Of a DNA stretch of 64,000 bases, positions 1 through 64,000 are shown piece by piece. Source of the stretch: Rhizobium sp. NXC24. GTDB taxonomy: Bacteria > Pseudomonadota > Alphaproteobacteria > Rhizobiales > Rhizobiaceae. Made by a program: the position numbers and the translations under genes. The stretch spans positions 62,001 to 126,000 of the forward strand of contig NZ_CP024314.1 in NCBI RefSeq assembly GCF_002944315.1, written 5' to 3'. Each line of letters opens with the position of its first letter. Positions within the stretch are counted from its first letter, which is position 1. The notes beneath the pieces were generated by a model. The model was not told the DNA's origin and did not search any database. It saw only the letters and a list, made by a program, of their open reading frames with translations.

Positions 1-520
1 TCGCCATCGCAATGACGGCGCGCTGGCGCATGCCGCCGGAAAGCTGGTGCGGATAGCGCCCGACGGCCTCCGCCGGATTTGCGAAGCCCACCTCCGCCAA
101 AAGTTCGATCGCGCGTTTGCGTGCTGCCCGAGCGGAGAGTTTTTCATGAGCGCGGATCTGCTCTTCTATCTGCCAGCCGATCGTATAGACCGGGGTCAGC
201 GCGGTCATCGGATCCTGCGAGATCAGGCCGATGCCCTTGCCGCGAATGCTTCGCATCCGGCTGGCCGGCAGTTCGAGAATGCGCTCGCCTTGAAAGGCAA
301 CCGCACCGTCGACCCTGGTGGTCTTCGCATCGTGAAGGCCGAGGAGCGACAGAAGCGTTACCGATTTTCCAGAGCCGGACTCGCCGACAATGGAGAGAAT
401 TTCGCCCTGGCGAACCGAAAAGGAGACGTCGTCTACAGCCTTGACGAGGCCCTTGTCGGTCGCAAATGACACGGTAAGACCCTTGACGTCCAGAAGCAGA
501 GGCTTGTTGGAACCGGTCAT
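1..520 (-). CDS. Peptide/amide ABC transporter ATPase, DppD/OppD type (partial)
   Basis: This is the N-terminal part of an ABC ATPase; the rest lies beyond the left edge. About 173 residues are visible. Walker A (GESGSGKS) sits near residue 43, the Q-loop (LISQDP) near 103, and the signature LSGGMRQR near 161. The intact family is about 320-340 residues and powers import of di- or oligopeptides with a DppB/DppC pair. Its ATG lies 2 bp after the stop of the dppB-like gene, so it belongs to the same operon led by amiC. A partner DppF-type ATPase would be expected just outside the window. Substrate cannot be read from the ATPase; the operon context suggests small peptides or amides. Confidence 0.93.
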   Translation of the reverse strand, partial: MTGSNKPLLLDVKGLTVSFATDKGLVKAVDDVSFSVRQGEILSIVGESGSGKSVTLLSLLGLHDAKTTRVDGAVAFQGERILELPASRMRSIRGKGIGLISQDPMTALTPVYTIGWQIEEQIRAHEKLSARAARKRAIELLAEVGFANPAEAVGRYPHQLSGGMRQRAVIAMA

Positions 521-522
521 CG

Positions 523-1494
523 TCAACTCCCTCTCACGCGCGGATCGATCAGCACGTAGATGATGTCCACGCACGCATTGGCGAGGACGACGAAAAAGGA
601 GGCATACATCACCGTGCCAAGAATCATCGGCAGATCCAGATTGAGCAGCGCCTGATAAGTCAGCCGTCCGACACCGTTGAGGCCGAAGACGACTTCGGTA
701 AGCAATGCGGCGCCGCCAACCAGTGCGCCGAAATCGAGGCCGAACATGGTAACGAACGGGATCAGCGACGTCCGGAGCGCGTGCCTGAGCATTACCCGCG
801 CCGGGCTCAGCCCCTTGGCACGAGCGGTGCGGATATAATCTTCGTGATAGGCTTCCACCAAGTTGGCGCGCAGGACGCGGCCGTAAATCCCGATATAGAG
901 CGTCGCCAATGTGATCCACGGAATGATCAGCGTCTTGAACCAGCCCAGCGGATCTTCGAAAAGCGGCTTGTAGCCGAGTGCGGGCACCCAGGAAAAAAGC
1001 CAGGTATCGTGAAGGCGGCTCTGGGAGATCAGATTCATTACCTCGCCAAGCCAGTAGACCGGCATGGAAACGCCGACGAGCGCAAGCATCATCAGCCCGC
1101 GATCGAGTAGGCTGCCCCGTGTCATGGTGGCTACGACGCCGGTCACCACGCCGCCCAGGATCCAGAGAACTGCCGCGCCGAAGACGAGCGACAAGGTCAC
1201 CGGCGCCGCGACGGCGACTTCCGGCACCACGCGCATGCCGCGATTGACGTAAGAGGCGAGATCCTGCGTCACGAAAAGCCGCTTCATCATGATCGCATAT
1301 TGCACGGGCAGCGGCCGATCGAAGCCGAATTCGGATCGGATGGCCTGGATAGTTTCCTGAGAGGCATTGCGGCCGGCGATGCGGGCAGCCGGATCGGAGC
1401 CGGGCGTCGCAAAGAAGATTAGGAAGACGAGCGCCGAGATGCCGAACATCACGAAGATCATCTGGGCGAGACGCTGGAAGATTGCGACAAACAT
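523..1494 (-). CDS. Peptide/amide ABC transporter permease, DppB/OppB type
   Basis: A 323-residue inner membrane permease. An N-terminal hydrophobic helix (about residues 9-30) is followed by a periplasmic loop and several further membrane helices. The cytoplasmic EAA loop, the contact for the ATPase, is visible near residues 213-235 (HEDYIRTARAKGLSP). This length and layout are usual for DppB/OppB. It lies between a DppC-type gene (9 bp upstream) and the DppD-type ATPase (2 bp downstream), the tight spacing of one transcription unit. Family assignment is firm; the transported compound is inferred only from the amide-sensing genes at the head of the operon. Confidence 0.93.
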   Translation of the reverse strand: MFVAIFQRLAQMIFVMFGISALVFLIFFATPGSDPAARIAGRNASQETIQAIRSEFGFDRPLPVQYAIMMKRLFVTQDLASYVNRGMRVVPEVAVAAPVTLSLVFGAAVLWILGGVVTGVVATMTRGSLLDRGLMMLALVGVSMPVYWLGEVMNLISQSRLHDTWLFSWVPALGYKPLFEDPLGWFKTLIIPWITLATLYIGIYGRVLRANLVEAYHEDYIRTARAKGLSPARVMLRHALRTSLIPFVTMFGLDFGALVGGAALLTEVVFGLNGVGRLTYQALLNLDLPMILGTVMYASFFVVLANACVDIIYVLIDPRVRGS

Positions 1495-1503
1495 CCCGCG
1501 CCC

Positions 1504-2541
1504 TCAGACAATCTTGGTGCGTGGGTCGAGCACGTCACGGATGCTGTCGCCGACCACGTTAAGGGAGAGAACGGTGAGCGCGATGACGATGCCGGGCGCG
1601 AGCGCCACGGCCGGGCGCGTATAGAGCAGCGTCTGCCCATCCTGAATGATTGTTCCCCAGCTCGCATCCGGCGCCTGTACGCCGATCGAAAGAAACGAAA
1701 GCGACGACTCGGTGACGATGTTGAGCGCCATCATCAGCGGTATGAAGACGATGAGCATGGTCGACACGTTCGGCAAAATGTCCTTGAGCAGAATGCGCCA
1801 GGCTGGAATACCGAGCCCGACCGCCGCGAGCACGAATTCGCTCTCCTTGAGCGCGAGCACCCGGCCGCGGACGGGTCTTGCGACATAGGGCACGTAGATG
1901 ATGCCGATGATGCCGATCGGCAGGAGCAGACTGTCGGCAGTGATTTCAATCGGGCCGATCACAACGCCCTTCGAAATCATCACGATCGAAAGCGAGATCG
2001 CCAGCAGATAGACGGGAAACGCCCAGAGAATGTCGAGAATGCGCGACAGCACGATATCTGCGAGGCCGCCGAAAAAACCCGCAGATATGCCGATGGCTGC
2101 GGCCAGCACGAGACAGACGGCCGTCGCAGCCGACGCGATCAGCAGGGAATTCCTTCCGCCATAGAGGAGGCGGGCGGCAACGTCGCGACCCTGCGTATCG
2201 GCACCGAGGAAATATTGCGCTCCCCAGGTCGGCCCGATCGGAGTCACGCCGAGGCCCAGCCCCTCGGTAGAGGCCTGCATGATCTTCACCTTTTTGCCGT
2301 CGACCGTGACCTTGCCGCTCAGGTTGGAGCGGAACGGATCCGTGCCGGCGATATCGGCGGCGTAGAATGGCGCCGCAAGGCTCGACAACACGATCACGAG
2401 GAGCAGGAAAACGGCGGCGATCGTCGGCTTGTCGCGTTTCAGGAGCACCCAGGCCCGCCGCCAGGGACCGGCGCCGCTACGCGTCGCAACGGCGTCGAGC
2501 CTTTCGATCTCGGAAGATGGGGTATCGGCCAAGGCGTTCAT
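1504..2541 (-). CDS. Peptide/amide ABC transporter permease, DppC/OppC type
   Basis: A 345-residue permease partner of the DppB-type protein. It has the DppC layout: a first membrane helix near residues 30-55, a longer periplasmic segment that follows, then a five-helix core with the EAA loop (LKESEFVLAAVGLGIPAW) near residue 230. I chose the ATG at 2541 over an upstream in-frame GTG at 2556 because GGGAAAGCGAG sits directly before the ATG at Shine-Dalgarno distance. The gene is separated from the solute-binding-protein gene by about 75 bp containing a 12-bp perfect hairpin, which may lower permease expression relative to the binding protein. Confidence 0.92.
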   Translation of the reverse strand: MNALADTPSSEIERLDAVATRSGAGPWRRAWVLLKRDKPTIAAVFLLLVIVLSSLAAPFYAADIAGTDPFRSNLSGKVTVDGKKVKIMQASTEGLGLGVTPIGPTWGAQYFLGADTQGRDVAARLLYGGRNSLLIASAATAVCLVLAAAIGISAGFFGGLADIVLSRILDILWAFPVYLLAISLSIVMISKGVVIGPIEITADSLLLPIGIIGIIYVPYVARPVRGRVLALKESEFVLAAVGLGIPAWRILLKDILPNVSTMLIVFIPLMMALNIVTESSLSFLSIGVQAPDASWGTIIQDGQTLLYTRPAVALAPGIVIALTVLSLNVVGDSIRDVLDPRTKIV

Positions 2542-2581
2542 CTCGCTTTCCCGCACGGGTCATATACAACAGGCACGCATG

Positions 2582-2612
2582 CAGGCGGCGGCGCTGATCG
2601 CGCCGCCGCCTG
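2582..2612 (-). repeat. 12-bp perfect GC-rich hairpin after the solute-binding-protein gene
   Basis: Arms CAGGCGGCGGCG (2582-2593) and CGCCGCCGCCTG (2601-2612) are perfectly complementary with a 7-nt loop. The hairpin lies 5 bp after the stop of the binding-protein gene and before the dppC-like gene, on the transcribed minus strand. No T-run follows, so it is more likely a 3'-end stabiliser or partial processing site than a full terminator. Such elements commonly give excess binding protein over permease. Confidence 0.7.
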
Positions 2613-2616
2613 ATGG

Positions 2617-4311
2617 TTACTTCACCCAGGATTGGGAGATGACCCAGCGGTTCTGCTTGTTGAAGGCATAATTTCCGAGGCGGGCGGAGGTGAAATTCAC
2701 GCTCTTCGGCGTGAACAGCGGCGCCAGCGGCGCTTCAGCCATATAGGCCTTGTCGATCTTGGCCCATTCGGCATTGGCGGCTTTCTCATCGGTCAGCGAA
2801 AGGGTCATGGCCGCCTTCATCTTGGCGTCGAGGTCCTTATTGCAATAGCCGGCGATATTGATCGAGGAATCGCTGCCTTTGTTGAAGCTGCTGCAGGAGA
2901 GCAGCACATTCAGAAAGTCCGACGCGGCCGGATAGTCCATATACCACTGGGTAACGCTGATCTGGACGTTGTTGTTGGTATTCTGAATGTAGGCAAACTC
3001 GATATTGGGCGAGATCGCCTTCATCGAGGCATCATAGCCGAGCTCGTTGAGGACGCTCTGAATATAGGTGCCGATGCCGCGTGCAACCGCGTTGTCTTCG
3101 GCGATCACGGTCACCTTTTGACCCTTCGTGCCCGATTCCTCGACCAGTTGCTTGGCCTTGTCCATATCTGCCTCCGACCACTTCGGGCCGGGGTCCTTGG
3201 TATAGATGCAATCATCGACATGGCCGGGGAAATCGGGCGGCAGGATCTGGCAAGTCGGCTGTGCCAGCACTTCACCCCCGAAGAGCCCGACGAGTGCGTC
3301 ACGATCGAGCGCATAGTTCAGGGCCTGTCGCGCCTTGATGTTATTAAAGGGCGGTAGATTGACGTTCATCGGCGCGTACCAAAAGGCCGCGAGCGGATCG
3401 ATGCGAACCTGCTTGGCGTATTTCGAGCCGATCTCAGGCAGGCGATCCGTCGGCGGCGTGTCGAACATCCAGTCCACCTGACCATTGATCACGGCATTGA
3501 TACCGGCTTCCTCGGTCATGCCGAACTTATAGTCGATTTCGTCGGCATAGCCGTCCGGCTGCGCATCGACGCTCCATTCCTTGAAATAGGGATTGCGCTT
3601 CAACACCATCTTTTCATTTGGGTTGTAGCTTTCGATCATGTAGGCACCGGTTCCCGGTATGGGGCTCGTGCCGGCATCCTTGGCGGGCGTATCGGCTGGG
3701 ACGATACTCGCATGCGGTACCGCAAGCTTGGCGAAGAACTCCGAATCCGCCGCGGTGAGATTGATGGTGACTGTGCCGGCCTTCTCGTCGGCAATCACAC
3801 CGCCATCAAGCGTGCAGGTATCACCATCAGCCATGCATTTATCGGCGCCGACGATACCATTGTAGAAACTGCCCATGGTTGGACCCTTGACCTTGAAGAT
3901 CCGCTGAAACGAGGCCACGACATCGGCCGGCGTGACGTCCTTGCCGTTCCAGAACTTGATGCCCTTGCGGATCTTGAAGACATAGGTTTTCCCGTCATTC
4001 TTGATCTCCGGCATTTCCTCGGCGATCGCGGGCACGATCTTGAAGCCTTCCGTACCACCCGCCTGCTTGAACTTGACGAGGCCGTCATAGCTCATCTGGT
4101 AGATCTGCCAATACTGGGCCGTATAGTTGAGCATCGGATCGATGGTGCCGGCCGCCGAAACGGCCGAGAGCGTCATCGTGCCACCGCGATGCTGAGCCAT
4201 GAGCGCGGCCCGGTCCTCGGCGTGAGCCACCCCCGAAAGCATGGTCTGGGCGAGCAGAAGGCCGGCGAAAGCTGCCCCCGCGCGGAAAAATGTTGTTGTC
4301 CGTGTCATCAT
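2617..4311 (-). CDS. Peptide/amide ABC transporter substrate-binding protein, family 5
   Basis: A 564-residue periplasmic solute-binding protein of the DppA/OppA (SBP_bac_5) family. A signal peptide is evident: basic start (MMTRTTTFFR), a hydrophobic core, then an AHA cleavage motif near residue 31. The mature protein shows family features such as repeated aromatic-rich segments and a length typical of the cluster-C peptide binders. AGGGGAA precedes the start. The gene sits between the S33 hydrolase gene and the permeases. Family 5 proteins bind peptides, nickel chelates or opines, so the ligand is open; an amino acid amide or short peptide fits the neighbouring amidase/iminopeptidase and the AmiC sensor. 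Confidence 0.93.
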   Translation of the reverse strand: MMTRTTTFFRAGAAFAGLLLAQTMLSGVAHAEDRAALMAQHRGGTMTLSAVSAAGTIDPMLNYTAQYWQIYQMSYDGLVKFKQAGGTEGFKIVPAIAEEMPEIKNDGKTYVFKIRKGIKFWNGKDVTPADVVASFQRIFKVKGPTMGSFYNGIVGADKCMADGDTCTLDGGVIADEKAGTVTINLTAADSEFFAKLAVPHASIVPADTPAKDAGTSPIPGTGAYMIESYNPNEKMVLKRNPYFKEWSVDAQPDGYADEIDYKFGMTEEAGINAVINGQVDWMFDTPPTDRLPEIGSKYAKQVRIDPLAAFWYAPMNVNLPPFNNIKARQALNYALDRDALVGLFGGEVLAQPTCQILPPDFPGHVDDCIYTKDPGPKWSEADMDKAKQLVEESGTKGQKVTVIAEDNAVARGIGTYIQSVLNELGYDASMKAISPNIEFAYIQNTNNNVQISVTQWYMDYPAASDFLNVLLSCSSFNKGSDSSINIAGYCNKDLDAKMKAAMTLSLTDEKAANAEWAKIDKAYMAEAPLAPLFTPKSVNFTSARLGNYAFNKQNRWVISQSWVK

Positions 4312-4387
4312 GATTGTCTGTTCCCCTCATTGTAGCTGGTTCGATACGGCTGCTATTTACGACCGGTCCGTTGACAGTCTCTTGCTT

Positions 4388-5281
4388 TCAGGGCGCTTTC
4401 TCATTCAGAAATGCGCCAACCTCGGCCATGCAGGCCGCGCGTTCCTCGACATGCGGCATGTGGCTGGACTGTTCAAAGATCCGCCAGCGCACATCCGGGA
4501 TTTCATCGGCATAGGGTTGCACGCAGGCCTCCGTCGCCTCGTCGTAGCGACCAGAGATCAACAGCGTCGGGACATCGATGGTCGAAAGACGACCGACGAT
4601 CGACCAATCCTTCATCGTGCCAATGACATGGAATTCGTTGGGGCCGTTCATCGTGTAGTAGACGGTCGGGTCCTCGGCTATGGCATCGAAGGTGCGCTTT
4701 ACCTCCGGCGGCATGGGGACGACGCGGCAGACATGGCGCTCGTTGAAAACGTCTGTTGCCTTGACGTATTCTGGGCTGCCCGTGGTGCCGGCCAGTTCAT
4801 GCTTGAGCAGCGTGGCCTGCACGTCGGCCGGCAAGGCTTCGCGAAGGCGATTGGCCTCGGAAATCCAGGTTTTCATTGCCGCGGGCGAATTGGCGATCAC
4901 GAGCGCCTTGAGACCGGCCGGCCGATCGACGGAGAATTCAGCCGACAACATGCCGCCCCAGGATTGTCCGAGCAGGCAATAGGCGTCCCGGATGCCCAGA
5001 TGGTCGATCAAGTTATGGAGCTCCGCCTTGAAGAAGGCGACCGTCCAGAAATCACCGCCCTTTTCCGGCAGGTGCGTGGACTTGCCATTGCCCACCTGGT
5101 CATAGTGGATGACGGCGCGGCCGGTGGCGGCGATATCCTTGAAACTGTCGACATAATCATGCGTGCAGCCAGGCCCGCCATGCGCGACGATCAGCGGCGG
5201 CTTGCCGGATGCGAGGTCTCCAGTGATCCGGTACCAGCTCCTGTAACTGCCATAGGGCGCATAGCCTTCGATTACCTCCAT
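4388..5281 (-). CDS. Alpha/beta hydrolase, proline iminopeptidase / L-amino acid amidase (S33)
   Basis: A 297-residue cytoplasmic alpha/beta hydrolase of the proline iminopeptidase family (S33). The oxyanion motif [10 protein letters not shown] is at residues 35-43. The nucleophile elbow GQSWGG places Ser107, and likely triad partners are Asp247 (SGRYDE) and His274 (SSHMPH). I start at the ATG at 5281, preceded by AAGGAGACGAAAT; the frame upstream is open but not protein-like. Known members release N-terminal proline or hydrolyse L-amino acid amides (LaaA type). Its place between amiR and a peptide importer makes amidase or amino-dipeptidase activity the likely role, supplying ammonia and amino acid from imported amides. 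Confidence 0.88.
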
Positions 5282-5307
5282 ATTTCGTCTCCTTCTTGTT
5301 CGTCTTC

Positions 5308-5898
5308 CTAATGTCCGCCGTGGGTACGCCTGTCGTTCTTGCAGATGGCGTCCGCGGCCTCTTCGACCGTCATGCCCCAATCCATCGAGATGCGTCTCAA
5401 GCGTTTGAAAGCGGCGGCTTCGCCGGCATATCCCTGCTGCATCAATTGCAATACGGCGCGCACCACGATCGGTCGCTGACGCAATCGGTCCTCGAGCGCA
5501 CGGATATCATCGGCATGGCTGCGGGCTTTCTGGTAGGCATGCGATGCGATCAGCAGCGCGCTATAGGCGCCTGTCGAGCCGATCGGCTTCAGCATATGCG
5601 CGTTCGAGCCCTGGGAGAGCACCCATTCGATCCGCCCCGGCGCTTCCGAGCCGATCAACGCGACGAGCGGCATCGGCGAAAAGCCAGATGGCCAGGGAAA
5701 TTGCTGGTCGTGTCCCATGTCGGCATCGAAGAACACCACATCGGCCTGAGCATCCTGCTCATCGAGCTGCGGCCAGACGGCCTTGACCTGGATGTGCAGC
5801 GACTCCAACTGGCGCGTCAGCGCCTCGACGGACGGATGCGGCCGATGCAGGATCACTGCGCGCCACCTCGAAAACATCGGTCGTTCGAAGCGGCTCAT
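5308..5898 (-). CDS. amiR: AmiR-type ANTAR RNA-binding antiterminator
   Basis: A 196-residue protein, the same length as Pseudomonas AmiR. Residues 1-120 form a receiver-like fold without the full phosphorylation signature. A coiled-coil stretch around 125-140 leads into a C-terminal ANTAR helical bundle (about 140-190: [18 protein letters not shown] and [19 protein letters not shown]). ANTAR domains bind paired small RNA stem-loops and stop formation of a downstream terminator. Its start overlaps the amiC stop by 4 bp, matching the need for a stoichiometric AmiC-AmiR complex that is released by amide. A matching terminator leader lies upstream of amiC. Confidence 0.88.
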
Positions 5899-7064
5899 TT
5901 GACCACCTTCAATCCCGCGCCCGGCCCATAAACGCTCGGCCTGCCGGGAAAAATCGAACGCACCAGATAGGGATCTGCCTCGACAACAGGGGTTTCGGTG
6001 TCGAAAATCTCGAAACCGCCCTCGCTGTCGGACCTGCCGATATATGGCCGCAAACCGGCGTAATGGGTGCGCGGATCAAACGAAATCGGCCCGATGGGCG
6101 TATCGAACCGCCGTTGCGTCACCACTTTGCGGATCAAATCCGGATCGTCCGTGCCGGCATCGGCGATCGCCTGGGCCAGGACGGAAACCGCCATATAGGC
6201 GAAGGCAAATGGCCCTGTGACCGGCCGGCCGTCGCCACGGCGAGCTGCCAATCGCGTCTTGAAATGCCGATTTTCCTGAGTGTCGAGCCTGTCCAGATAG
6301 ATGTTGGTGACGATGTGCCCAGCCTTGGCTTGCGAACTCAGGTCGGTGAGATCGATTTCCGAAAGGTTGCAGGCCACGAGCGGCCGGCGTTCGGCGCTAA
6401 AATCGACGTTCTCCTCACGCAGTTCCGCATAGGCCCGGATGAACGCATGGGCGGAACGGCCAACAAGGTTGGAGAGGATGAAATCCGGCCGCTTCAGGCG
6501 GATTTCGGCAATCAGGTGATCGACCTCTTCCGAACCGAGCGGCACGAAGCGCTCTGCCAGCACCTCGCCACCCGCCGCCTCGGTCAGCTCGCGGGCGATG
6601 CGGCCAATTTCCCAGCCCCAGATATAGTTCGAGCCGACGATGAACGGCCGCCGGCCGTAACGCGGCAAGACGTAGTCGAACAGCGGCAACAGATGCTGGT
6701 TCGGACAGGCGCCCAGATAGATGACGCTGTCACTCGTCTCATAGCCCTCGTGCGGAAAGGCGTACCAGAGCAGCGTGCCATGGCGTTCGACGACTGGAAG
6801 CACTTCCTTCCGGCTCCAAGACGTGATCGCGCCGACGATGTGCCGACATCCCCTTTGCCGGATGGCGACCTCGGCGAGTTCGGCATAGCGTTCCGCACTC
6901 CCGGCTGGATCATCGACACGCGGGTCGAATTGGAAGAAATAGCTGGAATCACCGTTGAGTTCGGCGATTGCCGCCAAGGCTCCGTCCACGGCATCACGGC
7001 CAAGTGTCGCATAAGTGCCCGTCGTCGAATAAAGAAGTGAGAGAGGGACGGGCTTTCGGGTCAT
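5895..7064 (-). CDS. amiC: AmiC-type cytoplasmic amide sensor (periplasmic-binding-protein fold)
   Basis: A 389-residue type I periplasmic-binding-protein fold without a signal peptide; it begins MTRKPVPLSLLYSTTGTYA, so the protein should stay in the cytoplasm like AmiC of Pseudomonas (about 385 residues). The LLYSTTG start and the segment GAITSWSRKEVLPVVE match the branched-chain/amide-binding family. AmiC normally holds AmiR inactive until an amide binds. It is the first gene of the operon that carries amiR, the S33 hydrolase and the Dpp-type importer. The Shine-Dalgarno before the ATG is weak. What is inferred is the ligand: a short amide, amino acid amide or urea-like compound. Confidence 0.88.
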   Translation of the reverse strand: MTRKPVPLSLLYSTTGTYATLGRDAVDGALAAIAELNGDSSYFFQFDPRVDDPAGSAERYAELAEVAIRQRGCRHIVGAITSWSRKEVLPVVERHGTLLWYAFPHEGYETSDSVIYLGACPNQHLLPLFDYVLPRYGRRPFIVGSNYIWGWEIGRIARELTEAAGGEVLAERFVPLGSEEVDHLIAEIRLKRPDFILSNLVGRSAHAFIRAYAELREENVDFSAERRPLVACNLSEIDLTDLSSQAKAGHIVTNIYLDRLDTQENRHFKTRLAARRGDGRPVTGPFAFAYMAVSVLAQAIADAGTDDPDLIRKVVTQRRFDTPIGPISFDPRTHYAGLRPYIGRSDSEGGFEIFDTETPVVEADPYLVRSIFPGRPSVYGPGAGLKVVK

Positions 7065-7203
7065 AGGATGTCCCGCAACCCACCGAATGGGCAGCGGCCG
7101 ATTGCGCGCCGCTCGAAAGACAATGGACTATCCTCGTTGGGGGTATTCTTGATCACGCCAAAATCTCGGTTTGAACGCTTGGCACGACCGACCAAACGGC
7201 ACG

Positions 7204-7241
7204 AAAAAAGCCCCGTCCGCAGGGTGTGCGGAAAGCGGGGC
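7204..7241 (-). terminator. Intrinsic terminator in the amiC leader
   Basis: On the minus strand the stem (arms around 7230-7241 and 7210-7221, GCCCCG plus TCCGCA pairing with TGCGGA plus CGGGGC, with a small CTT/AA asymmetry) is followed directly by six T residues (7209-7204). It lies between the promoter and amiC, about 140 bp before the start codon, where it would stop transcription of the whole operon unless antiterminated. Confidence 0.8.
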
Positions 7242-7267
7242 TCATTTGCCGTTGGCGATCAATGCCA
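7239..7267 (-). promoter_or_regulatory. Two tandem stem-loops, candidate ANTAR (AmiR) RNA target
   Basis: Reading the minus strand, the first stem-loop is TGGC-ATTGATC-GCCA (7267-7253) and the second is GGC-AAATGA-GCC (7250-7239). The second shares its 3' GCC with the 5' arm of the terminator, so the two structures exclude each other, as in known ANTAR leaders. The small loops start with A. The exact A1/G4 hexaloop consensus is only approximate here, so this is a candidate. Confidence 0.55.
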
Positions 7268-7279
7268 TTTCTTGCTTTA

Positions 7280-7308
7280 ACGCTATGACAAGCTCACTTT
7301 ATAGTCAA
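7280..7308 (-). promoter_or_regulatory. Candidate promoter of the amiC operon
   Basis: On the minus strand TTGACT (7308-7303) is followed by a 17-bp spacer and TAGCGT (7285-7280). Transcription would begin near 7273, a few bases before the first leader stem-loop. The remaining sequence 7309-7548 up to the GGDEF gene shows no gene; it holds GTTAACT twice (7427-7433 and 7451-7457). Confidence 0.5.
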
Positions 7309-7548
7309 TTAGAAATCATGCTCATTTTTCAATCATTCGCCTGCGCCCAATCCGGCGATACCGCGCCGCGGCTGGTTAGGCGCTGGGATATGGGGCGCCA
7401 TCTTCCCGGGCAATCCTCAAATCAAGGTTAACTGGGAACATTGAGACGGCGTTAACTTACATGCCATGATGAAAATGGGCCTGTCGCATGTTTTGTTGGC
7501 TATAGCATCATTGTTAAGCTTCTGGTGCTACCGCTATCCAGAAGACAA

Positions 7549-9204
7549 ATGTTGGCGTTCAATATGCAAACTATTGATATCGAGGCAATTACTCAAAAAG
7601 CAAATTCCAGCCTACAGGAAGCGTGGCATCTTGGATGTACGGGCCGCTCGGTTGAGGCACTTACACTTGCCAGCCAAATTCATGCCGATGCCAAGTCGCG
7701 GGGCGACGATCGCATTGCCGCCCAATGCGACACGGATATAGCCTGGTATTGTTTGCAGATTGGCAAGGCCGAACTCGGGATAACGCATGTCCGCAGGGCG
7801 GTAGACTTCTGGAAATTGAATGGGGAGCCCATCCAGGAAGCCTATGCCCGGGCGTATCTCGGATGGTTATTCCTGGAATTGGGCCTGCCGGAGGAAGCGA
7901 TCGAAGAGGCTACCCGCGCGTTGGATTTGGCCGACAGGACTGAAGACCTAAAGGTGCAAAGCCTGGCCACCAACGTCATTGGAATTATCTTCTGGTACAA
8001 CAAGCAGCCTGACCGGGCCATTCTGATGAGCGAGAGATCCGTCGAGCTCGCCAGATCGATCGGCGACAAGACCTATGAATGCTGGTGGCTTATCAATCTT
8101 GGCGGTGCCCATTCGGAAGGCGGATATATCGCGCAAGCGCGCGGCGAGCCGGAAGTGGGACACCAGATGCTGATGAGAGCGCTGGAGCTGACGGAAGAGG
8201 CGCTCGACATCTCAATCGAGATCGGGGATAGCTGGGCCGCTCGCATTTGTCTCGGCAACGAAGCGGACTACTACAGCCATCTGGGCGAGCATGACAAAGC
8301 GCTTCAGTGCATGGTCCGCTATGAGGCGTTTCAGGAGAACAGCTATGTTCGCGACAGGCAGCAATATCTCTACACTTTAGGCCAGGTCCATATCAATTGC
8401 GGGAACTTTGTAGACGCGCGATCGCTGTTGCTCGAGGCGCTGGATCTGATCGGCGACGGCGGCAGTTTCGATTCCTATATCCAGATCTATCTTTATCTGT
8501 CGCAGGCTTATGAAGGGCTGGGGCAGTTTGACCTGGCGCTGGAGACGCATAAGAAGTTCCACCAGGCATATTTGCAAAACAGCGCCGAGAGAACCCAGCA
8601 GCGTGCGCGTCTCGCCGAAATCTACTATGAAACCAAACGGCTTAAGGAAGTCGCGGAGACAGAGTCGAAGCGCGCCGAAACGCTGGAAGCCTCCTATCAG
8701 AAATTGCAGGAGGAAACTGATATCCTTGCCAGCGCCGTTTATCTGGATGGGCTGACTGGGCTCTATAACCGCAAATATCTCGACAGCCGCTTCAAGGAGC
8801 TAGCGTCCGAGACGCGCCCATATTCCATCGCGATGCTGGATGTAGACCACTTCAAGTCGATCAATGACAACTTTTCCCATATGATCGGGGACCAGGTGCT
8901 TAGCGCCATTGGAACCATATTGCGCAACCAGTTGCGGATCACCGATCAGGCGATCCGCTTTGGCGGCGAGGAGTTCGTTGTCCTGCTGGCGGGCCCTCCC
9001 GGAGGGGCGGCCGATGTCTGCGAGAGGCTGCGTTCGACGATTGAACGCTGGGACTGGTCGCAGATCTGCAACGGGCTGTGCGTCACGGTCAGCATAGGCG
9101 TCGCCGGTAGCCTGTCCGCCAATTCTCCGAACGAGATTTTGGAGATCGCCGATCAGAATCTCTATGCGGCGAAAAAGGGCGGTCGCAACCGGGTTGTTTC
9201 GTAG
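7549..9204 (+). CDS. TPR-repeat diguanylate cyclase (GGDEF)
   Basis: A 551-residue soluble protein: TPR-like helical repeats over about residues 10-370, a short coiled coil (about 370-395, KRAETLEASYQKLQEETD), then a GGDEF domain. The active site reads GGEEF at 472-476 with metal ligands in MLDVDHF, and an RxxD inhibitory site (RITD) lies five residues before it, so it should make cyclic di-GMP with product feedback. There is no membrane segment or periplasmic sensor, so the TPR part probably senses a protein or small ligand. ATG at 7549 has AGAAG upstream; a GTG at 7525 and an ATG at 7564 are alternatives. It is a single gene closed by a strong terminator. Confidence 0.9.
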   Translation: MLAFNMQTIDIEAITQKANSSLQEAWHLGCTGRSVEALTLASQIHADAKSRGDDRIAAQCDTDIAWYCLQIGKAELGITHVRRAVDFWKLNGEPIQEAYARAYLGWLFLELGLPEEAIEEATRALDLADRTEDLKVQSLATNVIGIIFWYNKQPDRAILMSERSVELARSIGDKTYECWWLINLGGAHSEGGYIAQARGEPEVGHQMLMRALELTEEALDISIEIGDSWAARICLGNEADYYSHLGEHDKALQCMVRYEAFQENSYVRDRQQYLYTLGQVHINCGNFVDARSLLLEALDLIGDGGSFDSYIQIYLYLSQAYEGLGQFDLALETHKKFHQAYLQNSAERTQQRARLAEIYYETKRLKEVAETESKRAETLEASYQKLQEETDILASAVYLDGLTGLYNRKYLDSRFKELASETRPYSIAMLDVDHFKSINDNFSHMIGDQVLSAIGTILRNQLRITDQAIRFGGEEFVVLLAGPPGGAADVCERLRSTIERWDWSQICNGLCVTVSIGVAGSLSANSPNEILEIADQNLYAAKKGGRNRVVS

Positions 9205-9264
9205 CGAGCGTGCCGTCCAGCGACGTCTCTGTCTGGTAAACGCTGCAAGCATCTAGCTGTGTTG

Positions 9265-9301
9265 CTGCCCCGTAACCAAAGGCGTACGGGGCAGTTTCTT
9301 T
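9265..9301 (+). terminator. Intrinsic terminator of the GGDEF gene
   Basis: A perfect 10-bp stem, CTGCCCCGTA (9265-9274) with TACGGGGCAG (9285-9294), 10-nt loop, then TTTCTTT. It is placed 60 bp after the GGDEF stop and before the convergent chemoreceptor gene. Confidence 0.88.
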
Positions 9302-9341
9302 GCTCGGCTAACTATTCAAATCCCGCCAAAGCCGCACCGGA

Positions 9342-11009
9342 TTAGAATTCCTCCCAATTGGTAGCCGCGACCGCCAGGTTGCCTTGCGTCGCGTAGGCCT
9401 TGGCGAGTTTGGCTCCCAGCGCCCGTGCAGGAGATGCCGTGGGCATGTCGCTTTGCTTAGCTGAGCGAGCCCGGGATACCGATGCCTTGCCGATGTTGAA
9501 TTCACTGAGCATTGCAGCGATGCGACCGACCTCCAGCGTGAGTGCATGGCTGGCGGCGGTGGATTCCTCTACCATCGCGGCATTCTGCTGCGTGCCCTGA
9601 TCCATCGAGTTGACGGCTGTATTAATTTCCTGCAGGGCGGTTGCTTGCTCTGTGGATGCTCGAACGATCGCGCCGATATGCCGATCAATCTCCTTGACCT
9701 CGTCAGCGATGACCGTAAGCGCTTCTCCGGTTTCTCCAACAAGAGTCACGCCCGCCTTTACCTGCTCGCCCGAATTGTTGATCAGTTCTTTGATCTCCTT
9801 TGCGGCCTTGGCCGAGCGCTGGGCGAGTTCGCGAACCTCCTGCGCGACGACGGCAAAACCCTTACCTGCGTCGCCGGCTCGAGCCGCTTCGACACCGGCA
9901 TTCAGCGCCAGCAAGTTCGTCTGGAAGGCGATTTCGTCAATCACTCCGATAATATTCGAGATTTCCCGCGAAGAGCCGTCGATTGCACCCATTGCGGCGA
10001 CCGCTTGCCTCACGATGTCACCGGATTTTTCGGCGCCGATACGAGCCTTTGCAACCAGTTGTCCAGCTTCCTCGGCACGCCGGCTGGAATCCTTGACCGT
10101 GGTGGTGATTTCCTCAAGTGCAGCAGCGGTCTCCTCGATGGAGGCTGCCTGCTGTTCGGTACGCTTGGAAAGATCATCCGCAGCGGACCGAATTTCCTGT
10201 GAGCCAGAGTTGATCTGTGAAGCGGCACCATTGATTTGCTCGATCGTCGCCGACAACTGGTCAAGAGCGTTGTTGAAGTTGTCACGCAGAGCGTGATACG
10301 CCGCCGGCAGCTCGTCATCGATCCGGTAGCTGATATCCTTGGCGGCGATTGCCGCCATCGCTTTGCCGAAGCTGTCGCAGACGAGCTGGCGTTCCGCGTC
10401 GATCGCCTCGGCCTGAGCCTTCTGCTTTGCGATTTCAGCTTCATCGATATAGACCGAGATCGCCAAGTCCATGTCCAACATCACAGCCTTGACGAGACTG
10501 GCAAGTGCCTTGCCGAAGTCCGCACTCTTCATTGTTTTTCGTGAGAATATCCCGCCTTTGGGGAAGATTTCCTCGACGGCGCTCTTGATCAGATGGTCGA
10601 TAATGATGGCGTAGCCGCCAATGTACCATTGTGGCTCCAGGCCGATGCGGGCATGCACAGTGCCGATCGTACGAACCTTGCCGACATATTCCTCATTGAA
10701 ATTGCCATCGGCGATATTGTGCCAATGGCCCATCTGCGCACCCTTCGCCCGGGCGATGTTCTCCTCCGTGGAGAAAAAGCGGCTGACCTCTGGGCTCTTG
10801 CGCAATTGCGCATAGAACTTGTCCAGACCATGGGGCAGTTCGCGTTCGATCAAAGTTTTTAGGGATCGGATGCCAGCGCGACCGTCCTGATCGAGCTGCA
10901 TGAAGTCGAGGCGGCGTTCGACGTTCTGACGCCGGGTCTTTGCGCCGGCGGCGTCACCGTTGCCTGCGGGATTGGAGCTGTTGTTGGCATGCATGGAGCG
11001 ACTCGACAT
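9342..11009 (-). CDS. Globin-coupled methyl-accepting chemotaxis protein
   Basis: A 555-residue cytoplasmic chemoreceptor. Residues about 30-185 form a protoglobin-type sensor with the likely proximal haem ligand His119 (GTVHARIGL) followed by [12 protein letters not shown]-like linker (about 200-255) leads to a methyl-accepting domain with the conserved hairpin tip ([20 protein letters not shown]). No membrane helix is seen, as in HemAT-type aerotaxis receptors. The last five residues, NWEEF, are a CheR/CheB tether pentapeptide after a flexible linker. I start at the ATG at 11009, preceded by GAGG; an upstream TTG frame is unlikely. It probably signals oxygen, or nitric oxide, to the chemotaxis system; no che genes are nearby. 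Confidence 0.92.
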
Positions 11010-11316
11010 TCTCGACCTCGAAAACAATGGGCTTAAACCGCGATTGGGCACATACCTCAATCACATCGAAACCCGTCGTCATGTCGGCGCTGGCGTCCAT
11101 CCGCCCTTTCGATAAGCCCCAAATTTGGGCGATTTCCTTTATTTGGCGTTAACCAAAGTCAGATCCTCAAGGCACATCGCTAAAGTCTTCGCAAATCGGA
11201 TATTTTCTGCGCTTTTCGGATGCGATGATTTGGCGAATGCAGGGGCGCAGCGGCATATCTCTATGCGGCGCTAAGCGCACTCCGAAGAGGAGGCGGGATC
11301 GGGAAGGTCCGTCGCC
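11010..11316. other. Intergenic region between chemoreceptor and LuxR genes
   Basis: No convincing gene in these 307 bases. It must hold the chemoreceptor promoter (minus strand). A perfect 12-bp palindrome CCCAAATTTGGG lies at 11118-11129, about 110 bp upstream of the chemoreceptor ATG. No clear terminator after the luxR-type gene was found. Confidence 0.5.
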
Positions 11317-12042
11317 TCAGTTTATGAGGTTCCGGCGAATCGCTTCGGCGACCGCATGGGCGCGATTGGCCGCACCGAGTTTTTTCGTCGCGCTTTTCAG
11401 ATAGCTATTGATGGTTTCCGGTCGATAATCCGAAGCATCGGCGATTTCCTCACTCGTCAACCCTTTGCTGGCGAGTTCAAGGCTTCGCAACTCACCGTTC
11501 GTCAGACGAAGGACGCCGGCGGCGAAGCGATCCATCAAAGGCTTCGTGATTACCCGATGCAGCGGTTCGGCAAAGAAGAGGAGCAAATCCCGCTCGCTTG
11601 CTGTGAATTGTTTTTCTCTTGTGAAGCAGACGCCGCCGTAGACGACGCCATCTCTCGCCAATGGCACCTGCAAGCGTTGCCCGATCCTGTAAGCCCGCAG
11701 CAAATATTGAAGGCGTTGCGAGGGGGGCGAGATGTCAAAAGCTTCTTCGTCGCTCAGCGGCGTCGTTCGGTTCAGCGACTGGATGACGAGCGGGTCCGAT
11801 AGACCGAGCTTTTCTCCGAAGTAAGTATCGATATAAGCAGGCGGCATATCGGTATCGATGGAACGGCCCCGTCCAATCCGATACCCGGCGAGATCCAGCC
11901 CGCCGACAGCGATGTGGCGGAAATCGACCGCCTTCCTGAGCTGTTCCAGCAGTTCGCTGTCGCGTAGCTGTCTATGGGCGGGAACCTCGGAGAGATCCTT
12001 GAAATCGCCCAGGTATTTTATTGCAACACAACCCATCGTCAT
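11317..12042 (-). CDS. LuxR-family quorum-sensing regulator (solo)
   Basis: A 241-residue regulator. Residues about 20-165 form an autoinducer-binding domain (segments MPPAYIDTYFGEKLGLSDPL and YGGVCFTREKQFTASERD). The C-terminal LuxR helix-turn-helix spans about 175-235 (ELRSLELASKGLTSEEIAD, then NSYLKSATKKLGAANRAHAV). The size and order match acyl-homoserine-lactone receptors. No luxI-type synthase is in the window, so it is a LuxR solo here. It is transcribed alone; its targets are unknown. The convergent or adjacent chemoreceptor and diguanylate cyclase make a link to motility possible but unproven. Confidence 0.87.
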   Translation of the reverse strand: MTMGCVAIKYLGDFKDLSEVPAHRQLRDSELLEQLRKAVDFRHIAVGGLDLAGYRIGRGRSIDTDMPPAYIDTYFGEKLGLSDPLVIQSLNRTTPLSDEEAFDISPPSQRLQYLLRAYRIGQRLQVPLARDGVVYGGVCFTREKQFTASERDLLLFFAEPLHRVITKPLMDRFAAGVLRLTNGELRSLELASKGLTSEEIADASDYRPETINSYLKSATKKLGAANRAHAVAEAIRRNLIN

Positions 12043-12144
12043 CTCGTCTTTTGCGCGCTGCCCAATTTTGACGTCGAGAAGTTAATGTCATGTTAAAGTT
12101 TGCAAGTTTAGGCGCTGCCCAGATCGCCGATCACGAACGTCACC

Positions 12145-12699
12145 TCACGCAAATTCGGCGGCCATGATCTCAAGTTCATGCCACAGACTGTCGGCAAATC
12201 CGCGCAGGACGAGGAGTTCGTAGCAATCCTCGCTGGTGCGGGCGAGGTTGGCGCCGATATGGCCGATCAGCGTCATCACGGCATGGTTGATGGGGAATTG
12301 ATCGTCATGCAGGTCCACGCCCGTACCCTTTGCCAGGAGCTGACGCACCTGCGGACCCCTGATGCGGATCCGGCTGCGTCCGTGCGTTTGGTCCACCAGA
12401 TAGGCGACTGTCGCCAGACGATCGGCGACGACATCAACGTCAAGAGCGCTGCCGGCAACCAAGAACCATTGTCCGGGACCGGAGTTTCTGAGGCTGAGAC
12501 CTTCTGTTTGCCCGATCGCTGCCAGAATGCCGGCCTCGGTAACAGCGCCGGGGCGGGCCAATAGCTGCAGGATCACACCGTCGGTGACCGCCTCCAGCGC
12601 CAGATTCCCGAGCACCTTTGGTTCCCCGACGCGAAGTGCCGGGCGGCGGATGAGTTCAAATTTGGTCATGGCTGCCTCAGATGCCGCGCGTTCAGACAT
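12145..12699 (-). CDS. soxG: Sarcosine oxidase gamma subunit / N-methylglutamate dehydrogenase subunit D
   Basis: A 184-residue small subunit of heterotetrameric sarcosine-oxidase-like enzymes. It carries the family segments GPGQWFLVAG and DQTHGRSRIRIRGPQVR; SoxG is distantly related to the aminomethyltransferase fold and helps bind folate-derived one-carbon units. The ATG at 12699 overlaps the end of the alpha-subunit gene by 8 bp, so translation is coupled. Last gene of the soxB-soxD-soxA-soxG order. In organisms with the N-methylglutamate pathway the equivalent gene is mgdD; sequence alone does not separate the two roles, but the neighbourhood favours mgdD. Confidence 0.88.
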   Translation of the reverse strand: MSERAASEAAMTKFELIRRPALRVGEPKVLGNLALEAVTDGVILQLLARPGAVTEAGILAAIGQTEGLSLRNSGPGQWFLVAGSALDVDVVADRLATVAYLVDQTHGRSRIRIRGPQVRQLLAKGTGVDLHDDQFPINHAVMTLIGHIGANLARTSEDCYELLVLRGFADSLWHELEIMAAEFA

Positions 12700-15655
12700 G
12701 GAGCTTCTCGTTTGCAGGATCGACAAAGACGGGACTGACGAGGCGTCCGGCGGTAAATTCGTTACGCAGGCCGTTCCAGATCTGCACCTCTTCACCATGG
12801 CGGGATGCGCCGCCCTTGACGAGGGCCAGGCCGATGGTGGAACCGACATGGGGCGAGAAGCAGCTCGAAGACACATAACCTTGGTCGTTTTCGAGCGTGG
12901 CCGCTGCGTCCTTCTTCAGAATATGTGCACCCGTCCTGAAGCTGACGGCCGGATCGAGCGGCACGACGCCGACCAGTTGCGGACGATCCGGATTGACTAG
13001 CCCCTCGCGCGCGACCATGTGCTTGCCGATGAAATCCTGCTTGGCCATGGACACCATCCTGCCGAAGCCGAGGTCGGCTGGGACGACGGTACCGTTGATC
13101 TCGTTATGGGTGACGTGCCCTTTCTCGATGCGCAGGACAGCCAGCGCCTCGATACCATAGGCGCAAATTCCACGGGCAGCGCCTGCCTGCATGACGAGAT
13201 CGGCAACGCTCTCGCCGAAATCTGCCGGCACGGCCAGTTCAAAGGCCAGCTCTCCGGAAAACGAGATGCGGAACAGCCGGCCTTTCAGTCGTCCGCCAAG
13301 CAGCGAAACCTCTTTTGCCGCCAGATATGGGAAGGCTTCATTGGACATGTCGTCATCGACGAGTTGCTGCAGCACGGCTCGCGACTTTGGCCCGGCGACC
13401 GCCATCTGCGCCCATTGGTCGGTGACCGACGCCAGCCGCACGTCGAGTTCCGGCCAAAGCGCCTGGGCGCAGAATTCGAGATGGTTCATGACACCTGCGG
13501 CATAGGCCGTGGTCGTCGTCATGAAATAGCGGTCCTCGGCAAGTCGGCTGGTCGTTCCGTCATCATATATAAAGCCGTCTTCGCGCAGCATCAGCCCGTA
13601 CCGAGCCTTACCGACCGGCAGCGTCAGAAAACCGTTGCAATAGACGCGATTGAGGAACTCCGCAGCGTCCGGCCCGCACACTTCGATCTTGCCGAGCATG
13701 GAGACATCGCAGATGCCGACATTCAGCCGGATATTCTTCACCTCGCGGTCGACGCTTTCGCGCCAGCCATTTTCCCCCGCCCGCGGGAACCAGGCGGAGC
13801 GATACCAAAGGCCCGTTTCGACGAAGGTCGCGCCGTTCTTCGCCGCCCAATCGTGCAGTGGCGACTTGCGCACCGGCTGGAAATGCTTCCCGTGCGAGGC
13901 TCCTGCCAGGGCGCCGAAGGAAACGGGCGTATAGAAGGGACGGAAGGTCGTGGTGCCGACCTCGGCCGGCGAAACACGCCGCGCCTCGGAGAGGAGGCCG
14001 ATGGCGTTGATGTTGGAAAGCTTGCCCTGATCGGTCGCCATGCCGTTGGTCGTATAGCGCTTGGCAAGCTCCACGTGACCATAGCCTTCCTGCACCGCAA
14101 GGCCGAGATCCTTCAGATGCACGTCGTTCTGGTAGTCGACGAAAGCCTTGCCGGTGATGCCGGGAATGGACCAGAGCGGCCTGGTCGGGGCTGGCACGGT
14201 TTCCCGCTCGACGACCGGGTTCTCGCTGACAGAATGGGAAAAGCCGAGGTCCGACAGTGCTGCGGCCGCAGCCTTCTGCCCGGACGCCATGGAGGCATGC
14301 AGCCCAAAGACACCTGCGGCCGAGCCCGCAAGCTCCAGATCCGCCAAGCCCTCGGGCGCGAGGAGGGCGGAATGTTCATCGGACCAACGCGGCTTGCCGC
14401 GGCGATGGCAGGCAAGGTGGATGATCGGCGAGAAGCCGCCTGACATGGCGAGACTGTCGACCGCGAGCCGCTCCGACTGCCCCTCGCGCCAGATGTCGAT
14501 CGCTTCGACTGCCTTGCCGCCATGCACGTTCGAGACAAAGCCGCCCCGCACCAGCCGGGCCTTGCCGGTATAGGCGATATGCGCATCACGGCGGCTGTCG
14601 ATGACCGCCGCCACCTCCATGCCGGCAGCCTCCAGATCGGCGGCGAGCGCATAGCCGCTGTCGTTGCTGGTGAAAACCGCCGTCTTCCTGCCCGGCGCAA
14701 CGCCATAGTGATTGAGATAGCTGCGCATGGCGCCGGCCATCATGACGCCGGGAATGTCGTTGCCGCCGAAGACCAGCGGCCGCTCTTCGGCACCCGTTGC
14801 CAGAATGGCCTTTTTTGCCGCAATGCGCCACAGGCGCTCGACCGGCAGATTTGCCAGAGGTGCGGCAACATGTTTCTGCACACGCTCCACGGCCCCGAAA
14901 ACCTGGCCGTCATACCAGCCGAATACCGTCGTGCGTGTCAAAAGCTGGACATTGGAAAGGCTCTCCAGTTCCGCAATCACGCCTGCGGCAAAGGAGGATG
15001 CCGGCAGTCCGCCGATCAGCGCCGTTTCGCTCAAGGCGTAGCCACCAAGCGCCGCATTTTCATCGACCAGGATTACCCGCGCTCCGGCCCGGCCCGCGGC
15101 AAGCGCCGCCATCAGGCCCGCGGCCCCAGCGCCGATCACCAGCAGATCGCAATGCGCCCAGCATTTCTCATAGGCATCCGGATCCGTTTCATGGGATGCC
15201 CTGCCGAGACCTGCCGCCTTGCGGATGAAGGGTTCGTAGACCTTCTCCCAGAATTTGCCCGGCCACATGAAGGTCTTGTAGTAGAAGCCGGCAGACAAAA
15301 AGGGTGAAAGCAGGCCATTGACCGCACCGATATCATGCTCCAGCGAGGGCCAGCGGTTTTGGCTCTTCGCTTCCAGGCCCTCATAGAGATCCTGCATGGT
15401 GGCGCGTGTATTGGGCTCGGTTCGCCCGCCGCGGCCGATGGTCATCAGCGCATTGGGTTCGGCCGCTCCAGCCGTCAGGATGCCGCGCGGGCGGTGATAT
15501 TTGAAACTGCGTCCAACCAGTTGCTGACCGTTGGCCAGCAAGGCCGAAGCAAGCGTATCACCCGCCAGACCCGTCATCGGCTTACCATCGAAGGTAAAGG
15601 ATAGCGCCTTCTCCCGTTTGATCAGGCCGCCTTTCGGAAGACGATAGGAGGTCAT
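12692..15655 (-). CDS. soxA: Sarcosine oxidase alpha subunit / N-methylglutamate dehydrogenase subunit C
   Basis: A 987-residue large subunit. Order of domains: an N-terminal ferredoxin-like fold (about 15-100) without iron-sulphur cysteines, a pyridine-nucleotide Rossmann region (LLVIGAGAAGLMAALAAGR near 172-190), and a C-terminal glycine-cleavage T-protein-like domain (about 600-980) that transfers the one-carbon unit to tetrahydrofolate. The substrate is a secondary amine, sarcosine or N-methylglutamate, oxidised by the beta subunit. It starts within 4 bp of the end of the delta gene. In the mgd nomenclature this is mgdC. Length is normal for the family (about 970-1000). Confidence 0.93.
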   Translation of the reverse strand: MTSYRLPKGGLIKREKALSFTFDGKPMTGLAGDTLASALLANGQQLVGRSFKYHRPRGILTAGAAEPNALMTIGRGGRTEPNTRATMQDLYEGLEAKSQNRWPSLEHDIGAVNGLLSPFLSAGFYYKTFMWPGKFWEKVYEPFIRKAAGLGRASHETDPDAYEKCWAHCDLLVIGAGAAGLMAALAAGRAGARVILVDENAALGGYALSETALIGGLPASSFAAGVIAELESLSNVQLLTRTTVFGWYDGQVFGAVERVQKHVAAPLANLPVERLWRIAAKKAILATGAEERPLVFGGNDIPGVMMAGAMRSYLNHYGVAPGRKTAVFTSNDSGYALAADLEAAGMEVAAVIDSRRDAHIAYTGKARLVRGGFVSNVHGGKAVEAIDIWREGQSERLAVDSLAMSGGFSPIIHLACHRRGKPRWSDEHSALLAPEGLADLELAGSAAGVFGLHASMASGQKAAAAALSDLGFSHSVSENPVVERETVPAPTRPLWSIPGITGKAFVDYQNDVHLKDLGLAVQEGYGHVELAKRYTTNGMATDQGKLSNINAIGLLSEARRVSPAEVGTTTFRPFYTPVSFGALAGASHGKHFQPVRKSPLHDWAAKNGATFVETGLWYRSAWFPRAGENGWRESVDREVKNIRLNVGICDVSMLGKIEVCGPDAAEFLNRVYCNGFLTLPVGKARYGLMLREDGFIYDDGTTSRLAEDRYFMTTTTAYAAGVMNHLEFCAQALWPELDVRLASVTDQWAQMAVAGPKSRAVLQQLVDDDMSNEAFPYLAAKEVSLLGGRLKGRLFRISFSGELAFELAVPADFGESVADLVMQAGAARGICAYGIEALAVLRIEKGHVTHNEINGTVVPADLGFGRMVSMAKQDFIGKHMVAREGLVNPDRPQLVGVVPLDPAVSFRTGAHILKKDAAATLENDQGYVSSSCFSPHVGSTIGLALVKGGASRHGEEVQIWNGLRNEFTAGRLVSPVFVDPANEKLHV

Positions 15656-15924
15656 GCAAGCACCTCCTTTCGTTCAGCAGCATCACGGCAATCATGGATC
15701 TCATGCGTGGCCGTATCGCGCGAAACCACAAGCCAGCGGCGGCACCCGGACGTGTGGTGCCAATATTCCTGGTAAGCGCCACGCGGATTGTCGCGCAGAT
15801 AGACATAATCGAACCATAGGTCCGCTCCGGCGTCGGCGGCGGGGCGCGGCAGGGCGGCGCCTTTCACAGTGAATTCTTCCTTCGGGCGAAGCCCGCAATG
15901 AGGGCAGGGAATACGGCTGGCCAT
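15652..15924 (-). CDS. soxD: Sarcosine oxidase delta subunit / N-methylglutamate dehydrogenase subunit B
   Basis: A 90-residue zinc-binding subunit. The CPHC pair at residues 6-9 and later His and Cys (HHTSGCRRW) are the usual zinc ligands of SoxD. The segment FDYVYLRDNPRGAYQEYWHH is typical of the family. It sits between the beta gene (21 bp upstream) and the alpha gene (4-bp overlap), the canonical B-D-A-G order of heterotetrameric sarcosine oxidases and of mgdABCD. Confidence 0.93.
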   Translation of the reverse strand: MASRIPCPHCGLRPKEEFTVKGAALPRPAADAGADLWFDYVYLRDNPRGAYQEYWHHTSGCRRWLVVSRDTATHEIHDCRDAAERKEVLA

Positions 15925-15945
15925 GTCATGTCGCTTTCGGAAAAA

Positions 15946-17196
15946 TCAGTGAAGGTTCGGCTGGGCGCCCTGGCCCTTTTCATCGATCATGTAGCCGCGC
16001 TGGAAGCGGTCGAGGCGGAACGCTCTCGCCGTTTCATGCGGCTCGCCGCGGGCAATCAGGTGGGCAAAGCAATAGCCCGACGCGGGCGTCGCTTTGAAAC
16101 CGCCATAACACCAGCCTGAGTTCAGATAGAGATTATCGAGATGCACCTTGTCGATGATCGGCGAGCCATCCATCGACATGTCCATGATGCCGCCCCAGGA
16201 CCGCAGCACACGGATGCGCGAGAGCGCCGGGATCATGGCCTTGCCGGCTTCCGCGACATGCTCGACCGTGGCCAGATTACCGCGTTGAGCATAGGAGTTG
16301 TAGCCGTCGATATCGCCGCCGAACACCAGGCCGCCCTTGTCGGATTGCGAGACATAGAAATGTCCGGCGCCGAAGGTGACAACGCCGTCGATGAATGGTT
16401 TCAGGCCCTCGGAAACGAAGGCCTGCAGCACGTGGCTCTCGATCGGCAGCTTCAGTCCGGCCATCTCCGCCACGCGTGACGAATTGCCGGCAGCAGCAAG
16501 CGCGAGCCTGCTGCAGGCGATGAAGCCGCGGCTGGTTTCCACCCCGACCGCCCTACCGTTTTCAAGGCGGATATCCGTCACCTCGCAATTCTGGATAATA
16601 TCGACGCCATGGCTGTCGGCGCCGCGGGCGTAACCCCAGGCGACAGCGTCATGGCGTACCGTGCCGCCACGCCGCTGCAGCAAGCCGCCCTGGACCGGGA
16701 AGCGGGCATTCTCGTAGTCGAGAAAGGGCAGCATGGTGCGAACTGCCGCGCGGTCCAGCAGCTCGGCATCGACGCCATGCAGGCGCATGGCGTTGCCGCG
16801 CCGCGTATAGGCATCGCGCTGGGCGTCGGAATGAAAGAGATTGAGAACGCCGCGCTGCGAGACCATGGCGTTAAAGTTGAAGTCCTGCTCCAGACCTTCC
16901 CATAGCTTCAGCGAGAACTCATAGAAGGGATTGTTGCCGGGCAGCAGATAGTTGGAGCGGATGATCGTGGTGTTTCGCCCGACATTGCCCGAGCCGATAT
17001 AGCCCTTTTCCAGCACGGCGACATTTCTGATTCCGAAGGTCTTCGACAGGTAGTAGGCCGTCGCCAGGCCATGTCCGCCGCCACCGACGATGATCACGTC
17101 ATAATGGGGTTTCGGCTCTGGCTGCCGCCAGTGAGCGGCCCAATTCCTGTTGCCACGAAGACCATTGAGGAAGATCGAAAGTGCCGAATACCGCAT
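15946..17196 (-). CDS. soxB: Sarcosine oxidase beta subunit / N-methylglutamate dehydrogenase subunit A
   Basis: A 416-residue flavoprotein. An FAD/Rossmann motif (DVIIVGGGGHGLATAYYL) begins near residue 33, followed by LEKGYIGSGNVGRN. His182 in GGTVRHDAVAWG is at the position of the covalent flavin histidine of SoxB. It oxidises the N-methyl group of sarcosine or N-methylglutamate. It is the first gene of the soxBDAG operon, divergent from the GlxA-type regulator with 94 bp between them. In the N-methylglutamate pathway this subunit is MgdA; the glxBCD and glnT genes across the divergent region support that reading. Confidence 0.92.
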   Translation of the reverse strand: MRYSALSIFLNGLRGNRNWAAHWRQPEPKPHYDVIIVGGGGHGLATAYYLSKTFGIRNVAVLEKGYIGSGNVGRNTTIIRSNYLLPGNNPFYEFSLKLWEGLEQDFNFNAMVSQRGVLNLFHSDAQRDAYTRRGNAMRLHGVDAELLDRAAVRTMLPFLDYENARFPVQGGLLQRRGGTVRHDAVAWGYARGADSHGVDIIQNCEVTDIRLENGRAVGVETSRGFIACSRLALAAAGNSSRVAEMAGLKLPIESHVLQAFVSEGLKPFIDGVVTFGAGHFYVSQSDKGGLVFGGDIDGYNSYAQRGNLATVEHVAEAGKAMIPALSRIRVLRSWGGIMDMSMDGSPIIDKVHLDNLYLNSGWCYGGFKATPASGYCFAHLIARGEPHETARAFRLDRFQRGYMIDEKGQGAQPNLH

Positions 17197-17231
17197 CCGT
17201 GTCCGCTCGATTTGTGAGACTGAAGGAAGGC

Positions 17232-17270
17232 TAGGCCAGGAATGCGATCAACAATTGCAGAATTAGGCCA
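17232..17270. promoter_or_regulatory. Direct repeats in the sox/glxA divergent region
   Basis: TAGGCCA occurs at 17232-17238 and 17264-17270, 32 bp apart (about three helical turns) in the 94-bp gap between soxB and the AraC-type regulator. Same-face direct repeats are what AraC-family regulators usually bind. Candidate only. Confidence 0.4.
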
Positions 17271-17290
17271 TTTCAGGATAAATTGAAGAC

Positions 17291-18265
17291 ATGCGTGATA
17301 ACAGCTCGTCCTCCACCCAACGCTACGGCTTCGCGCTGACCCCGAATTTCGCGCTGATGTCCTACGCATCGGCGACCGAGCCCTTGCGTGCTGCAAACCT
17401 GATTGCCCAGACCGGCCTCTATGAGGTCATCCCGCTTTCGGTCGACGGCAGGGCTGTCGCGTCCTCCTCCGGGTTTGCAATTCCCTGCGAAGACATTTCG
17501 GTCATCGGTGCGAGCTGCCACACGATCTTTGTCGTTGCCGGCGGCAATCCCGGCGACTGGAAGGATGCCGCAGGCCTGCATCCCGTGCTTCGCAGACTGG
17601 CTCGCCAGGGCGTGCGCATCGGCGGAATTTCCAGCGGCTCCTATCTTCTTGCCGCCGCCGGCCTGATGGATGGGCGCGATTTCACCATCCATTGGGAGCA
17701 TGCCCCGGCCATGCGCGAGGCCTTTCCCCATCTCTCCCCGCGGCAGGCGCGCTATGTGCTGGATGGCGACCGCATCACCTGCGGCGGCGGCGTGGCTCCG
17801 CTAGACATGATGCATGCCCTGATCGAAGGCAGGCTGGGAACGGCCTTTGCGAGACGGGTCAGCGACTGGTATCTCCACACGGCTGTGGCGGAGCCAACAG
17901 CACCGCAGCGCGGCTCTTCGAGCGAGCGGTTCGGCACGCATCATCCGGCCCTGATCACGGTTCTGGAAAAGATGGAAGCCACCATAGAACAGCCGATGGA
18001 TCGCCGGACGATGGCAAAGCTCGTCGGACTGAGCCCCCGTCATCTCGACCGCCTGTTTGCCGAACAGCTTGGTGTCAGCTTCCATGACAGCTATCATCGG
18101 ATTCGGCTCGATCATGCCCGCCGGCTGCTTGAACAAAGCCCTCTATCGATCTCCGAACTGGCTTTCGCCACTGGTTTCTCCAGCGCTTCGCATTTTTCGA
18201 GAGCCTTCAGACAACATTTTGGGCTGACGCCAAAATCCGCTAGAGCAATCCGCCGGACGCCGTAG
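17291..18265 (+). CDS. glxA: GlxA-type AraC regulator with DJ-1/PfpI domain
   Basis: A 324-residue regulator. The N-terminal half (about 10-190) is a DJ-1/PfpI-like domain (GGISSGSYLLAAAGLMDGR, CGGGVAPLDMMHALIEGR); the C-terminal part (about 215-320) is a double AraC helix-turn-helix (LVGLSPRHLDRLFAEQLG and ATGFSSASHFSRAFRQHFG). Such regulators control choline, carnitine, dimethylglycine or sarcosine catabolism. Here it stands between the divergent soxBDAG and glxBCD blocks and probably activates both in response to a methylated amine. I use the ATG at 17291. It is followed 31 bp later by the XRE-cupin gene. Confidence 0.88.
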   Translation: MRDNSSSSTQRYGFALTPNFALMSYASATEPLRAANLIAQTGLYEVIPLSVDGRAVASSSGFAIPCEDISVIGASCHTIFVVAGGNPGDWKDAAGLHPVLRRLARQGVRIGGISSGSYLLAAAGLMDGRDFTIHWEHAPAMREAFPHLSPRQARYVLDGDRITCGGGVAPLDMMHALIEGRLGTAFARRVSDWYLHTAVAEPTAPQRGSSSERFGTHHPALITVLEKMEATIEQPMDRRTMAKLVGLSPRHLDRLFAEQLGVSFHDSYHRIRLDHARRLLEQSPLSISELAFATGFSSASHFSRAFRQHFGLTPKSARAIRRTP

Positions 18266-18296
18266 AAAGCGATCCGCAGGCAGACAGGGAAGAGAA

Positions 18297-18968
18297 ATGA
18301 TGGCCAAGAACACCCAAAAAGAAGCGGCAGCAAGCAAGGCAGCTCTTGCACAAAATCCGCATGCTGTCCGCGAGCCGCGCGAAAACAATCTCGAGATGGC
18401 GATCGGTCATGAGGTCCGCGCCTACCGCAAGAAGCTCGGCATCACCGTGACCGATCTGGCGGCGGCAACCGATATGTCGGTGGGGATGCTGTCAAAAATC
18501 GAAAATGGCAATATTTCGCCTTCGCTATCAACTTTGCAGGCGCTTTCCAAGGCACTCGGCGTACCGCTCACGGCATTCTTCCGACGCTTTGAGGAGCCGC
18601 GTACCGCGATTTTCGTCAAGGCAGGTGAGGGCGTCAACATCGAGCGCCGCGGTACGCGCGCTGGCCATCAATACAGTCTTCTCGGCCATATCGACAACAA
18701 TAGCAGCGGCGTTACGGTCGAGCCCTATCTGATCACGCTCACCACGGAATCAGACGTCTTTCCAACCTTTCAGCATGAGGGAATGGAGTTCCTCTATATG
18801 CTGGCGGGCGAGGTCGTTTATCGGCACGCGGACACGCTCTACTCCATGCAGCCGGGTGACAGCCTTTTCTTCGATGCTGACGCGCCGCATGGGCCGGAGG
18901 AATTGGTCAAATTGCCGGCCCGTTATCTTTCGATCATCTCCTATCCGCAAAAAGCGAACCATGAGTAA
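18297..18968 (+). CDS. XRE-family regulator with C-terminal cupin
   Basis: A 223-residue transcription factor: an N-terminal lysine/arginine-rich tail, an HTH_3 domain (about 38-95, VTDLAAATDMSVGMLSKIENG), and a cupin_2 domain (about 140-218, FQHEGMEFLYMLAGEVVY ... DADAPHGPEE). Members such as PuuR-type proteins sense small amines or amino acids and usually repress an adjacent catabolic operon. It lies between glxA and glxB, so a role in methylamine or amino acid nitrogen control is likely. GGGAAGAGAA precedes an ATGATG start; either ATG may be used. Confidence 0.88.
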   Translation: MMAKNTQKEAAASKAALAQNPHAVREPRENNLEMAIGHEVRAYRKKLGITVTDLAAATDMSVGMLSKIENGNISPSLSTLQALSKALGVPLTAFFRRFEEPRTAIFVKAGEGVNIERRGTRAGHQYSLLGHIDNNSSGVTVEPYLITLTTESDVFPTFQHEGMEFLYMLAGEVVYRHADTLYSMQPGDSLFFDADAPHGPEELVKLPARYLSIISYPQKANHE

Positions 18969-18973
18969 TTTTG

Positions 18974-19022
18974 CTTAAAAAGAAAAATTTATTCTTTTAA
19001 GTTGAAATACGGCATACCGTAT
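18974..19022 (+). promoter_or_regulatory. Two adjacent inverted repeats upstream of glxB
   Basis: CTTAAAAAGAA (18974-18984) pairs with TTCTTTTAAG (18992-19001) with one extra A. Next comes the palindrome ATACGG-CATA-CCGTAT (19007-19022), overlapping CATAC-C-GTATG (19013-19023) and a TATGAT hexamer (19020-19025) that could be a -10 element. Likely operator region of the glxBCD operon; the AT-rich repeat could also act as a terminator after the XRE gene. Confidence 0.5.
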
Positions 19023-19064
19023 GATAGCCCTCCATTGGCAAACGAATGGAGGGTGTTGGAAGTT

Positions 19065-19967
19065 ATGTGCGGCATTGTTGGATTGTTTTTGAAAGACCGG
19101 ACGCTCGAGCCGAAACTCGGCGAGATGCTGTCCGATATGCTGATAACAATGACCGACCGCGGGCCTGATTCCGCCGGCATTGCGATCTACGGCGCCCCAT
19201 CCGAAGGAAGGACGAAGCTTACGCTGCAGTCGGCATCGCCGGAGACTGCCTTCGCCGGGCTTCGGGGCGAATTGGAGAGCGCCGGCCTGTCCGCGACCGT
19301 CACCGTCAAAAGCACGCACGCGGTCGTCGAAACCAATGGCAGCGCTGGCGAGCTGCGTGCGTTTCTGGCGGCCAGTCACCCGGATATCCGCGTCATGGGC
19401 TCCGGCGACAGCGTCGAAATCTACAAGGAAACTGGCCTTCCGAAGGAAGTGGTGGAGCGCTTCAACGTTCGCGCCATGAGCGGTTCGCACGGCATCGGCC
19501 ATACCCGCATGGCCACGGAATCGGCTGTAACCACACTGGGCGCTCATCCCTTTTCGACCGGGGCTGACCAATGCCTCGTGCACAACGGCTCGCTCTCCAA
19601 TCACAACAATCTTCGCCGCGAACTCATTCGGGAAGGCATGACCTTCGAAACGCAGAATGACTCCGAAGTGGCGGCTGCCTACCTGACAGCGGAAATGGCG
19701 AAGGGCAAAGACCTCGGCGAGGCCCTGACCGGCGCGCTCGACGACCTCGACGGCTTTTTTACGTTCGTCGTCGGCACGAAGTCCGGCTTCGGCGTCGTCC
19801 GTGATCCGATCGCTTGCAAGCCCGCAGTCATGGCCGAGACAGATCAATACGTCGCCTTCGGATCGGAGTACCGCGCGCTGGTCAATTTGCCAGGCATCGA
19901 GAGCGCACGCGTCTGGGAGCCGGAACCGGCCACCGTCTATTTCTGGGATCACGAAAAGGCCGCCTGA
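19065..19967 (+). CDS. glxB: Class II glutamine amidotransferase subunit (GltB N-terminal domain-like); N-methylglutamate synthase subunit A
   Basis: A 300-residue Ntn-type glutamine amidotransferase. I start at the ATG at 19065 because the family needs Met-Cys-Gly: Cys2 becomes the N-terminal nucleophile after Met removal (MCGIVGLFLKD). HTRMATESAV and HNGSLSNHNNLRREL are the glutamine-site motifs. An upstream in-frame ATG (19002) would bury the cysteine. It matches the first domain of glutamate synthase large subunit as a separate protein, followed by the GXGXG (glxC) and FMN (glxD) parts. In methylamine users this trio is mgsABC, making N-methylglutamate. Confidence 0.9.
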   Translation: MCGIVGLFLKDRTLEPKLGEMLSDMLITMTDRGPDSAGIAIYGAPSEGRTKLTLQSASPETAFAGLRGELESAGLSATVTVKSTHAVVETNGSAGELRAFLAASHPDIRVMGSGDSVEIYKETGLPKEVVERFNVRAMSGSHGIGHTRMATESAVTTLGAHPFSTGADQCLVHNGSLSNHNNLRRELIREGMTFETQNDSEVAAAYLTAEMAKGKDLGEALTGALDDLDGFFTFVVGTKSGFGVVRDPIACKPAVMAETDQYVAFGSEYRALVNLPGIESARVWEPEPATVYFWDHEKAA

Positions 19968-20001
19968 AGCCCGCCCTTCACGACAAGAAAGTTTTAGCTC
20001 C

Positions 20002-20688
20002 ATGCCTGTCTTCGATCTTTCTCACACGCCGCTGCGCGAACTCAACAGCGCCCTGCACAATCTCGGTGCCGGCGCCAACGACACCGCCTTCGAGGTGGTC
20101 AATCCGCGCGGCAGCCATGCGGTTGCCGTCGGCATCGATGCTCCCGTCACCGTCGAGGTCAGGGGCTCGGTCGGCTATTACTGCGCCGGCATGAATGATG
20201 GCGGCGCGGTCACGGTCCATGGCTCGGCCGGTCCGGGCGTTGCCGAAAACATGATGTCCGGTACCGTCGTGATCGAAGGCGATGCCAGCCAGTATGCGGG
20301 CGCCACCGGCCGCGGCGGTTTGCTCGTCATCAAGGGCAACGCCGCCTCGCGCTGCGGCATCTCGATGAAGGGCATCGACATCGTCGTTCACGGTTCCATC
20401 GGTCACATGTCCGCCTTCATGGGCCAGTCTGGCCATCTCGTCGTTCTCGGCGATGCCGGAGAGGCGCTCGGCGACAGCCTCTACGAAGCCAAGCTTTTCG
20501 TGCGCGGGTCCGTCAAGAGCCTGGGAACCGACTGCATCGAAAAGGAGATGCGGCCCGAGCATCTCGAAAAGCTTTCTGAGCTTCTCGACAAGGCAGGCGT
20601 CAGCGGCGTCCGACCGGAAGAATTCAAGCGCTACGGCTCCGCCCGCAAGCTCTACAACTTCAATATCGACAACGCTGACGCGTACTGA
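20002..20688 (+). CDS. glxC: Glutamate synthase GXGXG-domain subunit; N-methylglutamate synthase subunit B
   Basis: A 228-residue right-handed beta-helix protein corresponding to the C-terminal GXGXG domain of glutamate synthase. Regular glycine-spaced repeats run from about residue 50 to 170 (GSVGYYCAGMNDGG, GATGRGGLLVIKG, GSIGHMSAFMGQSGHLVVLG). The domain is structural and joins amidotransferase and FMN parts. The ATG at 20002 lies 34 bp after glxB; sequence upstream in that frame is not protein-like. Equivalent to MgsB in the N-methylglutamate pathway. Confidence 0.9.
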   Translation: MPVFDLSHTPLRELNSALHNLGAGANDTAFEVVNPRGSHAVAVGIDAPVTVEVRGSVGYYCAGMNDGGAVTVHGSAGPGVAENMMSGTVVIEGDASQYAGATGRGGLLVIKGNAASRCGISMKGIDIVVHGSIGHMSAFMGQSGHLVVLGDAGEALGDSLYEAKLFVRGSVKSLGTDCIEKEMRPEHLEKLSELLDKAGVSGVRPEEFKRYGSARKLYNFNIDNADAY

Positions 20689-20702
20689 GGCGAGGAAAAA
20701 TC

Positions 20703-22031
20703 ATGAGCTATCACAACCCGTTCACCCCGCCGCGTAAGTCCGCAACCTTCGACGACTACACGCTTGCTGAAATTCGCCGCGCGGCGGCGACCGGCATCTA
20801 CGATATCCGCGGCGCCGGCACCAAGCGCAAGGTTCCGCATTTCGACGACCTGCTGTTTCTCGGCGCCTCGATCTCGCGTTACCCGCTGGAAGGCTATCGC
20901 GAGAAGTGCGATACTTCCGTGGTGCTTGGCACGCGGTTTGCCAAGAAGCCGATCCACCTCAAGACACCAATCACGATCGCCGGCATGAGTTTTGGCGCTC
21001 TGTCGGGCAATGCCAAGGAAGCCCTCGGCCGCGGCGCAACGATTGCCGGCACATCGACCACTACGGGCGACGGCGGCATGACAGACGAGGAGCGCGGCCA
21101 CAGCCAGACGCTAGTCTACCAGTACCTGCCGTCGCGCTATGGCATGAACCCGAAGGACCTGCGCCGGGCCGATGCGATCGAAGTGGTCGTAGGCCAGGGC
21201 GCCAAGCCGGGCGGCGGCGGCATGCTGCTCGGCCAGAAGATTTCGGATCGCGTCGCGAACATGCGCAACCTGCCCAAGGGCATCGACCAGCGCTCGGCCT
21301 GCCGCCACCCGGACTGGACCGGTCCCGATGATCTGGAAATCAAAATCCTCGAACTGCGCGAGATCACCGACTGGGAAAAGCCGATCTATGTGAAGGTCGG
21401 CGGCGCCCGCCCCTATTACGATACGGCGCTGGCCGTGAAGGCTGGCGCCGACGTGGTGGTGCTGGACGGCATGCAGGGCGGCACGGCGGCGACCCAGGAT
21501 GTCTTCATCGAAAATGTCGGGATGCCGACGCTCGCCTGTATTCGTCCGGCCGTGCAGGCTCTGCAGGACCTCGGCATGCACCGCAAGGTGCAACTGATCG
21601 TCTCCGGCGGCATCCGCTCCGGCGCCGATGTCGCCAAGGCCCTGGCGCTTGGTGCGGACGCTGTCGCCATCGGCACGGCAGCCCTCGTCGCTATCGGCGA
21701 CAACGACCCGAAGTGGGAGGAGGAATATCGCAAGCTCGGCACGACCGCAGGAGCCTATGACGACTGGCACGAAGGCAAGGATCCGGCCGGGATCACGACC
21801 CAGGATCCGGAACTTGCCGCCCGTCTCGACCCGGTCGCGGCCGGCCGGCGCCTCGCCAACTACCTCAAGGTCATGACCCTCGAGGCGCAGACGATTGCCC
21901 GCGCCTGCGGCAAGAACAAGCTTCACAACCTTGAGCCGGAAGACCTCTGCGCGCTGACCATGGAAGCAGCGGCCATGGCCCAGGTGCCGCTCGCCGGCAC
22001 CAACTGGTACCCGGGTAAGGGCGGGTTCTAA
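20703..22031 (+). CDS. glxD: Glutamate synthase FMN-domain subunit; N-methylglutamate synthase subunit C
   Basis: A 442-residue (beta/alpha)8 FMN protein matching the synthase domain of glutamate synthase. Visible motifs are the K-rich substrate segment (GQGAKPGGGGMLLGQKIS near 165-182), GGTAATQDVFIENVG near 260, the phosphate-binding VSGGIRSGADVAKALALGADAVAIGTAAL near 300, and a C-terminal Cys-rich segment (ARACGKNKLHN ... EDLCAL). AGGAAAAATC precedes the ATG, 14 bp after glxC. Equivalent to MgsC. A strong terminator follows. Confidence 0.9.
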   Translation: MSYHNPFTPPRKSATFDDYTLAEIRRAAATGIYDIRGAGTKRKVPHFDDLLFLGASISRYPLEGYREKCDTSVVLGTRFAKKPIHLKTPITIAGMSFGALSGNAKEALGRGATIAGTSTTTGDGGMTDEERGHSQTLVYQYLPSRYGMNPKDLRRADAIEVVVGQGAKPGGGGMLLGQKISDRVANMRNLPKGIDQRSACRHPDWTGPDDLEIKILELREITDWEKPIYVKVGGARPYYDTALAVKAGADVVVLDGMQGGTAATQDVFIENVGMPTLACIRPAVQALQDLGMHRKVQLIVSGGIRSGADVAKALALGADAVAIGTAALVAIGDNDPKWEEEYRKLGTTAGAYDDWHEGKDPAGITTQDPELAARLDPVAAGRRLANYLKVMTLEAQTIARACGKNKLHNLEPEDLCALTMEAAAMAQVPLAGTNWYPGKGGF

Positions 22032-22036
22032 CACCG

Positions 22037-22077
22037 AATGGCCGCGTCCTGCTCCCAGGGATGCGGCCATTTTCCTT
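22037..22077 (+). terminator. Terminator/attenuator between glxD and glnT
   Basis: Perfect 9-bp arms AATGGCCGC (22037-22045) and GCGGCCATT (22063-22071) followed by a T-rich stretch (TTTCCTTT, from 22070). It sits 6 bp after the glxD stop and before the glnT start, so glnT either has its own promoter or is reached by partial read-through. Confidence 0.75.
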
Positions 22078-22115
22078 TCAACATGTGTCTCAATCCATAA
22101 AAACAGGGGAACTAC

Positions 22116-23423
22116 GTGACACAGGATCTTTCAAACTTTGCCGCCGAGCGCGGCATAAAATATTTTATGATCAGCTACACCGACCTGTTCGGCGCCCAGC
22201 GCGCCAAGCTCGTGCCGGCCGAAGCGATCGCCGACATGCAGAAGGATGGTGCCGGCTTTGCCGGTTTCGCCACCTGGCTCGACCTGACGCCGGCGCATCC
22301 GGATCTCTTCGCGATCCCCGACGCATCCTCCGTCATCCAGCTTCCGTGGAAGAAGGATGTTGCCTGGGTCGCGGCCGATTGCGTCATGGAAGACCAGCCG
22401 GTCGCCCAGGCGCCGCGGGTGGTGCTGAAGAAACTGGTCGCGGAAGCAGCGGAAATGGGGCTTCGCGTGAAGACCGGCGTCGAGCCGGAATTTTTCCTGA
22501 TCTCGGCGGACGGCGAGAAGATCTCCGACGAATTCGACAATGCGGAAAAGCCCTGTTACGACCAGCAGGCCCTGATGCGCCGCTATGACGTCATCGCCGA
22601 AATCTGCGACCATATGCTGGCGCTCGGCTGGAAGCCGTACCAGAACGACCATGAAGACGCCAACGGCCAGTTCGAGATGAACTGGGAATACGACGACGCC
22701 CTGAAGACGGCCGACAAGCATTCCTTCTTCAAATTCATGGTCAAGTCGGTTGCGGAAAAGCATGGCCTGCGCGCCACCTTCATGCCCAAGCCGTTCAAGG
22801 GCCTGACCGGCAATGGCTGCCATGCCCATATCTCGGTCTGGGACCTCGACGGCAAGGTCAATGCCTTTGCCGACAAGGAAATGCCGTTCGGCCTTTCCGC
22901 CAAGGGCAAGACCTTCCTCGGCGGCATCATGAAACACGCCTCGGCGCTTGCCGCCGTCACCAATCCGACGGTAAATTCCTATAAGCGGATCAACGCGCCA
23001 CGGACGATTTCCGGTGCGACTTGGGCGCCGAACACCGTGACCTGGACCGGCAATAACCGCACCCACATGGTTCGCGTACCTGGCCCCGGCCGCTTCGAGC
23101 TTCGCTTGCCCGATGGCGCCGTCAACCCCTATCTGCTGCAGGCCATCATCATCGCGGCCGGCCTGAGCGGTCTCAAGAGCAACGCCGATCCGGGCGCCCA
23201 CTACGACATCGACATGTACAAGGATGGTCACACGGTCACGGATGCGCCCAAGCTGCCGCTCAATCTCCTCGATGCGCTGCGCGCCTATGAAGAAGACGAA
23301 GGGCTCCAGACCGCGCTCGGCAAGGAGTTTTCCGCGGCCTATCTCAAGCTCAAGCATGGCGAATGGAACGCCTATTGCTCGCAGTTCACGAGCTGGGAAC
23401 ACCAGACCACGCTCGACGTCTGA
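22116..23423 (+). CDS. glnT: Type III glutamine synthetase-like; candidate gamma-glutamylmethylamide synthetase
   Basis: A 435-residue glutamine-synthetase-fold ligase of the GlnT/GmaS group. Catalytic motifs seen: GVEPEFFLI (metal ligands, about 125-133), NDHEDANGQFEMNW (about 172-185), GNGCHAHIS (about 228-236) and NRTHMVRVPGPGRFELRLPDGAVNP. It joins ammonia or methylamine to glutamate with ATP. The start is GTG at 22116 after CAGGGGAAC. Placement right after glxBCD (mgsABC-like), opposite soxBDAG (mgd-like) and before purU favours gamma-glutamylmethylamide synthetase (GmaS); GlnT-type glutamine synthetase is the alternative, and the two are close relatives. Confidence 0.87.
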   Translation: MTQDLSNFAAERGIKYFMISYTDLFGAQRAKLVPAEAIADMQKDGAGFAGFATWLDLTPAHPDLFAIPDASSVIQLPWKKDVAWVAADCVMEDQPVAQAPRVVLKKLVAEAAEMGLRVKTGVEPEFFLISADGEKISDEFDNAEKPCYDQQALMRRYDVIAEICDHMLALGWKPYQNDHEDANGQFEMNWEYDDALKTADKHSFFKFMVKSVAEKHGLRATFMPKPFKGLTGNGCHAHISVWDLDGKVNAFADKEMPFGLSAKGKTFLGGIMKHASALAAVTNPTVNSYKRINAPRTISGATWAPNTVTWTGNNRTHMVRVPGPGRFELRLPDGAVNPYLLQAIIIAAGLSGLKSNADPGAHYDIDMYKDGHTVTDAPKLPLNLLDALRAYEEDEGLQTALGKEFSAAYLKLKHGEWNAYCSQFTSWEHQTTLDV

Positions 23424-23448
23424 TCCGTCCCTCCCAGGGCGCAACTGG

Positions 23449-23477
23449 TCCCGGATCGCTCCGGGACTTTCTTTTTC
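23449..23477 (+). terminator. Intrinsic terminator after glnT
   Basis: GTCCCGGA (23449-23456), loop TCGC, TCCGGGAC (23461-23468), followed by TTTCTTTTT. A near-ideal terminator 25 bp after the glnT stop. purU downstream (23502) would then depend on read-through or an unseen promoter. Confidence 0.85.
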
Positions 23478-23501
23478 CCGTGATATGAAGGACCTCCTCC
23501 G

Positions 23502-24383
23502 ATGAAATTCGTGCTGACCGTTGCCTGCCCAACCACCCGTGGCATCGTCGCTGCGATCTCCGGCTATCTCGCGAGCCAGGGGTGCTACATCATCGACAGC
23601 TCGCAGTTTGACGACCTGGAGAACGGCCTATTTTTCATGCGCATTTCCTTCCTGTCCGAAGAAGGCAGGGACCGGCCGGAGCTTGCCGACGGCTTTGCCG
23701 CGATCGCCGACAAGTTCAGCATGACCTTCGACATCCATGACGCCGAGGAGCGCATGAAGGTCGTCCTTATGGTCTCGCGCTTCGGCCACTGCCTGAACGA
23801 CCTGCTCTATCGCTGGCGCATCGGCGCCCTGCCGATCGACATCGTCGCGGTCGTGTCGAACCATCTCGACTATCAGAAACTGGTGGTCAACCACGACATT
23901 CCTTTTTTCCATGTGCCGGTCACCAAGGCCAACAAGCCGGATGCGGAAGCTCGGTTGCTGCAGATCGTCCAAGACACAAAGGCCGATCTGGTAGTGCTTG
24001 CCCGCTACATGCAGGTCCTGTCGAATGCGCTCTGCCGGGAGATGTCCGGTCGGATCATCAATATCCACCACTCCTTCCTGCCGAGCTTCAAGGGCGCCAA
24101 CCCTTACAAGCAGGCCTACGAGCGTGGCGTGAAGCTGATCGGCGCAACGGCGCACTACGTCACCGCCGATCTCGACGAGGGTCCTATCATCGAGCAGGAC
24201 GTCGCCCGCATCACCCATGCGCAGTCGGCGGAGGACTATGTCTCGATCGGCCGTGACGTGGAAAGCCAGGTGCTGGCACGGGCCATCCATGCCCATATCC
24301 ACCACCGCATCTTCATCAACGGCAACCGCACGGTCGTCTTCCCGGCAAGCCCCGGCTCCTATGCCTCCGAGCGCATGGGGTGA
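23502..24383 (+). CDS. purU: Formyltetrahydrofolate deformylase
   Basis: A 293-residue enzyme: N-terminal ACT-like regulatory domain (about 1-80), then a formyltransferase-type catalytic domain (MVSRFGHCLNDLLYRW near 88; IINIHHSFLPSFKGA near 185; TADLDEGPIIEQD near 223) with the Asn-His-Asp catalytic set of PurU. It hydrolyses 10-formyl-THF to formate and THF. Next to a one-carbon-producing N-demethylation pathway it would recycle folate by releasing the oxidised methyl group as formate. GAAGGA precedes the ATG. Confidence 0.93.
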   Translation: MKFVLTVACPTTRGIVAAISGYLASQGCYIIDSSQFDDLENGLFFMRISFLSEEGRDRPELADGFAAIADKFSMTFDIHDAEERMKVVLMVSRFGHCLNDLLYRWRIGALPIDIVAVVSNHLDYQKLVVNHDIPFFHVPVTKANKPDAEARLLQIVQDTKADLVVLARYMQVLSNALCREMSGRIINIHHSFLPSFKGANPYKQAYERGVKLIGATAHYVTADLDEGPIIEQDVARITHAQSAEDYVSIGRDVESQVLARAIHAHIHHRIFINGNRTVVFPASPGSYASERMG

Positions 24384-24675
24384 CGACGACGGCGGTCGAG
24401 GCAAAAGTGGTGGCTGCTTTTCTCAGCCATCGCCGAAAGGCCCATTGTACATGGCGTTCCCGAGGGCCATGCCTTGCCGGCAAGCGTCGGCTCGCTCGGC
24501 ACCGTCCCCTCGCATGTCACCCTGCCGATCGCCTGTGGCAAGATTGTAAGGGTGAAATAAGGATCATCGGCGTCCGGCCGGAGCGAACGCACTGAAATGG
24601 TGGCTCTGGGTTATTCCGGAGCCATCAGTCGCCCGGTCGAGGCCACTCAATAGAGCGACGGAAAACCGCCCCTGG
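24384..24675. other. Intergenic region with a possible gene remnant and a hairpin
   Basis: No full gene. Directly after the purU stop, in the same frame, codons from about 24426 to 24560 read like a protein end (fragments AIAERPIVHGVPEGHALP and TLPIACGKIVRVK, then TAA), with no start or upstream domain. I do not recognise the family. A hairpin with stem TGGCTCTGG/CCGGAGCCA lies at 24601-24624 without a T-run; it may end purU or tauC transcripts. Confidence 0.35.
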
Positions 24676-25530
24676 TTAGAGCTTACCCTTCCAGGGCACG
24701 AGGAAAGCTTCCAGAAAGCGAATGGCGGCCGAGAAGGCGAAGGCGCAGATTGCGATGATGCCAATGCCCACGAAGACGACGTCGGTCGCCAGGAACTGCG
24801 ACGCTGACATGATCATGAAGCCGATCCCGCGTGTGGAAGCGATCAATTCGGCGGCGACCAGCGTGCCCCAGCCGACGCCAAGCGCAATTCGGATGCCGGT
24901 GAGAATCTCGGGCAGGGCGGACGGCAGCACGATGTCGATGAAGAGCTGCAGCCGGCTTGCGCCCAGCGAACGCGCTGCATTGACGCGCTCGATCGGGAGC
25001 GAACGAACGCCCGCCTGGGCCGAGAGACAGATCGGCGCGAACATCGCAAGCACAAGCAGCGTGATCTTCGACGTTTCGCCGATGCCGAGCCAGATGATCA
25101 TCAGCGGCAGGTAAGAGAGGGGCGGCAGCGGCCAGTAGAACTCGATCGGCGCATCCAGCACCCCCTTTGCCCAGCGGTTCAAACCCATGAGCAATCCGAG
25201 CGGAATGCCGGCGGAGATGGCGATGAAGGCTGCGACCACGATGCGGAACAGGCTTGCAAAGACATGCTCGGAAAGCGACGCTCCGGCATAACCGTCGCGA
25301 TAGATGACACCGATTTGCGTCAGCACTTCGCCCGGACGCGGCAGGAAGAGGTGGGAAACAACACCGAGCGCGGATACGAGCCACCACAACAGCAATATGG
25401 CCAGGGCGGTAACAGTGCTGATCAAGACTGTGGGCCTCTCCCCGGCACCGAAGCTCGCCATCTTCACCAGCTTGACCTGGCGATCCTCTCTGTACGCCGC
25501 AACCGGCGAGGCTTGGACTATATCGCTCAT
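24676..25530 (-). CDS. tauC: Taurine/sulfonate-type ABC transporter permease
   Basis: A 284-residue inner membrane permease of the TauC/SsuC family. Five or six membrane helices are seen, with the ATPase-contacting EAA loop near residues 175-200 ([27 protein letters not shown]). It overlaps the ATPase gene by 4 bp. It is the last gene of the tauA-tauB-tauC unit. The family also takes alkanesulfonates, nitrate or thiamine precursors, so the substrate rests on the binding protein. Confidence 0.9.
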
Positions 25531-26315
25531 GCGGCACTCCTGAAATCTTCGCTGCTATGGAGGATGGCGCGGATCTCCTCGCGCAGCTCGGCAAATTCCG
25601 GCGACGCCTTGATGGCGCGGGCATCGCCGGTTTCGGCGAAGCGGCGGACGAAATCGAGATCGAAGCGCGCAACGACGCGCCCCGGCCGAGGTGACATGAC
25701 CAGGACCTGCGTGCCCAGGAACAAGGCCTCTTCGATCGAATGCGTGATGAAGAAAACCTTCTTTGCCGTCTTATTCCAGACGGAAACCAGCAGCTCTTGC
25801 ATCTGCTCGCGTGTCAGGCTGTCGAGCGCGCCAAATGGTTCGTCCATCAGCAGGATGTCGGGATTGGTCGCGAGCGCGCGTGCGATACCGACCCGCTGCC
25901 GCATGCCGCCCGACAGCTCATAGGGAAAGGCGCCGGCGAATTCGTCGAGACCGACGAGCCGCAGCAGTTCCAAGGCACGCGCTTGCCGTTCCTTCCGGTT
26001 GACGCCGGCGAATTTCAGGCCGAGCGCGACATTGTCGACAACGGACTTCCATGGCAGCAGCGAGTCTTTCTGAAAGACGACGCCGCGATCGGCACCCGGC
26101 CGTGCGACTGCGCGGCCATCGAGTGTTATCCGGCCATCGGAAAGCGGAAGGAAACCGGCAATCGCGTTGAGAAGGGTGGATTTGCCGCATCCCGAGGCTC
26201 CGAGTGCGACGACGAAGCCGCGTTCGGGAATATCGAAGGAAACGCGATCGAGCGCGTGGACGGTCCGCCCGTCACGGGCTGCGAAGAAAACGCTGGCGTG
26301 ATCGACTTTAAGCAT
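25527..26315 (-). CDS. tauB: Taurine/sulfonate-type ABC transporter ATPase
   Basis: A 262-residue ATPase. Walker A GASGCGKS near residue 38, signature [15 protein letters not shown] near 133, Walker [14 protein letters not shown] near 155, and the H-loop [10 protein letters not shown] near 190 are all intact. The start codon lies about 55 bp after the tauA stop, with a long hairpin between. Drives import with tauC and tauA. Confidence 0.91.
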
Positions 26316-26333
26316 GTTGGCGCTCGCGGGTTC

Positions 26334-26362
26334 GACGCCGGCGCGACTGTCGCGCCGGCGTC
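26334..26362 (-). repeat. 13-bp perfect hairpin between tauA and tauB
   Basis: GACGCCGGCGCGA (26334-26346) and TCGCGCCGGCGTC (26350-26362) are perfectly complementary with a 3-nt centre. It starts 9 bp after the tauA stop on the transcribed strand. No T-run. Likely 3'-end protection of tauA mRNA. Confidence 0.72.
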
Positions 26363-26370
26363 AGGGAGGA

Positions 26371-27384
26371 TCAGTTGCTGACGCTGGCGAGTGCGTCTGC
26401 GGTTACGAAGGCTCCATAATTCGCCAGCACGTCGGACACCTTGCCCTGCTCCTTCAGGAACGATGCCGTGTCCTTGAGGATCTTGCCGGCCCCCGCCTTT
26501 TCCCCGCCGCCGAGCCAAGCATCCGATGCCTGGACCTCAGGCGTGAGCAGCGTCAGGTTCTTCAAGGCCGAGGCCTGCTGCTCGGGCGTTCCGCCGAGGA
26601 GTTTGGCGAGCGACTTGGCGTTATCACTGTCGGGACCCCAGGCGGCCTTATCTGAGGCGAAGGACGCGTAATATTTGTTGATGACCGCAGCGAAACCCTT
26701 CAGGAATTGCGGGTTGTCGGCGGCAAATTTCGAAGTCGCGACCCATGCCGAGAAGGTCGGCGCGCCTTTGTCCGCCACATCCTTGGAGGTCACGAGGACC
26801 TTTCCGTTCTTCTTGAGTTCGGTCAGAGCCGGATCCCAGACGAAGCCGCCATCGATGTCGCCGCGGTTATAGCTGGCGACGATCTCGGGCTGAGGGATTG
26901 CGAAAACCTGGACGTCCTTCTCGGTCAGGCCCAGCGATTTGATGAGCGCCAGGAGCTGATAGTGGTCGGTGGAGACAGGCGCGGCGGCAAGCTTCTTGCC
27001 TTTCAGGTCGTTCAGGCTTTCGATCCCGGAACCGTTGCGCACGACAAGAGCCTCGTCGATGCCCGAGATGGATGCGAGATAGAAGGCCTTGACCTCGAGG
27101 CCGCGCGATACCGCAGCCGCAAACGGGCTGGAGCCGACATAACCGACCTGAACGTCGCCGGAGGCAATGGCGGCGAAGATCTCGGCGCCCGAATTGAACC
27201 TGCGGAAGTCGATGTCGTATCCCGTATCCTTGGCGAATTCGCCGTTTGCGATCGCAACGGAAGAGGGCAAGGCATCGGTCTGATAGCCGACGACGACCTT
27301 CTTGTCCGCCGCATCGGCAACGATCGCCGTTGTAAGAGTGCCGACGCCGACAGCGATCGCCGCAATCAAGTTCCTGAAATTCAT
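26371..27384 (-). CDS. tauA: Taurine ABC transporter substrate-binding protein
   Basis: A 337-residue periplasmic binding protein with a signal peptide (MNFRNLIAAIAVGVG..., cleavage likely after the ADA near residue 26). The segments VVVGYQTDALPSSVAIANG, SGDVQVGYVGSSPFAAAVSRG and GDIDGGFVWDPALTELKKNGK match TauA. First gene of tauABC. No taurine dioxygenase or taurine-pyruvate transaminase gene lies next to it, so desulfonation would be encoded elsewhere; aliphatic sulfonates are an alternative ligand. Confidence 0.86.
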   Translation of the reverse strand: MNFRNLIAAIAVGVGTLTTAIVADAADKKVVVGYQTDALPSSVAIANGEFAKDTGYDIDFRRFNSGAEIFAAIASGDVQVGYVGSSPFAAAVSRGLEVKAFYLASISGIDEALVVRNGSGIESLNDLKGKKLAAAPVSTDHYQLLALIKSLGLTEKDVQVFAIPQPEIVASYNRGDIDGGFVWDPALTELKKNGKVLVTSKDVADKGAPTFSAWVATSKFAADNPQFLKGFAAVINKYYASFASDKAAWGPDSDNAKSLAKLLGGTPEQQASALKNLTLLTPEVQASDAWLGGGEKAGAGKILKDTASFLKEQGKVSDVLANYGAFVTADALASVSN

Positions 27385-27586
27385 TTTGAGCCCCTTTGTT
27401 CAGGGCCGCACGGCCCTTGATATCACCGTCAAAAGGGTAACGGTAAAAAGCGGGCTATCGGGAGAAATAACAAACTATATTTATAGACTATAGGGACAAT
27501 TGTTTGCGTGATTCTGCCGCTCGTGCGATCCGCAGAGCGGCCAAGAGATGCGGGGCTTGTTGCGCTTCAGGGAGAAACCTTGATGC
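27385..27586 (-). promoter_or_regulatory. tauA upstream region
   Basis: Reading the minus strand around 27500-27467, ACAATTGT is followed by CTATAG, CTATAA and TATAG in close succession. These AT-rich repeats about 90 bp upstream of tauA are the best candidates for promoter and regulator binding. No gene is seen in the 202 bases. Confidence 0.35.
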
Positions 27587-28621
27587 TCACGACGCGACAC
27601 GGACGATCAGCTTGCCAAAATTCCTTCCTTCCAGAAGACCGAAAAAAGCCGAGGGAGCGTTTTCGAGCCCGTCCACGATGTCTTCCTTATATTTGAGCCG
27701 GCCGTCGGCGATCCATGTTCCGGCCTCGCGATAGAAGTCAGGGCGCTGGTCGGCGAATTCGCGCTGGATGAAGCCTCGTATGGTGAGGCTTTTGCGCAGA
27801 ATGGCTCGCATCACGACGGGGAGTTGATCATGTCCGCTCGAGGCGGAAGCGGTTTCGTTGTAGTGTGCGATCAGCCCGCAGACCGGAACGCGCGCAAAGT
27901 CGTTGAGCAGAGGAAAGACCGCGCTCCAGACGTGGCCGCCGACATTCTCGAAGTAGACATCGATCCCCTTCGGACAGGCGGCGGCGAGTTCTGCCGCAAA
28001 ATCATCAGAACGATGGTCTACCACCGCGTCGAAACCGAGTTCTTCGCGCACATATTCGCACTTCTCGCGTCCGCCTGCTATTCCGACAGCCCGCGCCCCG
28101 AAAATCCTGGCGATCTGGCCGACGGCGGAGCCAACAGCACCACTCGCCGCAGCGACGACAAGTGTTTCGCCGGCTTTCGGTTTGCCGATATTGCGGAGCC
28201 CTGCATAGGCTGTGAAGCCAGGCATTCCGAGAATGCCGAGTGCGGTCGTGATCGGCGCCGCCTCGGGATCGAGCTTGCGCAATGCGGTACCGTCTGAAAT
28301 CGCATAGCTCTGCCAGCCGGAATGCGAAAGGACGATATCCCCTGGCTTGAATGTTGCATTGCGGCTGCTGACGACCCGGGCAACCGTTCCACCTTCCATC
28401 ACGTCGCCGATTTCGACCGGCTTGGCATAGGACTTTGCATCGTCCATGCGGCCCCGCATATAGGGGTCGAGGGAAAGATAAAGAATTTGGAGAAGCACTT
28501 CGCCCTCGGCGAGATCCCGGAGCGTTTCTTGCTCGACCCGGAAATTCGCCGCTACGGGCTTTCCGGATGGGCGTGATGCAAGGACGATGCGTGTGGTAAC
28601 GGGCAGGCTGGCCATGATCAT
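27587..28621 (-). CDS. Zinc-independent NADP-dependent oxidoreductase (MDR, CurA/leukotriene B4 dehydrogenase type)
   Basis: A 344-residue medium-chain dehydrogenase/reductase without the structural or catalytic zinc cysteines. N-terminal GroES-like part (LYLSLDPYMRGRMDD near 52) and a nucleotide fold (TLVVAAASGAVGSAVGQIARIFG near 150; GIAGGREKCEYVREELGFDAVVDH). These enzymes reduce the double bond of enones or alkenals with NADPH. I start at the ATG at 28621 with GAGGAAAC before it. It stands alone; no link to the tau or hpa genes is evident. Confidence 0.88.
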   Translation of the reverse strand: MIMASLPVTTRIVLASRPSGKPVAANFRVEQETLRDLAEGEVLLQILYLSLDPYMRGRMDDAKSYAKPVEIGDVMEGGTVARVVSSRNATFKPGDIVLSHSGWQSYAISDGTALRKLDPEAAPITTALGILGMPGFTAYAGLRNIGKPKAGETLVVAAASGAVGSAVGQIARIFGARAVGIAGGREKCEYVREELGFDAVVDHRSDDFAAELAAACPKGIDVYFENVGGHVWSAVFPLLNDFARVPVCGLIAHYNETASASSGHDQLPVVMRAILRKSLTIRGFIQREFADQRPDFYREAGTWIADGRLKYKEDIVDGLENAPSAFFGLLEGRNFGKLIVRVAS

Positions 28622-28738
28622 GTTTCCTCGCTCTGACTTTCGCTTGTAGGCAAAATATGAGGTTCGTTCGAGGACGGGCAAGACCACTTTCGCAGCGCCG
28701 ATCAAGGACGATATGCAGGGCGGGCGCCGATCGCGATT

Positions 28739-29041
28739 TCAGAATAGCGCTTTCGGTGGCTCGATAGTGACAAAATCTGGGATGAAACAACCGAGCTTCA
28801 TGTAGATGCGGGCTTCGTACGCCGCGACGATGAAGGCGTCTCTCGCAAGCTCAGGAGTGGATTTGCCTTCGACTGCGGCGCGACAGATCATCAACGCATC
28901 CTCATAAGCCTGATCTTCTTCGGCGGGCCAATCCGTCGACAGACAATCGAGTGCTTCCAAACTGCTCCTGATCGTTCGAAACTCGCCGATCCGGTGTAGT
29001 TCCAGGCTTACCGGCTCCTGCCATGTTTCATGCGTTAACAT
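28739..29041 (-). CDS. DUF982 family protein
   Basis: A 100-residue protein with the DUF982 pattern common in rhizobia: an initial W-x-x-PV segment, DWPAEEDQAYEDALMICRAAVEG in the middle and ARDAFIVAAYEARIYM near the end. Function unknown. It is monocistronic, with no clear Shine-Dalgarno. The family often appears in many copies in rhizobial genomes, especially on plasmids. Confidence 0.75.
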   Translation of the reverse strand: MLTHETWQEPVSLELHRIGEFRTIRSSLEALDCLSTDWPAEEDQAYEDALMICRAAVEGKSTPELARDAFIVAAYEARIYMKLGCFIPDFVTIEPPKALF

Positions 29042-29086
29042 GATCTACCTCTGCGCTAAAACGGCAACAAAGGGATTTTTGTTCCT

Positions 29087-29275
29087 ATGGGTCGCAAGAT
29101 GTGGAGGTGGGTCTGGCTCGTACTCCCAACGATCATCCTGATGGCTACTCAAGAACTGTTTCCGTTTACGGCTGGTCTCGATGCGATCGAAAACGCAGCC
29201 TTTCAACATGGCCTGCTTGTTTCTGAGTTGAGCTTGTGGTCACTCCTTTCTATGTTGATGAACTTATCCGTATGA
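29087..29275 (+). CDS. Doubtful small membrane ORF
   Basis: 62 codons with one plausible membrane segment (WRWVWLVLPTIILMA) near the start. AAAGGGA lies 11 bp before the ATG, longer than ideal. No family is recognised and it sits between a divergent DUF982 gene and hpaR. It may be chance. Confidence 0.22.
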   Translation: MGRKMWRWVWLVLPTIILMATQELFPFTAGLDAIENAAFQHGLLVSELSLWSLLSMLMNLSV

Positions 29276-29319
29276 TTTCCAACGGCTTCACGAAGCTCGG
29301 GAAGGATCGAAATTCCACA

Positions 29320-29859
29320 ATGGCGCGATCGGCCGAAATGCAAGATAGAACCCGCATGAAGAATGGGCAGCAGGATGAATCCCAAACACCCTCGTCATCG
29401 GTGGGCCGGCCGCTGCAAGAGCGGCGGAGATCCTTGACGATCGGGCTGTTGCGCGCGCGCGAAGCGGTGATGAGTCACTTCCGGCCGATCTTGGCGGCGC
29501 ATGACGTAACCGAGCAGCAGTGGCGGGTCATCCGCGTGCTGTTTGAAGCGGGTACACTCGATGCAAGCGAAGTGGCGGACAAGGCTTCTATCCTGGCGCC
29601 GAGCCTGACGCGTATGATTCGCTCGTTGGAGGAGCGCGGTTTCATCACGAAGCATAAGGACAAGGCTGACGGTCGACGGGTTTTGATGCGGATCACGCCC
29701 GCAGGGCGGGCATTGATCGATGCGGTCATGCCGGAGAGTTTGAAGGTCTATGCCGATATAGGCGAGCGCTTCGGTCCGCAGCGCGTTGAACAATTGTTGG
29801 ATATGCTGGACGAGCTGGCGGCGCTGAAGCTCGAAGGAGATGCGGGCGGCGAAGAGTGA
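29320..29859 (+). CDS. hpaR: MarR-family regulator, HpaR type
   Basis: A 179-residue protein with a winged-helix MarR domain over about residues 38-150 (SLTIGLLRAREAVMSHFRP, EQQWRVIRVLFEAG, LAPSLTRMIRSLEERGFITK, DGRRVLMRITPAG). HpaR represses homoprotocatechuate (4-hydroxyphenylacetate) degradation genes until an aromatic inducer binds. The hpa genes begin at 50474 on the opposite strand. Start choice is uncertain: ATG at 29320 has GGGAAGGA upstream; 29338 and 29356 are alternatives. A palindrome shared with the hpaF promoter lies 30 bp downstream. Confidence 0.83.
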   Translation: MARSAEMQDRTRMKNGQQDESQTPSSSVGRPLQERRRSLTIGLLRAREAVMSHFRPILAAHDVTEQQWRVIRVLFEAGTLDASEVADKASILAPSLTRMIRSLEERGFITKHKDKADGRRVLMRITPAGRALIDAVMPESLKVYADIGERFGPQRVEQLLDMLDELAALKLEGDAGGEE

Positions 29860-29889
29860 GTGCTTCAAGCATCGCATAGGCTCCCTTAA

Positions 29890-29907
29890 TTAATGTGTTA
29901 AATAAAT
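29890..29907. promoter_or_regulatory. TTAATGTGTTAAATAAAT, candidate HpaR operator
   Basis: It shares the pattern TTAA-N4-TTAAATA with the perfect palindrome at 50501-50512 in the hpaF promoter. It lies between hpaR and the AraC gene, just before TTGACG (29910-29915), a possible -35 of the AraC gene. Confidence 0.5.
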
Positions 29908-29969
29908 AGTTGACGATCTGCCTGGGCTGCTGCAGTCTCAAACCATGCTGACACTGTTGGGAGGCAGAG

Positions 29970-30956
29970 TTGGACCTGTTGCAGAACCGCAGCCTCGTGG
30001 ATCGGGCTTGGTCACCGACGCCTTACGATCAATGGGTGGATGAGCTTCAAAGCATCTGTGGGAATTTCAACGCGCATACGATGAGCCGCGGCGACAGGGT
30101 GGTCGGCACGGCGAGCCGGATCGACGTGTGCGGCATGGAGTTCGCCCATGTTTCAAATGATCTCGACTATGTTCACCGCGATTGGGACGATATTCGCCGC
30201 GATGCCAATGAGCATCTGTTCCTGATCCTGCAGCTCGAGGGTGCCTGCGGCGTGGAACATTCCGGCCAGCAGAATATCCTCGATGTCGGCGAATGTATTC
30301 TCGTGGACTCCACGCGACCGACCACTTTCTATTTCCGGGGCCATTTCTCCAATCATCTGTCCCTGCACCTGCCGCGGCAATTGATGTATTCGGACAGCAG
30401 GATCGATTTCGATGTGGCGCGGAAACTGATTGCTTCCGATCCGATGGCGATGATGCTGCGCGCGCTGATCGCCAAGATGATGACGACGCCGGACAACGAG
30501 GCAGCCTCGCCGTTCCTTCGCCAACTCATGTTCGACACGACACGCCAGGCGTTTCTGTCGACGGGTATTCAGACGGCGAGCCTGAATTTGCTGCACGATA
30601 GCGCCAGCAAACGTATGCAAATGGTCGATATTCTCATCGACAAGCATCTGACCGACAGCGACCTGAATGCCAAGTGGCTCGCGACGAGGCTTGGCGTGTC
30701 GATCCGCACCCTGCAACAGGATTTCCAGGGCATGGGCATGACCTGCACGACCGTCATCCGCGACAAGCGGCTGCGCTTCGCACGCGAAAAGATCGAGCAG
30801 CTCAAGGAGCAGCGCAACCAGACGACCATCGCCGAAGTCGCCTATTCGGCCGGATTCAACGACATTTCCTACTTCAATCGCAGCTTCAAAGAGCTGTTCG
30901 ATTGCGCGCCGAGCGAATTGCTTCGCTCTGCCGAACCCGCCCATAAATTGGACTGA
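29970..30956 (+). CDS. AraC-family regulator, FeaR-like
   Basis: A 328-residue regulator with an AraC_binding_2 ligand domain (about 40-190; LDVGECILVDSTRPTTFYF) and a C-terminal AraC HTH (about 220-320; LATRLGVSIRTLQQDFQGMG and AYSAGFNDISYFNRSFKELF). The start is TTG at 29970 with GGGAGG at proper distance; no ATG nearby fits. FeaR-type proteins activate aromatic amine or aldehyde oxidation genes. The aldehyde dehydrogenase and GMC oxidoreductase directly downstream are the obvious targets. A protein of the same layout is encoded at 38803 at the other end of the transporter genes. Confidence 0.88.
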   Translation: MDLLQNRSLVDRAWSPTPYDQWVDELQSICGNFNAHTMSRGDRVVGTASRIDVCGMEFAHVSNDLDYVHRDWDDIRRDANEHLFLILQLEGACGVEHSGQQNILDVGECILVDSTRPTTFYFRGHFSNHLSLHLPRQLMYSDSRIDFDVARKLIASDPMAMMLRALIAKMMTTPDNEAASPFLRQLMFDTTRQAFLSTGIQTASLNLLHDSASKRMQMVDILIDKHLTDSDLNAKWLATRLGVSIRTLQQDFQGMGMTCTTVIRDKRLRFAREKIEQLKEQRNQTTIAEVAYSAGFNDISYFNRSFKELFDCAPSELLRSAEPAHKLD

Positions 30957-31029
30957 GGCATACTCTGCGCTCCAGTCCAAGACGAGGCGCGTTTCTCCCC
31001 AAGACGGGTTTTGCGGCAACGGCCATAGT

Positions 31030-31050
31030 CCTCCCGAAAGTCACGGGAGG
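31030..31050 (+). promoter_or_regulatory. Hairpin covering the Shine-Dalgarno of the aldehyde dehydrogenase gene
   Basis: CCTCCCG (31030-31036), loop AAAGTCA, CGGGAGG (31044-31050): a 7-bp perfect stem whose 3' arm contains the GGGAGG ribosome-binding site of the GTG start at 31059. It would block initiation when folded. Confidence 0.6.
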
Positions 31051-31058
31051 AGAATGTC

Positions 31059-32465
31059 GTGAAGCAGTATACCCTGCTTATCGGTGGCGAACCTGTTGCC
31101 ACGTCCCATCATGCACCGGTCGCAAATCCGTCGAATGGCGAGGTGGTCGGTCATATGCCGCTTGCCGGCGAAGCAGACCTTGACCAAGCCGTTGCGGCCG
31201 CCGCCACCGCCTTCAAGACGTGGTCGCAAGTTTCGAGCGAAGAGCGCGCCAAGGCTTGCCGCGACATGGCGGAGAAGATCAACGAACATGCCGAGGAACT
31301 TGCCCAGATCCTGACGCGGGAGCAGGGCAAGCCGCTCAATGGCCTCGGCTCACGCTTTGAGATCGGCGCCGCGCTCGCCTGGACCCGCCATACCGCCGAA
31401 CTCGACCTGCCCGTTGAGGTCCTGCAGGACGATAATGAAGGCCGTGTCGAGCTGCATCGCAAGCCGATCGGCGTCGTCGGTTCGATCACGCCCTGGAACT
31501 GGCCAGTGATGATCGCCTGCTGGCATATCGTTCCGGCCGTGCGTGCCGGCAATACCGTCGTCATCAAGCCGTCGCCTTTGACGCCGCTTTCGACGATCCG
31601 CCTCGTCGAGATCATGAATGAGGTCCTGCCGCGTGGTGTCGTCAACGTCATCACCGGCGAAAACAGCATCGGCGCAGCACTCTCCGCCCATCCGGGCGTC
31701 GCCAAGATGATCTTCACCGGCTCGACGGAAACCGGCAAGAAGGTCATGGCATCGGCGGTCGCGACCCTGAAGCGGCTGACGCTGGAGCTCGGCGGCAATG
31801 ATGCCGGCATCGTCCTGCCCGATGCCGATCCGAAGGCTATCGTCGAAGGTCTCTTCTGGGGCGCCTTCATCAATAACGGTCAGACCTGCGCGGCGCTGAA
31901 GCGTCTCTATGTGCACGACAGCATCTATGAAGAGGTCTGCCACGGCCTTGCTGATTATGCGTCCAAGATCGTTGTCGGTGATGGCCTGGACGAGGCGAGC
32001 ATCCTTGGGCCGATGCAGAACGAGATGCAATTCAACAAGGTGCGCGAACTGGTCGAGGATGCGCGTGCCCATGGCGGCCGCATCCTGACCGGTGGTGCGC
32101 CAATGGATCGCCCGGGCTATTTCTATCCGATCACGCTCGTTGCCGATGTCGACCATGGCGTTCGGCTGGTCGATGAGGAGCAATTCGGTCCGGCCCTGCC
32201 GATCATCCGCTATAGCGACATCGACGAAGTGGTCGCCCGTGCCAACCAGAATCCCGCCGGTCTCGGCGGTTCCGTCTGGTCCTCCGATGCGGAGAAGGCG
32301 AAACGCTATGCGGTGCAGCTCGAATGCGGTTCGGTCTGGATCAACAAGCACGGCACGATCCAGCCCAATGCGCCTTTCGGCGGCGTGAAGCAGTCCGGCA
32401 TCGGCGTCGAGTTCGGCGTGGAAGGACTGAAGGAATTCACGACAATCCAGACGGTGTTGAGCTGA
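31059..32465 (+). CDS. NAD(P)-dependent aldehyde dehydrogenase
   Basis: A 468-residue aldehyde dehydrogenase. The catalytic Cys is in GQTCAALKR (about residue 273) and the general base Glu in LELGGNDAG (about 239); the cofactor segment TPWNWPVM is present. GTG start at 31059 with GGGAGGA upstream. It heads an operon with a GMC oxidoreductase and a Liv-type importer, next to hpaR and a FeaR-like regulator. A likely role is oxidation of an arylacetaldehyde such as 4-hydroxyphenylacetaldehyde to 4-hydroxyphenylacetate, which the hpa genes then degrade. The substrate is inferred. Confidence 0.87.
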   Translation: MKQYTLLIGGEPVATSHHAPVANPSNGEVVGHMPLAGEADLDQAVAAAATAFKTWSQVSSEERAKACRDMAEKINEHAEELAQILTREQGKPLNGLGSRFEIGAALAWTRHTAELDLPVEVLQDDNEGRVELHRKPIGVVGSITPWNWPVMIACWHIVPAVRAGNTVVIKPSPLTPLSTIRLVEIMNEVLPRGVVNVITGENSIGAALSAHPGVAKMIFTGSTETGKKVMASAVATLKRLTLELGGNDAGIVLPDADPKAIVEGLFWGAFINNGQTCAALKRLYVHDSIYEEVCHGLADYASKIVVGDGLDEASILGPMQNEMQFNKVRELVEDARAHGGRILTGGAPMDRPGYFYPITLVADVDHGVRLVDEEQFGPALPIIRYSDIDEVVARANQNPAGLGGSVWSSDAEKAKRYAVQLECGSVWINKHGTIQPNAPFGGVKQSGIGVEFGVEGLKEFTTIQTVLS

Positions 32466-32468
32466 GCC

Positions 32469-34064
32469 ATGACGACTTACGATTATATCATCGTCGGTGG
32501 CGGCTCTTCGGGCTGCGTGCTGGCAAATCGGCTTTCGGAAAATCCGGCGCATAAGGTGCTGCTGATCGAGTCCGGGCGTAGGGATTCCGATCCCTGGATC
32601 CATATCCCCGCGACCTTCTTCAAGGTGCTGGGCAAGGGCATCGATATTCATCCCTATGCCTCGAACCCTGACAAGGGTTTGAATGGCCGGCCGAGCATCG
32701 TGCCGCAAGGCAATGTGCTGGGTGGCGGCAGCTCGGTGAATGCGATGATCTATATTCGCGGCCATCGCAACGACTACGATACCTGGTCGCAGATGGGCTG
32801 CCAGGGCTGGTCCTACGAGGATGTGCTTCCGGCCTTCCGCTCGCTGGAAAACAACGAGCGGCTGAACGGCGAGTTCCATGGCAGAAAGGGGTCGCTGCGC
32901 GTCTCCGATCCTCGCCACCGCCATCCGCTAAGCGAGGCCTTCGTCAAGGCGGCGACTGAGATCGGCATTCCTCATAATAACGATTTCAACGGCGCGGATC
33001 AGGCCGGCGTCGGCTTCTACCAAAGCACGACCTATGGCGGCCGACGCTGGAGTTCGGCCCAAGCCTTCCTACGCGAGGCGGAGAAGCGGCCGAACCTGAC
33101 CGTGCTGACGGAGCGCAAGGTCGCCCGCATCCTGTTCGAGGGGCAGAAGGCCGTCGGCGTCGAGCTGCTCGACGGTACGATATTCAAGGCATCCTGCGAG
33201 ATCGCGCTCACCGCCGGCGCCATCGCAACGCCGAAGATCCTGCAATTGTCCGGCATCGGCGATGGCGGGCATCTCTCCTCACTCGGCATCAAGGTCGTGG
33301 CGGACCTGCCCGGTGTAGGGAGCAATTATCAGGATCATCTGGAAGTTCCGGTGCAGGGTGAGACGCGGGAGCCGATTTCGATCCTCGGTCATGACAAGGG
33401 CCTTCGGGCTGCCGGTCACATGCTGCGCTATCTGACCTCGCATCGTGGGCTGTTGTCGTCGAACGTCGTCGAGTGCGGCGGTTTCGTCGACACCGCCGGC
33501 ACGGGGCAGCCGGATGTGCAGTTCCACGTTCTGCCGGTCCTGATCGGCTTCGTCGACCGCGATCCGGAGCCAGGTCACGGCCTCAGCATCGGACCATGTT
33601 ATCTGCGGCCGCGCTCGCGCGGTTGGATACGGCTGAAGAGCGTCAATCCGAACGAGCAGACGGATTTCAACGCCAATCTGCTTTCCGATCCCGCCGATCT
33701 TGAAACTTTGGTGCGCGGTGTCGAAACGGCGATCCGCATTCTCGATGCGCCGGCCCTAGCCAAGCTGGTCAAGCGCCGGGTGCTGCCGAAGCCGGGGGTC
33801 GAGAAGGATCCCGAAGCACTGCGCGGTTACATCCGTCAATCCTGCAAGACCGTGTTCCATCCGGCTGGAACGGCGCGCATGGGCCGGGCGGACGATCGCA
33901 TGGCCGTTGTCGGGCCGGACCTGAAGGTGCGTGGGATCGAGGGGCTGCGCGTCTGTGATGCCTCGGTCATGCCGACCCTTGTGTCGGGCAACACCAATGC
34001 CCCGACGATGATGATCGCGGCAAAGGCTGCTGCCTTCATGACAGGAAAGGCGATTTCCGGCTGA
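32469..34064 (+). CDS. GMC-family FAD oxidoreductase (alcohol/choline dehydrogenase type)
   Basis: A 531-residue flavoenzyme of the glucose-methanol-choline family. FAD motif YIIVGGGSSGCVLANRLSE at residues 6-24; GMC signature 1 region (GNVLGGGSSVNAMIYIRGH near 80); C-terminal active-site part FHPAGTARMG near 465 and GNTNAPTMMIA near 510. It oxidises a primary alcohol to an aldehyde. It follows the aldehyde dehydrogenase by 3 bp, so the pair could take an arylethanol (for example tyrosol) through the aldehyde to the acid. Choline-type substrates are possible but less favoured by the context. Confidence 0.88.
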   Translation: MTTYDYIIVGGGSSGCVLANRLSENPAHKVLLIESGRRDSDPWIHIPATFFKVLGKGIDIHPYASNPDKGLNGRPSIVPQGNVLGGGSSVNAMIYIRGHRNDYDTWSQMGCQGWSYEDVLPAFRSLENNERLNGEFHGRKGSLRVSDPRHRHPLSEAFVKAATEIGIPHNNDFNGADQAGVGFYQSTTYGGRRWSSAQAFLREAEKRPNLTVLTERKVARILFEGQKAVGVELLDGTIFKASCEIALTAGAIATPKILQLSGIGDGGHLSSLGIKVVADLPGVGSNYQDHLEVPVQGETREPISILGHDKGLRAAGHMLRYLTSHRGLLSSNVVECGGFVDTAGTGQPDVQFHVLPVLIGFVDRDPEPGHGLSIGPCYLRPRSRGWIRLKSVNPNEQTDFNANLLSDPADLETLVRGVETAIRILDAPALAKLVKRRVLPKPGVEKDPEALRGYIRQSCKTVFHPAGTARMGRADDRMAVVGPDLKVRGIEGLRVCDASVMPTLVSGNTNAPTMMIAAKAAAFMTGKAISG

Positions 34065-34123
34065 GCCGGAAATTGGGGAAGCAAAGAGCCCGTGGGGAGC
34101 GGGACAACAAACTGGAGGAGACA

Positions 34124-35377
34124 ATGCGTATCAATCTGAGAGGGCTGGCAATCGGCCTTTTGCTGACGCTGGTTTCTGCGTTCAGCGCACATGCGGCCGC
34201 ATCCTGCGGCGATAATAGCGGCAAGCCGGCAACGGGCGAGCCGATCGTCATCGGTGCCATTACCGGCAAGACCGGACCCGACGATTTTTCCAATTCCACC
34301 AAGGCGGCAAAGGCCTATTTCGATTGCCTGAACGCCAATGGCGGCATCAAGGGCCGACCGGTTAAATATCTGGTCGAGGACGATCAGTGGAACCCGGAGA
34401 TCTCCGCGCAACTGGCGGCAAAGCTCGTCAACGACCAGAAGGCCGTGCTGATGGTCGGCAATTCCAGCTATGTCGAGTGCGGTGCGAACGCCGATTTCTA
34501 CAAGAAGTCGGGCATTCTTGTCGTCGCCGGCGTCGGTGTGCCGCGTGAGTGCTATTTTGCTGAAAATTATGCGCCGACCAATGCCGGACCGCGCGTCTCG
34601 ATGCTCGGCGCGATGGGCTATGCGCTCGACAAGCTGAATGCCAAGTCGGTCGTCTGCATCGGCCCGAACATTCCGAATGTCGGCACCTGGTCCTGCGACG
34701 GCGTGATGCTGCTCGCCAAGGAAAAGGGTTTTGCCGCGCAGACGATCCTGATGGATCCGGGCTCGGCCGACGCCACGTCGATCATCCTGCAGGCGGCTTC
34801 GAGCAAGCCTGATGTCATCGTGCTCGGCCTGTCGAAGGGCGTGACCGTGCCGCTGCTGACGGCTGCCGAAGAGCAGGGCCTCAACCAGACGATCACCTTC
34901 CTCAGCGCCGCCTCTGCCTATGATCTTTCGGTTCCATCGACCATCGGCTCGGGTTGGGACGGCAAGTTTTATGTCAACATGGAATTCAATGATCTCGAGG
35001 CAACGACGCCGGACAATCAGAACTGGCTCGCCGTCATGGACCAGTACGGCCAGAAGTCGGACCCACGCGACACCTTTGCCCAGGCCGGTTATCTGGCGGC
35101 GCGCATCGCCGAAACGGCGCTGATGACGCTCGATCCAGGCAAGATCGATCGCGAGACCGCCTCTGCCGCCGTGCGCCGGATCAAGGACTTCAAGAGCGAT
35201 ATCTTCTGCGCTCCCTGGTACTTCGGTGATGGCCAGCCGCGCCACAACGCCAATTCGACGACGCGCATGGCCGTCGCCGAGGGCGGAAAGTGGAAGGTCG
35301 TCTCCGATTGCGCTCCGTCGCCTGATCCGGAGCTGAAGGACATCCGCGCCTTCGAAAAGTCCGCCGGCATCAACTGA
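34124..35377 (+). CDS. Liv-type ABC transporter substrate-binding protein
   Basis: A 417-residue periplasmic binding protein of the branched-chain amino acid/aromatic family (Peripla_BP_6). Signal peptide MRINLRGLAIGLLLTLVSA with an AHA-A cleavage motif near residue 25; then PIVIGAITGKTGPDDFS and KTGGIK-like LNANGGIKGRPVKYLVEDDQWNPE. GGAGGAGACA precedes the ATG at 34124. Family members also bind aromatic acids, amides and urea. The locus suggests an aromatic compound such as a hydroxyphenyl-acid, amine or alcohol. Confidence 0.88.
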   Translation: MRINLRGLAIGLLLTLVSAFSAHAAASCGDNSGKPATGEPIVIGAITGKTGPDDFSNSTKAAKAYFDCLNANGGIKGRPVKYLVEDDQWNPEISAQLAAKLVNDQKAVLMVGNSSYVECGANADFYKKSGILVVAGVGVPRECYFAENYAPTNAGPRVSMLGAMGYALDKLNAKSVVCIGPNIPNVGTWSCDGVMLLAKEKGFAAQTILMDPGSADATSIILQAASSKPDVIVLGLSKGVTVPLLTAAEEQGLNQTITFLSAASAYDLSVPSTIGSGWDGKFYVNMEFNDLEATTPDNQNWLAVMDQYGQKSDPRDTFAQAGYLAARIAETALMTLDPGKIDRETASAAVRRIKDFKSDIFCAPWYFGDGQPRHNANSTTRMAVAEGGKWKVVSDCAPSPDPELKDIRAFEKSAGIN

Positions 35378-35399
35378 GCCCTGACGCTTGCCATCGGTT

Positions 35400-35416
35400 C
35401 CGCGGCAAAACCGCGG
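35400..35416 (+). repeat. Hairpin between the binding-protein and permease genes
   Basis: CCGCGG-CAAAA-CCGCGG 22 bp after the binding-protein stop and before the LivH-type gene. No T-run. Third example in the window of a GC-rich stem directly after a solute-binding-protein gene. Confidence 0.6.
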
Positions 35417-35444
35417 GGCCGAACGACCCGAAAGGATCGATTCA

Positions 35445-36311
35445 ATGAACCTTCTACCCTTCGTCATTTCCGGGCTGGGCATTGGCGCTGTCTATGCGCT
35501 GTCCGGCGTCGGGCTTGTCGTCCTGTTTCGAGCGACCGGCGTACTCAACTTCGCATTCGGTGCCGTCGGCGCAATCGGTGCGCATTGCGCCTGGCAATTG
35601 CTGGAGTGGAAGATGCCGCTCGCCATTGCCATCCTCGCCGCCGTTGCCGTCTCGACGGCGATCAGCTTTCTCTATGGCCGGATATTCGCGCCCATGCTGT
35701 CGCATCGCGATATCGTCGTGCGCGCCGTCGGCACCTTGGCGCCCGCGCTGATCCTGATCGCGATTATGGGCGTCATCTGGGGAGAGTTGCCGCGTCGCCT
35801 GCAGTTTCCGACCGACCAGATGTTCGTGTCGCTTTTCGCTGTGCGCCTCACCTTCACGCGCATCATCGCCATCATCCTCGCCGTCGTCATGGTCGTTGCC
35901 ATTACGCTGCTTTTGACCCGCACGCGCCTGGGCCTCGATATGCGCGCGCTTGCCAATGATCGCGATCTCAGCGCCATTCTCGGCGTGCGCATCCTTTACA
36001 CGGAGACCGCGGCCTGGATCATGACCGGCATCTTCTCGGGCTTTGCCGGCCTGTTGCTGGCCGATCTCGTCCGGCTGCAGGGAACCTTTCTGACTTTGCT
36101 GGTCATACCCGCAATCGCGGCTGCGATCCTCGGTCAGTTGCAGTCGCTGTGGCAAACGGCCGTTGCTGGCATTCTGATCGGCATCGCCGAAGCCGTGCTG
36201 ACGCCGATCGCCTGGATATCGCCCTATCGCGCAGCGGCACCGTTTGTCATCGCGCTTATCGCAGTCACCATCCTGGGAGGCACCGCGAAAGTCGCGTTGA
36301 AGGACCGATGA
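35445..36311 (+). CDS. Liv-type ABC permease, LivH type
   Basis: A 288-residue membrane permease of the LivH family with about eight hydrophobic helices; the segment LRATGVLNFAFGAVGAIGAH near the N-terminus and MRALANDRDLSAILGVRIL (ATPase contact) near 165-185 are typical. I start at ATG 35445 with GAAAGGA upstream. It overlaps the LivM-type gene by 4 bp. Confidence 0.9.
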   Translation: MNLLPFVISGLGIGAVYALSGVGLVVLFRATGVLNFAFGAVGAIGAHCAWQLLEWKMPLAIAILAAVAVSTAISFLYGRIFAPMLSHRDIVVRAVGTLAPALILIAIMGVIWGELPRRLQFPTDQMFVSLFAVRLTFTRIIAIILAVVMVVAITLLLTRTRLGLDMRALANDRDLSAILGVRILYTETAAWIMTGIFSGFAGLLLADLVRLQGTFLTLLVIPAIAAAILGQLQSLWQTAVAGILIGIAEAVLTPIAWISPYRAAAPFVIALIAVTILGGTAKVALKDR

Positions 36312-37345
36312 GCATTCAGCAGCAAACAATCGACCCAACCGCCGAAGGCATATCGATGGTGCGCCTGCCCAAGCAGCTTCTTCATGTGCCCTTGACGATG
36401 TTGGCCCTTTCGATCCTCGTCGCCTGCCTTGCCAATTCCTTCTGGCTGTCCGCCGCAACCTCTGCCATCGCACTCTCGCTCTCGGTTGCCGGGCTCGCTA
36501 TTCTTTATGGTCAGCTTGGTCTTGTCTCCCTTTGCCAATTCGCGCTTGTCGGTGTCGGCGGCTGGGTGACGCTTCGCGTCGGGCACGCTTTTCATCCGCC
36601 CTTCGAATTGAGCCTGCTTGCGGGCGGTGTCGTCGCTTCGGTGGTGGGACTGGCATTCGGTGTGCCGGCACTGCGCCTGCGTGGCCTCTATCTCGCGCTC
36701 GTGACGCTGATGCTGGCCGGCGCCTTCCAGATCGTCATCAGTGCCTGGGGCTTCCCCGATGGCGGCCTCGGTTTCCTGGGCCGGGCGGATGGTTCTGGCC
36801 GCGCGATGCTGGCAAGGCCGGCAATCGCCGATGGAGAAGTCTCCTATTTCCTCTATGTCTGTGCGGTAGCGGCAATCGGCCTTTTGATCGCGCAGTGGCA
36901 TAAGCTCGCCCGTCCCGGCCGCGCTTGGGCGCTTATCCGCAAGGGCGAGACGGTTGCTGTTGCAAGCGGCGTCAATGTGCTGATCTACAAGGCCTGGGCA
37001 TTCGCATTGGGCGGCTTTCTCGCCGGCCTTGCTGGCGGTTTGCTGGCGGGCAATGTCGGTCAGCTCGACGGGCGCGCCTTCGGCGCCTTCGAAAGCCTCA
37101 ATCTCTTCGCCCTTGCCATCGTCGGCGGTGTCTTCAATTGGTACGGCGCCGTCATTGCGGGCCTGCTGCTGCGTGCCGTGCCGGCGTTGCTCACCGATCT
37201 CGGCATTGACGGCTATGTCACGATCGGGATCTTCGGCGTCGCCCTGTTCCATGCGCTGGCGACCGCGCCGACAGGCATTGCCGGTCAGATATCGGTTCTC
37301 ATTGCCCGGCTGAATGCCGCTCTTTTCCGGGGGAGGGCAGGATGA
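36308..37345 (+). CDS. Liv-type ABC permease, LivM type
   Basis: A 345-residue permease of the LivM family, about nine hydrophobic helices. The ATPase-contact region reads LIRKGETVAVASGVNVLIYKAWAF near 210-232. The ATGA overlap with the LivH gene and the ATGA overlap with the LivG gene fix both ends. Works with the neighbouring genes as one importer. Confidence 0.9.
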   Translation: MSIQQQTIDPTAEGISMVRLPKQLLHVPLTMLALSILVACLANSFWLSAATSAIALSLSVAGLAILYGQLGLVSLCQFALVGVGGWVTLRVGHAFHPPFELSLLAGGVVASVVGLAFGVPALRLRGLYLALVTLMLAGAFQIVISAWGFPDGGLGFLGRADGSGRAMLARPAIADGEVSYFLYVCAVAAIGLLIAQWHKLARPGRAWALIRKGETVAVASGVNVLIYKAWAFALGGFLAGLAGGLLAGNVGQLDGRAFGAFESLNLFALAIVGGVFNWYGAVIAGLLLRAVPALLTDLGIDGYVTIGIFGVALFHALATAPTGIAGQISVLIARLNAALFRGRAG

Positions 37346-38046
37346 TCAAGATCGACAATCTCATCGTCCAATTCGGTGGTATCAGGCCGATCAATGAACT
37401 CAGCGCCATGCTGACGGCCCCTGTCGCCGGCCTCATCGGCCCGAATGGTGCGGGCAAGACGACGTTGCTCAACGTACTCTCCGGGTTCGTGAAACCCATC
37501 CACGGCACAGTCTCGCTTGGCGAGCGGGCGTTGCTGCCGCTGACGCCACTGCAGCGGGTGCGTGCCGGCTTGCGCCGTTCATTCCAGACGGAGCAGGTGG
37601 TTGAGGATCTGACAGTTGCCGGTAACATCGCCGCAATCGCCGATCATGTCGTTAGCACCGGGTATCATGCCCGTGCGATCGACCAGGCTCTTACCTTTGT
37701 CGGCCTAACGGATGTTGCCGATCGGCTCGGCCAATCCCTCAATCTTTTCCAGCGCCGCCTCGTCGAGCTGGCAAAATGCGTGGTCGGCGAGCCGAAACTC
37801 ATTCTGCTCGATGAACCGGCCGCGGGTCTGACAGAAGAGGAAGGCAAGGCCTTTCGCGAAATGGTGCTGCGCATTCCGGCGGAGTTCCGGGCGCAGGTGC
37901 TGATCATCGACCATGACGTCGATCTCATCCGGTCCATGTGCGGCGAAACCATGGTGCTCGATTACGGCAAGCTCCTGGCGCTCGGCCCAACGCAGGCCGT
38001 GCTGGCCGATCCGAACGTGCGGCGCGCCTATCTGGGGGAATTCTGA
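37342..38046 (+). CDS. Liv-type ABC ATPase, LivG type, with degenerate signature motif
   Basis: A 234-residue ATPase. Walker A is GPNGAGKT (residues 33-40), Walker B LILLDEPAAGL near 153. The ABC signature is odd: where LivG proteins have an xxYGQQRR-type sequence, this one reads SLNLFQRRLVELAKC with no glycine. The H-loop (LIIDHDVDLI) is normal. It may depend on LivF for the productive ATP site, as asymmetric ABC pairs do. Slightly shorter than the usual 250-260 residues. Confidence 0.88.
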   Translation: MIKIDNLIVQFGGIRPINELSAMLTAPVAGLIGPNGAGKTTLLNVLSGFVKPIHGTVSLGERALLPLTPLQRVRAGLRRSFQTEQVVEDLTVAGNIAAIADHVVSTGYHARAIDQALTFVGLTDVADRLGQSLNLFQRRLVELAKCVVGEPKLILLDEPAAGLTEEEGKAFREMVLRIPAEFRAQVLIIDHDVDLIRSMCGETMVLDYGKLLALGPTQAVLADPNVRRAYLGEF

Positions 38047-38047
38047 C

Positions 38048-38764
38048 ATGGGCATCGCATCCGAAGTCAGCGTCGAAAATCTCGTCGTCGAGCGCGGCGG
38101 CAAGCGCGTCATTCATGACGTTTCCTTTTCGGTCGCGGCCGGGAAGATCACGACGTTGCTCGGCGCCAACGGGTCCGGCAAGTCGAGCACGGTCATGGCC
38201 ATGGCGGGCGTCCTGCCGCGTGGCGGTTCCGTGCGCCTGGGCATCACAGCGTTCGAAGGGTTTTCGCCCGACCGCATTCGCCGGGCTGGTCTTGCGCTCG
38301 TGCCGGAAGGGCATCGCGTGCTCGGGCAGCTTTCCGTCGAAGATAATATTCTCGTCGCGGCGCTTGAGGGATCAGCTGCTGCGCGGCGGGAAGGTCTGGC
38401 GCATGCCTATGAGATTTTTCCGGAACTTTCGGAGCGGCGGCGCCAGTCGGCGTCGGATCTTTCCGGCGGTCAGAAGCAGATGGTGGCCATGGCGCAGGCC
38501 TTTATTGCCAAGCCGCGTTTCATGATCGTCGACGAACTATCGCTCGGCCTGGCGCCGGCCGTCGTCAAGCGGCTGGCCGAGGCGCTGAAAATCGCCGCCC
38601 ACCGCGGCATCGGCGTCCTGCTGATCGAGCAGTTTGCCAATCTCGCGCTCGATCTGGCCGATCAGGCTCTTGTTTTGGAGCGCGGGCGCCTCGTCTTTTC
38701 GGGCACCGCCGCGACGCTCAAGGCCCAGCCGGACATTCTGCATGGCGCTTATCTGGCAAGCTGA
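38048..38764 (+). CDS. Liv-type ABC ATPase, LivF type
   Basis: A 238-residue ATPase: Walker A GANGSGKSS near 40, canonical signature LSGGQKQMVAMAQ near 139, Walker B FMIVDELSLGLAP near 161 (Leu replaces the common Pro after Asp-Glu). The ATG at 38048 starts 1 bp after the LivG stop. Last transporter gene; a weak terminator follows. Confidence 0.9.
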   Translation: MGIASEVSVENLVVERGGKRVIHDVSFSVAAGKITTLLGANGSGKSSTVMAMAGVLPRGGSVRLGITAFEGFSPDRIRRAGLALVPEGHRVLGQLSVEDNILVAALEGSAAARREGLAHAYEIFPELSERRRQSASDLSGGQKQMVAMAQAFIAKPRFMIVDELSLGLAPAVVKRLAEALKIAAHRGIGVLLIEQFANLALDLADQALVLERGRLVFSGTAATLKAQPDILHGAYLAS

Positions 38765-38765
38765 A

Positions 38766-38789
38766 GCGACGAAAATATTTCGCCTTTTT
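38766..38789 (+). terminator. Weak terminator after livF-type gene
   Basis: CGAAA-ATA-TTTCG (38770-38782), extendable by outer GCG/CGC with a bulge, followed by CCTTTTT. Only partial termination is likely, since the AraC gene starts at 38803. Confidence 0.4.
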
Positions 38790-38802
38790 GAGGACAGCAA
38801 TC

Positions 38803-39747
38803 ATGGCCGCAGCACTTCATCGGCATGTCGACAGCGCCAGCGGTCGAGCGTTTGCGGGGCTGGCACGCAATCTCTTCGGCAATGTCCGGCTCGATTTCGG
38901 CACCGCAGATGAAGAAAAGAGCCGGCTGATCTCGGCCATGTTGGGCACTTGCCGGCTGACACGGCTGGAGGCGGATCGGCATGTCGTGTTCGGCGATTGT
39001 GTGATGGCGGCACCTGATAATCCTGACGCGATCAAGCTGATCGTGCAGACGGAAGGCAGCGCCTCGCTCGCACAGGGCGGATTGCATGCCCCGGTCTCGC
39101 GGAATGCGCTTGTCATCTACGACCCCAGCCGCCCCTATATGCTGACGAACAGCACGCCGGTTCGCCAATTGCTGTTGCAATTGCCGCGCCACGCGCTGCC
39201 CCATGCGGCCGTGGAACGATTGGCACAGCCTTTCACTGTCCATGCCGAGCAAGACGGCATGTGCCGAATTTTGCTCGCGCTCATGGACTCGACCTTCCAT
39301 GAGATCGATCATCTTGACGAGGCTCGGCGTTCGAGTGTCGGCCAGACCATGATCGAGCTCGTGCGCACCATGATTGGCGCCGATCAGCAACAGGCTAGGC
39401 CGGTTGCCAATCCGCTGGGTGTGCTGCTGCAGCGGATCAAGGATTTCATCGATATCAATCTCGAATGGCCGGATCTGACGGTAACGATGATCGCGCGCCG
39501 CATGGGCTGCTCGGTACGTTACGTCTACCGTGCATTCGAGGTCGAGTGCCTGACTCCTTCGGATTACATCTGGGATCTGCGCGTGCAGAAAGCTGCGGCA
39601 CAGTTGCAGGACGCCGACGGCTATGCCGGAGAAATATCCGAGATTGCCTTTGCTCTCGGCTTTTCCTCCAGCGCGCATTTTTCGCGCGCGTTCCGCCATC
39701 GCTACGGTGTTTCGCCGTCACAATGGCGCAAGGCCAGGATGTCCTAG
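38803..39747 (+). CDS. AraC-family regulator, second FeaR-like copy
   Basis: A 314-residue regulator with an AraC_binding_2 domain (about 40-190; ALVIYDPSRPYMLTNSTPV) and an AraC HTH (about 215-312; IARRMGCSVRYVYRAFEV and AFALGFSSSAHFSRAFRHRYG). ATG at 38803 with GAGGA upstream; a TTG five codons earlier is possible. It is read with the Liv genes and converges on the SnoaL-moaF-SDR genes. Same architecture as the regulator at 29970, so the two may respond to related aromatic amines, aldehydes or alcohols. Confidence 0.86.
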   Translation: MAAALHRHVDSASGRAFAGLARNLFGNVRLDFGTADEEKSRLISAMLGTCRLTRLEADRHVVFGDCVMAAPDNPDAIKLIVQTEGSASLAQGGLHAPVSRNALVIYDPSRPYMLTNSTPVRQLLLQLPRHALPHAAVERLAQPFTVHAEQDGMCRILLALMDSTFHEIDHLDEARRSSVGQTMIELVRTMIGADQQQARPVANPLGVLLQRIKDFIDINLEWPDLTVTMIARRMGCSVRYVYRAFEVECLTPSDYIWDLRVQKAAAQLQDADGYAGEISEIAFALGFSSSAHFSRAFRHRYGVSPSQWRKARMS

Positions 39748-39753
39748 ACGGAT

Positions 39754-39783
39754 AAGGTGGCCCGGCCAAAGCCGAGCCACCTT
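39754..39783. terminator. Bidirectional terminator between convergent genes
   Basis: AAGGTGGC (39754-39761) and GCCACCTT (39776-39783) with an inner GGC/GCC pairing. It lies between the convergent AraC and SnoaL-like genes. T content on either side is modest. Confidence 0.6.
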
Positions 39784-39788
39784 GTTCC

Positions 39789-40178
39789 TCATCGCATGGA
39801 TTCGGCCACTCTCAGCGTATCCGTGAACTGCTCGAAACGCCGGATCTTGCCTCCCACCACGCCCCAGACATGCACGACACGGGCTTTGAAGGCCTTTCCG
39901 GTCTGCTTGTTCGTGCCGCTATAACCTCCGACGGCAACGACCTCGTCACCGGCGTCGAGAAGACGTTCGAGCGTGAAGGTGTATCCGTCGAAGGTCTGCC
40001 CGAGCGCCTGAAAGACGTTCTTGAAGATTTCCTGTGGGCCGACATAGGTGCCGGCGCAGGGAAAGCCATCCATCTCCGTCCAGCGGCAATCGGAGGCGAT
40101 GTCGGCGAGCATGCCATCCACGTCGCGGCGGTCGTTGGCGTCGTAATGCGCCTTTACGATATCGAATGCTTTGCGCAT
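39789..40178 (-). CDS. SnoaL-like / nuclear transport factor 2 fold protein
   Basis: A 129-residue single-domain protein of the SnoaL/NTF2 fold (KAHYDANDRRDVDGMLADI near the start, GDEVVAVGGYSGTNKQTGKAFKA in the middle, WGVVGGKIRRFEQFTDT near the end). Such proteins are small isomerases, hydrolases or dehydratases with a conical pocket. GAGGACGCC precedes the ATG. Last gene of the hpaF operon or of a moaF sub-operon; the reaction is unknown. Confidence 0.8.
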   Translation of the reverse strand: MRKAFDIVKAHYDANDRRDVDGMLADIASDCRWTEMDGFPCAGTYVGPQEIFKNVFQALGQTFDGYTFTLERLLDAGDEVVAVGGYSGTNKQTGKAFKARVVHVWGVVGGKIRRFEQFTDTLRVAESMR

Positions 40179-40185
40179 GGCGTCC

Positions 40186-40965
40186 TCACACAGGTTCTTG
40201 GCCGGGCAGGTAATAGGTCATCGACGCCTTGCGAATGAAGGCGCCGGCCGGGCTGTTCTGGATGCGGCCGTCGCCGGTAATGCCAAGGAATTTGCCTGTG
40301 GAACGCATATCATTGAAATTATAGAAGAAAGTGGATGCGACCGCGATCTTGAATTCGCGGAAAGTGAAGATGTAGAGGTTGTCGTCGAACTTGTAGGTGG
40401 TGGTCAGGTCGACATCGCCGTGGCCGCGCTGCACGCCGACGAGGCATTGCCAGGCATAGCGCTGAGACGAGAGATAGGTGTGCTCGTAGACGTGGTTGGG
40501 ACTGTAGGTGAAATGTGCCCTCAGCCCGATCAGATCGCGGCTCTCATGCGGCACCGGCCCGCTCGCCGCACCGCCCTCGATGACACCGGGTCGGAAGATC
40601 TGCGCGACCTGCGGCTCGCCGACAGAATCCTGGAGATCGCGAACGATGGAGTAGATGGAAAGCGCGCGGCGCGTTTCAGTGTTGAGGATCAGCGTCTCGG
40701 CCTCCTTGGGGCGACCGGCAAAGATGATCTCGACGAAATAGGTCTTCGGCGCGACTTCGATCACCTCAGATAGATCGGTGCCACCGTCCTTGCCGTCGGA
40801 CCATTTGACTTCACTCTTGGCGAAGGCAAGCTCCAGCGTGCGGCCGTCGTCGAACGAGATCCTGTGCGACGAGCCGGTCAGAGCTTCCGTTGCAGGCAGA
40901 CGGTTCGTATCGATGCCATAGGCGAATTCGTCGTAGGTTTTCCAGTCCTTGGGATTCTGGTTCAT
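40186..40965 (-). CDS. moaF: MoaF-family protein (monoamine regulon)
   Basis: A 259-residue protein matching the two-part MoaF family (N-terminal half with GSSHRISFDDGRTLELAF, C-terminal lipocalin-like half with YEHTYLSSQRYAWQCLVGV and YNFNDMRSTGKFLGI). Despite the name it belongs to the enterobacterial moa monoamine (tyramine) regulon, not molybdopterin synthesis. GGGAGGAGACACTG precedes the ATG at 40965. Paired with an SDR gene 16 bp upstream, like moaE-moaF. Its exact reaction is not established. Confidence 0.75.
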   Translation of the reverse strand: MNQNPKDWKTYDEFAYGIDTNRLPATEALTGSSHRISFDDGRTLELAFAKSEVKWSDGKDGGTDLSEVIEVAPKTYFVEIIFAGRPKEAETLILNTETRRALSIYSIVRDLQDSVGEPQVAQIFRPGVIEGGAASGPVPHESRDLIGLRAHFTYSPNHVYEHTYLSSQRYAWQCLVGVQRGHGDVDLTTTYKFDDNLYIFTFREFKIAVASTFFYNFNDMRSTGKFLGITGDGRIQNSPAGAFIRKASMTYYLPGQEPV

Positions 40966-40981
40966 CAGTGTCTCCTCCCTG

Positions 40982-41770
40982 TTATTTTGCAAATGCCAAG
41001 GTCGGCAGGTCGACCGTGCCGGCGCCGCCGTCGACGGTCAGGACCGCCCCATTGATCATCGATGCTTCGCACGAAGCCAGGAAGCAGACGGCATTGGCGA
41101 CGTCTTCTGCCGTTGCCGGTCGGCCAAGCGGTACGTCCTTGGTGACGAGCGCGTAGGCCTCCTCGATGCTGCTCAGCTTGTATTTCTCGACGATGAATTC
41201 CATCTGCTCGTCGGCCATGGCTGTCGTGACCCAGCCGGGGCACACGCTGTTGGTGCGCACGCCCTTGCGGCCATAGTCGCGGGCCAGAGATTTCGCGAGG
41301 CCGATGCAGCCATGCTTCATGGTGACGTAGCCCGCCGCATCCGGCCCGGCGAAGAGCCCCGCAATCGAGGCGAGAACGACGATGTTGCCTCGCCTCCTGA
41401 TGAGATGCGGCAGGGATTCACGGGCACTGACGAAGGCGGTGTTGAGATTGAGGCGGACGGCGAGGTCCCATGTTTCGTCCGACATGCTGACCGTCGGCCC
41501 AACGCCGTGACCGCCGGCATTGGCAATGAGGATATCGAGGCCTCCGAAGGTTTCTACGACCTTTTCGACAGCGGCTTTCATGGCGGCGCTATCGGCCGCA
41601 TCGGCCGTGACGACGGCAGCGCCGATCTCTTCGGCAACGGCGCGAAGCGGTTCAGGGCGGCGCCCGACGAGCGCGACGTTGCCGCCTTCCTGCCGGATGC
41701 GGCGCGCGACCGCCGCTCCGATGCCCGTACCGCCGCCGGTGATCAAGGCGGTCTTGTTCTTGAAACGCAT
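40982..41770 (-). CDS. Short-chain dehydrogenase/reductase (MoaE-like position)
   Basis: A 262-residue classical SDR: TALITGGGTGIGAAVARRI cofactor motif (residues 8-26), ILIANAGGHG near 82, and the catalytic Tyr-x3-Lys in AGYVTMKHG near 152 with Ser upstream. NAD(P)-dependent alcohol or ketone oxidoreductase. AGGAGGAAAC precedes the ATG. The 163 bp separating it from hpaI may hold a separate promoter for the SDR-moaF-SnoaL trio. Confidence 0.87.
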   Translation of the reverse strand: MRFKNKTALITGGGTGIGAAVARRIRQEGGNVALVGRRPEPLRAVAEEIGAAVVTADAADSAAMKAAVEKVVETFGGLDILIANAGGHGVGPTVSMSDETWDLAVRLNLNTAFVSARESLPHLIRRRGNIVVLASIAGLFAGPDAAGYVTMKHGCIGLAKSLARDYGRKGVRTNSVCPGWVTTAMADEQMEFIVEKYKLSSIEEAYALVTKDVPLGRPATAEDVANAVCFLASCEASMINGAVLTVDGGAGTVDLPTLAFAK

Positions 41771-41933
41771 GTTTCCTCCTCCTGGCTTTCCGGATCATGA
41801 TGACCGGTGTGTCTGGAGGCGTCGCGTCCATCTCTGCAGTCCGTTTTGACTGAGCGTGCACAATGCAGCCCGCGCGGGGAATTCCCACGATTGGAAGCAG
41901 CCAAACGTGCAATGTCCGAGGAGGTTCGGGAAA

Positions 41934-42740
41934 TCAGTAGACTTTTGCGTCCGCCGGCGGCTTGGCGGCATCCGCCTTCTTGAAGTCGTCGAGGAGCTTG
42001 GTGGTTGCGTTGGCAAGCAGGGTGACGTCGTTGCCGATCGCGACGAAGGTCGCGCCAAGTTCGAGATAGCGTTTCGCAAGCGAGAGGTCGCCGATCAGAA
42101 TGCCGGCCGCCTTGCCGTGCGACTGGATCTTCGCAAGCGCCTTTTCGACTTCTGCCTGCACTTCAGGTGCGCCCGGCTTGCCGAGATAGCCCATATCAGC
42201 GGCGAGATCGGCGGGGCCGATGAAGATTCCATCGACGCCCTCGGTCGAGGCGATGTCATCGAGCGCGGCAAGCCCGGCGCGGTTTTCCACCTGCAGGAGC
42301 AGACAGATCTCGTCATTCGCCGTCGGCAGATAGTCCGGAATACGGTTAAAGGCGGAGGCACGGGCAAGCGCTGCACCGACACCGCGCACGCCATGCGGCG
42401 GATATCGCACTGCCCTGACCATGGTCTCGGCCATCTCCTTGCTGTCGACCATCGGGATCAGCAGGGTCTGAGCGCCGATATCGAGCATCTGCTTGATGAT
42501 CCAGGTCTCGCCGATCGGCGGGCGGATCACCGCATGGCTGGCAGTGCCCTTCATCGCCTGCAATTGCGAGACGAGAAGCGGCACATCATTCGGCGCATGC
42601 TCGGCGTCGAGCAGCAGCCAGTCGTATCCGGCGCCGGCGCAGATCTCGACGGTGTAGGCATTGGCAAGCGCCTGCCAGAGACCGATCTGCGCCCGCCCTT
42701 CCTTCAGGGCCTGTTTAAAAAGATTCTTGGGCGCCGGCAT
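41934..42740 (-). CDS. hpaI: 4-Hydroxy-2-oxoheptanedioate aldolase
   Basis: A 268-residue class II aldolase of the HpaI family (E. coli HpaI is about 262). LWQALANAYTVEICAGAGYDWLLLDAEHAPND, PMVDSKEMAETMVRAVRYPPHGVRGVG and GIFIGPADLAADMGYLG hold the metal (Glu/Asp) and substrate residues. It cleaves 4-hydroxy-2-oxoheptanedioate to pyruvate and succinate semialdehyde, the last carbon-carbon step of the homoprotocatechuate pathway. The gabD-like gene in the same operon would remove the semialdehyde. Confidence 0.93.
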   Translation of the reverse strand: MPAPKNLFKQALKEGRAQIGLWQALANAYTVEICAGAGYDWLLLDAEHAPNDVPLLVSQLQAMKGTASHAVIRPPIGETWIIKQMLDIGAQTLLIPMVDSKEMAETMVRAVRYPPHGVRGVGAALARASAFNRIPDYLPTANDEICLLLQVENRAGLAALDDIASTEGVDGIFIGPADLAADMGYLGKPGAPEVQAEVEKALAKIQSHGKAAGILIGDLSLAKRYLELGATFVAIGNDVTLLANATTKLLDDFKKADAAKPPADAKVY

Positions 42741-42751
42741 GCTTCACTCCT

Positions 42752-43555
42752 TCACGCAAAGAACAGGCTGACCGACCCGTAGGGACCGAAATCGGCATTG
42801 ATCGTGTCGCCGTGCCGCGCCTCGATCGGGCGAATGAAAGAGCCGGCAAGCACGATCTGGCCGGCCTCGATGCCATCGCCATATTGCGACAGTCGATTGG
42901 CAAGCCAAGCGATGCCGCGTGCAGGCTGGTTAAGCACGCCGGCGCCAAGGCCGGTCTCTTCGACCTCGGCATTGCGGCTGACGATCGCGCCCATCCAGCG
43001 CATGTCGATCTCGCCAGGCCGCACGGCGCGGCCGCCGGTGACGATGCCGGCATTGGCGGCGTTGTCGGAGATGGTGTCGACGATGGTGCGCGCTTTCTTC
43101 GTCTCCGGATCGACCCGGAGGATACGGGTATCCAGGATTTCGAGGGCAGGCGTCACGTAGTCGGTAGCGTTGAGCACATCGAAGATCGAGATATCAGGCC
43201 CCTTGAGCGGCGCCTTCATCACGAAGGCGATCTCGGCCTCGATGCGCGGCTGGATGAAGCGATCGGCCGGTACGGTCGCACCATCCTCGAACACCATGTC
43301 GTCGAAGAGCACGCCAGAATCGGGAATGTTGATGTTGAGGGCATATTGCATCGCCTTCGATGTCAGCCCGATCTTCCAGCCGATCGGCTTGCGGCCGCTC
43401 GCAATCTTCTTCTGCACCCAGGCGCTCTGGACGGCATAGGAGTCGTCCATAGTCATCTCTGGGTGTTTCAGCGAGAGAAGTCCGGTCTGGACACGGGTCC
43501 GCTCTGCCTGATCGAGGCTTTCGGCGGCTGCCTGGATTTCTTCATGCGACAGCAT
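42752..43555 (-). CDS. hpaH: 2-Oxo-hept-4-ene-1,7-dioate hydratase
   Basis: A 267-residue hydratase, the same length as E. coli HpaH. FAH-superfamily C-terminal fold; recognisable segments QKKIASGRKPIGWKIGLTSKAMQ near 50-70, EAEIAFVMKAPLKGPD near 107 and GAGVLNQPARGIAWLANRLSQYG near 205. Adds water to the dienoate made by HpaG. Its start overlaps the end of hpaG by 1 bp. Confidence 0.92.
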   Translation of the reverse strand: MLSHEEIQAAAESLDQAERTRVQTGLLSLKHPEMTMDDSYAVQSAWVQKKIASGRKPIGWKIGLTSKAMQYALNINIPDSGVLFDDMVFEDGATVPADRFIQPRIEAEIAFVMKAPLKGPDISIFDVLNATDYVTPALEILDTRILRVDPETKKARTIVDTISDNAANAGIVTGGRAVRPGEIDMRWMGAIVSRNAEVEETGLGAGVLNQPARGIAWLANRLSQYGDGIEAGQIVLAGSFIRPIEARHGDTINADFGPYGSVSLFFA

Positions 43556-44430
43556 CAGAGCACCTCGTCGGCGATGGTGTTTTTCAGGATGCCAATGCCA
43601 TCGGCTTCGACTTCGACGACATCGCCGGGTTTCAGCCAGATCGGCGGATCGAAGCGGGCGCCGGCGCCCGTCGGCGTGCCCGTGACGATGACGTCGCCGG
43701 GGACGAGCGTGGTGAAGGTGGAGATGTAGTTGATGATCTTGCGGAAGGAGAAGATCATCCGGCTCGTGCGGTCGCTCTGGCGCACTTCGCCATTGACGCG
43801 GGTCTTAAGCTCGATGTCTTCAAGCTGTGCTGCATCGGTGAAGGGGATCAGCCAGGGCCCGATCGCGCCGGTGCGATCGAAGTTCTTGCCCTGGGTGACG
43901 TTGAATTTCGCATGGCGCACCCAGTCGCGGATCGTGCCCTCATTGCAGAGCGACAGGGCCGCGATATGGGAGAAGGCGTCGGCTTCGGCGATCCGGCGAC
44001 CACCCTTGCCGATGACGATGACGATCTCGCCTTCATAGTCTAGCTGCGGGCTTTCCGGCGGTCGGATCAAGGGCTGATCGTGCCCAGTGAACGACCGCGG
44101 AAAGCGGATGAAGAGGGAGGGGTTGGAAGGGGCTGCCTGCCCATCCTTGTATTCCTCGTTGCGGTCGGGGAAGTTGACCCCGACGCAAATGATCTTTTCC
44201 GGCGACGGAATGGGAATTTCGAAGCGGATGTCGTCGAACGCGAAATCCGGCTTCAGCGCTTTGGCTTCCTCGGCGAGTTGAGCGAGGCGACCGGCCTCGA
44301 TAACTTCGCGGAGCGTCGGCCATGTTGCGCCATGGCGGGCAGAGAGGTCGACGACACCATCGGTCTTGACGAGACCATATTTCAAGGTGCCGTGGTGAGA
44401 AAAGCTGGCGAGGCGGGGCCGTTCGGTCAA
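43555..44430 (-). CDS. Fumarylacetoacetate hydrolase-family isomerase/decarboxylase, HpaG-like (single domain)
   Basis: A 291-residue FAH-fold enzyme: KIICVGVNFPDRNEEYKDG near 75, DYEGEIVIVIGKGGRRIAEADA near 128, VNGEVRQSDRTSRMIFSFRKIINYIST near 215 and GDVIVTGTPTGAGARF near 250, with the acidic metal ligands in place. E. coli HpaG (about 430 residues) has two such domains for decarboxylation and isomerisation of the ring-cleavage product; only one is present here. It must do both steps or act with an unseen partner. Position in the operon supports a homoprotocatechuate role. Confidence 0.82.
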   Translation of the reverse strand: MTERPRLASFSHHGTLKYGLVKTDGVVDLSARHGATWPTLREVIEAGRLAQLAEEAKALKPDFAFDDIRFEIPIPSPEKIICVGVNFPDRNEEYKDGQAAPSNPSLFIRFPRSFTGHDQPLIRPPESPQLDYEGEIVIVIGKGGRRIAEADAFSHIAALSLCNEGTIRDWVRHAKFNVTQGKNFDRTGAIGPWLIPFTDAAQLEDIELKTRVNGEVRQSDRTSRMIFSFRKIINYISTFTTLVPGDVIVTGTPTGAGARFDPPIWLKPGDVVEVEADGIGILKNTIADEVL

Positions 44431-44439
44431 AATGGTCTC

Positions 44440-45846
44440 CTATGTCAAACTGCGGGCAATCTCGGTGATCACCGTGAAGGCCATGTCGGCGTCATCGCGG
44501 GTCATCTCGAACTGGCCTGCCTGGAAGCGAATAGCGATACGCCCGTCGACGCGTGTTTGCGTGAGATAGATGCGGCCATCGTCGTTGATGGCGTTGACCA
44601 GCGCAATATTGTGCCGGTCGACGTCCTCACCGCCTTTGTGGCGGAAGGAGAAGAGCGAGAGCACCGGTTCGCTAACGAGTTCGAAATCCGGTTCGGCGGC
44701 AAGTCGTTTTGCCAGTTCTTCCGACCAGGCCACATGGTTGCGGATCATTGTGCGCAGCCCTTCAAGCCCGTGATAGCGCATGAGAAACCAGAGTTTCAGC
44801 GCGCGAAAACGACGGCCGAGCGGCACGGACCATTCGGAGTAGTCGATGATGCCGTCATGACCATGCGTCTTCAGGTATTCCGGCTGAATGGCGAGCGTGC
44901 GTACCTGGTCTTCCGGGCTGCGGATGAACTGTACCGAGCAATCGAAATTGGCACCGAGCCATTTGTGAGGGTTGAAGACGATGGAGTCCGCAGCCTCGAC
45001 ACCATCCCAAAGCCTGCGGAACTCCGGGCAAATCATCGCGGAGCCGGCCCAGGCGGCGTCGACATGCAGGTAGAGCCCGTGCGCCTTCACGACTTCCGCA
45101 ACGGCGCGGATCGGGTCGCAGGCGCCGATAGAGGTACCGCCCGTGCAGGCGATGACGCCGGCCGGAATATGGCCGGCGGCAAGGTCGGCCTTGATCGCGG
45201 CATCGAGCGCTTCAGGGTCCATGCCATTGAGCGGGCCTTTGGTGGGGATGCGCACGAGATTTGCCTCGCCGATGCCCGCTATCCAGATCGCCCGGTCAAT
45301 GGAGGTGTGCACCTGTTTGGAGGCATAGACGCGTACGGCCTTGTGCGCTGAAAGCCCGTCGCTGTTGCCCTTCCAGCCGAGAGCTTTTTCGCGCATCACC
45401 AGTACGGCTGCGAGCGTCGCAGTTGAGGCGGAATCCTGGATGACACCGGCAAAACCATCCGGAAGTCCCATAGCTTGTCGCAGCCAGTCGACCACGCGAG
45501 TTTCAAGCTCCGTCGCCGCCGGCGATGTCTGCCACAGCATGCACTGCGCGGCGATGGAGGTGACGAGATAGTCTGCGATTACCGAGACTGGTGCGGCATT
45601 TGCCGGGAAATAGGCGAAGAAGCGAGGATGCTGCCAGTGCGTCAGGCCATCCGGAATGATGCGCTCGAAATCGGCAAAGATCGCCTCCATGGCCTCGCCC
45701 GCTTCCGGTGCCGCATCAGCGATTTGCCGCGCGATGTCGCCAGGCTTCGTCCGCGCCCGTACAGGCCGCTCGCGCAGGCCCGCGCGATAATCGGTGCCCC
45801 AGTCGGCGACTTTTCGAGACCAATGACGGAATTCTTCGCTGTCCAT
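44440..45846 (-). CDS. PLP-dependent aromatic L-amino acid decarboxylase
   Basis: A 468-residue group II decarboxylase. HPRFFAYFPA near 73-82, cofactor-stacking His180 (SKQVHTSIDRA), HVDAAWAG (Asp263) and the PLP lysine Lys295 (NPHKWLG) are all present. Such enzymes decarboxylate tyrosine, DOPA, phenylalanine or tryptophan. Inside the hpa operon it would turn tyrosine into tyramine, or DOPA into dopamine, upstream of 4-hydroxyphenylacetate. An amine oxidase to continue the route is not seen in the window. The 153-bp gap before gabD could hold a separate promoter. Confidence 0.87.
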   Translation of the reverse strand: MDSEEFRHWSRKVADWGTDYRAGLRERPVRARTKPGDIARQIADAAPEAGEAMEAIFADFERIIPDGLTHWQHPRFFAYFPANAAPVSVIADYLVTSIAAQCMLWQTSPAATELETRVVDWLRQAMGLPDGFAGVIQDSASTATLAAVLVMREKALGWKGNSDGLSAHKAVRVYASKQVHTSIDRAIWIAGIGEANLVRIPTKGPLNGMDPEALDAAIKADLAAGHIPAGVIACTGGTSIGACDPIRAVAEVVKAHGLYLHVDAAWAGSAMICPEFRRLWDGVEAADSIVFNPHKWLGANFDCSVQFIRSPEDQVRTLAIQPEYLKTHGHDGIIDYSEWSVPLGRRFRALKLWFLMRYHGLEGLRTMIRNHVAWSEELAKRLAAEPDFELVSEPVLSLFSFRHKGGEDVDRHNIALVNAINDDGRIYLTQTRVDGRIAIRFQAGQFEMTRDDADMAFTVITEIARSLT

Positions 45847-45999
45847 ATATCATTCCCTATTTGGTACTGCGTTGTCTCGGCGCTGTGCCATCCCCTGCGC
45901 AATGTTCCACGGCGAACAGCCGGCTCTTTCAAATTGCTGCAGCCTCGCCTTGAGACTAAAGCTGGGATGGGTCATGCTTATCTCGGGCCTTCCTTGGCC

Positions 46000-47451
46000 T
46001 CAGACGACGCCGCCGAGGCAGACATATTTGATTTCGGTGAACTCCTCGATGCCGTAGCGCGATCCCTCGCGGCCGAGACCGGAGAGTTTGACGCCGCCGA
46101 AAGGCGCTTCGGCCGTCGAGATCAAGCCGGTATTGACGCCGACCATGCCGTATTCGAGCGCTTCTGCGACGCGGAAGACGCGGGCGAGATCCTTGGCATA
46201 GAAATAGGAGGCAAGACCGAATTCGGTGTCGTTGGCCTGGGCAATGACATCGGCCTCGTCCTTGAAGCGGAAGAGCGGAGCCACCGGTCCGAAGGTCTCT
46301 TCCTTGGCGACAGCCATGGCGGGGGTAACATTGGCAAGCACCGTCGCCTCATAAAAGCGTCCGCCGAGCGGATGGCGATGACCGCCGGCAACGACGCGGC
46401 CGCCCTTGGAAAGCGCATCGGCGACATGCTCCTCGACTTTGGCAAGGGCTGCTTCGTCGATCAGCGGGCCGAGATTGATGCCTTCGTCGAAACCATTGCC
46501 GGTCTTCAGTGCGCCGACCGCCTTAGAGAGCTTGTCGGCAAAGGCATCATAGACACCGTCCTGCACATAGAGCCTGTTGGCACAGACGCAGGTCTGGCCG
46601 TTGTTGCGGAACTTGGCGATCAACGCACCTTCGACGGCGGCATCGAGATCGGCATCGTCAAAGACGATGAAGGGCGCATTGCCGCCGAGCTCCAGGCCGA
46701 GTTTCTTGATAGTCGGCGCGCTCTGCCTGTAAAGCTCGGCGCCGACTTCGGTCGAGCCGGTGAAGGTGAGCTTGCGCACGACCGGGCTTGCCGTCATCTC
46801 GCCGCCGATGGCGCGGGCCGAGCCGGTCAACACGCTGAACAAGCCCTTGGGCAGGCCGGCGCGTTCGGCAAGGACCGCTATCGCGATCGCCGAAAACGGC
46901 GTCTGCGAGGCCGGCTTCAACACCATGGCGCAGCCGGCGGCAAAGGCAGGACCGGCCTTGCGGGTGATCATCGCATTCGGGAAGTTCCAGGGAGTGATCG
47001 CGGCGACGACGCCGATCGGCTGCTTCATCACCAGAATGCGCTTGTCCTTCTGGTGGCCGGGAATGATGTCGCCATAGACGCGACGGGCTTCTTCGGCAAA
47101 CCATTCGATGAAGCTGGCGCCATAGGCGATCTCGCCCTTGGCCTCGGGCAGCGGCTTGCCCTGTTCGGCCGTCAGGATGCGGCCGAGATCATCCTGGTTT
47201 TCCATCATCAGCTCGAACCAGCGCCTCAGGATGCCGGAGCGTTCCTTGGCGGTGCGGGCGGCCCATTCCTTCTGGGCGGCTTCGGCCGCGGCAATCGCCT
47301 TTTTGGTCTCGGCAGCGCCCAGATTGGGAACGTGGCCGATGATCTCACCGGTCGCCGGATTGTCGACCTTGATTGCGTTGTCCCCTGCCTCGATCCAGTC
47401 GCCACCAACCAATGCGGCCTGCCGGAACAATGTTGCGTCTTTCAAATGCAT
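46000..47451 (-). CDS. gabD: Succinate-semialdehyde dehydrogenase
   Basis: A 483-residue aldehyde dehydrogenase closely matching GabD: VDNPATGEIIGHVPNLGA at the start, ITPWNFPNAMITRKAGPA near 150, base Glu in LELGGNAPF near 250 and nucleophile Cys in GQTCVCANR near 285, the cysteine pair typical of GabD. It would oxidise succinate semialdehyde from HpaI to succinate. Its place in the hpa operon is functionally coherent. Gene order hpaD-gabD-decarboxylase. Confidence 0.9.
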   Translation of the reverse strand: MHLKDATLFRQAALVGGDWIEAGDNAIKVDNPATGEIIGHVPNLGAAETKKAIAAAEAAQKEWAARTAKERSGILRRWFELMMENQDDLGRILTAEQGKPLPEAKGEIAYGASFIEWFAEEARRVYGDIIPGHQKDKRILVMKQPIGVVAAITPWNFPNAMITRKAGPAFAAGCAMVLKPASQTPFSAIAIAVLAERAGLPKGLFSVLTGSARAIGGEMTASPVVRKLTFTGSTEVGAELYRQSAPTIKKLGLELGGNAPFIVFDDADLDAAVEGALIAKFRNNGQTCVCANRLYVQDGVYDAFADKLSKAVGALKTGNGFDEGINLGPLIDEAALAKVEEHVADALSKGGRVVAGGHRHPLGGRFYEATVLANVTPAMAVAKEETFGPVAPLFRFKDEADVIAQANDTEFGLASYFYAKDLARVFRVAEALEYGMVGVNTGLISTAEAPFGGVKLSGLGREGSRYGIEEFTEIKYVCLGGVV

Positions 47452-47518
47452 GACGGCCTCCTCGCATCGCGAAGGTTGATGAGAAACGGACGTTTTCGCC
47501 CGCTCTCAAAGGTAACGC

Positions 47519-48499
47519 TTAGGGCGCGATAATCGGCTGTGCCTTCAAGTCAGGCTCGGCTACTTCAGCACCGGCGAACAGACTGCCATGTTCGAACCAG
47601 GATTTGGGAGCGGGTGCGCCCCACAGCGTCTGGCGCTGCGGATCCTTGAGGTCCCACTTGATCGGCTCCAGATCGGGATCGACGGTCTGATAGTCCGAGC
47701 AATAGATCTCGATGCGATGGCCGTCCGGATCGAGGATGTAGAGGAAGAAGGCGTTGGAAATGCCGTGACGTCCCGGACCGCGCTCGATATTGGCAACCCA
47801 GCCGGTGGTCGCCATCAGGTCGAGCAGGTCGATGATGTTCAGCGGCGTCGGCACCCAGAAGGCGGTGTGGTGCAGGCGCGGGCCACGGCCGTTGGTGAAA
47901 GCGATATCATGGACGCCGCCCTTGCGATGCGTCCAGGCCGCCCAGAGGCGGCCGGTTTCCTCATCCTCGGTATATTCGGTCACACGGAAGCCGAGTTCGT
48001 TATAGAAGGCGACGCTCTCGTCGACATTGGTCGAAAAGCAGTTGAAGTGGTCGATGCGCAGCGGCTTCACGCCCTTGTAGAGGGCATATTTCTGATGGAT
48101 CGGCGGCAGGCGATCCATCTTCGAATAGAATTCGAGCGGGATGCCGTGGGGGTCGCGGGTGCGGAAGGTCCGCGCCTGGTAGGGACGCTCGACCCATTCG
48201 ACCGGCAGGTCCTTGCCCTTGAAGAAATGCGCCGCCTTGTCGAGGTCCTCGTCGCCGAAGACCTTGAAGCCGAGATCGCGGGCTTCGGCCTTGTCGGATT
48301 TCTTGAGCACGATGCAGTGGTGGCCGCGTTCCTCCATTGCCCGCAGGTAAATCGTGTCGGAGGTCTCGTCCGTCACTTGCAGGCCGAGCGTGTCGACATA
48401 GAAGGCACGGGACTTGGCAAGATTGGTGACGCCGAATTCGACATGGCTGAGGCGCACGATGTTGAAGGGCGGATAGAGATTGGGTTTCGGCAGGGGCAT
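47519..48499 (-). CDS. hpaD: 3,4-Dihydroxyphenylacetate 2,3-dioxygenase, vicinal-oxygen-chelate type
   Basis: A 326-residue extradiol dioxygenase of the type I (VOC) family with two repeats. Likely metal ligands are His151 (RIDHFNCF), His210 or 211 (RLHHTAFW) and Glu264 (HRIEIYC), as in the Arthrobacter and Brevibacterium homoprotocatechuate dioxygenases. It is not related to the shorter type II HpaD of E. coli (LigB family). It opens the homoprotocatechuate ring with iron or manganese and oxygen. Located between hpaE and gabD. Confidence 0.9.
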   Translation of the reverse strand: MPLPKPNLYPPFNIVRLSHVEFGVTNLAKSRAFYVDTLGLQVTDETSDTIYLRAMEERGHHCIVLKKSDKAEARDLGFKVFGDEDLDKAAHFFKGKDLPVEWVERPYQARTFRTRDPHGIPLEFYSKMDRLPPIHQKYALYKGVKPLRIDHFNCFSTNVDESVAFYNELGFRVTEYTEDEETGRLWAAWTHRKGGVHDIAFTNGRGPRLHHTAFWVPTPLNIIDLLDLMATTGWVANIERGPGRHGISNAFFLYILDPDGHRIEIYCSDYQTVDPDLEPIKWDLKDPQRQTLWGAPAPKSWFEHGSLFAGAEVAEPDLKAQPIIAP

Positions 48500-48529
48500 T
48501 TGTTCCTCCTCTTTATGCGTGTTGGCGGC

Positions 48530-50047
48530 TCAGCCGCCGAGTTTCTGGATGGCGTGCGGCTTGGTGGCGAAGGCGATGTTCTTGGTTTCCATGTAGAAAT
48601 CGAAAGACCAGTCGCCGCCGTCGCGGCCGATGCCGGAGCTCTTGACCCCACCGAAGGGGGTCGGCAGGTGGCGCACATTTTCCGAATTCACCCAGATCAT
48701 GCCGGCTTCGAGATGGTCGGTGAAACGGAAGGCGCGAGTGACGTCCGACGTCCAGAGATAGCCGGTCAGGCCATATTGGACGTCGTTGGCAAGGGCGAGC
48801 GCATCGGACTCATCCTTGAAGGGGATGGCGGTCAGCACCGGCCCGAAGATCTCTTCCTGGGCGATACGCATCTGGTTGTTGGCACCGGTGAACAGGGTGG
48901 GCGAGACGTAGCAACCGCCGCCCGGGCCGTTGAGTTTCTCGCCGCCGGCCGCAAGTGTTGCGCCTTCCGATCTGCCGATCTGGATATATTCCAGCACCTT
49001 CTGTTCATGCACGGGATGGATGAGCGGGCCAACGACCGTTTCTGGGTCCAGCGGATGGCCGACCTTGATGCGCTTGGCCTTCTCGGCGACGATCGCGGTG
49101 AACTTGTCGTAGACGCTTTCTTCGACCAGCAGGCGTGAGGAGGAGGTGCAGCGCTCGCCGTTCAGCGAATAGATCATGAAAACGGCGGCATCGGCTGCGC
49201 GCTCCAGATCGGCATCAGCAAAGACGATGACCGGGTTCTTGCCGCCGAGCTCGAAATGCACGCGCTTCAGCGTGTCGGCGCCCTGCTTCATGATCATCGA
49301 GCCGGTGCGGCTTTCGCCGACGAAGCCGATCGCCTTGATCAGCGGATGCTCCGTCAGTGCGCGACCGGCATCCTCGCCGAAGCCGTTGACGAGATTCCAG
49401 ACACCCTTCGGCAGGCCGGCCTCTTCGGCGATTTCGACGAGCAGGCGGGCCGTCAGCGGCGAGAATTCGGCCGGCTTATGGACGATGGTGCAGCCGGCGG
49501 CGAGCGCCGGCGCGATCTTCCAGGTTGACAGCATAAAAGGTGTATTCCAGGGCGTGATGATGCCGACCGGGCCGATCGGCGTCCTAGTCGTCAGGTTGAC
49601 CTGACTATCGGTACGCAGTGACTTGCCATCCCGGGCTTCTGGTGCGCGGTCGGCGAAAAAGCGGAAGTTTTCCGCGCCGCGCAAGGCGGCCTTGGCCATG
49701 AATTTCAGGGACTGCCCGGTATCCATGCATTCGACGAAGGCGATCTCCTCAGCACGGGCGACGATCGCGTCGGCAATCTTGTGCAGGAGCTTCTTGCGCG
49801 CATCGCCCGGCAGGGCAGCCCATTCGGCGAAGGCAGATCTCGCGGCCTTTGCGGCGCGGTCGATGTCGGCGGCCTTGCCGCGGGCAACGGTGGCGAGCGG
49901 CTTCAGATCGACGGGCGAGATGGTCTCGAAGGTGGAACCATCATCACCCGGCACATCCTCGCCATTGATGCGGTTGAGTACGCCGCGATCCTTGAACCGG
50001 GCGAGAAAGCTTTCGGCCTTCGCGATGTTTTCCTGCAGTTTGGACAT
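48530..50047 (-). CDS. hpaE: 5-Carboxymethyl-2-hydroxymuconate semialdehyde dehydrogenase
   Basis: A 505-residue aldehyde dehydrogenase matching HpaE (E. coli about 488). TPWNTPFMLSTWKIAPALAA near 155, base Glu in FELGGKNPV near 270, Cys in GERCTSSSR near 300. The N-terminal segment RFKDRGVLNRINGE is characteristic of the group. It oxidises the semialdehyde from HpaD to 5-carboxymethyl-2-hydroxymuconate. It sits 40 bp after hpaF. Confidence 0.92.
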   Translation of the reverse strand: MSKLQENIAKAESFLARFKDRGVLNRINGEDVPGDDGSTFETISPVDLKPLATVARGKAADIDRAAKAARSAFAEWAALPGDARKKLLHKIADAIVARAEEIAFVECMDTGQSLKFMAKAALRGAENFRFFADRAPEARDGKSLRTDSQVNLTTRTPIGPVGIITPWNTPFMLSTWKIAPALAAGCTIVHKPAEFSPLTARLLVEIAEEAGLPKGVWNLVNGFGEDAGRALTEHPLIKAIGFVGESRTGSMIMKQGADTLKRVHFELGGKNPVIVFADADLERAADAAVFMIYSLNGERCTSSSRLLVEESVYDKFTAIVAEKAKRIKVGHPLDPETVVGPLIHPVHEQKVLEYIQIGRSEGATLAAGGEKLNGPGGGCYVSPTLFTGANNQMRIAQEEIFGPVLTAIPFKDESDALALANDVQYGLTGYLWTSDVTRAFRFTDHLEAGMIWVNSENVRHLPTPFGGVKSSGIGRDGGDWSFDFYMETKNIAFATKPHAIQKLGG

Positions 50048-50087
50048 CGTCTATTCCTTTGGTGTTACGTCGTCCCGCGAAGGGGTG

Positions 50088-50474
50088 TCACTTGCCGCGT
50101 AACCGCGGATGGATGGCGTTCTTCTTCCAACTCAGCTCCGCGTCGATCTCGCGGATTTCCAGCGAGAGGGCGAAATGCGGCGTCTCGAAGAGAGGGGCGA
50201 GAACGTCGATTGCCGCGGCAAAGATCGCTTCGCCGGCCCGCTTCTTTTCGTCGTCCGTGCGGCCTTTCCCGATGCGGAAGTTCAGATCGACGAAGGCGTT
50301 CTCGGGCAGCTTGTCGGCAATTGCGTAGTGATCGGCGCGAAAGGCGCGCACCCGCACGGCACCGACCTCGAAGAGGCCGGTTTCCAGAACCGTCTTCAAC
50401 AGCAGCTCGCAGAGCGCACCAATGTCGGCGCGCCCCTCTAGATTGGCCGAATATTCTATGGCGAGATGTGGCAT
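50088..50474 (-). CDS. hpaF: 5-Carboxymethyl-2-hydroxymuconate delta-isomerase
   Basis: A 128-residue tautomerase-superfamily enzyme (E. coli HpaF about 126). After Met removal Pro1 would be the catalytic base (MPHLAIEYSANLEG). I start at the ATG at 50474 because of this proline and the GGGAGGACCC before it. First gene of the long hpaFED-gabD-ddc-GHI operon, with a recognisable promoter and palindrome upstream. Confidence 0.92.
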   Translation of the reverse strand: MPHLAIEYSANLEGRADIGALCELLLKTVLETGLFEVGAVRVRAFRADHYAIADKLPENAFVDLNFRIGKGRTDDEKKRAGEAIFAAAIDVLAPLFETPHFALSLEIREIDAELSWKKNAIHPRLRGK

Positions 50475-50500
50475 GGGTCCTCCCTGTCGTCGTCTCATAA

Positions 50501-50531
50501 TTAACATGTTAAATATACGGGCGGCTGTCAA
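50501..50531 (-). promoter_or_regulatory. hpaF promoter with TTAACATGTTAA operator
   Basis: On the minus strand TTGACA (50531-50526) is followed by a 17-bp spacer and a -10 position that falls inside the perfect palindrome TTAACATGTTAA (50501-50512). The palindrome ends 27 bp before the hpaF ATG. A repressor bound there would exclude RNA polymerase. HpaR (29320) is the natural candidate. Confidence 0.65.
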
Positions 50532-50587
50532 GCGGCTTTCGACGATTACGATTGCGGGAGTGGATGACGCATAGACTTCGGCGGCTC

Positions 50588-51100
50588 TTAGCCCCCGAAG
50601 CTGCCGGCCTGCGTCGGTACGTGTACGTAGTTACGATCGAAGTAGAGCAAGGCGTGACCATCCTTGCGCGAGCGAATGTCAACCACTTCGCCAATGAAGA
50701 TATTGTGCGTGCCGATGAGGCGCGACTCGACCAGCCGGCAGTCGAAGGAGACGATCGCGTCGGCGAGCGCCTGGTTGCCGGAGCGCAGGTCCGTCCACTC
50801 GGCGGCCGCATAGCGAGCCTCCATGTCGGATTGCTGGCCCGCAAAATAGCCGGCGAGTTCCTTGTGCTCGCCGGTCAGCACGTTGACGCAGAAACGACGG
50901 TTCTCAACGAAGAGCCCGCTCTGCGCCGAGCGGCTGTTCATGCAGATCAGAAGCGTCGGCGGTTCATCCGTGACGCTGCACATCGCCGTGGCGGTAAACC
51001 CGCCCCGCCCGGCAGGTCCGTTGGTGGTGATGACGTTGACCGGGGCGCAGACCCTGGCCATCGCATTGCGGAACTCGATTTTCGAGACTTGCTCCTCCAT
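50588..51100 (-). CDS. hpaC: 4-Hydroxyphenylacetate 3-monooxygenase, flavin reductase component
   Basis: A 170-residue flavin reductase (same length as E. coli HpaC). PVNVITTNGPAGRGGFTATAMCSVTDEPPTLLICMN and FCVNVLTGEHKELAGYFAG are the flavin-binding segments of the family. It reduces FAD with NADH and hands it to HpaB. It follows hpaB by 9 bp. Confidence 0.92.
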   Translation of the reverse strand: MEEQVSKIEFRNAMARVCAPVNVITTNGPAGRGGFTATAMCSVTDEPPTLLICMNSRSAQSGLFVENRRFCVNVLTGEHKELAGYFAGQQSDMEARYAAAEWTDLRSGNQALADAIVSFDCRLVESRLIGTHNIFIGEVVDIRSRKDGHALLYFDRNYVHVPTQAGSFGG

Positions 51101-51109
51101 GGCCGTGCC

Positions 51110-52672
51110 TCATTCAGCCGCGTTGCGGGTGAGGATTGTTCTGTCGATCGGCGGCAACCACGTATCGCCGGTCCAGCCGTTTTCGTCGTAGTCGCTCATG
51201 CAGCGATCGACGAGCGCTTCCATCTCCTTGAGACGCCCGCCGCGCTCCGCGCCCTTCAGCACCTGCAGCCGGACCTCCTCCGGCGCGCCGGCGTAGTTGA
51301 GTTCGTAAAGAGCGTGGCGTCCACCGAATTCGGTGCCGGTCGCGTCCCAAAGCAGTTTCATGATCTTGATGCGTTCGATATGGCCCATATCGTTCGAGCC
51401 GCGGACATATTGCGCGAGATAGCGGTCGATCTCCGGATTGCCGAAGTCCTTGGCCGAGGAGGGAAGATAGATCAGACCAGAGGCGACAACCTTGCGCACT
51501 GTTTCGATGACGCGTGGATAGGCCTCCGACATGAAGGTGCGGTAGGAAAGGGCGGCTTCCATGTTCGGCAGCACCGCGCCGTTCGCCCAGGACTGCGGAT
51601 TGTAGGCCATAGCATTGGAGAAGGACCAGAACATGTGGCGAAGCGCGATGACTTCGCCAAGCGCCGCCTGGTTGCCGCGGAAGGCATCGCCGCCGGTGGC
51701 GCGCAATGCCTTGGCGAGCAGGCCGGCCAGGAAGTCGAGCTTGACGGCAAAGCGCGTGCAACCCTGGAAGCAGTAGCCGTGCATGAAGCCGGAGGCCGGA
51801 TGGAACGACAGGATCTTGGCGGCATCGCGAAGGACGAGCACGTCCTCCCAGGGCACGAACACATTGTCGAGCACCAGGATTGCATCGTTCTCGTCGAAGC
51901 GCGAGGACAGGGGATAGTCGAAGGGCTGACCGACGGTGTTGGCAGTCTGCTCGTAGGAGACGCGGCAGAACATCTTTATGCCAGGCGCATTCATCGGCAC
52001 GATGAACATCACCGACAATGAAGGGTCTTCCGTCACCGTCGCCGAGCTTTGGGCGAGAAAATTATAGTGGGTGAGCGCCGAGGAGGTTGCCACCACCTTG
52101 GCACCGGAAACATATATGCCGGCATCGGTTTCCTTGGTGATATGGACGAAGACGTCCTTGACGGCATCGGCGGGCTTGTGGCGATCGATCGGCGGATTGA
52201 CGATCGCGTGGTTCATGAAAAGAACGGATTCCTGCGCCCGCTTATGCCAGGAACGCGCATTGTCCTTGAATGGCCCGTACCAGTCGGCATTGGCACCGAG
52301 CGTGTTCATGAGGGCCGCCTTGTAATCGGCGGTGCGGCCCATCCAGCCATAGGACATGCGCGCCCAGTCGGCGATGGCGCCCTGCTGGGCGACGAGTTCC
52401 GCAGAGGATTTCGCGACCCGGAAATATTTGTGGGTGTAGCCGCCCGAGCCGGTGTCGGTCGGTGAGGTCAGACGCTCCTTCGTCTTTTCGTCATGCAGGG
52501 CGTCGTACATCCGCGCGATGGAGCGAGCGGAATTGCGCATCGACGGATGAGCGGTGACATCGGCAATTCGCTCGCCGTTGATATAAACCTCACGCCCGTC
52601 ACGCAGGCTGGCGAGATATTCGGCGCCGGTAAATGGACGGGTGCTGTCCCCGCGGTGGTCTTCAGCTCGCAT
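51110..52672 (-). CDS. hpaB: 4-Hydroxyphenylacetate 3-monooxygenase, oxygenase component
   Basis: A 520-residue FADH2-dependent monooxygenase, identical in length to E. coli HpaB. TGAEYLASLRDGREVYING at the start, RVSYEQTANTVGQPFDYPLSSRFDENDAILVLDNVFVPWEDVLV in the middle, SGLIYLPSSAKDFGNPEIDRYL near 415. ATG at 52672 with GGGAGG upstream; the longer open frame is not conserved. It converts 4-hydroxyphenylacetate to homoprotocatechuate and, in known homologues, also hydroxylates tyrosine and tyramine. Divergent from the HpaA-type regulator. Confidence 0.94.
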   Translation of the reverse strand: MRAEDHRGDSTRPFTGAEYLASLRDGREVYINGERIADVTAHPSMRNSARSIARMYDALHDEKTKERLTSPTDTGSGGYTHKYFRVAKSSAELVAQQGAIADWARMSYGWMGRTADYKAALMNTLGANADWYGPFKDNARSWHKRAQESVLFMNHAIVNPPIDRHKPADAVKDVFVHITKETDAGIYVSGAKVVATSSALTHYNFLAQSSATVTEDPSLSVMFIVPMNAPGIKMFCRVSYEQTANTVGQPFDYPLSSRFDENDAILVLDNVFVPWEDVLVLRDAAKILSFHPASGFMHGYCFQGCTRFAVKLDFLAGLLAKALRATGGDAFRGNQAALGEVIALRHMFWSFSNAMAYNPQSWANGAVLPNMEAALSYRTFMSEAYPRVIETVRKVVASGLIYLPSSAKDFGNPEIDRYLAQYVRGSNDMGHIERIKIMKLLWDATGTEFGGRHALYELNYAGAPEEVRLQVLKGAERGGRLKEMEALVDRCMSDYDENGWTGDTWLPPIDRTILTRNAAE

Positions 52673-52767
52673 ATCGCGTTCCTCCCCTGAAATGTTGACA
52701 AAAGCTAGATCGGGAGAGCCGGCGGGACCATGGACAAAGAGGGCAATTCGCTTGTACTTTTTGCGGC

Positions 52768-53658
52768 ATGGTTGCGAGAAATGATATTCCATCCTTCTTC
52801 GTCTACGGCGAACCCGCCCGTGAACTCGACGTCGGTTTCCTCCACGTCGAGACGGTCATGGACCGAAAAAGCGAGCATTTCGGCCATGTTGCTCCACACC
52901 AGCACCCGTTGATGGGGCAAATAACCTATTGGTTCGAGGGTGGAGGCACCTACCGGATCGAGGACGAGACTTGGAATTTTTCGGCTCCGGCCATCAGTTT
53001 TGTGCCGAGCCGTGTGGTGCACGGTTTCGATGTCGGCGAACAGTCAGATGCTATTGTCGTCTCGGTCTCCGATGATCTTCTGCGAGCTATGGCTCCCCAG
53101 GTGGATCTCAGCCTCGACGTGCCGATGCTACTCAAAGGAGAGAGCGCCGATCCCACGTGGACAAGGATGGGTTTGCTTCTCACGATGATTGCTGATGAAT
53201 ACCGCGCCGGTGCAAGTGCCAGCGAGAAGGTGCTTGTCAGTTTAGTGTCGGTCGTGCTGTCGCTGATGGCACGCCTCGGCGGAGCGGGCGGCCTCGATAC
53301 GGCGTCACCGACCGTGGCCTTGGGAATGGCACTGCGCCGGGCTATTGACCAGCACTACAAGAAGGATTGGCCGGTCGGGCGCTATGTCGATCTGCTGGCG
53401 ACGACGCCACATTTGCTCGACAAGGCGGCGCGTGAAGTTTTCGGGCATACCGTCAAGGAAACGCTGCTTGATCGAAGGCTGCTTGAGGCCAAGCGATTGT
53501 TGAAATTTACCATCCGACCGGTCGAGGATATCGGCCGCGAGGTCGGGTTCGAGGATCCCGCTTATTTCTCCCGTTTCTTCCGAAAACGCACCGGCGAAGC
53601 GCCGGCCGCCTGGCGTCGGCGACATCTGCAGCCGGAGACCGGCCCGTCGGGGACCTGA
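52768..53658 (+). CDS. hpaA: AraC-family regulator, HpaA type
   Basis: A 296-residue regulator: cupin-like N-terminal domain (about 15-110; HFGHVAPHQHPLMGQITYWFEGGGTYRI) and AraC HTH (about 190-288; VEDIGREVGFEDPAYFSRFFRKRTGEAPAAW). HpaA activates hpaBC in response to 4-hydroxyphenylacetate. It is divergent from hpaB with 95 bp between the start codons. The Shine-Dalgarno of the chosen ATG is weak. Confidence 0.87.
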   Translation: MVARNDIPSFFVYGEPARELDVGFLHVETVMDRKSEHFGHVAPHQHPLMGQITYWFEGGGTYRIEDETWNFSAPAISFVPSRVVHGFDVGEQSDAIVVSVSDDLLRAMAPQVDLSLDVPMLLKGESADPTWTRMGLLLTMIADEYRAGASASEKVLVSLVSVVLSLMARLGGAGGLDTASPTVALGMALRRAIDQHYKKDWPVGRYVDLLATTPHLLDKAAREVFGHTVKETLLDRRLLEAKRLLKFTIRPVEDIGREVGFEDPAYFSRFFRKRTGEAPAAWRRRHLQPETGPSGT

Positions 53659-53699
53659 GGGTCGCAGACCTTCAGCCCGTTACCTGATGATCGAGCCTG

Positions 53700-54722
53700 T
53701 CACCGCTGGGAGAGCCCCTCGGCAAGCTCCAAGGACTCTGCAACATAGCGCGCCAGACGCTCCTTCGCTTCCGATGCGGTCACGCGGCTGCTGGCCCAGC
53801 CAATATAGGTAAGGCTCCGCAGCAGCAGAAAGAGGGGAAGGGCTTCGAGCGCCGCATCCGACAGTGGCCGTCGTCTGCGATATCCCTCGATAAGCGATGC
53901 GCTGATCAGCCCGAAATCCGGCTCCCGCCGGTTCCTGAGAAGTGCCGTGGCGATATCGAACATGCGCCAGCCGTAGCCGGCATCATCGAAATCGATCAGC
54001 TCGACATGATCGGGACCCACAAGAACATTTTCGCGGACGAGATCCGCATGGATAAGTCCGTAATCGAGGCTGGATATTGCCGCCGATCTCAGGCTGTCGA
54101 CGAGTAGCGGCCGGAGCGTGGCAAGCCGATTTGCCGCCTCTGGCGCCAGCCCGGGACAATCCCAGAAACGCCCCCAGAGGGGGCTTTCCCCGAGTAAACC
54201 GTCGAAATCCCATGCAGGCCGCACAAACGACGGCGGTGGTGTCCAGCGGTCGGAGATATTGTGAAGCTCAGCCATTGCCTCGCCGAGATGGCCGAAGATC
54301 GCTTCAAGGCGCAGACGCGAGTGGTGAAGCGGCGTGCCGGAACGGCCCAGCTCTTCGCCATCCATCCAGCTTACGATATCGGCCTGCCGGGTGAAAAAGT
54401 ACGGCGTAGCGGCCAGGGTCACCAGATTGCGCCCATCAATGGTCGGGATCGGGGCTGGCACGCGTAGTCCGCCGGCCTTCAAAGCCGCCATCCATTGCAG
54501 TTCGGAGGCGAGAGCGCGGTCGTCATGATAACCGGGACGATGTAGCCGCAAGACCGCGGGTGTGCCATCGGCCATCCGGATCCTGAATACCGCATTCTCG
54601 CGGAATTTCAGCAGTTCCGGCGTTTGGTCCGCCAGTCCCCAATGGACGAGCGCTTCCTTGGCTCTTGCACAGAGATCATCCGCAGGCGCGGCAAAGTCGT
54701 GTTCGGCCATGGGGCAGCTCAC
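53700..54722 (-). CDS. APH/homoserine-kinase-II-type phosphotransferase
   Basis: A 340-residue small-molecule kinase of the APH fold. ATP lobe about 25-110 (ENAVFRIRMADGTPAVLRLHRPG); catalytic loop LIHADLVRENVL near 221 and metal site LIDFDDAGYGW near 241. Starts at GTG 54722, overlapping the aminotransferase stop as GTGA; ATG at 54710 is an alternative. Phosphorylates a hydroxyl on a small amine or amino acid. Coupled with an AGXT2L-type phospho-lyase gene, it parallels the human hydroxylysine kinase and ethanolamine-phosphate systems. Substrate unknown. Confidence 0.84.
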   Translation of the reverse strand: MSCPMAEHDFAAPADDLCARAKEALVHWGLADQTPELLKFRENAVFRIRMADGTPAVLRLHRPGYHDDRALASELQWMAALKAGGLRVPAPIPTIDGRNLVTLAATPYFFTRQADIVSWMDGEELGRSGTPLHHSRLRLEAIFGHLGEAMAELHNISDRWTPPPSFVRPAWDFDGLLGESPLWGRFWDCPGLAPEAANRLATLRPLLVDSLRSAAISSLDYGLIHADLVRENVLVGPDHVELIDFDDAGYGWRMFDIATALLRNRREPDFGLISASLIEGYRRRRPLSDAALEALPLFLLLRSLTYIGWASSRVTASEAKERLARYVAESLELAEGLSQR

Positions 54723-56002
54723 AGGCCTGCCAGCACGTCATCGAAGATCGACAACATGAAGTCGGCATTGTCCTTCGAAAACGGCATGGGCGGGCGGATC
54801 TTGGTAGCGCATTGGTGAATGCCGATTTTGCCCATCAGCACACCGCGTTCACGCATGGCGTTGACGATCCGGGTCGCCTCAGCGACGGCCGGCTCCTTCG
54901 TCTGCCTGTCCAGCACGAATTCGGTGCCCATGAAGAGACCGCTGCCGCGCACGTCGCCGATGATCGAATACTTCTGCGCGAGCTGCTTGAAGGCATCGCG
55001 CGTATATTCGCCGACATTGCGGGCATTCTCGATGAGGTTCTCGTCCTCGATGACATCAAGCACGGCCATTGCCGCCGCACAGGAGACTGGATTGCCGCCG
55101 AAGGTGTTGAAGTAGCGGAACGCTTTGCGGAAGGCATTTATCGTATCGACATTGGCAATGACGCCGCCGACCGGATGGCCGTTGGCCATCGGCTTGCCGA
55201 GCGTCACGATGTCGGGAACGATGCCGGCGTGCTGATGGCCCCACATATGCGAGCCGGTGCGGCCGAAACCGGGTTGCACCTCGTCGGTAATAACAAGACC
55301 GCCGGCCTTGCGTACGGCTGCGACCGTCTTGTCCAGAAAGCCTGGCGGTAGGTCCGGAAAACCTTCATTGGCGAAGAACGGATCGATGATGATGGCCGAA
55401 AAGCCGTGTGGGCTGTCCTGAAGCGAGGCGATCGCCTTCTCGACCTCGGCCGCGAAGGCCGTCGCGAAGGCATTGCCGCCTTCTCCGCCGAGCGGACGAT
55501 AGCCGTCCGGCGCCGGCACATGCCGGACATGACCGCCGAAGCCGCCGACCGGCGGCATGCGGGTCGATAGCTGAGACACGGCAGTCGTGTTGCCGTGATA
55601 AGTATGGTTCGTGGCGATGACGCCCGTCTTGCCGGTAACGGCCTGGGCCATGCGCAGCGCCACATCGTTCGCTTCGCTGCCCGTGCAGGTCAGGATCGCA
55701 GCATTCAGGCTCTCGTCGAAAGTGGCGGTCAGCCGCTCGACATAATCGAGAATGCCTTCATGCAGGTAGCGCGTATGCGTGTTCAGCATCGAGGCCTGCC
55801 GCGTGATCGCCTCGACTACGTGGGGATGGCAATGGCCGACATGCGGCACATTGTTGTAGCAATCGAGATACTTGCGGCCATCGGCGTCCCAAAGCCAGAC
55901 GCCTTCCCCGCGCACGAGATGCACAGGGTCGTCGTAGAAGAGCGACATGTTCCGGCCTAAAAGCCGTTCGCGACGCGCGATCAGGGCTGCGTTATCGGAC
56001 AT
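54719..56002 (-). CDS. Class III PLP enzyme, AGXT2L-type phospho-lyase/aminotransferase
   Basis: A 427-residue class III PLP enzyme. Its NNVPHVGHCHP segment (residues 50-60) resembles ethanolamine-phosphate and phosphohydroxylysine phospho-lyases rather than ordinary transaminases. ITDEVQPGFGRTG (Asp240) and the PLP lysine Lys270 (TLGKPMANGHP) are present. It may remove phosphate and ammonia from an O-phospho amino alcohol to leave an aldehyde. It is 2 bp after a second class III gene and overlaps the kinase gene. Simple transamination remains possible. Confidence 0.82.
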   Translation of the reverse strand: MSDNAALIARRERLLGRNMSLFYDDPVHLVRGEGVWLWDADGRKYLDCYNNVPHVGHCHPHVVEAITRQASMLNTHTRYLHEGILDYVERLTATFDESLNAAILTCTGSEANDVALRMAQAVTGKTGVIATNHTYHGNTTAVSQLSTRMPPVGGFGGHVRHVPAPDGYRPLGGEGGNAFATAFAAEVEKAIASLQDSPHGFSAIIIDPFFANEGFPDLPPGFLDKTVAAVRKAGGLVITDEVQPGFGRTGSHMWGHQHAGIVPDIVTLGKPMANGHPVGGVIANVDTINAFRKAFRYFNTFGGNPVSCAAAMAVLDVIEDENLIENARNVGEYTRDAFKQLAQKYSIIGDVRGSGLFMGTEFVLDRQTKEPAVAEATRIVNAMRERGVLMGKIGIHQCATKIRPPMPFSKDNADFMLSIFDDVLAGL

Positions 56003-56004
56003 GA

Positions 56005-57360
56005 TCAGCCCCTCGCCGCGGCAAGACCTGCGTCGAGCGCGGTCAGGATGGTCTGAACATTCTCCGCCGTAACGATGAGCGGCGGCGACATGATGACGTT
56101 GGCGCCCGAGGTGCGGATCAGAACGCCGGCGTCATAGGTTGCGTCCTGAACCTTCTGGATGACGTCTTTGGCGGCACTGCTCTTCTTCTTCCGGTCGCTG
56201 ACGAGCTCGAGGGCACACATCAGGCCCTTGCCGCGCACGTCGCCCACTAGCTCATGCTTGTCCTGCAGCCTCTTTAGCCCGGCCAGCAGCTCTTCGCCAC
56301 GTGCCGCGGCATTGGCGGCGACGTTGAGGCGCCTGGTTTCCTTCAATGTGGCAAGGGCTGCGGCGGCACCGACCGGGTGGCCGGAATAGGTGTAGCCGTG
56401 GCCGATGCTGCCGACCGGGCTCTTATTGCTTTCGAAGACCTGTACCACCTTGTCCGCGATCATCACGGCGCCGAAAGGGAAATAGCCATTGGTGATGGCC
56501 TTTGCCGTCGACATCAGATCCGGCTGCACGCCCCAGAGACGCGATCCAGACCAGGCGCCGGTGCGGCCGAAAGCGGTAATGACCTCGTCGGCGATCAGCA
56601 GGATGCCGTGTCGATCGCAGATCTCGCGCATCAGCGGTAGGAAGGTCTCGTGCGGGACGATGACGCCGCCGGCGCCGAGCACCGGCTCAACGATCAGCGC
56701 CGCGATGGTATCGGCGCCCTGGAAGGCGATTTCATCCTCGAAGAGCCTGCCGATCGCAGCCGCAATCTCCGCGCCGTCGGTGGTGTTGAAGGGGTTGCGG
56801 TAGGTGAAGGGGGCGGGCAGGTGGATGACGCCCGGAAGCAGCGGTTCGTAGTTGCGGCGGAAGTTCTGGTTGCCGTTGACCGAGGCGCCGCCGAAATGCG
56901 TTCCGTGATAACCCTTCTTCAGCGCAACGAACTTGGTGCGCTCCGGCTCGCCGTTGATCTTGTGGTATTGGCGCGCCAGTCGCAGGCAGGTCTCGACCGA
57001 ATCCGAGCCGCCCGAGGTGAAGAAGGAGCGGCTCAGGCCATCCTGCTTGAACCATTCGGCAAGCTCATAGGAGAGTTCGATCAGCGGCGAGTTCGTCGTG
57101 CCGCGGAAGGTCGAATAATAGGGCAGCTCGTCAAGCTGGTCGCGGATTGCCTTCTTCACTGGCTCGCAAGAATAGCCGAGATTGACGTTCCAGAGGCCGC
57201 CGACTGCGTCCAGCACCTTCCTGCCCTGAATATCGACGATTTCGACGCCTTCGCCGGCATTGATGATGCGCGGCGGGTTGGCCTGCATTTCCGCAGGGTG
57301 GGCCATCGGATGCCAGAGGTGGCGGGCGTTGTTTTCGATGATGAAATTGGTTTCACGCAT
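56005..57360 (-). CDS. Class III omega-aminotransferase
   Basis: A 451-residue class III aminotransferase. ARHLWHPMAHPAEM at the start, FTSGGSDSVETCLRLARQYHK near 114-134, LIADEVITAFGRTG (Asp258) and PLP lysine Lys287 (STAKAITNG). Matches pyruvate- or oxoglutarate-dependent omega-transaminases for putrescine, beta-alanine or similar amines. ATG at 57360 with AGAGGAAT before it. In an operon with a phospho-lyase, kinase and HAD hydrolase; amine substrate unknown. Confidence 0.88.
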   Translation of the reverse strand: MRETNFIIENNARHLWHPMAHPAEMQANPPRIINAGEGVEIVDIQGRKVLDAVGGLWNVNLGYSCEPVKKAIRDQLDELPYYSTFRGTTNSPLIELSYELAEWFKQDGLSRSFFTSGGSDSVETCLRLARQYHKINGEPERTKFVALKKGYHGTHFGGASVNGNQNFRRNYEPLLPGVIHLPAPFTYRNPFNTTDGAEIAAAIGRLFEDEIAFQGADTIAALIVEPVLGAGGVIVPHETFLPLMREICDRHGILLIADEVITAFGRTGAWSGSRLWGVQPDLMSTAKAITNGYFPFGAVMIADKVVQVFESNKSPVGSIGHGYTYSGHPVGAAAALATLKETRRLNVAANAAARGEELLAGLKRLQDKHELVGDVRGKGLMCALELVSDRKKKSSAAKDVIQKVQDATYDAGVLIRTSGANVIMSPPLIVTAENVQTILTALDAGLAAARG

Positions 57361-57376
57361 GTCGATTCCTCTTGGT

Positions 57377-58027
57377 TCAGAGCCCCAGCATGGCAAGTGC
57401 GCGGGCATAGCTTTCAGCGGGCCGGGTCACGTCGAAATGCACGTGAGGCAGGTTCACGGCTTCGGCGCCTTCGATGTTTTTCCTCTGATCGTCGACGAAG
57501 ACGCAGGCCTCGCGCGGCAAATCGAGCTCGGCAAGAACGAGCTCATAGGCGCGCGGATCGGGCTTGAGGATCTTGGTGTAAGTGGCATCGACAATGACGT
57601 CGAAGAGCTCAATCAGCGGAAAGCGCTGGCGGAATTCGACGCCGTAGAAGAGGTCGAGCTCGTTTGACAGGATTGCCAGCTTGAGACCTGCCTCCTTCGC
57701 ACGCAGGATGGCGTCGCGCGCTTCCGGGCGCAGAACAAGCTCCGGCTCGGCGCCGCGCGCGCGGCGTACGAAGGTCTGCATATCCGTCCAGTTTTCGCCG
57801 ACTAGCTTGCCGACTTCGCCGGCGCGCCTGAGCCAATAGTCGCGTTCGGTGATTTCGCGGTTCTGCATCGCAACCCAGAGCGCGTCCGTGGTCGTATCGA
57901 ATGGCCCGAGCCAGGTCAGCGATCCCTTGGGAAGGTCGAGCGTGCGTTCGGTAATGTCATGCGTTTCGAACAGGGTGCGGGTAACGACGCCGCCGAAGTC
58001 GAGGATAAGCGCGCGGTCTTGTGTCAT
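57377..58027 (-). CDS. HAD-superfamily hydrolase
   Basis: A 216-residue HAD hydrolase with an alpha-helical cap. Motif I ILDFGGVVT (nucleophile Asp; glycine replaces the usual second Asp, as in the YihX/epoxide-hydrolase N-domain group), motif II ILSNE, motif III Lys in YTKILKPDPRAY, motif IV FVDDQRKNIEGA. Probably a small-molecule phosphatase. ATGA overlap with the Tm-1-like gene. It could remove a phosphate made by the kinase in this operon. Confidence 0.87.
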   Translation of the reverse strand: MTQDRALILDFGGVVTRTLFETHDITERTLDLPKGSLTWLGPFDTTTDALWVAMQNREITERDYWLRRAGEVGKLVGENWTDMQTFVRRARGAEPELVLRPEARDAILRAKEAGLKLAILSNELDLFYGVEFRQRFPLIELFDVIVDATYTKILKPDPRAYELVLAELDLPREACVFVDDQRKNIEGAEAVNLPHVHFDVTRPAESYARALAMLGL

Positions 58028-59277
58028 GGCCGTCCCTCCGGAATGACGCCCTCGGCGACCCATTGGTCGAAGATGGCGAGTGCTGCCGCCGAAAAGGCCG
58101 GCGCGTTGATATGGGCATCGACCTCCTGCAGGGTGACAGAAGACGGTACGGCGCGGCGCATCTCATCGAGGAAGGCGTCCAGGCCCTCCGGATCATGCAG
58201 CGGCTCATCCGGCTTGTCCCATTCCTGCAGCCCTTCGGTCGGCAGGAGGAAGGCGACCTTTGCTTCGGCGCGTTTCAGTTTTTCCCCGATCAATCGGGCG
58301 ACTTCCCGTCTGCCCTCTGGCGACGTGGTCACCGATCCGATCAGCCGGTTGTGGGCGTGATAGGGACGATCGGCAAAAATCTCCGGCAGGGCCTGCCACG
58401 CCTGAAGATCGACCATGTCGACAGCGCCGGGGGCGACGATCTGCGGAATGCCGGCGCGTCCGGCATTTTCCAGCCTGTCCGGCCCGGAGGTGACGACAGT
58501 GCCGTAGTGATGGTTGCTGACTTCCTGAATGCAGAAATCGAAAACGGCGGCAAAGTCGCCCTGGGAAGCGATGGCTTCATAGGCGCGTCCACCCATGCCG
58601 GTGGCATGGAATACGGCGACGTCATAGCCGCGCTTTTCCAGCTCAGGCCGCAGATATTTCATATATTTCAGGCAGGACGAGCCGAGCGAGGTCATGCCGA
58701 CGAGCGGCCGTTTGCGATCGGGTCTGCTTCCGTGTTTTGCCGCACCGACGACCGCGCCGCAGGCTTGCGAGAGGACAGAGCGGCAGATGCTGTTGAGGCC
58801 GTAGAGACCGCCGGCCCACAGGATCATCATCAGGTCGGGCGCAATGCGTTCGGGCGGTATAAGGTGAGAATAGGCGATGGTCGAAACCACGAATTTCGGG
58901 ACGCCGAGCGGCAGGACGGCGGCGACGTCGAGCGCCAGATCCGTCCCCATGGAGCCGCCGAGCACGATGACGCCGTCGACCAATCCGTCTTCGTGAAGGC
59001 GCCCGGTCAGTGCTGCCGCGCCCTTTGCCATGGCTGCCATGGCGCTGTTTTCATCGCCGCTTTCGGCGATTGCCGCGATTGTAGTTTCAGCGGCCTTGGC
59101 GACGTCATGCTTGGAATAATCGGGACTATAGGGCGGATCGCCGAGAATGCTGACATCGACCATGATTGGCTGGCCGCCGGCTTCCGCGATGACGGACGCC
59201 ATGAATTGCAGTTCGTCACATTTGGTGTCACCGGTTCCGATGACGAGTATCTTTGGCGAGGGAGCCTCCGGGCTCAT
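58024..59277 (-). CDS. Tm-1-like ATP-binding protein (UPF0261)
   Basis: A 417-residue UPF0261/Tm-1 N-domain protein. ILVIGTGDTKCDELQFMASVI at the start, VIVLGGSMGTDLALDVAAVLPLGVPKFVVSTIA near 100-135, GMTSLGSSCLKYMKYLRPELEKRGYDVAVFHATGMGG near 195-230. The family binds ATP; its biochemical role in bacteria is not settled. The ATG at 59277 overlaps the IclR stop (TGATG), so translation is coupled. Its presence in an amine/aldehyde operon is unexplained. Confidence 0.86.
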   Translation of the reverse strand: MSPEAPSPKILVIGTGDTKCDELQFMASVIAEAGGQPIMVDVSILGDPPYSPDYSKHDVAKAAETTIAAIAESGDENSAMAAMAKGAAALTGRLHEDGLVDGVIVLGGSMGTDLALDVAAVLPLGVPKFVVSTIAYSHLIPPERIAPDLMMILWAGGLYGLNSICRSVLSQACGAVVGAAKHGSRPDRKRPLVGMTSLGSSCLKYMKYLRPELEKRGYDVAVFHATGMGGRAYEAIASQGDFAAVFDFCIQEVSNHHYGTVVTSGPDRLENAGRAGIPQIVAPGAVDMVDLQAWQALPEIFADRPYHAHNRLIGSVTTSPEGRREVARLIGEKLKRAEAKVAFLLPTEGLQEWDKPDEPLHDPEGLDAFLDEMRRAVPSSVTLQEVDAHINAPAFSAAALAIFDQWVAEGVIPEGRP

Positions 59278-60062
59278 CAATCTGTCCTCCTGATTTTTGC
59301 AATGGTTCCCATGGGTCTTTCCGACCCGTAATATTTTTCTGAGATCGCATTGGCCGCAGCGACTGCCTGCGCGCCAAATTCGTGGATGGCTACCTTCGTC
59401 GTGCGTGAGAGCGGGGCGGCGACCGCCACGCAGCCGATGGGATGGCCATTGGGCGTGCGGACCGGCGCGGCCGCGCTGATGACGCCGGCCTCTAAACCCT
59501 GATGACTGATGGAAAAGCCGCGTGCTGCCGTCTCATCGAGCATCCCACGCACCAGCAGGGGATCGACGATGGTATGGTCCGTAAATTTCTCGAGCGGCTT
59601 TTGGAGAGCCGCGTCGATCTCTGAGCGTGGAGAGAAGGCCAGAAAGGCAAGACCGGACGCCGTGGCATGAAAGGGCAGGAGGCTGCCGACATCGATGATG
59701 ATGCGGTGGGCGCGGGGCGAATCCTCCACATGGATGGTCGAAAGCCGTCCTCCCGAAAATTCCGAAAGATGCACCGTCTCAGTCGATGTTTCGGCGAGCG
59801 ACTTGATGAACGGGATGGCGACCCGCAGAAAAGGAAAGCGTGCTTCGCGAATGCGTGCGAGGCGAACCGGCGCCGGGCCGATGCGATAGCGGCGCGTATC
59901 CTGATCCTGCTCCACGAAGCCGTGCCTTTCCAGCTCCACCAGAAAGCGTCGCGCTGTTGCCTTGTCCAGCGCGCACAGGCGGGCGATGTCGGTCAGGCCC
60001 GCCTCCTTGTCCAGCCGTGACAGGGTATCCAGCAATGAAAGCGCCTTTCCGATCGTGCTCAT
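59277..60062 (-). CDS. IclR-family transcriptional regulator
   Basis: A 261-residue regulator: N-terminal winged helix (about 5-65; TDIARLCALDKATARRFLVELERHGFVEQD) and C-terminal IclR effector domain (about 80-250; SLLPFHATASGLAFLAFSP, GVISAAAPVRTPNGHPIGCVAVAAP). GGAGGAACG precedes the ATG. First gene of a six-gene operon and divergent from the permease gene; an inverted repeat in the gap is its likely operator. Confidence 0.9.
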   Translation of the reverse strand: MSTIGKALSLLDTLSRLDKEAGLTDIARLCALDKATARRFLVELERHGFVEQDQDTRRYRIGPAPVRLARIREARFPFLRVAIPFIKSLAETSTETVHLSEFSGGRLSTIHVEDSPRAHRIIIDVGSLLPFHATASGLAFLAFSPRSEIDAALQKPLEKFTDHTIVDPLLVRGMLDETAARGFSISHQGLEAGVISAAAPVRTPNGHPIGCVAVAAPLSRTTKVAIHEFGAQAVAAANAISEKYYGSERPMGTIAKIRRTD

Positions 60063-60377
60063 CGTTCCTCCTCTTGGGTGGTCGGGTTCTGATTTCCTGT
60101 GTCCGGCCGAAGCTTTCCCTCAAATCAGGTCGCCGACCTTGCGCCGCGGCACGATAGCAGCGACCCAAGATACTTAACATGCGAAATAACTTGACAGAGG
60201 CCGGGAATGTTTGCAAGTCTATATTTGAAGCTGCGGTTCAAATAATGAACCATAAGCGCTGACGGCGGCAAAATCAACAAAAGCCCAAACCCCGCTCGTC
60301 AGTCCGGTTCTGGTGGAGGTCGCCTGCGCGCAATCGCAGCGATGATCGGATATTCTCAACAAGGGGAACGAACGAAG
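60063..60377. promoter_or_regulatory. Divergent control region of the IclR operon and permease operon
   Basis: In these 315 bases, ATTTGAA (60223-60229), 7-bp gap, TTCAAAT (60237-60243) forms one inverted repeat, and GGTTCA (60235-60240), 5-bp gap, TGAACC (60246-60251) forms an overlapping one. TTAACATGCGAAATAA (60174-60189) resembles the hpaF operator and is followed by TTGACA (60191-60196), a possible plus-strand -35. No gene is seen. Confidence 0.5.
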
Positions 60378-61832
60378 ATGAATACGCAAAATTCGCAGGG
60401 CGCGGCTGAAAACCAGTTGCGCAAAAACAGTCTCGGCGTAGGTGCCGTCACCTTTCTGGTGGTTTCGGCCGCAGCGCCGCTGACCGCCGTTGCTGGCGGC
60501 GTGCCGCTTTCGATGATGCTTGGCAACGGGCCGGGGATACCGCTCACCTTCCTACTGGTGACAGGCATTCTGCTGCTGTTTGCTGTTGGTTACGTCGCCA
60601 TGGCGCGCCATATCCGCAATGCCGGCGCCTTTTATGCCTATACGGCCCAGGGTCTTGGCGGCCTCATGGGCGGCGCGGCCGCGCTGATCGCCATTCTCGC
60701 TTATAATGCCATGCAGGTCGGCGTTCTCGGCCTTTTCGGCGCAGCGACCAAGGGTTTCTTTGCCGAGCAGCTCGGCCTTGACCTTCCCTGGTGGGTCTGG
60801 AGCTTCGTCGGTATCGCCTTCGTCGCCGTTTTTGGCTACCGCCGCGTCGATCTATCGGCCAAGGTGCTGACGGTGCTCGTCATTCTCGAATATCTCGTCG
60901 TCCTCGTCATCGACGCCGCGATCTTCGTCAAGGGCGGCGACGCCGGCCTTTCGGCTGCGTCGTTTACGCCGACGGCCTTCTGGAGCGGAACTCCGGCCAT
61001 CGGCCTCTTGTTCTGCTTTGCCGCCTTCATCGGCTTTGAAGCGACGACTATTTACAGCGAAGAGGCCCGTGAGCCGGAAAAGACCGTGCCGCGCGCAACC
61101 TATATCTCCGTTCTCATTATCGGTCTCTTCTATATGCTGACTTCATGGCTGATGGTGGATGGCGCAGGCGTCGACAAGCTGGTTCCGGCGTTACAGGGTC
61201 TTGCCGATCCGACCACGTTCCTCTTCGGCCTTGCCGAGCGCTATGTCGGTCACTGGATCACCGTCGTGATGAGCGTTCTCTTCATCACCAGCCTGTTTGC
61301 CGGCATTCTCGCCTTCCACAATGGCGTGGCGCGTTACATGTATGTCGCCGGTCGCGAGGGTCTGCTGCCGAAGTCGGTCGGGGTCACGCATCCGGTCTTC
61401 CAGAGCCCGCATGGCGGCTCGATCATCCAGACCGTCATTGCCGTGCTCGTCGTCGCACTCTTTGCAGCGACGGGTCAGGATCCGGTGCTGGCACTCTTCT
61501 CCTGGCTCACCAATGTCGCCACGCTTGCAATCATCCTGCTGATGGCGTTCACGGCCTTCTCGATCGTGGTGTTCTTCAGCCGTAATCCGGGGCTTGAGCG
61601 CAATGTGCTTGTCATCAAGGTGCTGCCGATCGTGACGGGGCTGATCCTTCTGGCGCTCGTCTACTACATCTCGGCGAATTTCGGTGCGATCGCCGGTGCC
61701 AACGGCGTACTTGCCGTGTTGCTGCCAGGTCTGGTGCTGATCGCGGCGATCATCGGATTCATCGCCGCGGCGCGTCTGAAGTCTTCGGATGCGGCAGGCT
61801 ATGCCCGCCTTGGTGCCGGCCAGGAAGCCTGA
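60378..61832 (+). CDS. APC-family amino acid/amine permease
   Basis: A 484-residue transporter with about twelve membrane helices. The first helix has the APC glycine-rich segment VVSAAAPLTAVAGGVPL, and the later GFEATTIYSEEAREPEKTVPRATYIS is the conserved APC motif after helix 6. ATG at 60378 with AAGGGGAACGAACGAAG upstream. Imports an amino acid, polyamine or amino alcohol by proton or exchange coupling. Forms an operon with the aldehyde dehydrogenase and is divergent from the IclR operon. Confidence 0.9.
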   Translation: MNTQNSQGAAENQLRKNSLGVGAVTFLVVSAAAPLTAVAGGVPLSMMLGNGPGIPLTFLLVTGILLLFAVGYVAMARHIRNAGAFYAYTAQGLGGLMGGAAALIAILAYNAMQVGVLGLFGAATKGFFAEQLGLDLPWWVWSFVGIAFVAVFGYRRVDLSAKVLTVLVILEYLVVLVIDAAIFVKGGDAGLSAASFTPTAFWSGTPAIGLLFCFAAFIGFEATTIYSEEAREPEKTVPRATYISVLIIGLFYMLTSWLMVDGAGVDKLVPALQGLADPTTFLFGLAERYVGHWITVVMSVLFITSLFAGILAFHNGVARYMYVAGREGLLPKSVGVTHPVFQSPHGGSIIQTVIAVLVVALFAATGQDPVLALFSWLTNVATLAIILLMAFTAFSIVVFFSRNPGLERNVLVIKVLPIVTGLILLALVYYISANFGAIAGANGVLAVLLPGLVLIAAIIGFIAAARLKSSDAAGYARLGAGQEA

Positions 61833-61847
61833 AGCAGTTCCAATCGC

Positions 61848-61869
61848 GGTGGCGGGGAAACCCGCCACC
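61848..61869 (+). terminator. Hairpin between permease and aldehyde dehydrogenase genes
   Basis: GGTGGCGGG (61848-61856), GAAA tetraloop, CCCGCCACC (61861-61869), then CTCTTTG. A strong stem with a weak T-run: an attenuator or mRNA-stability element. Confidence 0.6.
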
Positions 61870-61888
61870 CTCTTTGTGAGACAATGAG

Positions 61889-63367
61889 ATGCAAGACAAG
61901 ATCGACCAGCTCCGGACACTATCCGTTTCCCCGCAGGCATTGTTCATCGGCGGCGCATGGCGCCAGCCGGTCAGCAGCGCCACGATGGATGTCATTTCCC
62001 CGATCGATGGAACGAGGCTGACCACCATCGCCGATGCCGGTAAGGAGGATGTCGATCTTGCGGTCAAGGCTGCACGGCATGCTTTCGAAAAGGGTAGCTG
62101 GTCGAAGGCGGCGCCGGCGGAACGCAAGAAGGTGCTGCTGAAGATTGCCGAGCTGATCGAAAAGAATGCGCTTGACCTCGCCGTACTCGGCGTGCGCGAT
62201 AACGGCACGGAAATCTCGATGGCGCTGAAGGCCGAGCCCGGCAGTGCCGCAGGCACCTTCCGTTATTATGCCGAGGCGATCGACAAGGTTTATGGCGAAA
62301 TCGCTCCGACGGCGGAGAATATTCTGGGTCTCGTTCATCGCGAGCCGATCGGCGTCGTCGCTGCCATCGTGCCGTGGAATTTCCCGATGATGATCGGCGC
62401 CTGGAAGATCGCCCCCGCACTCGCTGCCGGCAATTCCGTCGTGCTGAAGCCCGCCGAAGGCGCATCGCTGACGCTGCTCAAGCTTGCCGAAATTTGCGCC
62501 GAAGCTGGATTGCCAGAAGGCGTGTTCAATGTCGTCACCGGGCGCGGCGCGGTCTGCGGCGAGGCCCTGGGGCTGCACATGGATATCGACGTGCTCGCCT
62601 TCACCGGTTCCGGCTCGATCGGGAGGCGTCTCTTGGAGTATTCCGCGCGTTCAAACCTGAAGAGGGTCTATCTCGAACTCGGCGGCAAATCTCCGAACAT
62701 CGTCTTTGCGGATGTGCCGGATATGGATGAAGCGGCCAAGGTCTCGGCCTATGGGATATTCCGAAATGCGGGGCAGGTTTGCGTCGCGGGATCGCGGCTG
62801 CTTGTGGAGAAATCGATCCATCAGGCGTTTGCAGAGAAACTCGTAGGGGTCGCGGAGACGATGAAGGTCGGCGATCCTCTGCAGTTCTCTACCGAGATCG
62901 GCGCGGTTTCCAGCGAAGCGCAGCTCGGCAAAGATCTTGGCTATGTCGAGCAAGCTCTCGTCGAAGGAGCTTTTTTGCGCACGGGCGGCAAGCGCATTCT
63001 GGGGGAGACGGGCGGCTTCTACATGCAGCCCACCATCTTCGATATCAGACCCGACATGACGCTGGCGAGGGAGGAGGTCTTCGGCCCCATTCTGTCGATC
63101 ATACCCTTTGAGAGCGAGGCCGAAGCTTTGGAGATTGCCAACGCCACCGATTATGGTCTCGCCTCGGCGGTATGGACCTCGAACCTTTCGCGAGCGCACC
63201 GCATGATCCGCAACATCCGCGCCGGCGTGGTGCATGTGAATACCTACGGCGGGGCTGACAACACCGTACCCCTCGGTGGCGTCAAGCAGTCAGGCAACGG
63301 TCACGATAAGTCTTTGCATGCGCTCGATAAATACGTCGATCTCAAGACTGCTTGGATCAAACTCTAA
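61889..63367 (+). CDS. NAD(P)-dependent aldehyde dehydrogenase, PuuC-like
   Basis: A 492-residue aldehyde dehydrogenase. VPWNFPMMIGAWKIAPALAAGN near 166, base Glu in YLELGGKSPN near 262, Cys in GQVCVAGSR near 297. It resembles gamma-aminobutyraldehyde/PuuC-type enzymes that act on amino aldehydes. Downstream of the amine permease and opposite transaminase and phospho-lyase genes, it would oxidise the aldehyde they produce. Which aldehyde is not known. Confidence 0.88.
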   Translation: MQDKIDQLRTLSVSPQALFIGGAWRQPVSSATMDVISPIDGTRLTTIADAGKEDVDLAVKAARHAFEKGSWSKAAPAERKKVLLKIAELIEKNALDLAVLGVRDNGTEISMALKAEPGSAAGTFRYYAEAIDKVYGEIAPTAENILGLVHREPIGVVAAIVPWNFPMMIGAWKIAPALAAGNSVVLKPAEGASLTLLKLAEICAEAGLPEGVFNVVTGRGAVCGEALGLHMDIDVLAFTGSGSIGRRLLEYSARSNLKRVYLELGGKSPNIVFADVPDMDEAAKVSAYGIFRNAGQVCVAGSRLLVEKSIHQAFAEKLVGVAETMKVGDPLQFSTEIGAVSSEAQLGKDLGYVEQALVEGAFLRTGGKRILGETGGFYMQPTIFDIRPDMTLAREEVFGPILSIIPFESEAEALEIANATDYGLASAVWTSNLSRAHRMIRNIRAGVVHVNTYGGADNTVPLGGVKQSGNGHDKSLHALDKYVDLKTAWIKL

Positions 63368-63385
63368 GGTTCACGCAGGAAAGAT

Positions 63386-63416
63386 GCTGTCGGGCATTGG
63401 GTTGGTGCCCGACAGC
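63386..63416 (+). terminator. Hairpin after the aldehyde dehydrogenase gene
   Basis: GCTGTCGGGC (63386-63395) and GCCCGACAGC (63407-63416) form a perfect 10-bp stem 18 bp after the stop codon. No T-run follows, so it may be a Rho-assisted end or 3' stabiliser. Confidence 0.6.
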
Positions 63417-63473
63417 GCGCAACAGATTGGAGTCCACCGTCATTCCTCGACTCCTGAGAAGTGAATGACAAAG

Positions 63474-63489
63474 GACTTTGACCAAAGTC
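63474..63489. repeat. 16-bp palindrome in the convergent gap
   Basis: GACTTTG-AC-CAAAGTC, perfect 7-bp arms. It lies between convergent genes, so an operator role is unlikely; it could help termination. Confidence 0.35.
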
Positions 63490-63509
63490 AGCCCGGAAGT
63501 TTTCCTAAG

Positions 63510-63530
63510 AAAAAACCCGGACTGATCGGG
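63510..63530 (-). terminator. Short terminator of the MBL-fold gene
   Basis: On the minus strand CCCG-ATCAGTC-CGGG is followed by TTTTTTC (T-run at 63515-63510). Stem is only 4 bp but the T-run is good; it is 20 bp after the stop codon. Confidence 0.5.
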
Positions 63531-63550
63531 GCAAGGTTACACAGCGAGGC

Positions 63551-64000
63551 CTACCCCCACTTCATCTCGCCCTTTGCGACCTTGGCGCCCAATTCGAGCG
63601 AGCTGGCGTCGCCCAGATGGGGATAACGCTTGGTCATTGCGGCGATCAAAGCCGCACTGTCCTTGGCCTTCACTTCCTCTTCATGGAAGGCGACAAGATA
63701 GTCGCGCGTAAACTTGACGGCATCGAGACCTTGCGGAGCACCCTCGGCCTGATGAGCGGGGACCACGATCTTCGGCTTACGGGCCGCCAATGCGTCGAGC
63801 GCCTTGATCCAGGCTTCCCGCTTTTCAGGCGTGCCTTCGTCGGCGACCCAGACGTGGATCCCGGAGGAAATCAGCACACCCCCGAACACGGCCTTGATGG
63901 AAGGGACCCAGAGATAGCGGCGATCGTGCATGTCAGGGACTTCGACGATTTCGATCTTCTCGCCGTCAAGTTCGAGCGCACTCAGATCCGACGCAGTAGG
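63551..64000 (-). CDS. Metallo-beta-lactamase-fold hydrolase (C-terminal part)
   Basis: The last 149 residues of a protein whose start lies beyond the right edge; the frame is open to base 64000 with no stop. It shows a DMHDRRYLWVPSIKAVFGGVLIS segment, then a region KPKIVVPAHQAEGAPQGLDAVKFTRDYL that matches the late metal-ligand histidine of MBL-fold enzymes. The function is unknown. It converges on the aldehyde dehydrogenase gene and ends at a short terminator. Confidence 0.75.
   Translation of the reverse strand, partial: PTASDLSALELDGEKIEIVEVPDMHDRRYLWVPSIKAVFGGVLISSGIHVWVADEGTPEKREAWIKALDALAARKPKIVVPAHQAEGAPQGLDAVKFTRDYLVAFHEEEVKAKDSAALIAAMTKRYPHLGDASSLELGAKVAKGEMKWG

Follow-up and report, generated by a model that had tools for sequence, protein, structure and literature searches.

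The window analysed here is a stretch of 64,000 nucleotides of Rhizobium sp. NXC24, on a 2.38-Mb contig (C4) of a 7.30-Mb genome in four contigs. Between positions 12145 and 24383 it contains nine enzyme genes and two regulator genes, every frame of which is open and each of which has a family match (Table 1). The order is soxBDAG on the minus strand, followed on the plus strand by the AraC and XRE-cupin regulators and glxBCD–glnT–purU. A first-pass annotation, made from the letters of the window, had described such a sox, glx, glnT and purU block around a regulator pair, and all of these genes were found intact at that place. The GlnT and SoxB proteins are 100% identical to copies on a 2.26-Mb plasmid of Rhizobium sp. 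CB3060.

Table 1 Positions, proposed products and family matches of the genes in the block
Gene	Position	Strand	Proposed product	Family matches
soxG (mgdD-like)	12145..~12669	-	gamma subunit of the proposed N-methylglutamate dehydrogenase; start uncertain, read from sequence	TIGR01375, 103.8 bits (below the NCBIfam cut-off of 144); PF04268, over the Pfam cut-off
soxA (mgdC-like)	12692..15655	-	alpha subunit; 2Fe-2S, FAD and folate-binding (GCV_T) domains	TIGR01372, 1464 bits (cut-off 1164); PF13510, PF17806, PF01571, PF08669
soxD (mgdB-like)	15652..15924	-	delta subunit	TIGR01374, 112.5 bits (under the NCBIfam cut-off of 116.5); PF04267, 102.6 bits (passes Pfam)
soxB (mgdA-like)	15946..17196	-	flavin subunit	TIGR01373, 728 bits (cut-off 529)
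AraC-family regulator (GlxA/GbdR-like)	17291..18265	+		NF052371, 257 bits (cut-off 480); PF12833, PF01965
XRE-cupin regulator	18297..18968	+		PF01381, PF07883
glxB (mgsA-like)	19065..19967	+	class II glutamine amidotransferase subunit of the proposed N-methylglutamate synthase; starts MCGIVG	PF13522, PF13537
glxC (mgsB-like)	20002..20688	+	GXGXG subunit; start read from sequence	PF01493
glxD (mgsC-like)	20703..22031	+	FMN-binding glutamate-synthase-like subunit	PF01645, 294.6 bits
glnT (predicted gmaS)	22116..23423	+	predicted gamma-glutamylmethylamide synthetase	TIGR03105 (type III glutamate-ammonia ligase), 680 bits (cut-off 470)
purU	23502..24383	+	formyltetrahydrofolate deformylase	TIGR00655, 341 bits (cut-off 286)

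The four sox subunits are all present and in the order known for MgdABCD, and three split glutamate-synthase-like subunits (PF13522, PF01493 and PF01645) adjoin the predicted gmaS, as for MgsABC. Directly past purU, a taurine-type ABC transporter (tauA, tauB and tauC) is encoded on the minus strand at 24676–27384; some relatives have dimethylamine monooxygenase genes at this position. Searches of the window with Rfam at the gathering score and for tRNAs gave no match.

Phylogeny of GlnT and SoxBDAG

The closest solved relative of GlnT is 7cql (620 bits, with 275 of 427 aligned residues identical), which we take to be the Rhodovulum gamma-glutamylmethylamide synthetase (GmaS) described below; glutamine synthetases score 232 bits or less. 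The published account of the Rhodovulum enzyme lists its ligand and catalytic residues and notes Trp300 and Ala48 where glutamine synthetase conserves Glu and Asp (PMC7948447). All 23 named residues were located in 7cql, and all 23 are identical in the GlnT of the window, among them the Trp and Ala found in place of the glutamine-synthetase Glu and Asp. The glutamine synthetases 8ool and 7tdp each have 13 of these residues, and the five other Pfam glutamine-synthetase matches of the genome have 13 to 17, neither the Trp nor Asp177 occurring in any of them; the count is 22 for 9qur, a second solved relative, which bears the name glutamate-methylamine ligase. In the GlnT tree, a branch with an SH-aLRT value of 99 (no bootstrap) sets apart 24 GmaS-type rows, 7cql among them. 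The five other glutamine-synthetase-family genes of the genome group apart, and 9qur adjoins the GmaS-type rows. Branches among the glutamine synthetases are long, so we use the GmaS grouping alone; 23 loci were taken for this tree, and L145 yielded no full row. The first-pass annotation had proposed a phylogeny of the glnT product as a check on its reading, and the outcome agrees with it: given the tree and the 23 residues, we reject a true glutamine synthetase. On this evidence, the protein named GlnT is a predicted GmaS.

Three soxB genes of the genome exceed the family cut-off: that of the window, that of a second Mgd-like operon (L096) and that of a sarcosine-oxidase-like operon (L095). 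In a maximum-likelihood SoxB tree of 97 rows, all 42 gmaS-linked rows and the window fall in one 70-row clade with support of 100/98, and the crystallized sarcosine oxidases 2gag and 1vrq sit with the paralogue L095 outside it. The tree comprises 95 loci and the 2 crystal chains and draws on 16 of the 80 named loci; short, duplicate and other loci were skipped (L001–L006, L087–L094, L097–L099, L111, L113–L128, L183–L188 and L199–L201). Among 12 short loci, 11 were labelled as gmaS-linked by genome coordinates and L193 by glxD alone, as its stretch stops before glnT. For the remaining 28 members of this clade, the sequence examined contains no gmaS. A SoxA tree, built from 53 of 83 rows with no crystal chain, unites its 21 gmaS-linked rows within a clade of 38 (SH-aLRT 99) that excludes L095.

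At 27 SoxB positions, one residue is common to at least 90% of the 42 gmaS-linked rows and missing from nine rows of the sarcosine-oxidase clade; several of these positions presumably line the pocket. His182 of the window SoxB aligns with His173 of 2gag_B, which we take to carry the covalent flavin, so this His is kept. Most of the pocket changes are shared by a 10-row group and L147, 11 rows in all, which fall outside the 70-row clade and show no gmaS in the sequence examined. The changes are therefore no proof of specificity for N-methylglutamate, and we dropped them as a stand-alone marker.

The SoxB and SoxA trees support the assignment of the window soxBDAG as MgdABCD, a candidate N-methylglutamate dehydrogenase, and lead us to reject sarcosine oxidase as its main reading. 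Both the equation of soxBDAG with mgdABCD and the SoxA comparison had been put forward in the first-pass annotation; they hold on the grouping of SoxB with gmaS-linked homologues, apart from the crystallized enzymes, and on the corresponding position of SoxA, apart from L095 in a tree without a crystal chain. Operons of the window type, in the 29-row SoxB clade of the window, also occur at L167 (G036) and L168 (G070), in genomes that have no GlnT match at E 1e-100.

Conservation of the block and its predicted role

The 80 named loci that we compared are the best 80 by GlnT similarity rather than a random sample. Of these, 58 have soxA, soxB, glxBCD and glnT in a single locus, 54 with the same divergent order and an AraC regulator, and chance proximity is therefore unlikely. 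The genes glxBCD and glnT occur together in 78 of these best 80, and 14 of them have dmmA and dmmB-like genes (dimethylamine monooxygenase) within the locus; 57 extend at least 5.5 kb past glnT. On annotated plasmids from R. beringeri and Paracoccus yeei, dmmA and dmmB-like genes are likewise encoded near the block, and similar blocks are found in Agrobacterium genomes (L023 and L025). The block is common in rhizobia.

GlnT was detected in 30 of 101 sampled genomes of the family (E 1e-100). GlxD at 84% identity or more is present in 29 of these 30 and in none of the other 71 (p = 1.7e-24); the exception, G065, has GlnT but GlxD relatives of only 52–54%. SoxB of the wider 70-row clade (at least 69% identity, a threshold set among the matches listed, which reach down to about 51%) occurs in 28 of the 30 GlnT genomes, G020 and G099 being the two without it, and in 16 of the 71 without GlnT. 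As a side observation, G065 encodes a diverged glxBCD set, 35–42% identical, with an XRE regulator and soxBDAG as neighbours (L174, G065:C387, about 2990–8000). Diverged sets of this kind are also present in G056, G066, G082 and G087, and GlxD relatives of 52–54% also occur in three GlnT-less genomes, G056, G082 and G087.

We conclude that the block very probably encodes the N-methylglutamate pathway, the reading that the first-pass annotation had proposed and that the GmaS residues, the SoxB, SoxA and GlnT trees and the conserved loci support. Gene content, residues, phylogeny, synteny and co-occurrence are the basis of this conclusion, from which we infer the reactions, the inducer and a capacity to use methylamine as a source of nitrogen at least. 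GlnT (GmaS) would join methylamine to glutamate using ATP, and GlxBCD (MgsABC) would convert the resulting gamma-glutamylmethylamide to N-methylglutamate. SoxBDAG (MgdABCD) would then oxidize N-methylglutamate back to glutamate, passing the methyl carbon to tetrahydrofolate, and the amine nitrogen would join the glutamate pool. FolD, presumed to act next, would produce formyl-tetrahydrofolate, from which PurU would free formate for oxidation by a formate dehydrogenase encoded elsewhere in the genome, where an alpha subunit scores above its cut-off. PurU matches above the cut-off number five in the genome, and the matched part of one of them contains an in-frame TAG. In Aminobacter, gmaS, mgsABC, mgdABCD, folD, purU and fdh are listed together (PMC8235418). 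Use of methylamine as a nitrogen source is the least certain part of the reading, and our confidence in the whole is slightly tempered, because in Methylobacterium extorquens DM4 GmaS is reported to be essential for methylamine as a carbon source, not as a nitrogen source (PMC6237917). For Methyloversatilis, GmaS has been regarded as dispensable (PMC3160333).

The AraC-type regulator probably responds to a product of the pathway by turning on both divergent operons. In Ruegeria, the AraC regulator TmaR, encoded beside mgd, is reported to control gmaS and mgd and to be needed for growth with methylamine as nitrogen source (PMC13390433). Regulators of the TmaR type are defined as AraC proteins beside mgd with more than 44% identity to Ruegeria TmaR. 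The window gene has the position beside mgd and the AraC domain of this type, and its product is 45% identical to the regulators that adjoin soxBDAG in L067 and L190, a comparison with those proteins rather than with Ruegeria TmaR. Its best score is against the GbdR model, yet below the cut-off of that model. We regard it as probably a TmaR-type activator of the block.

The family names and the GbdR score could instead suggest that soxBDAG encodes an ordinary sarcosine oxidase that serves in betaine breakdown, is controlled by a GbdR-like regulator and sits beside glx–glnT by accident, and the occurrence of window-type soxBDAG at L167 and L168, and of wider-clade SoxB in 16 of 71 genomes, all without GlnT, would fit this. 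We consider it unlikely, given that SoxB groups with gmaS-linked homologues away from the crystal chains and L095, that SoxA is likewise separate from L095, that the divergent arrangement recurs in 54 of the best 80 named loci and that two Aminobacter plasmids carry glxBCD–glnT–soxBDAG all in one direction. Hardly credible is the view of glnT and glxBCD as a backup glutamine synthetase III and glutamate synthase for ammonia assimilation, which would agree with the NCBIfam name (type III glutamate-ammonia ligase) and the Pfam glutamate-synthase domains. The replacement of Glu and Asp by Trp and Ala and the GmaS-like state of all 23 named residues oppose it, as does the reported preference of the solved GmaS, with a Km of 27 µM for methylamine and 8.7 mM for ammonium (PMC7948447).

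The solved GmaS is reported to accept ethylamine as well (Km of 58 µM; PMC7948447), and the block might serve this or another small amine through the same chemistry, a reading that overlaps with a methylamine pathway. A DmmA search of the genome of the window, run with no positive control alongside, gave no match, which would be in keeping with another amine. Against this, 14 of the best 80 named loci include genes for dimethylamine monooxygenase, an enzyme that yields methylamine (PMC13390433), and the folate-binding domain that SoxA retains would suit a one-carbon unit; we give an alternative amine only a slim chance. A search for the methylamine dehydrogenase small subunit gave no match in the genome, but the control genomes gave none either.

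Known systems and a second Mgd-like operon

The block is a further member of an already described pathway, and the reading itself is not new. It has the same eight pathway genes as the locus of M. extorquens DM4, a methylotroph that uses methylamine carbon, with mgsABC–gmaS in this order and mgdABCD divergent in both (PMC6237917); unlike DM4, the window has two regulators between the operons and purU after glnT. As in the TMA cluster of Ruegeria pomeroyi, gmaS–mgs and mgd operons are present and an AraC-type regulator adjoins mgdABCD, whereas tmm, tdm and dmm are further genes of Ruegeria (PMC13390433); the DmmA search of the window genome found no match, and an NCBIfam scan of the genes neighbouring the block showed none of these. 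For SAR11, the same reading was printed in 2011 for genes with the same names, glnT, glxBCD and soxBDAG (PMC3160333). SAR11 has two soxBDAG paralogues, the roles of which were left undecided then, and both operons lie away from glxBCD–glnT by locus number, unlike in the window; the text consulted of that account holds no SoxB tree sorted by gmaS linkage (PMC3160333). Our SoxB tree offers a means of sorting soxBDAG paralogues, the question left by that work. In the annotated plasmid records examined, the genes still bear their older names (sarcosine oxidase, FMN-binding glutamate synthase, type III glutamate-ammonia ligase), and use of methylamine by rhizobia is thus easily missed. Agrobacterium tumefaciens, a member of the same family, is said, in work by Chen from 2010, to use methylamine as a nitrogen source.

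The new wrinkle is the second Mgd-like soxBDAG operon in the same genome (L096, G000:C1:3007000-3026999), at 6294–11352 of that stretch. Its SoxB is 75% identical to that of the window and lies in a 9-row clade beside the 29-row clade of the window, inside the 70-row clade, although the fork that joins the two is weak (92/48). None of the nine loci is gmaS-linked in the stretch seen. LivM- and LivH-like genes (branched-chain amino-acid transporter) are present in eight of the nine, with Liv-type genes adjoining the operon at L096 itself, and six encode a protein that combines an oxidase with an aminomethyltransferase (808 residues at L096); by its architecture, we take this protein to resemble dimethylglycine dehydrogenase. 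Whereas glnT and glxD each have one close copy in the genome, Mgd-like soxBDAG has two, and a knockout of the window mgd/sox genes could hence be masked by the second operon and mislead.

We also searched for SoxB in genomes in which the gmaS–mgs locus lacks soxBDAG, taking 14 of the 15 long named loci of this kind (L066 was omitted) together with G020 and G099, and keeping new SoxB rows only above 60% identity. Among the 14 named genomes, two carry a window-type SoxB elsewhere, and in 11 the L096 type is the only Mgd-like SoxB found. The L096 type may therefore supply the last step; in these 11 relatives, either it is the last enzyme or the pathway ends otherwise. We tentatively suggest, as a possibility short of an even chance, that the L096 soxBDAG is a chromosomal N-methyl-amino-acid dehydrogenase able to complete the methylamine pathway in trans, which would make the pathway modular rather than a fixed block. 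Methylobacterium phyllostachyos (L086) has GmaS and Mgs genes and no SoxB match at E 1e-60. The sole SoxB of G020, which also has GmaS and Mgs, is sarcosine-oxidase-like, and G099 carries one outer-group SoxB and one that is sarcosine-oxidase-like by identity.
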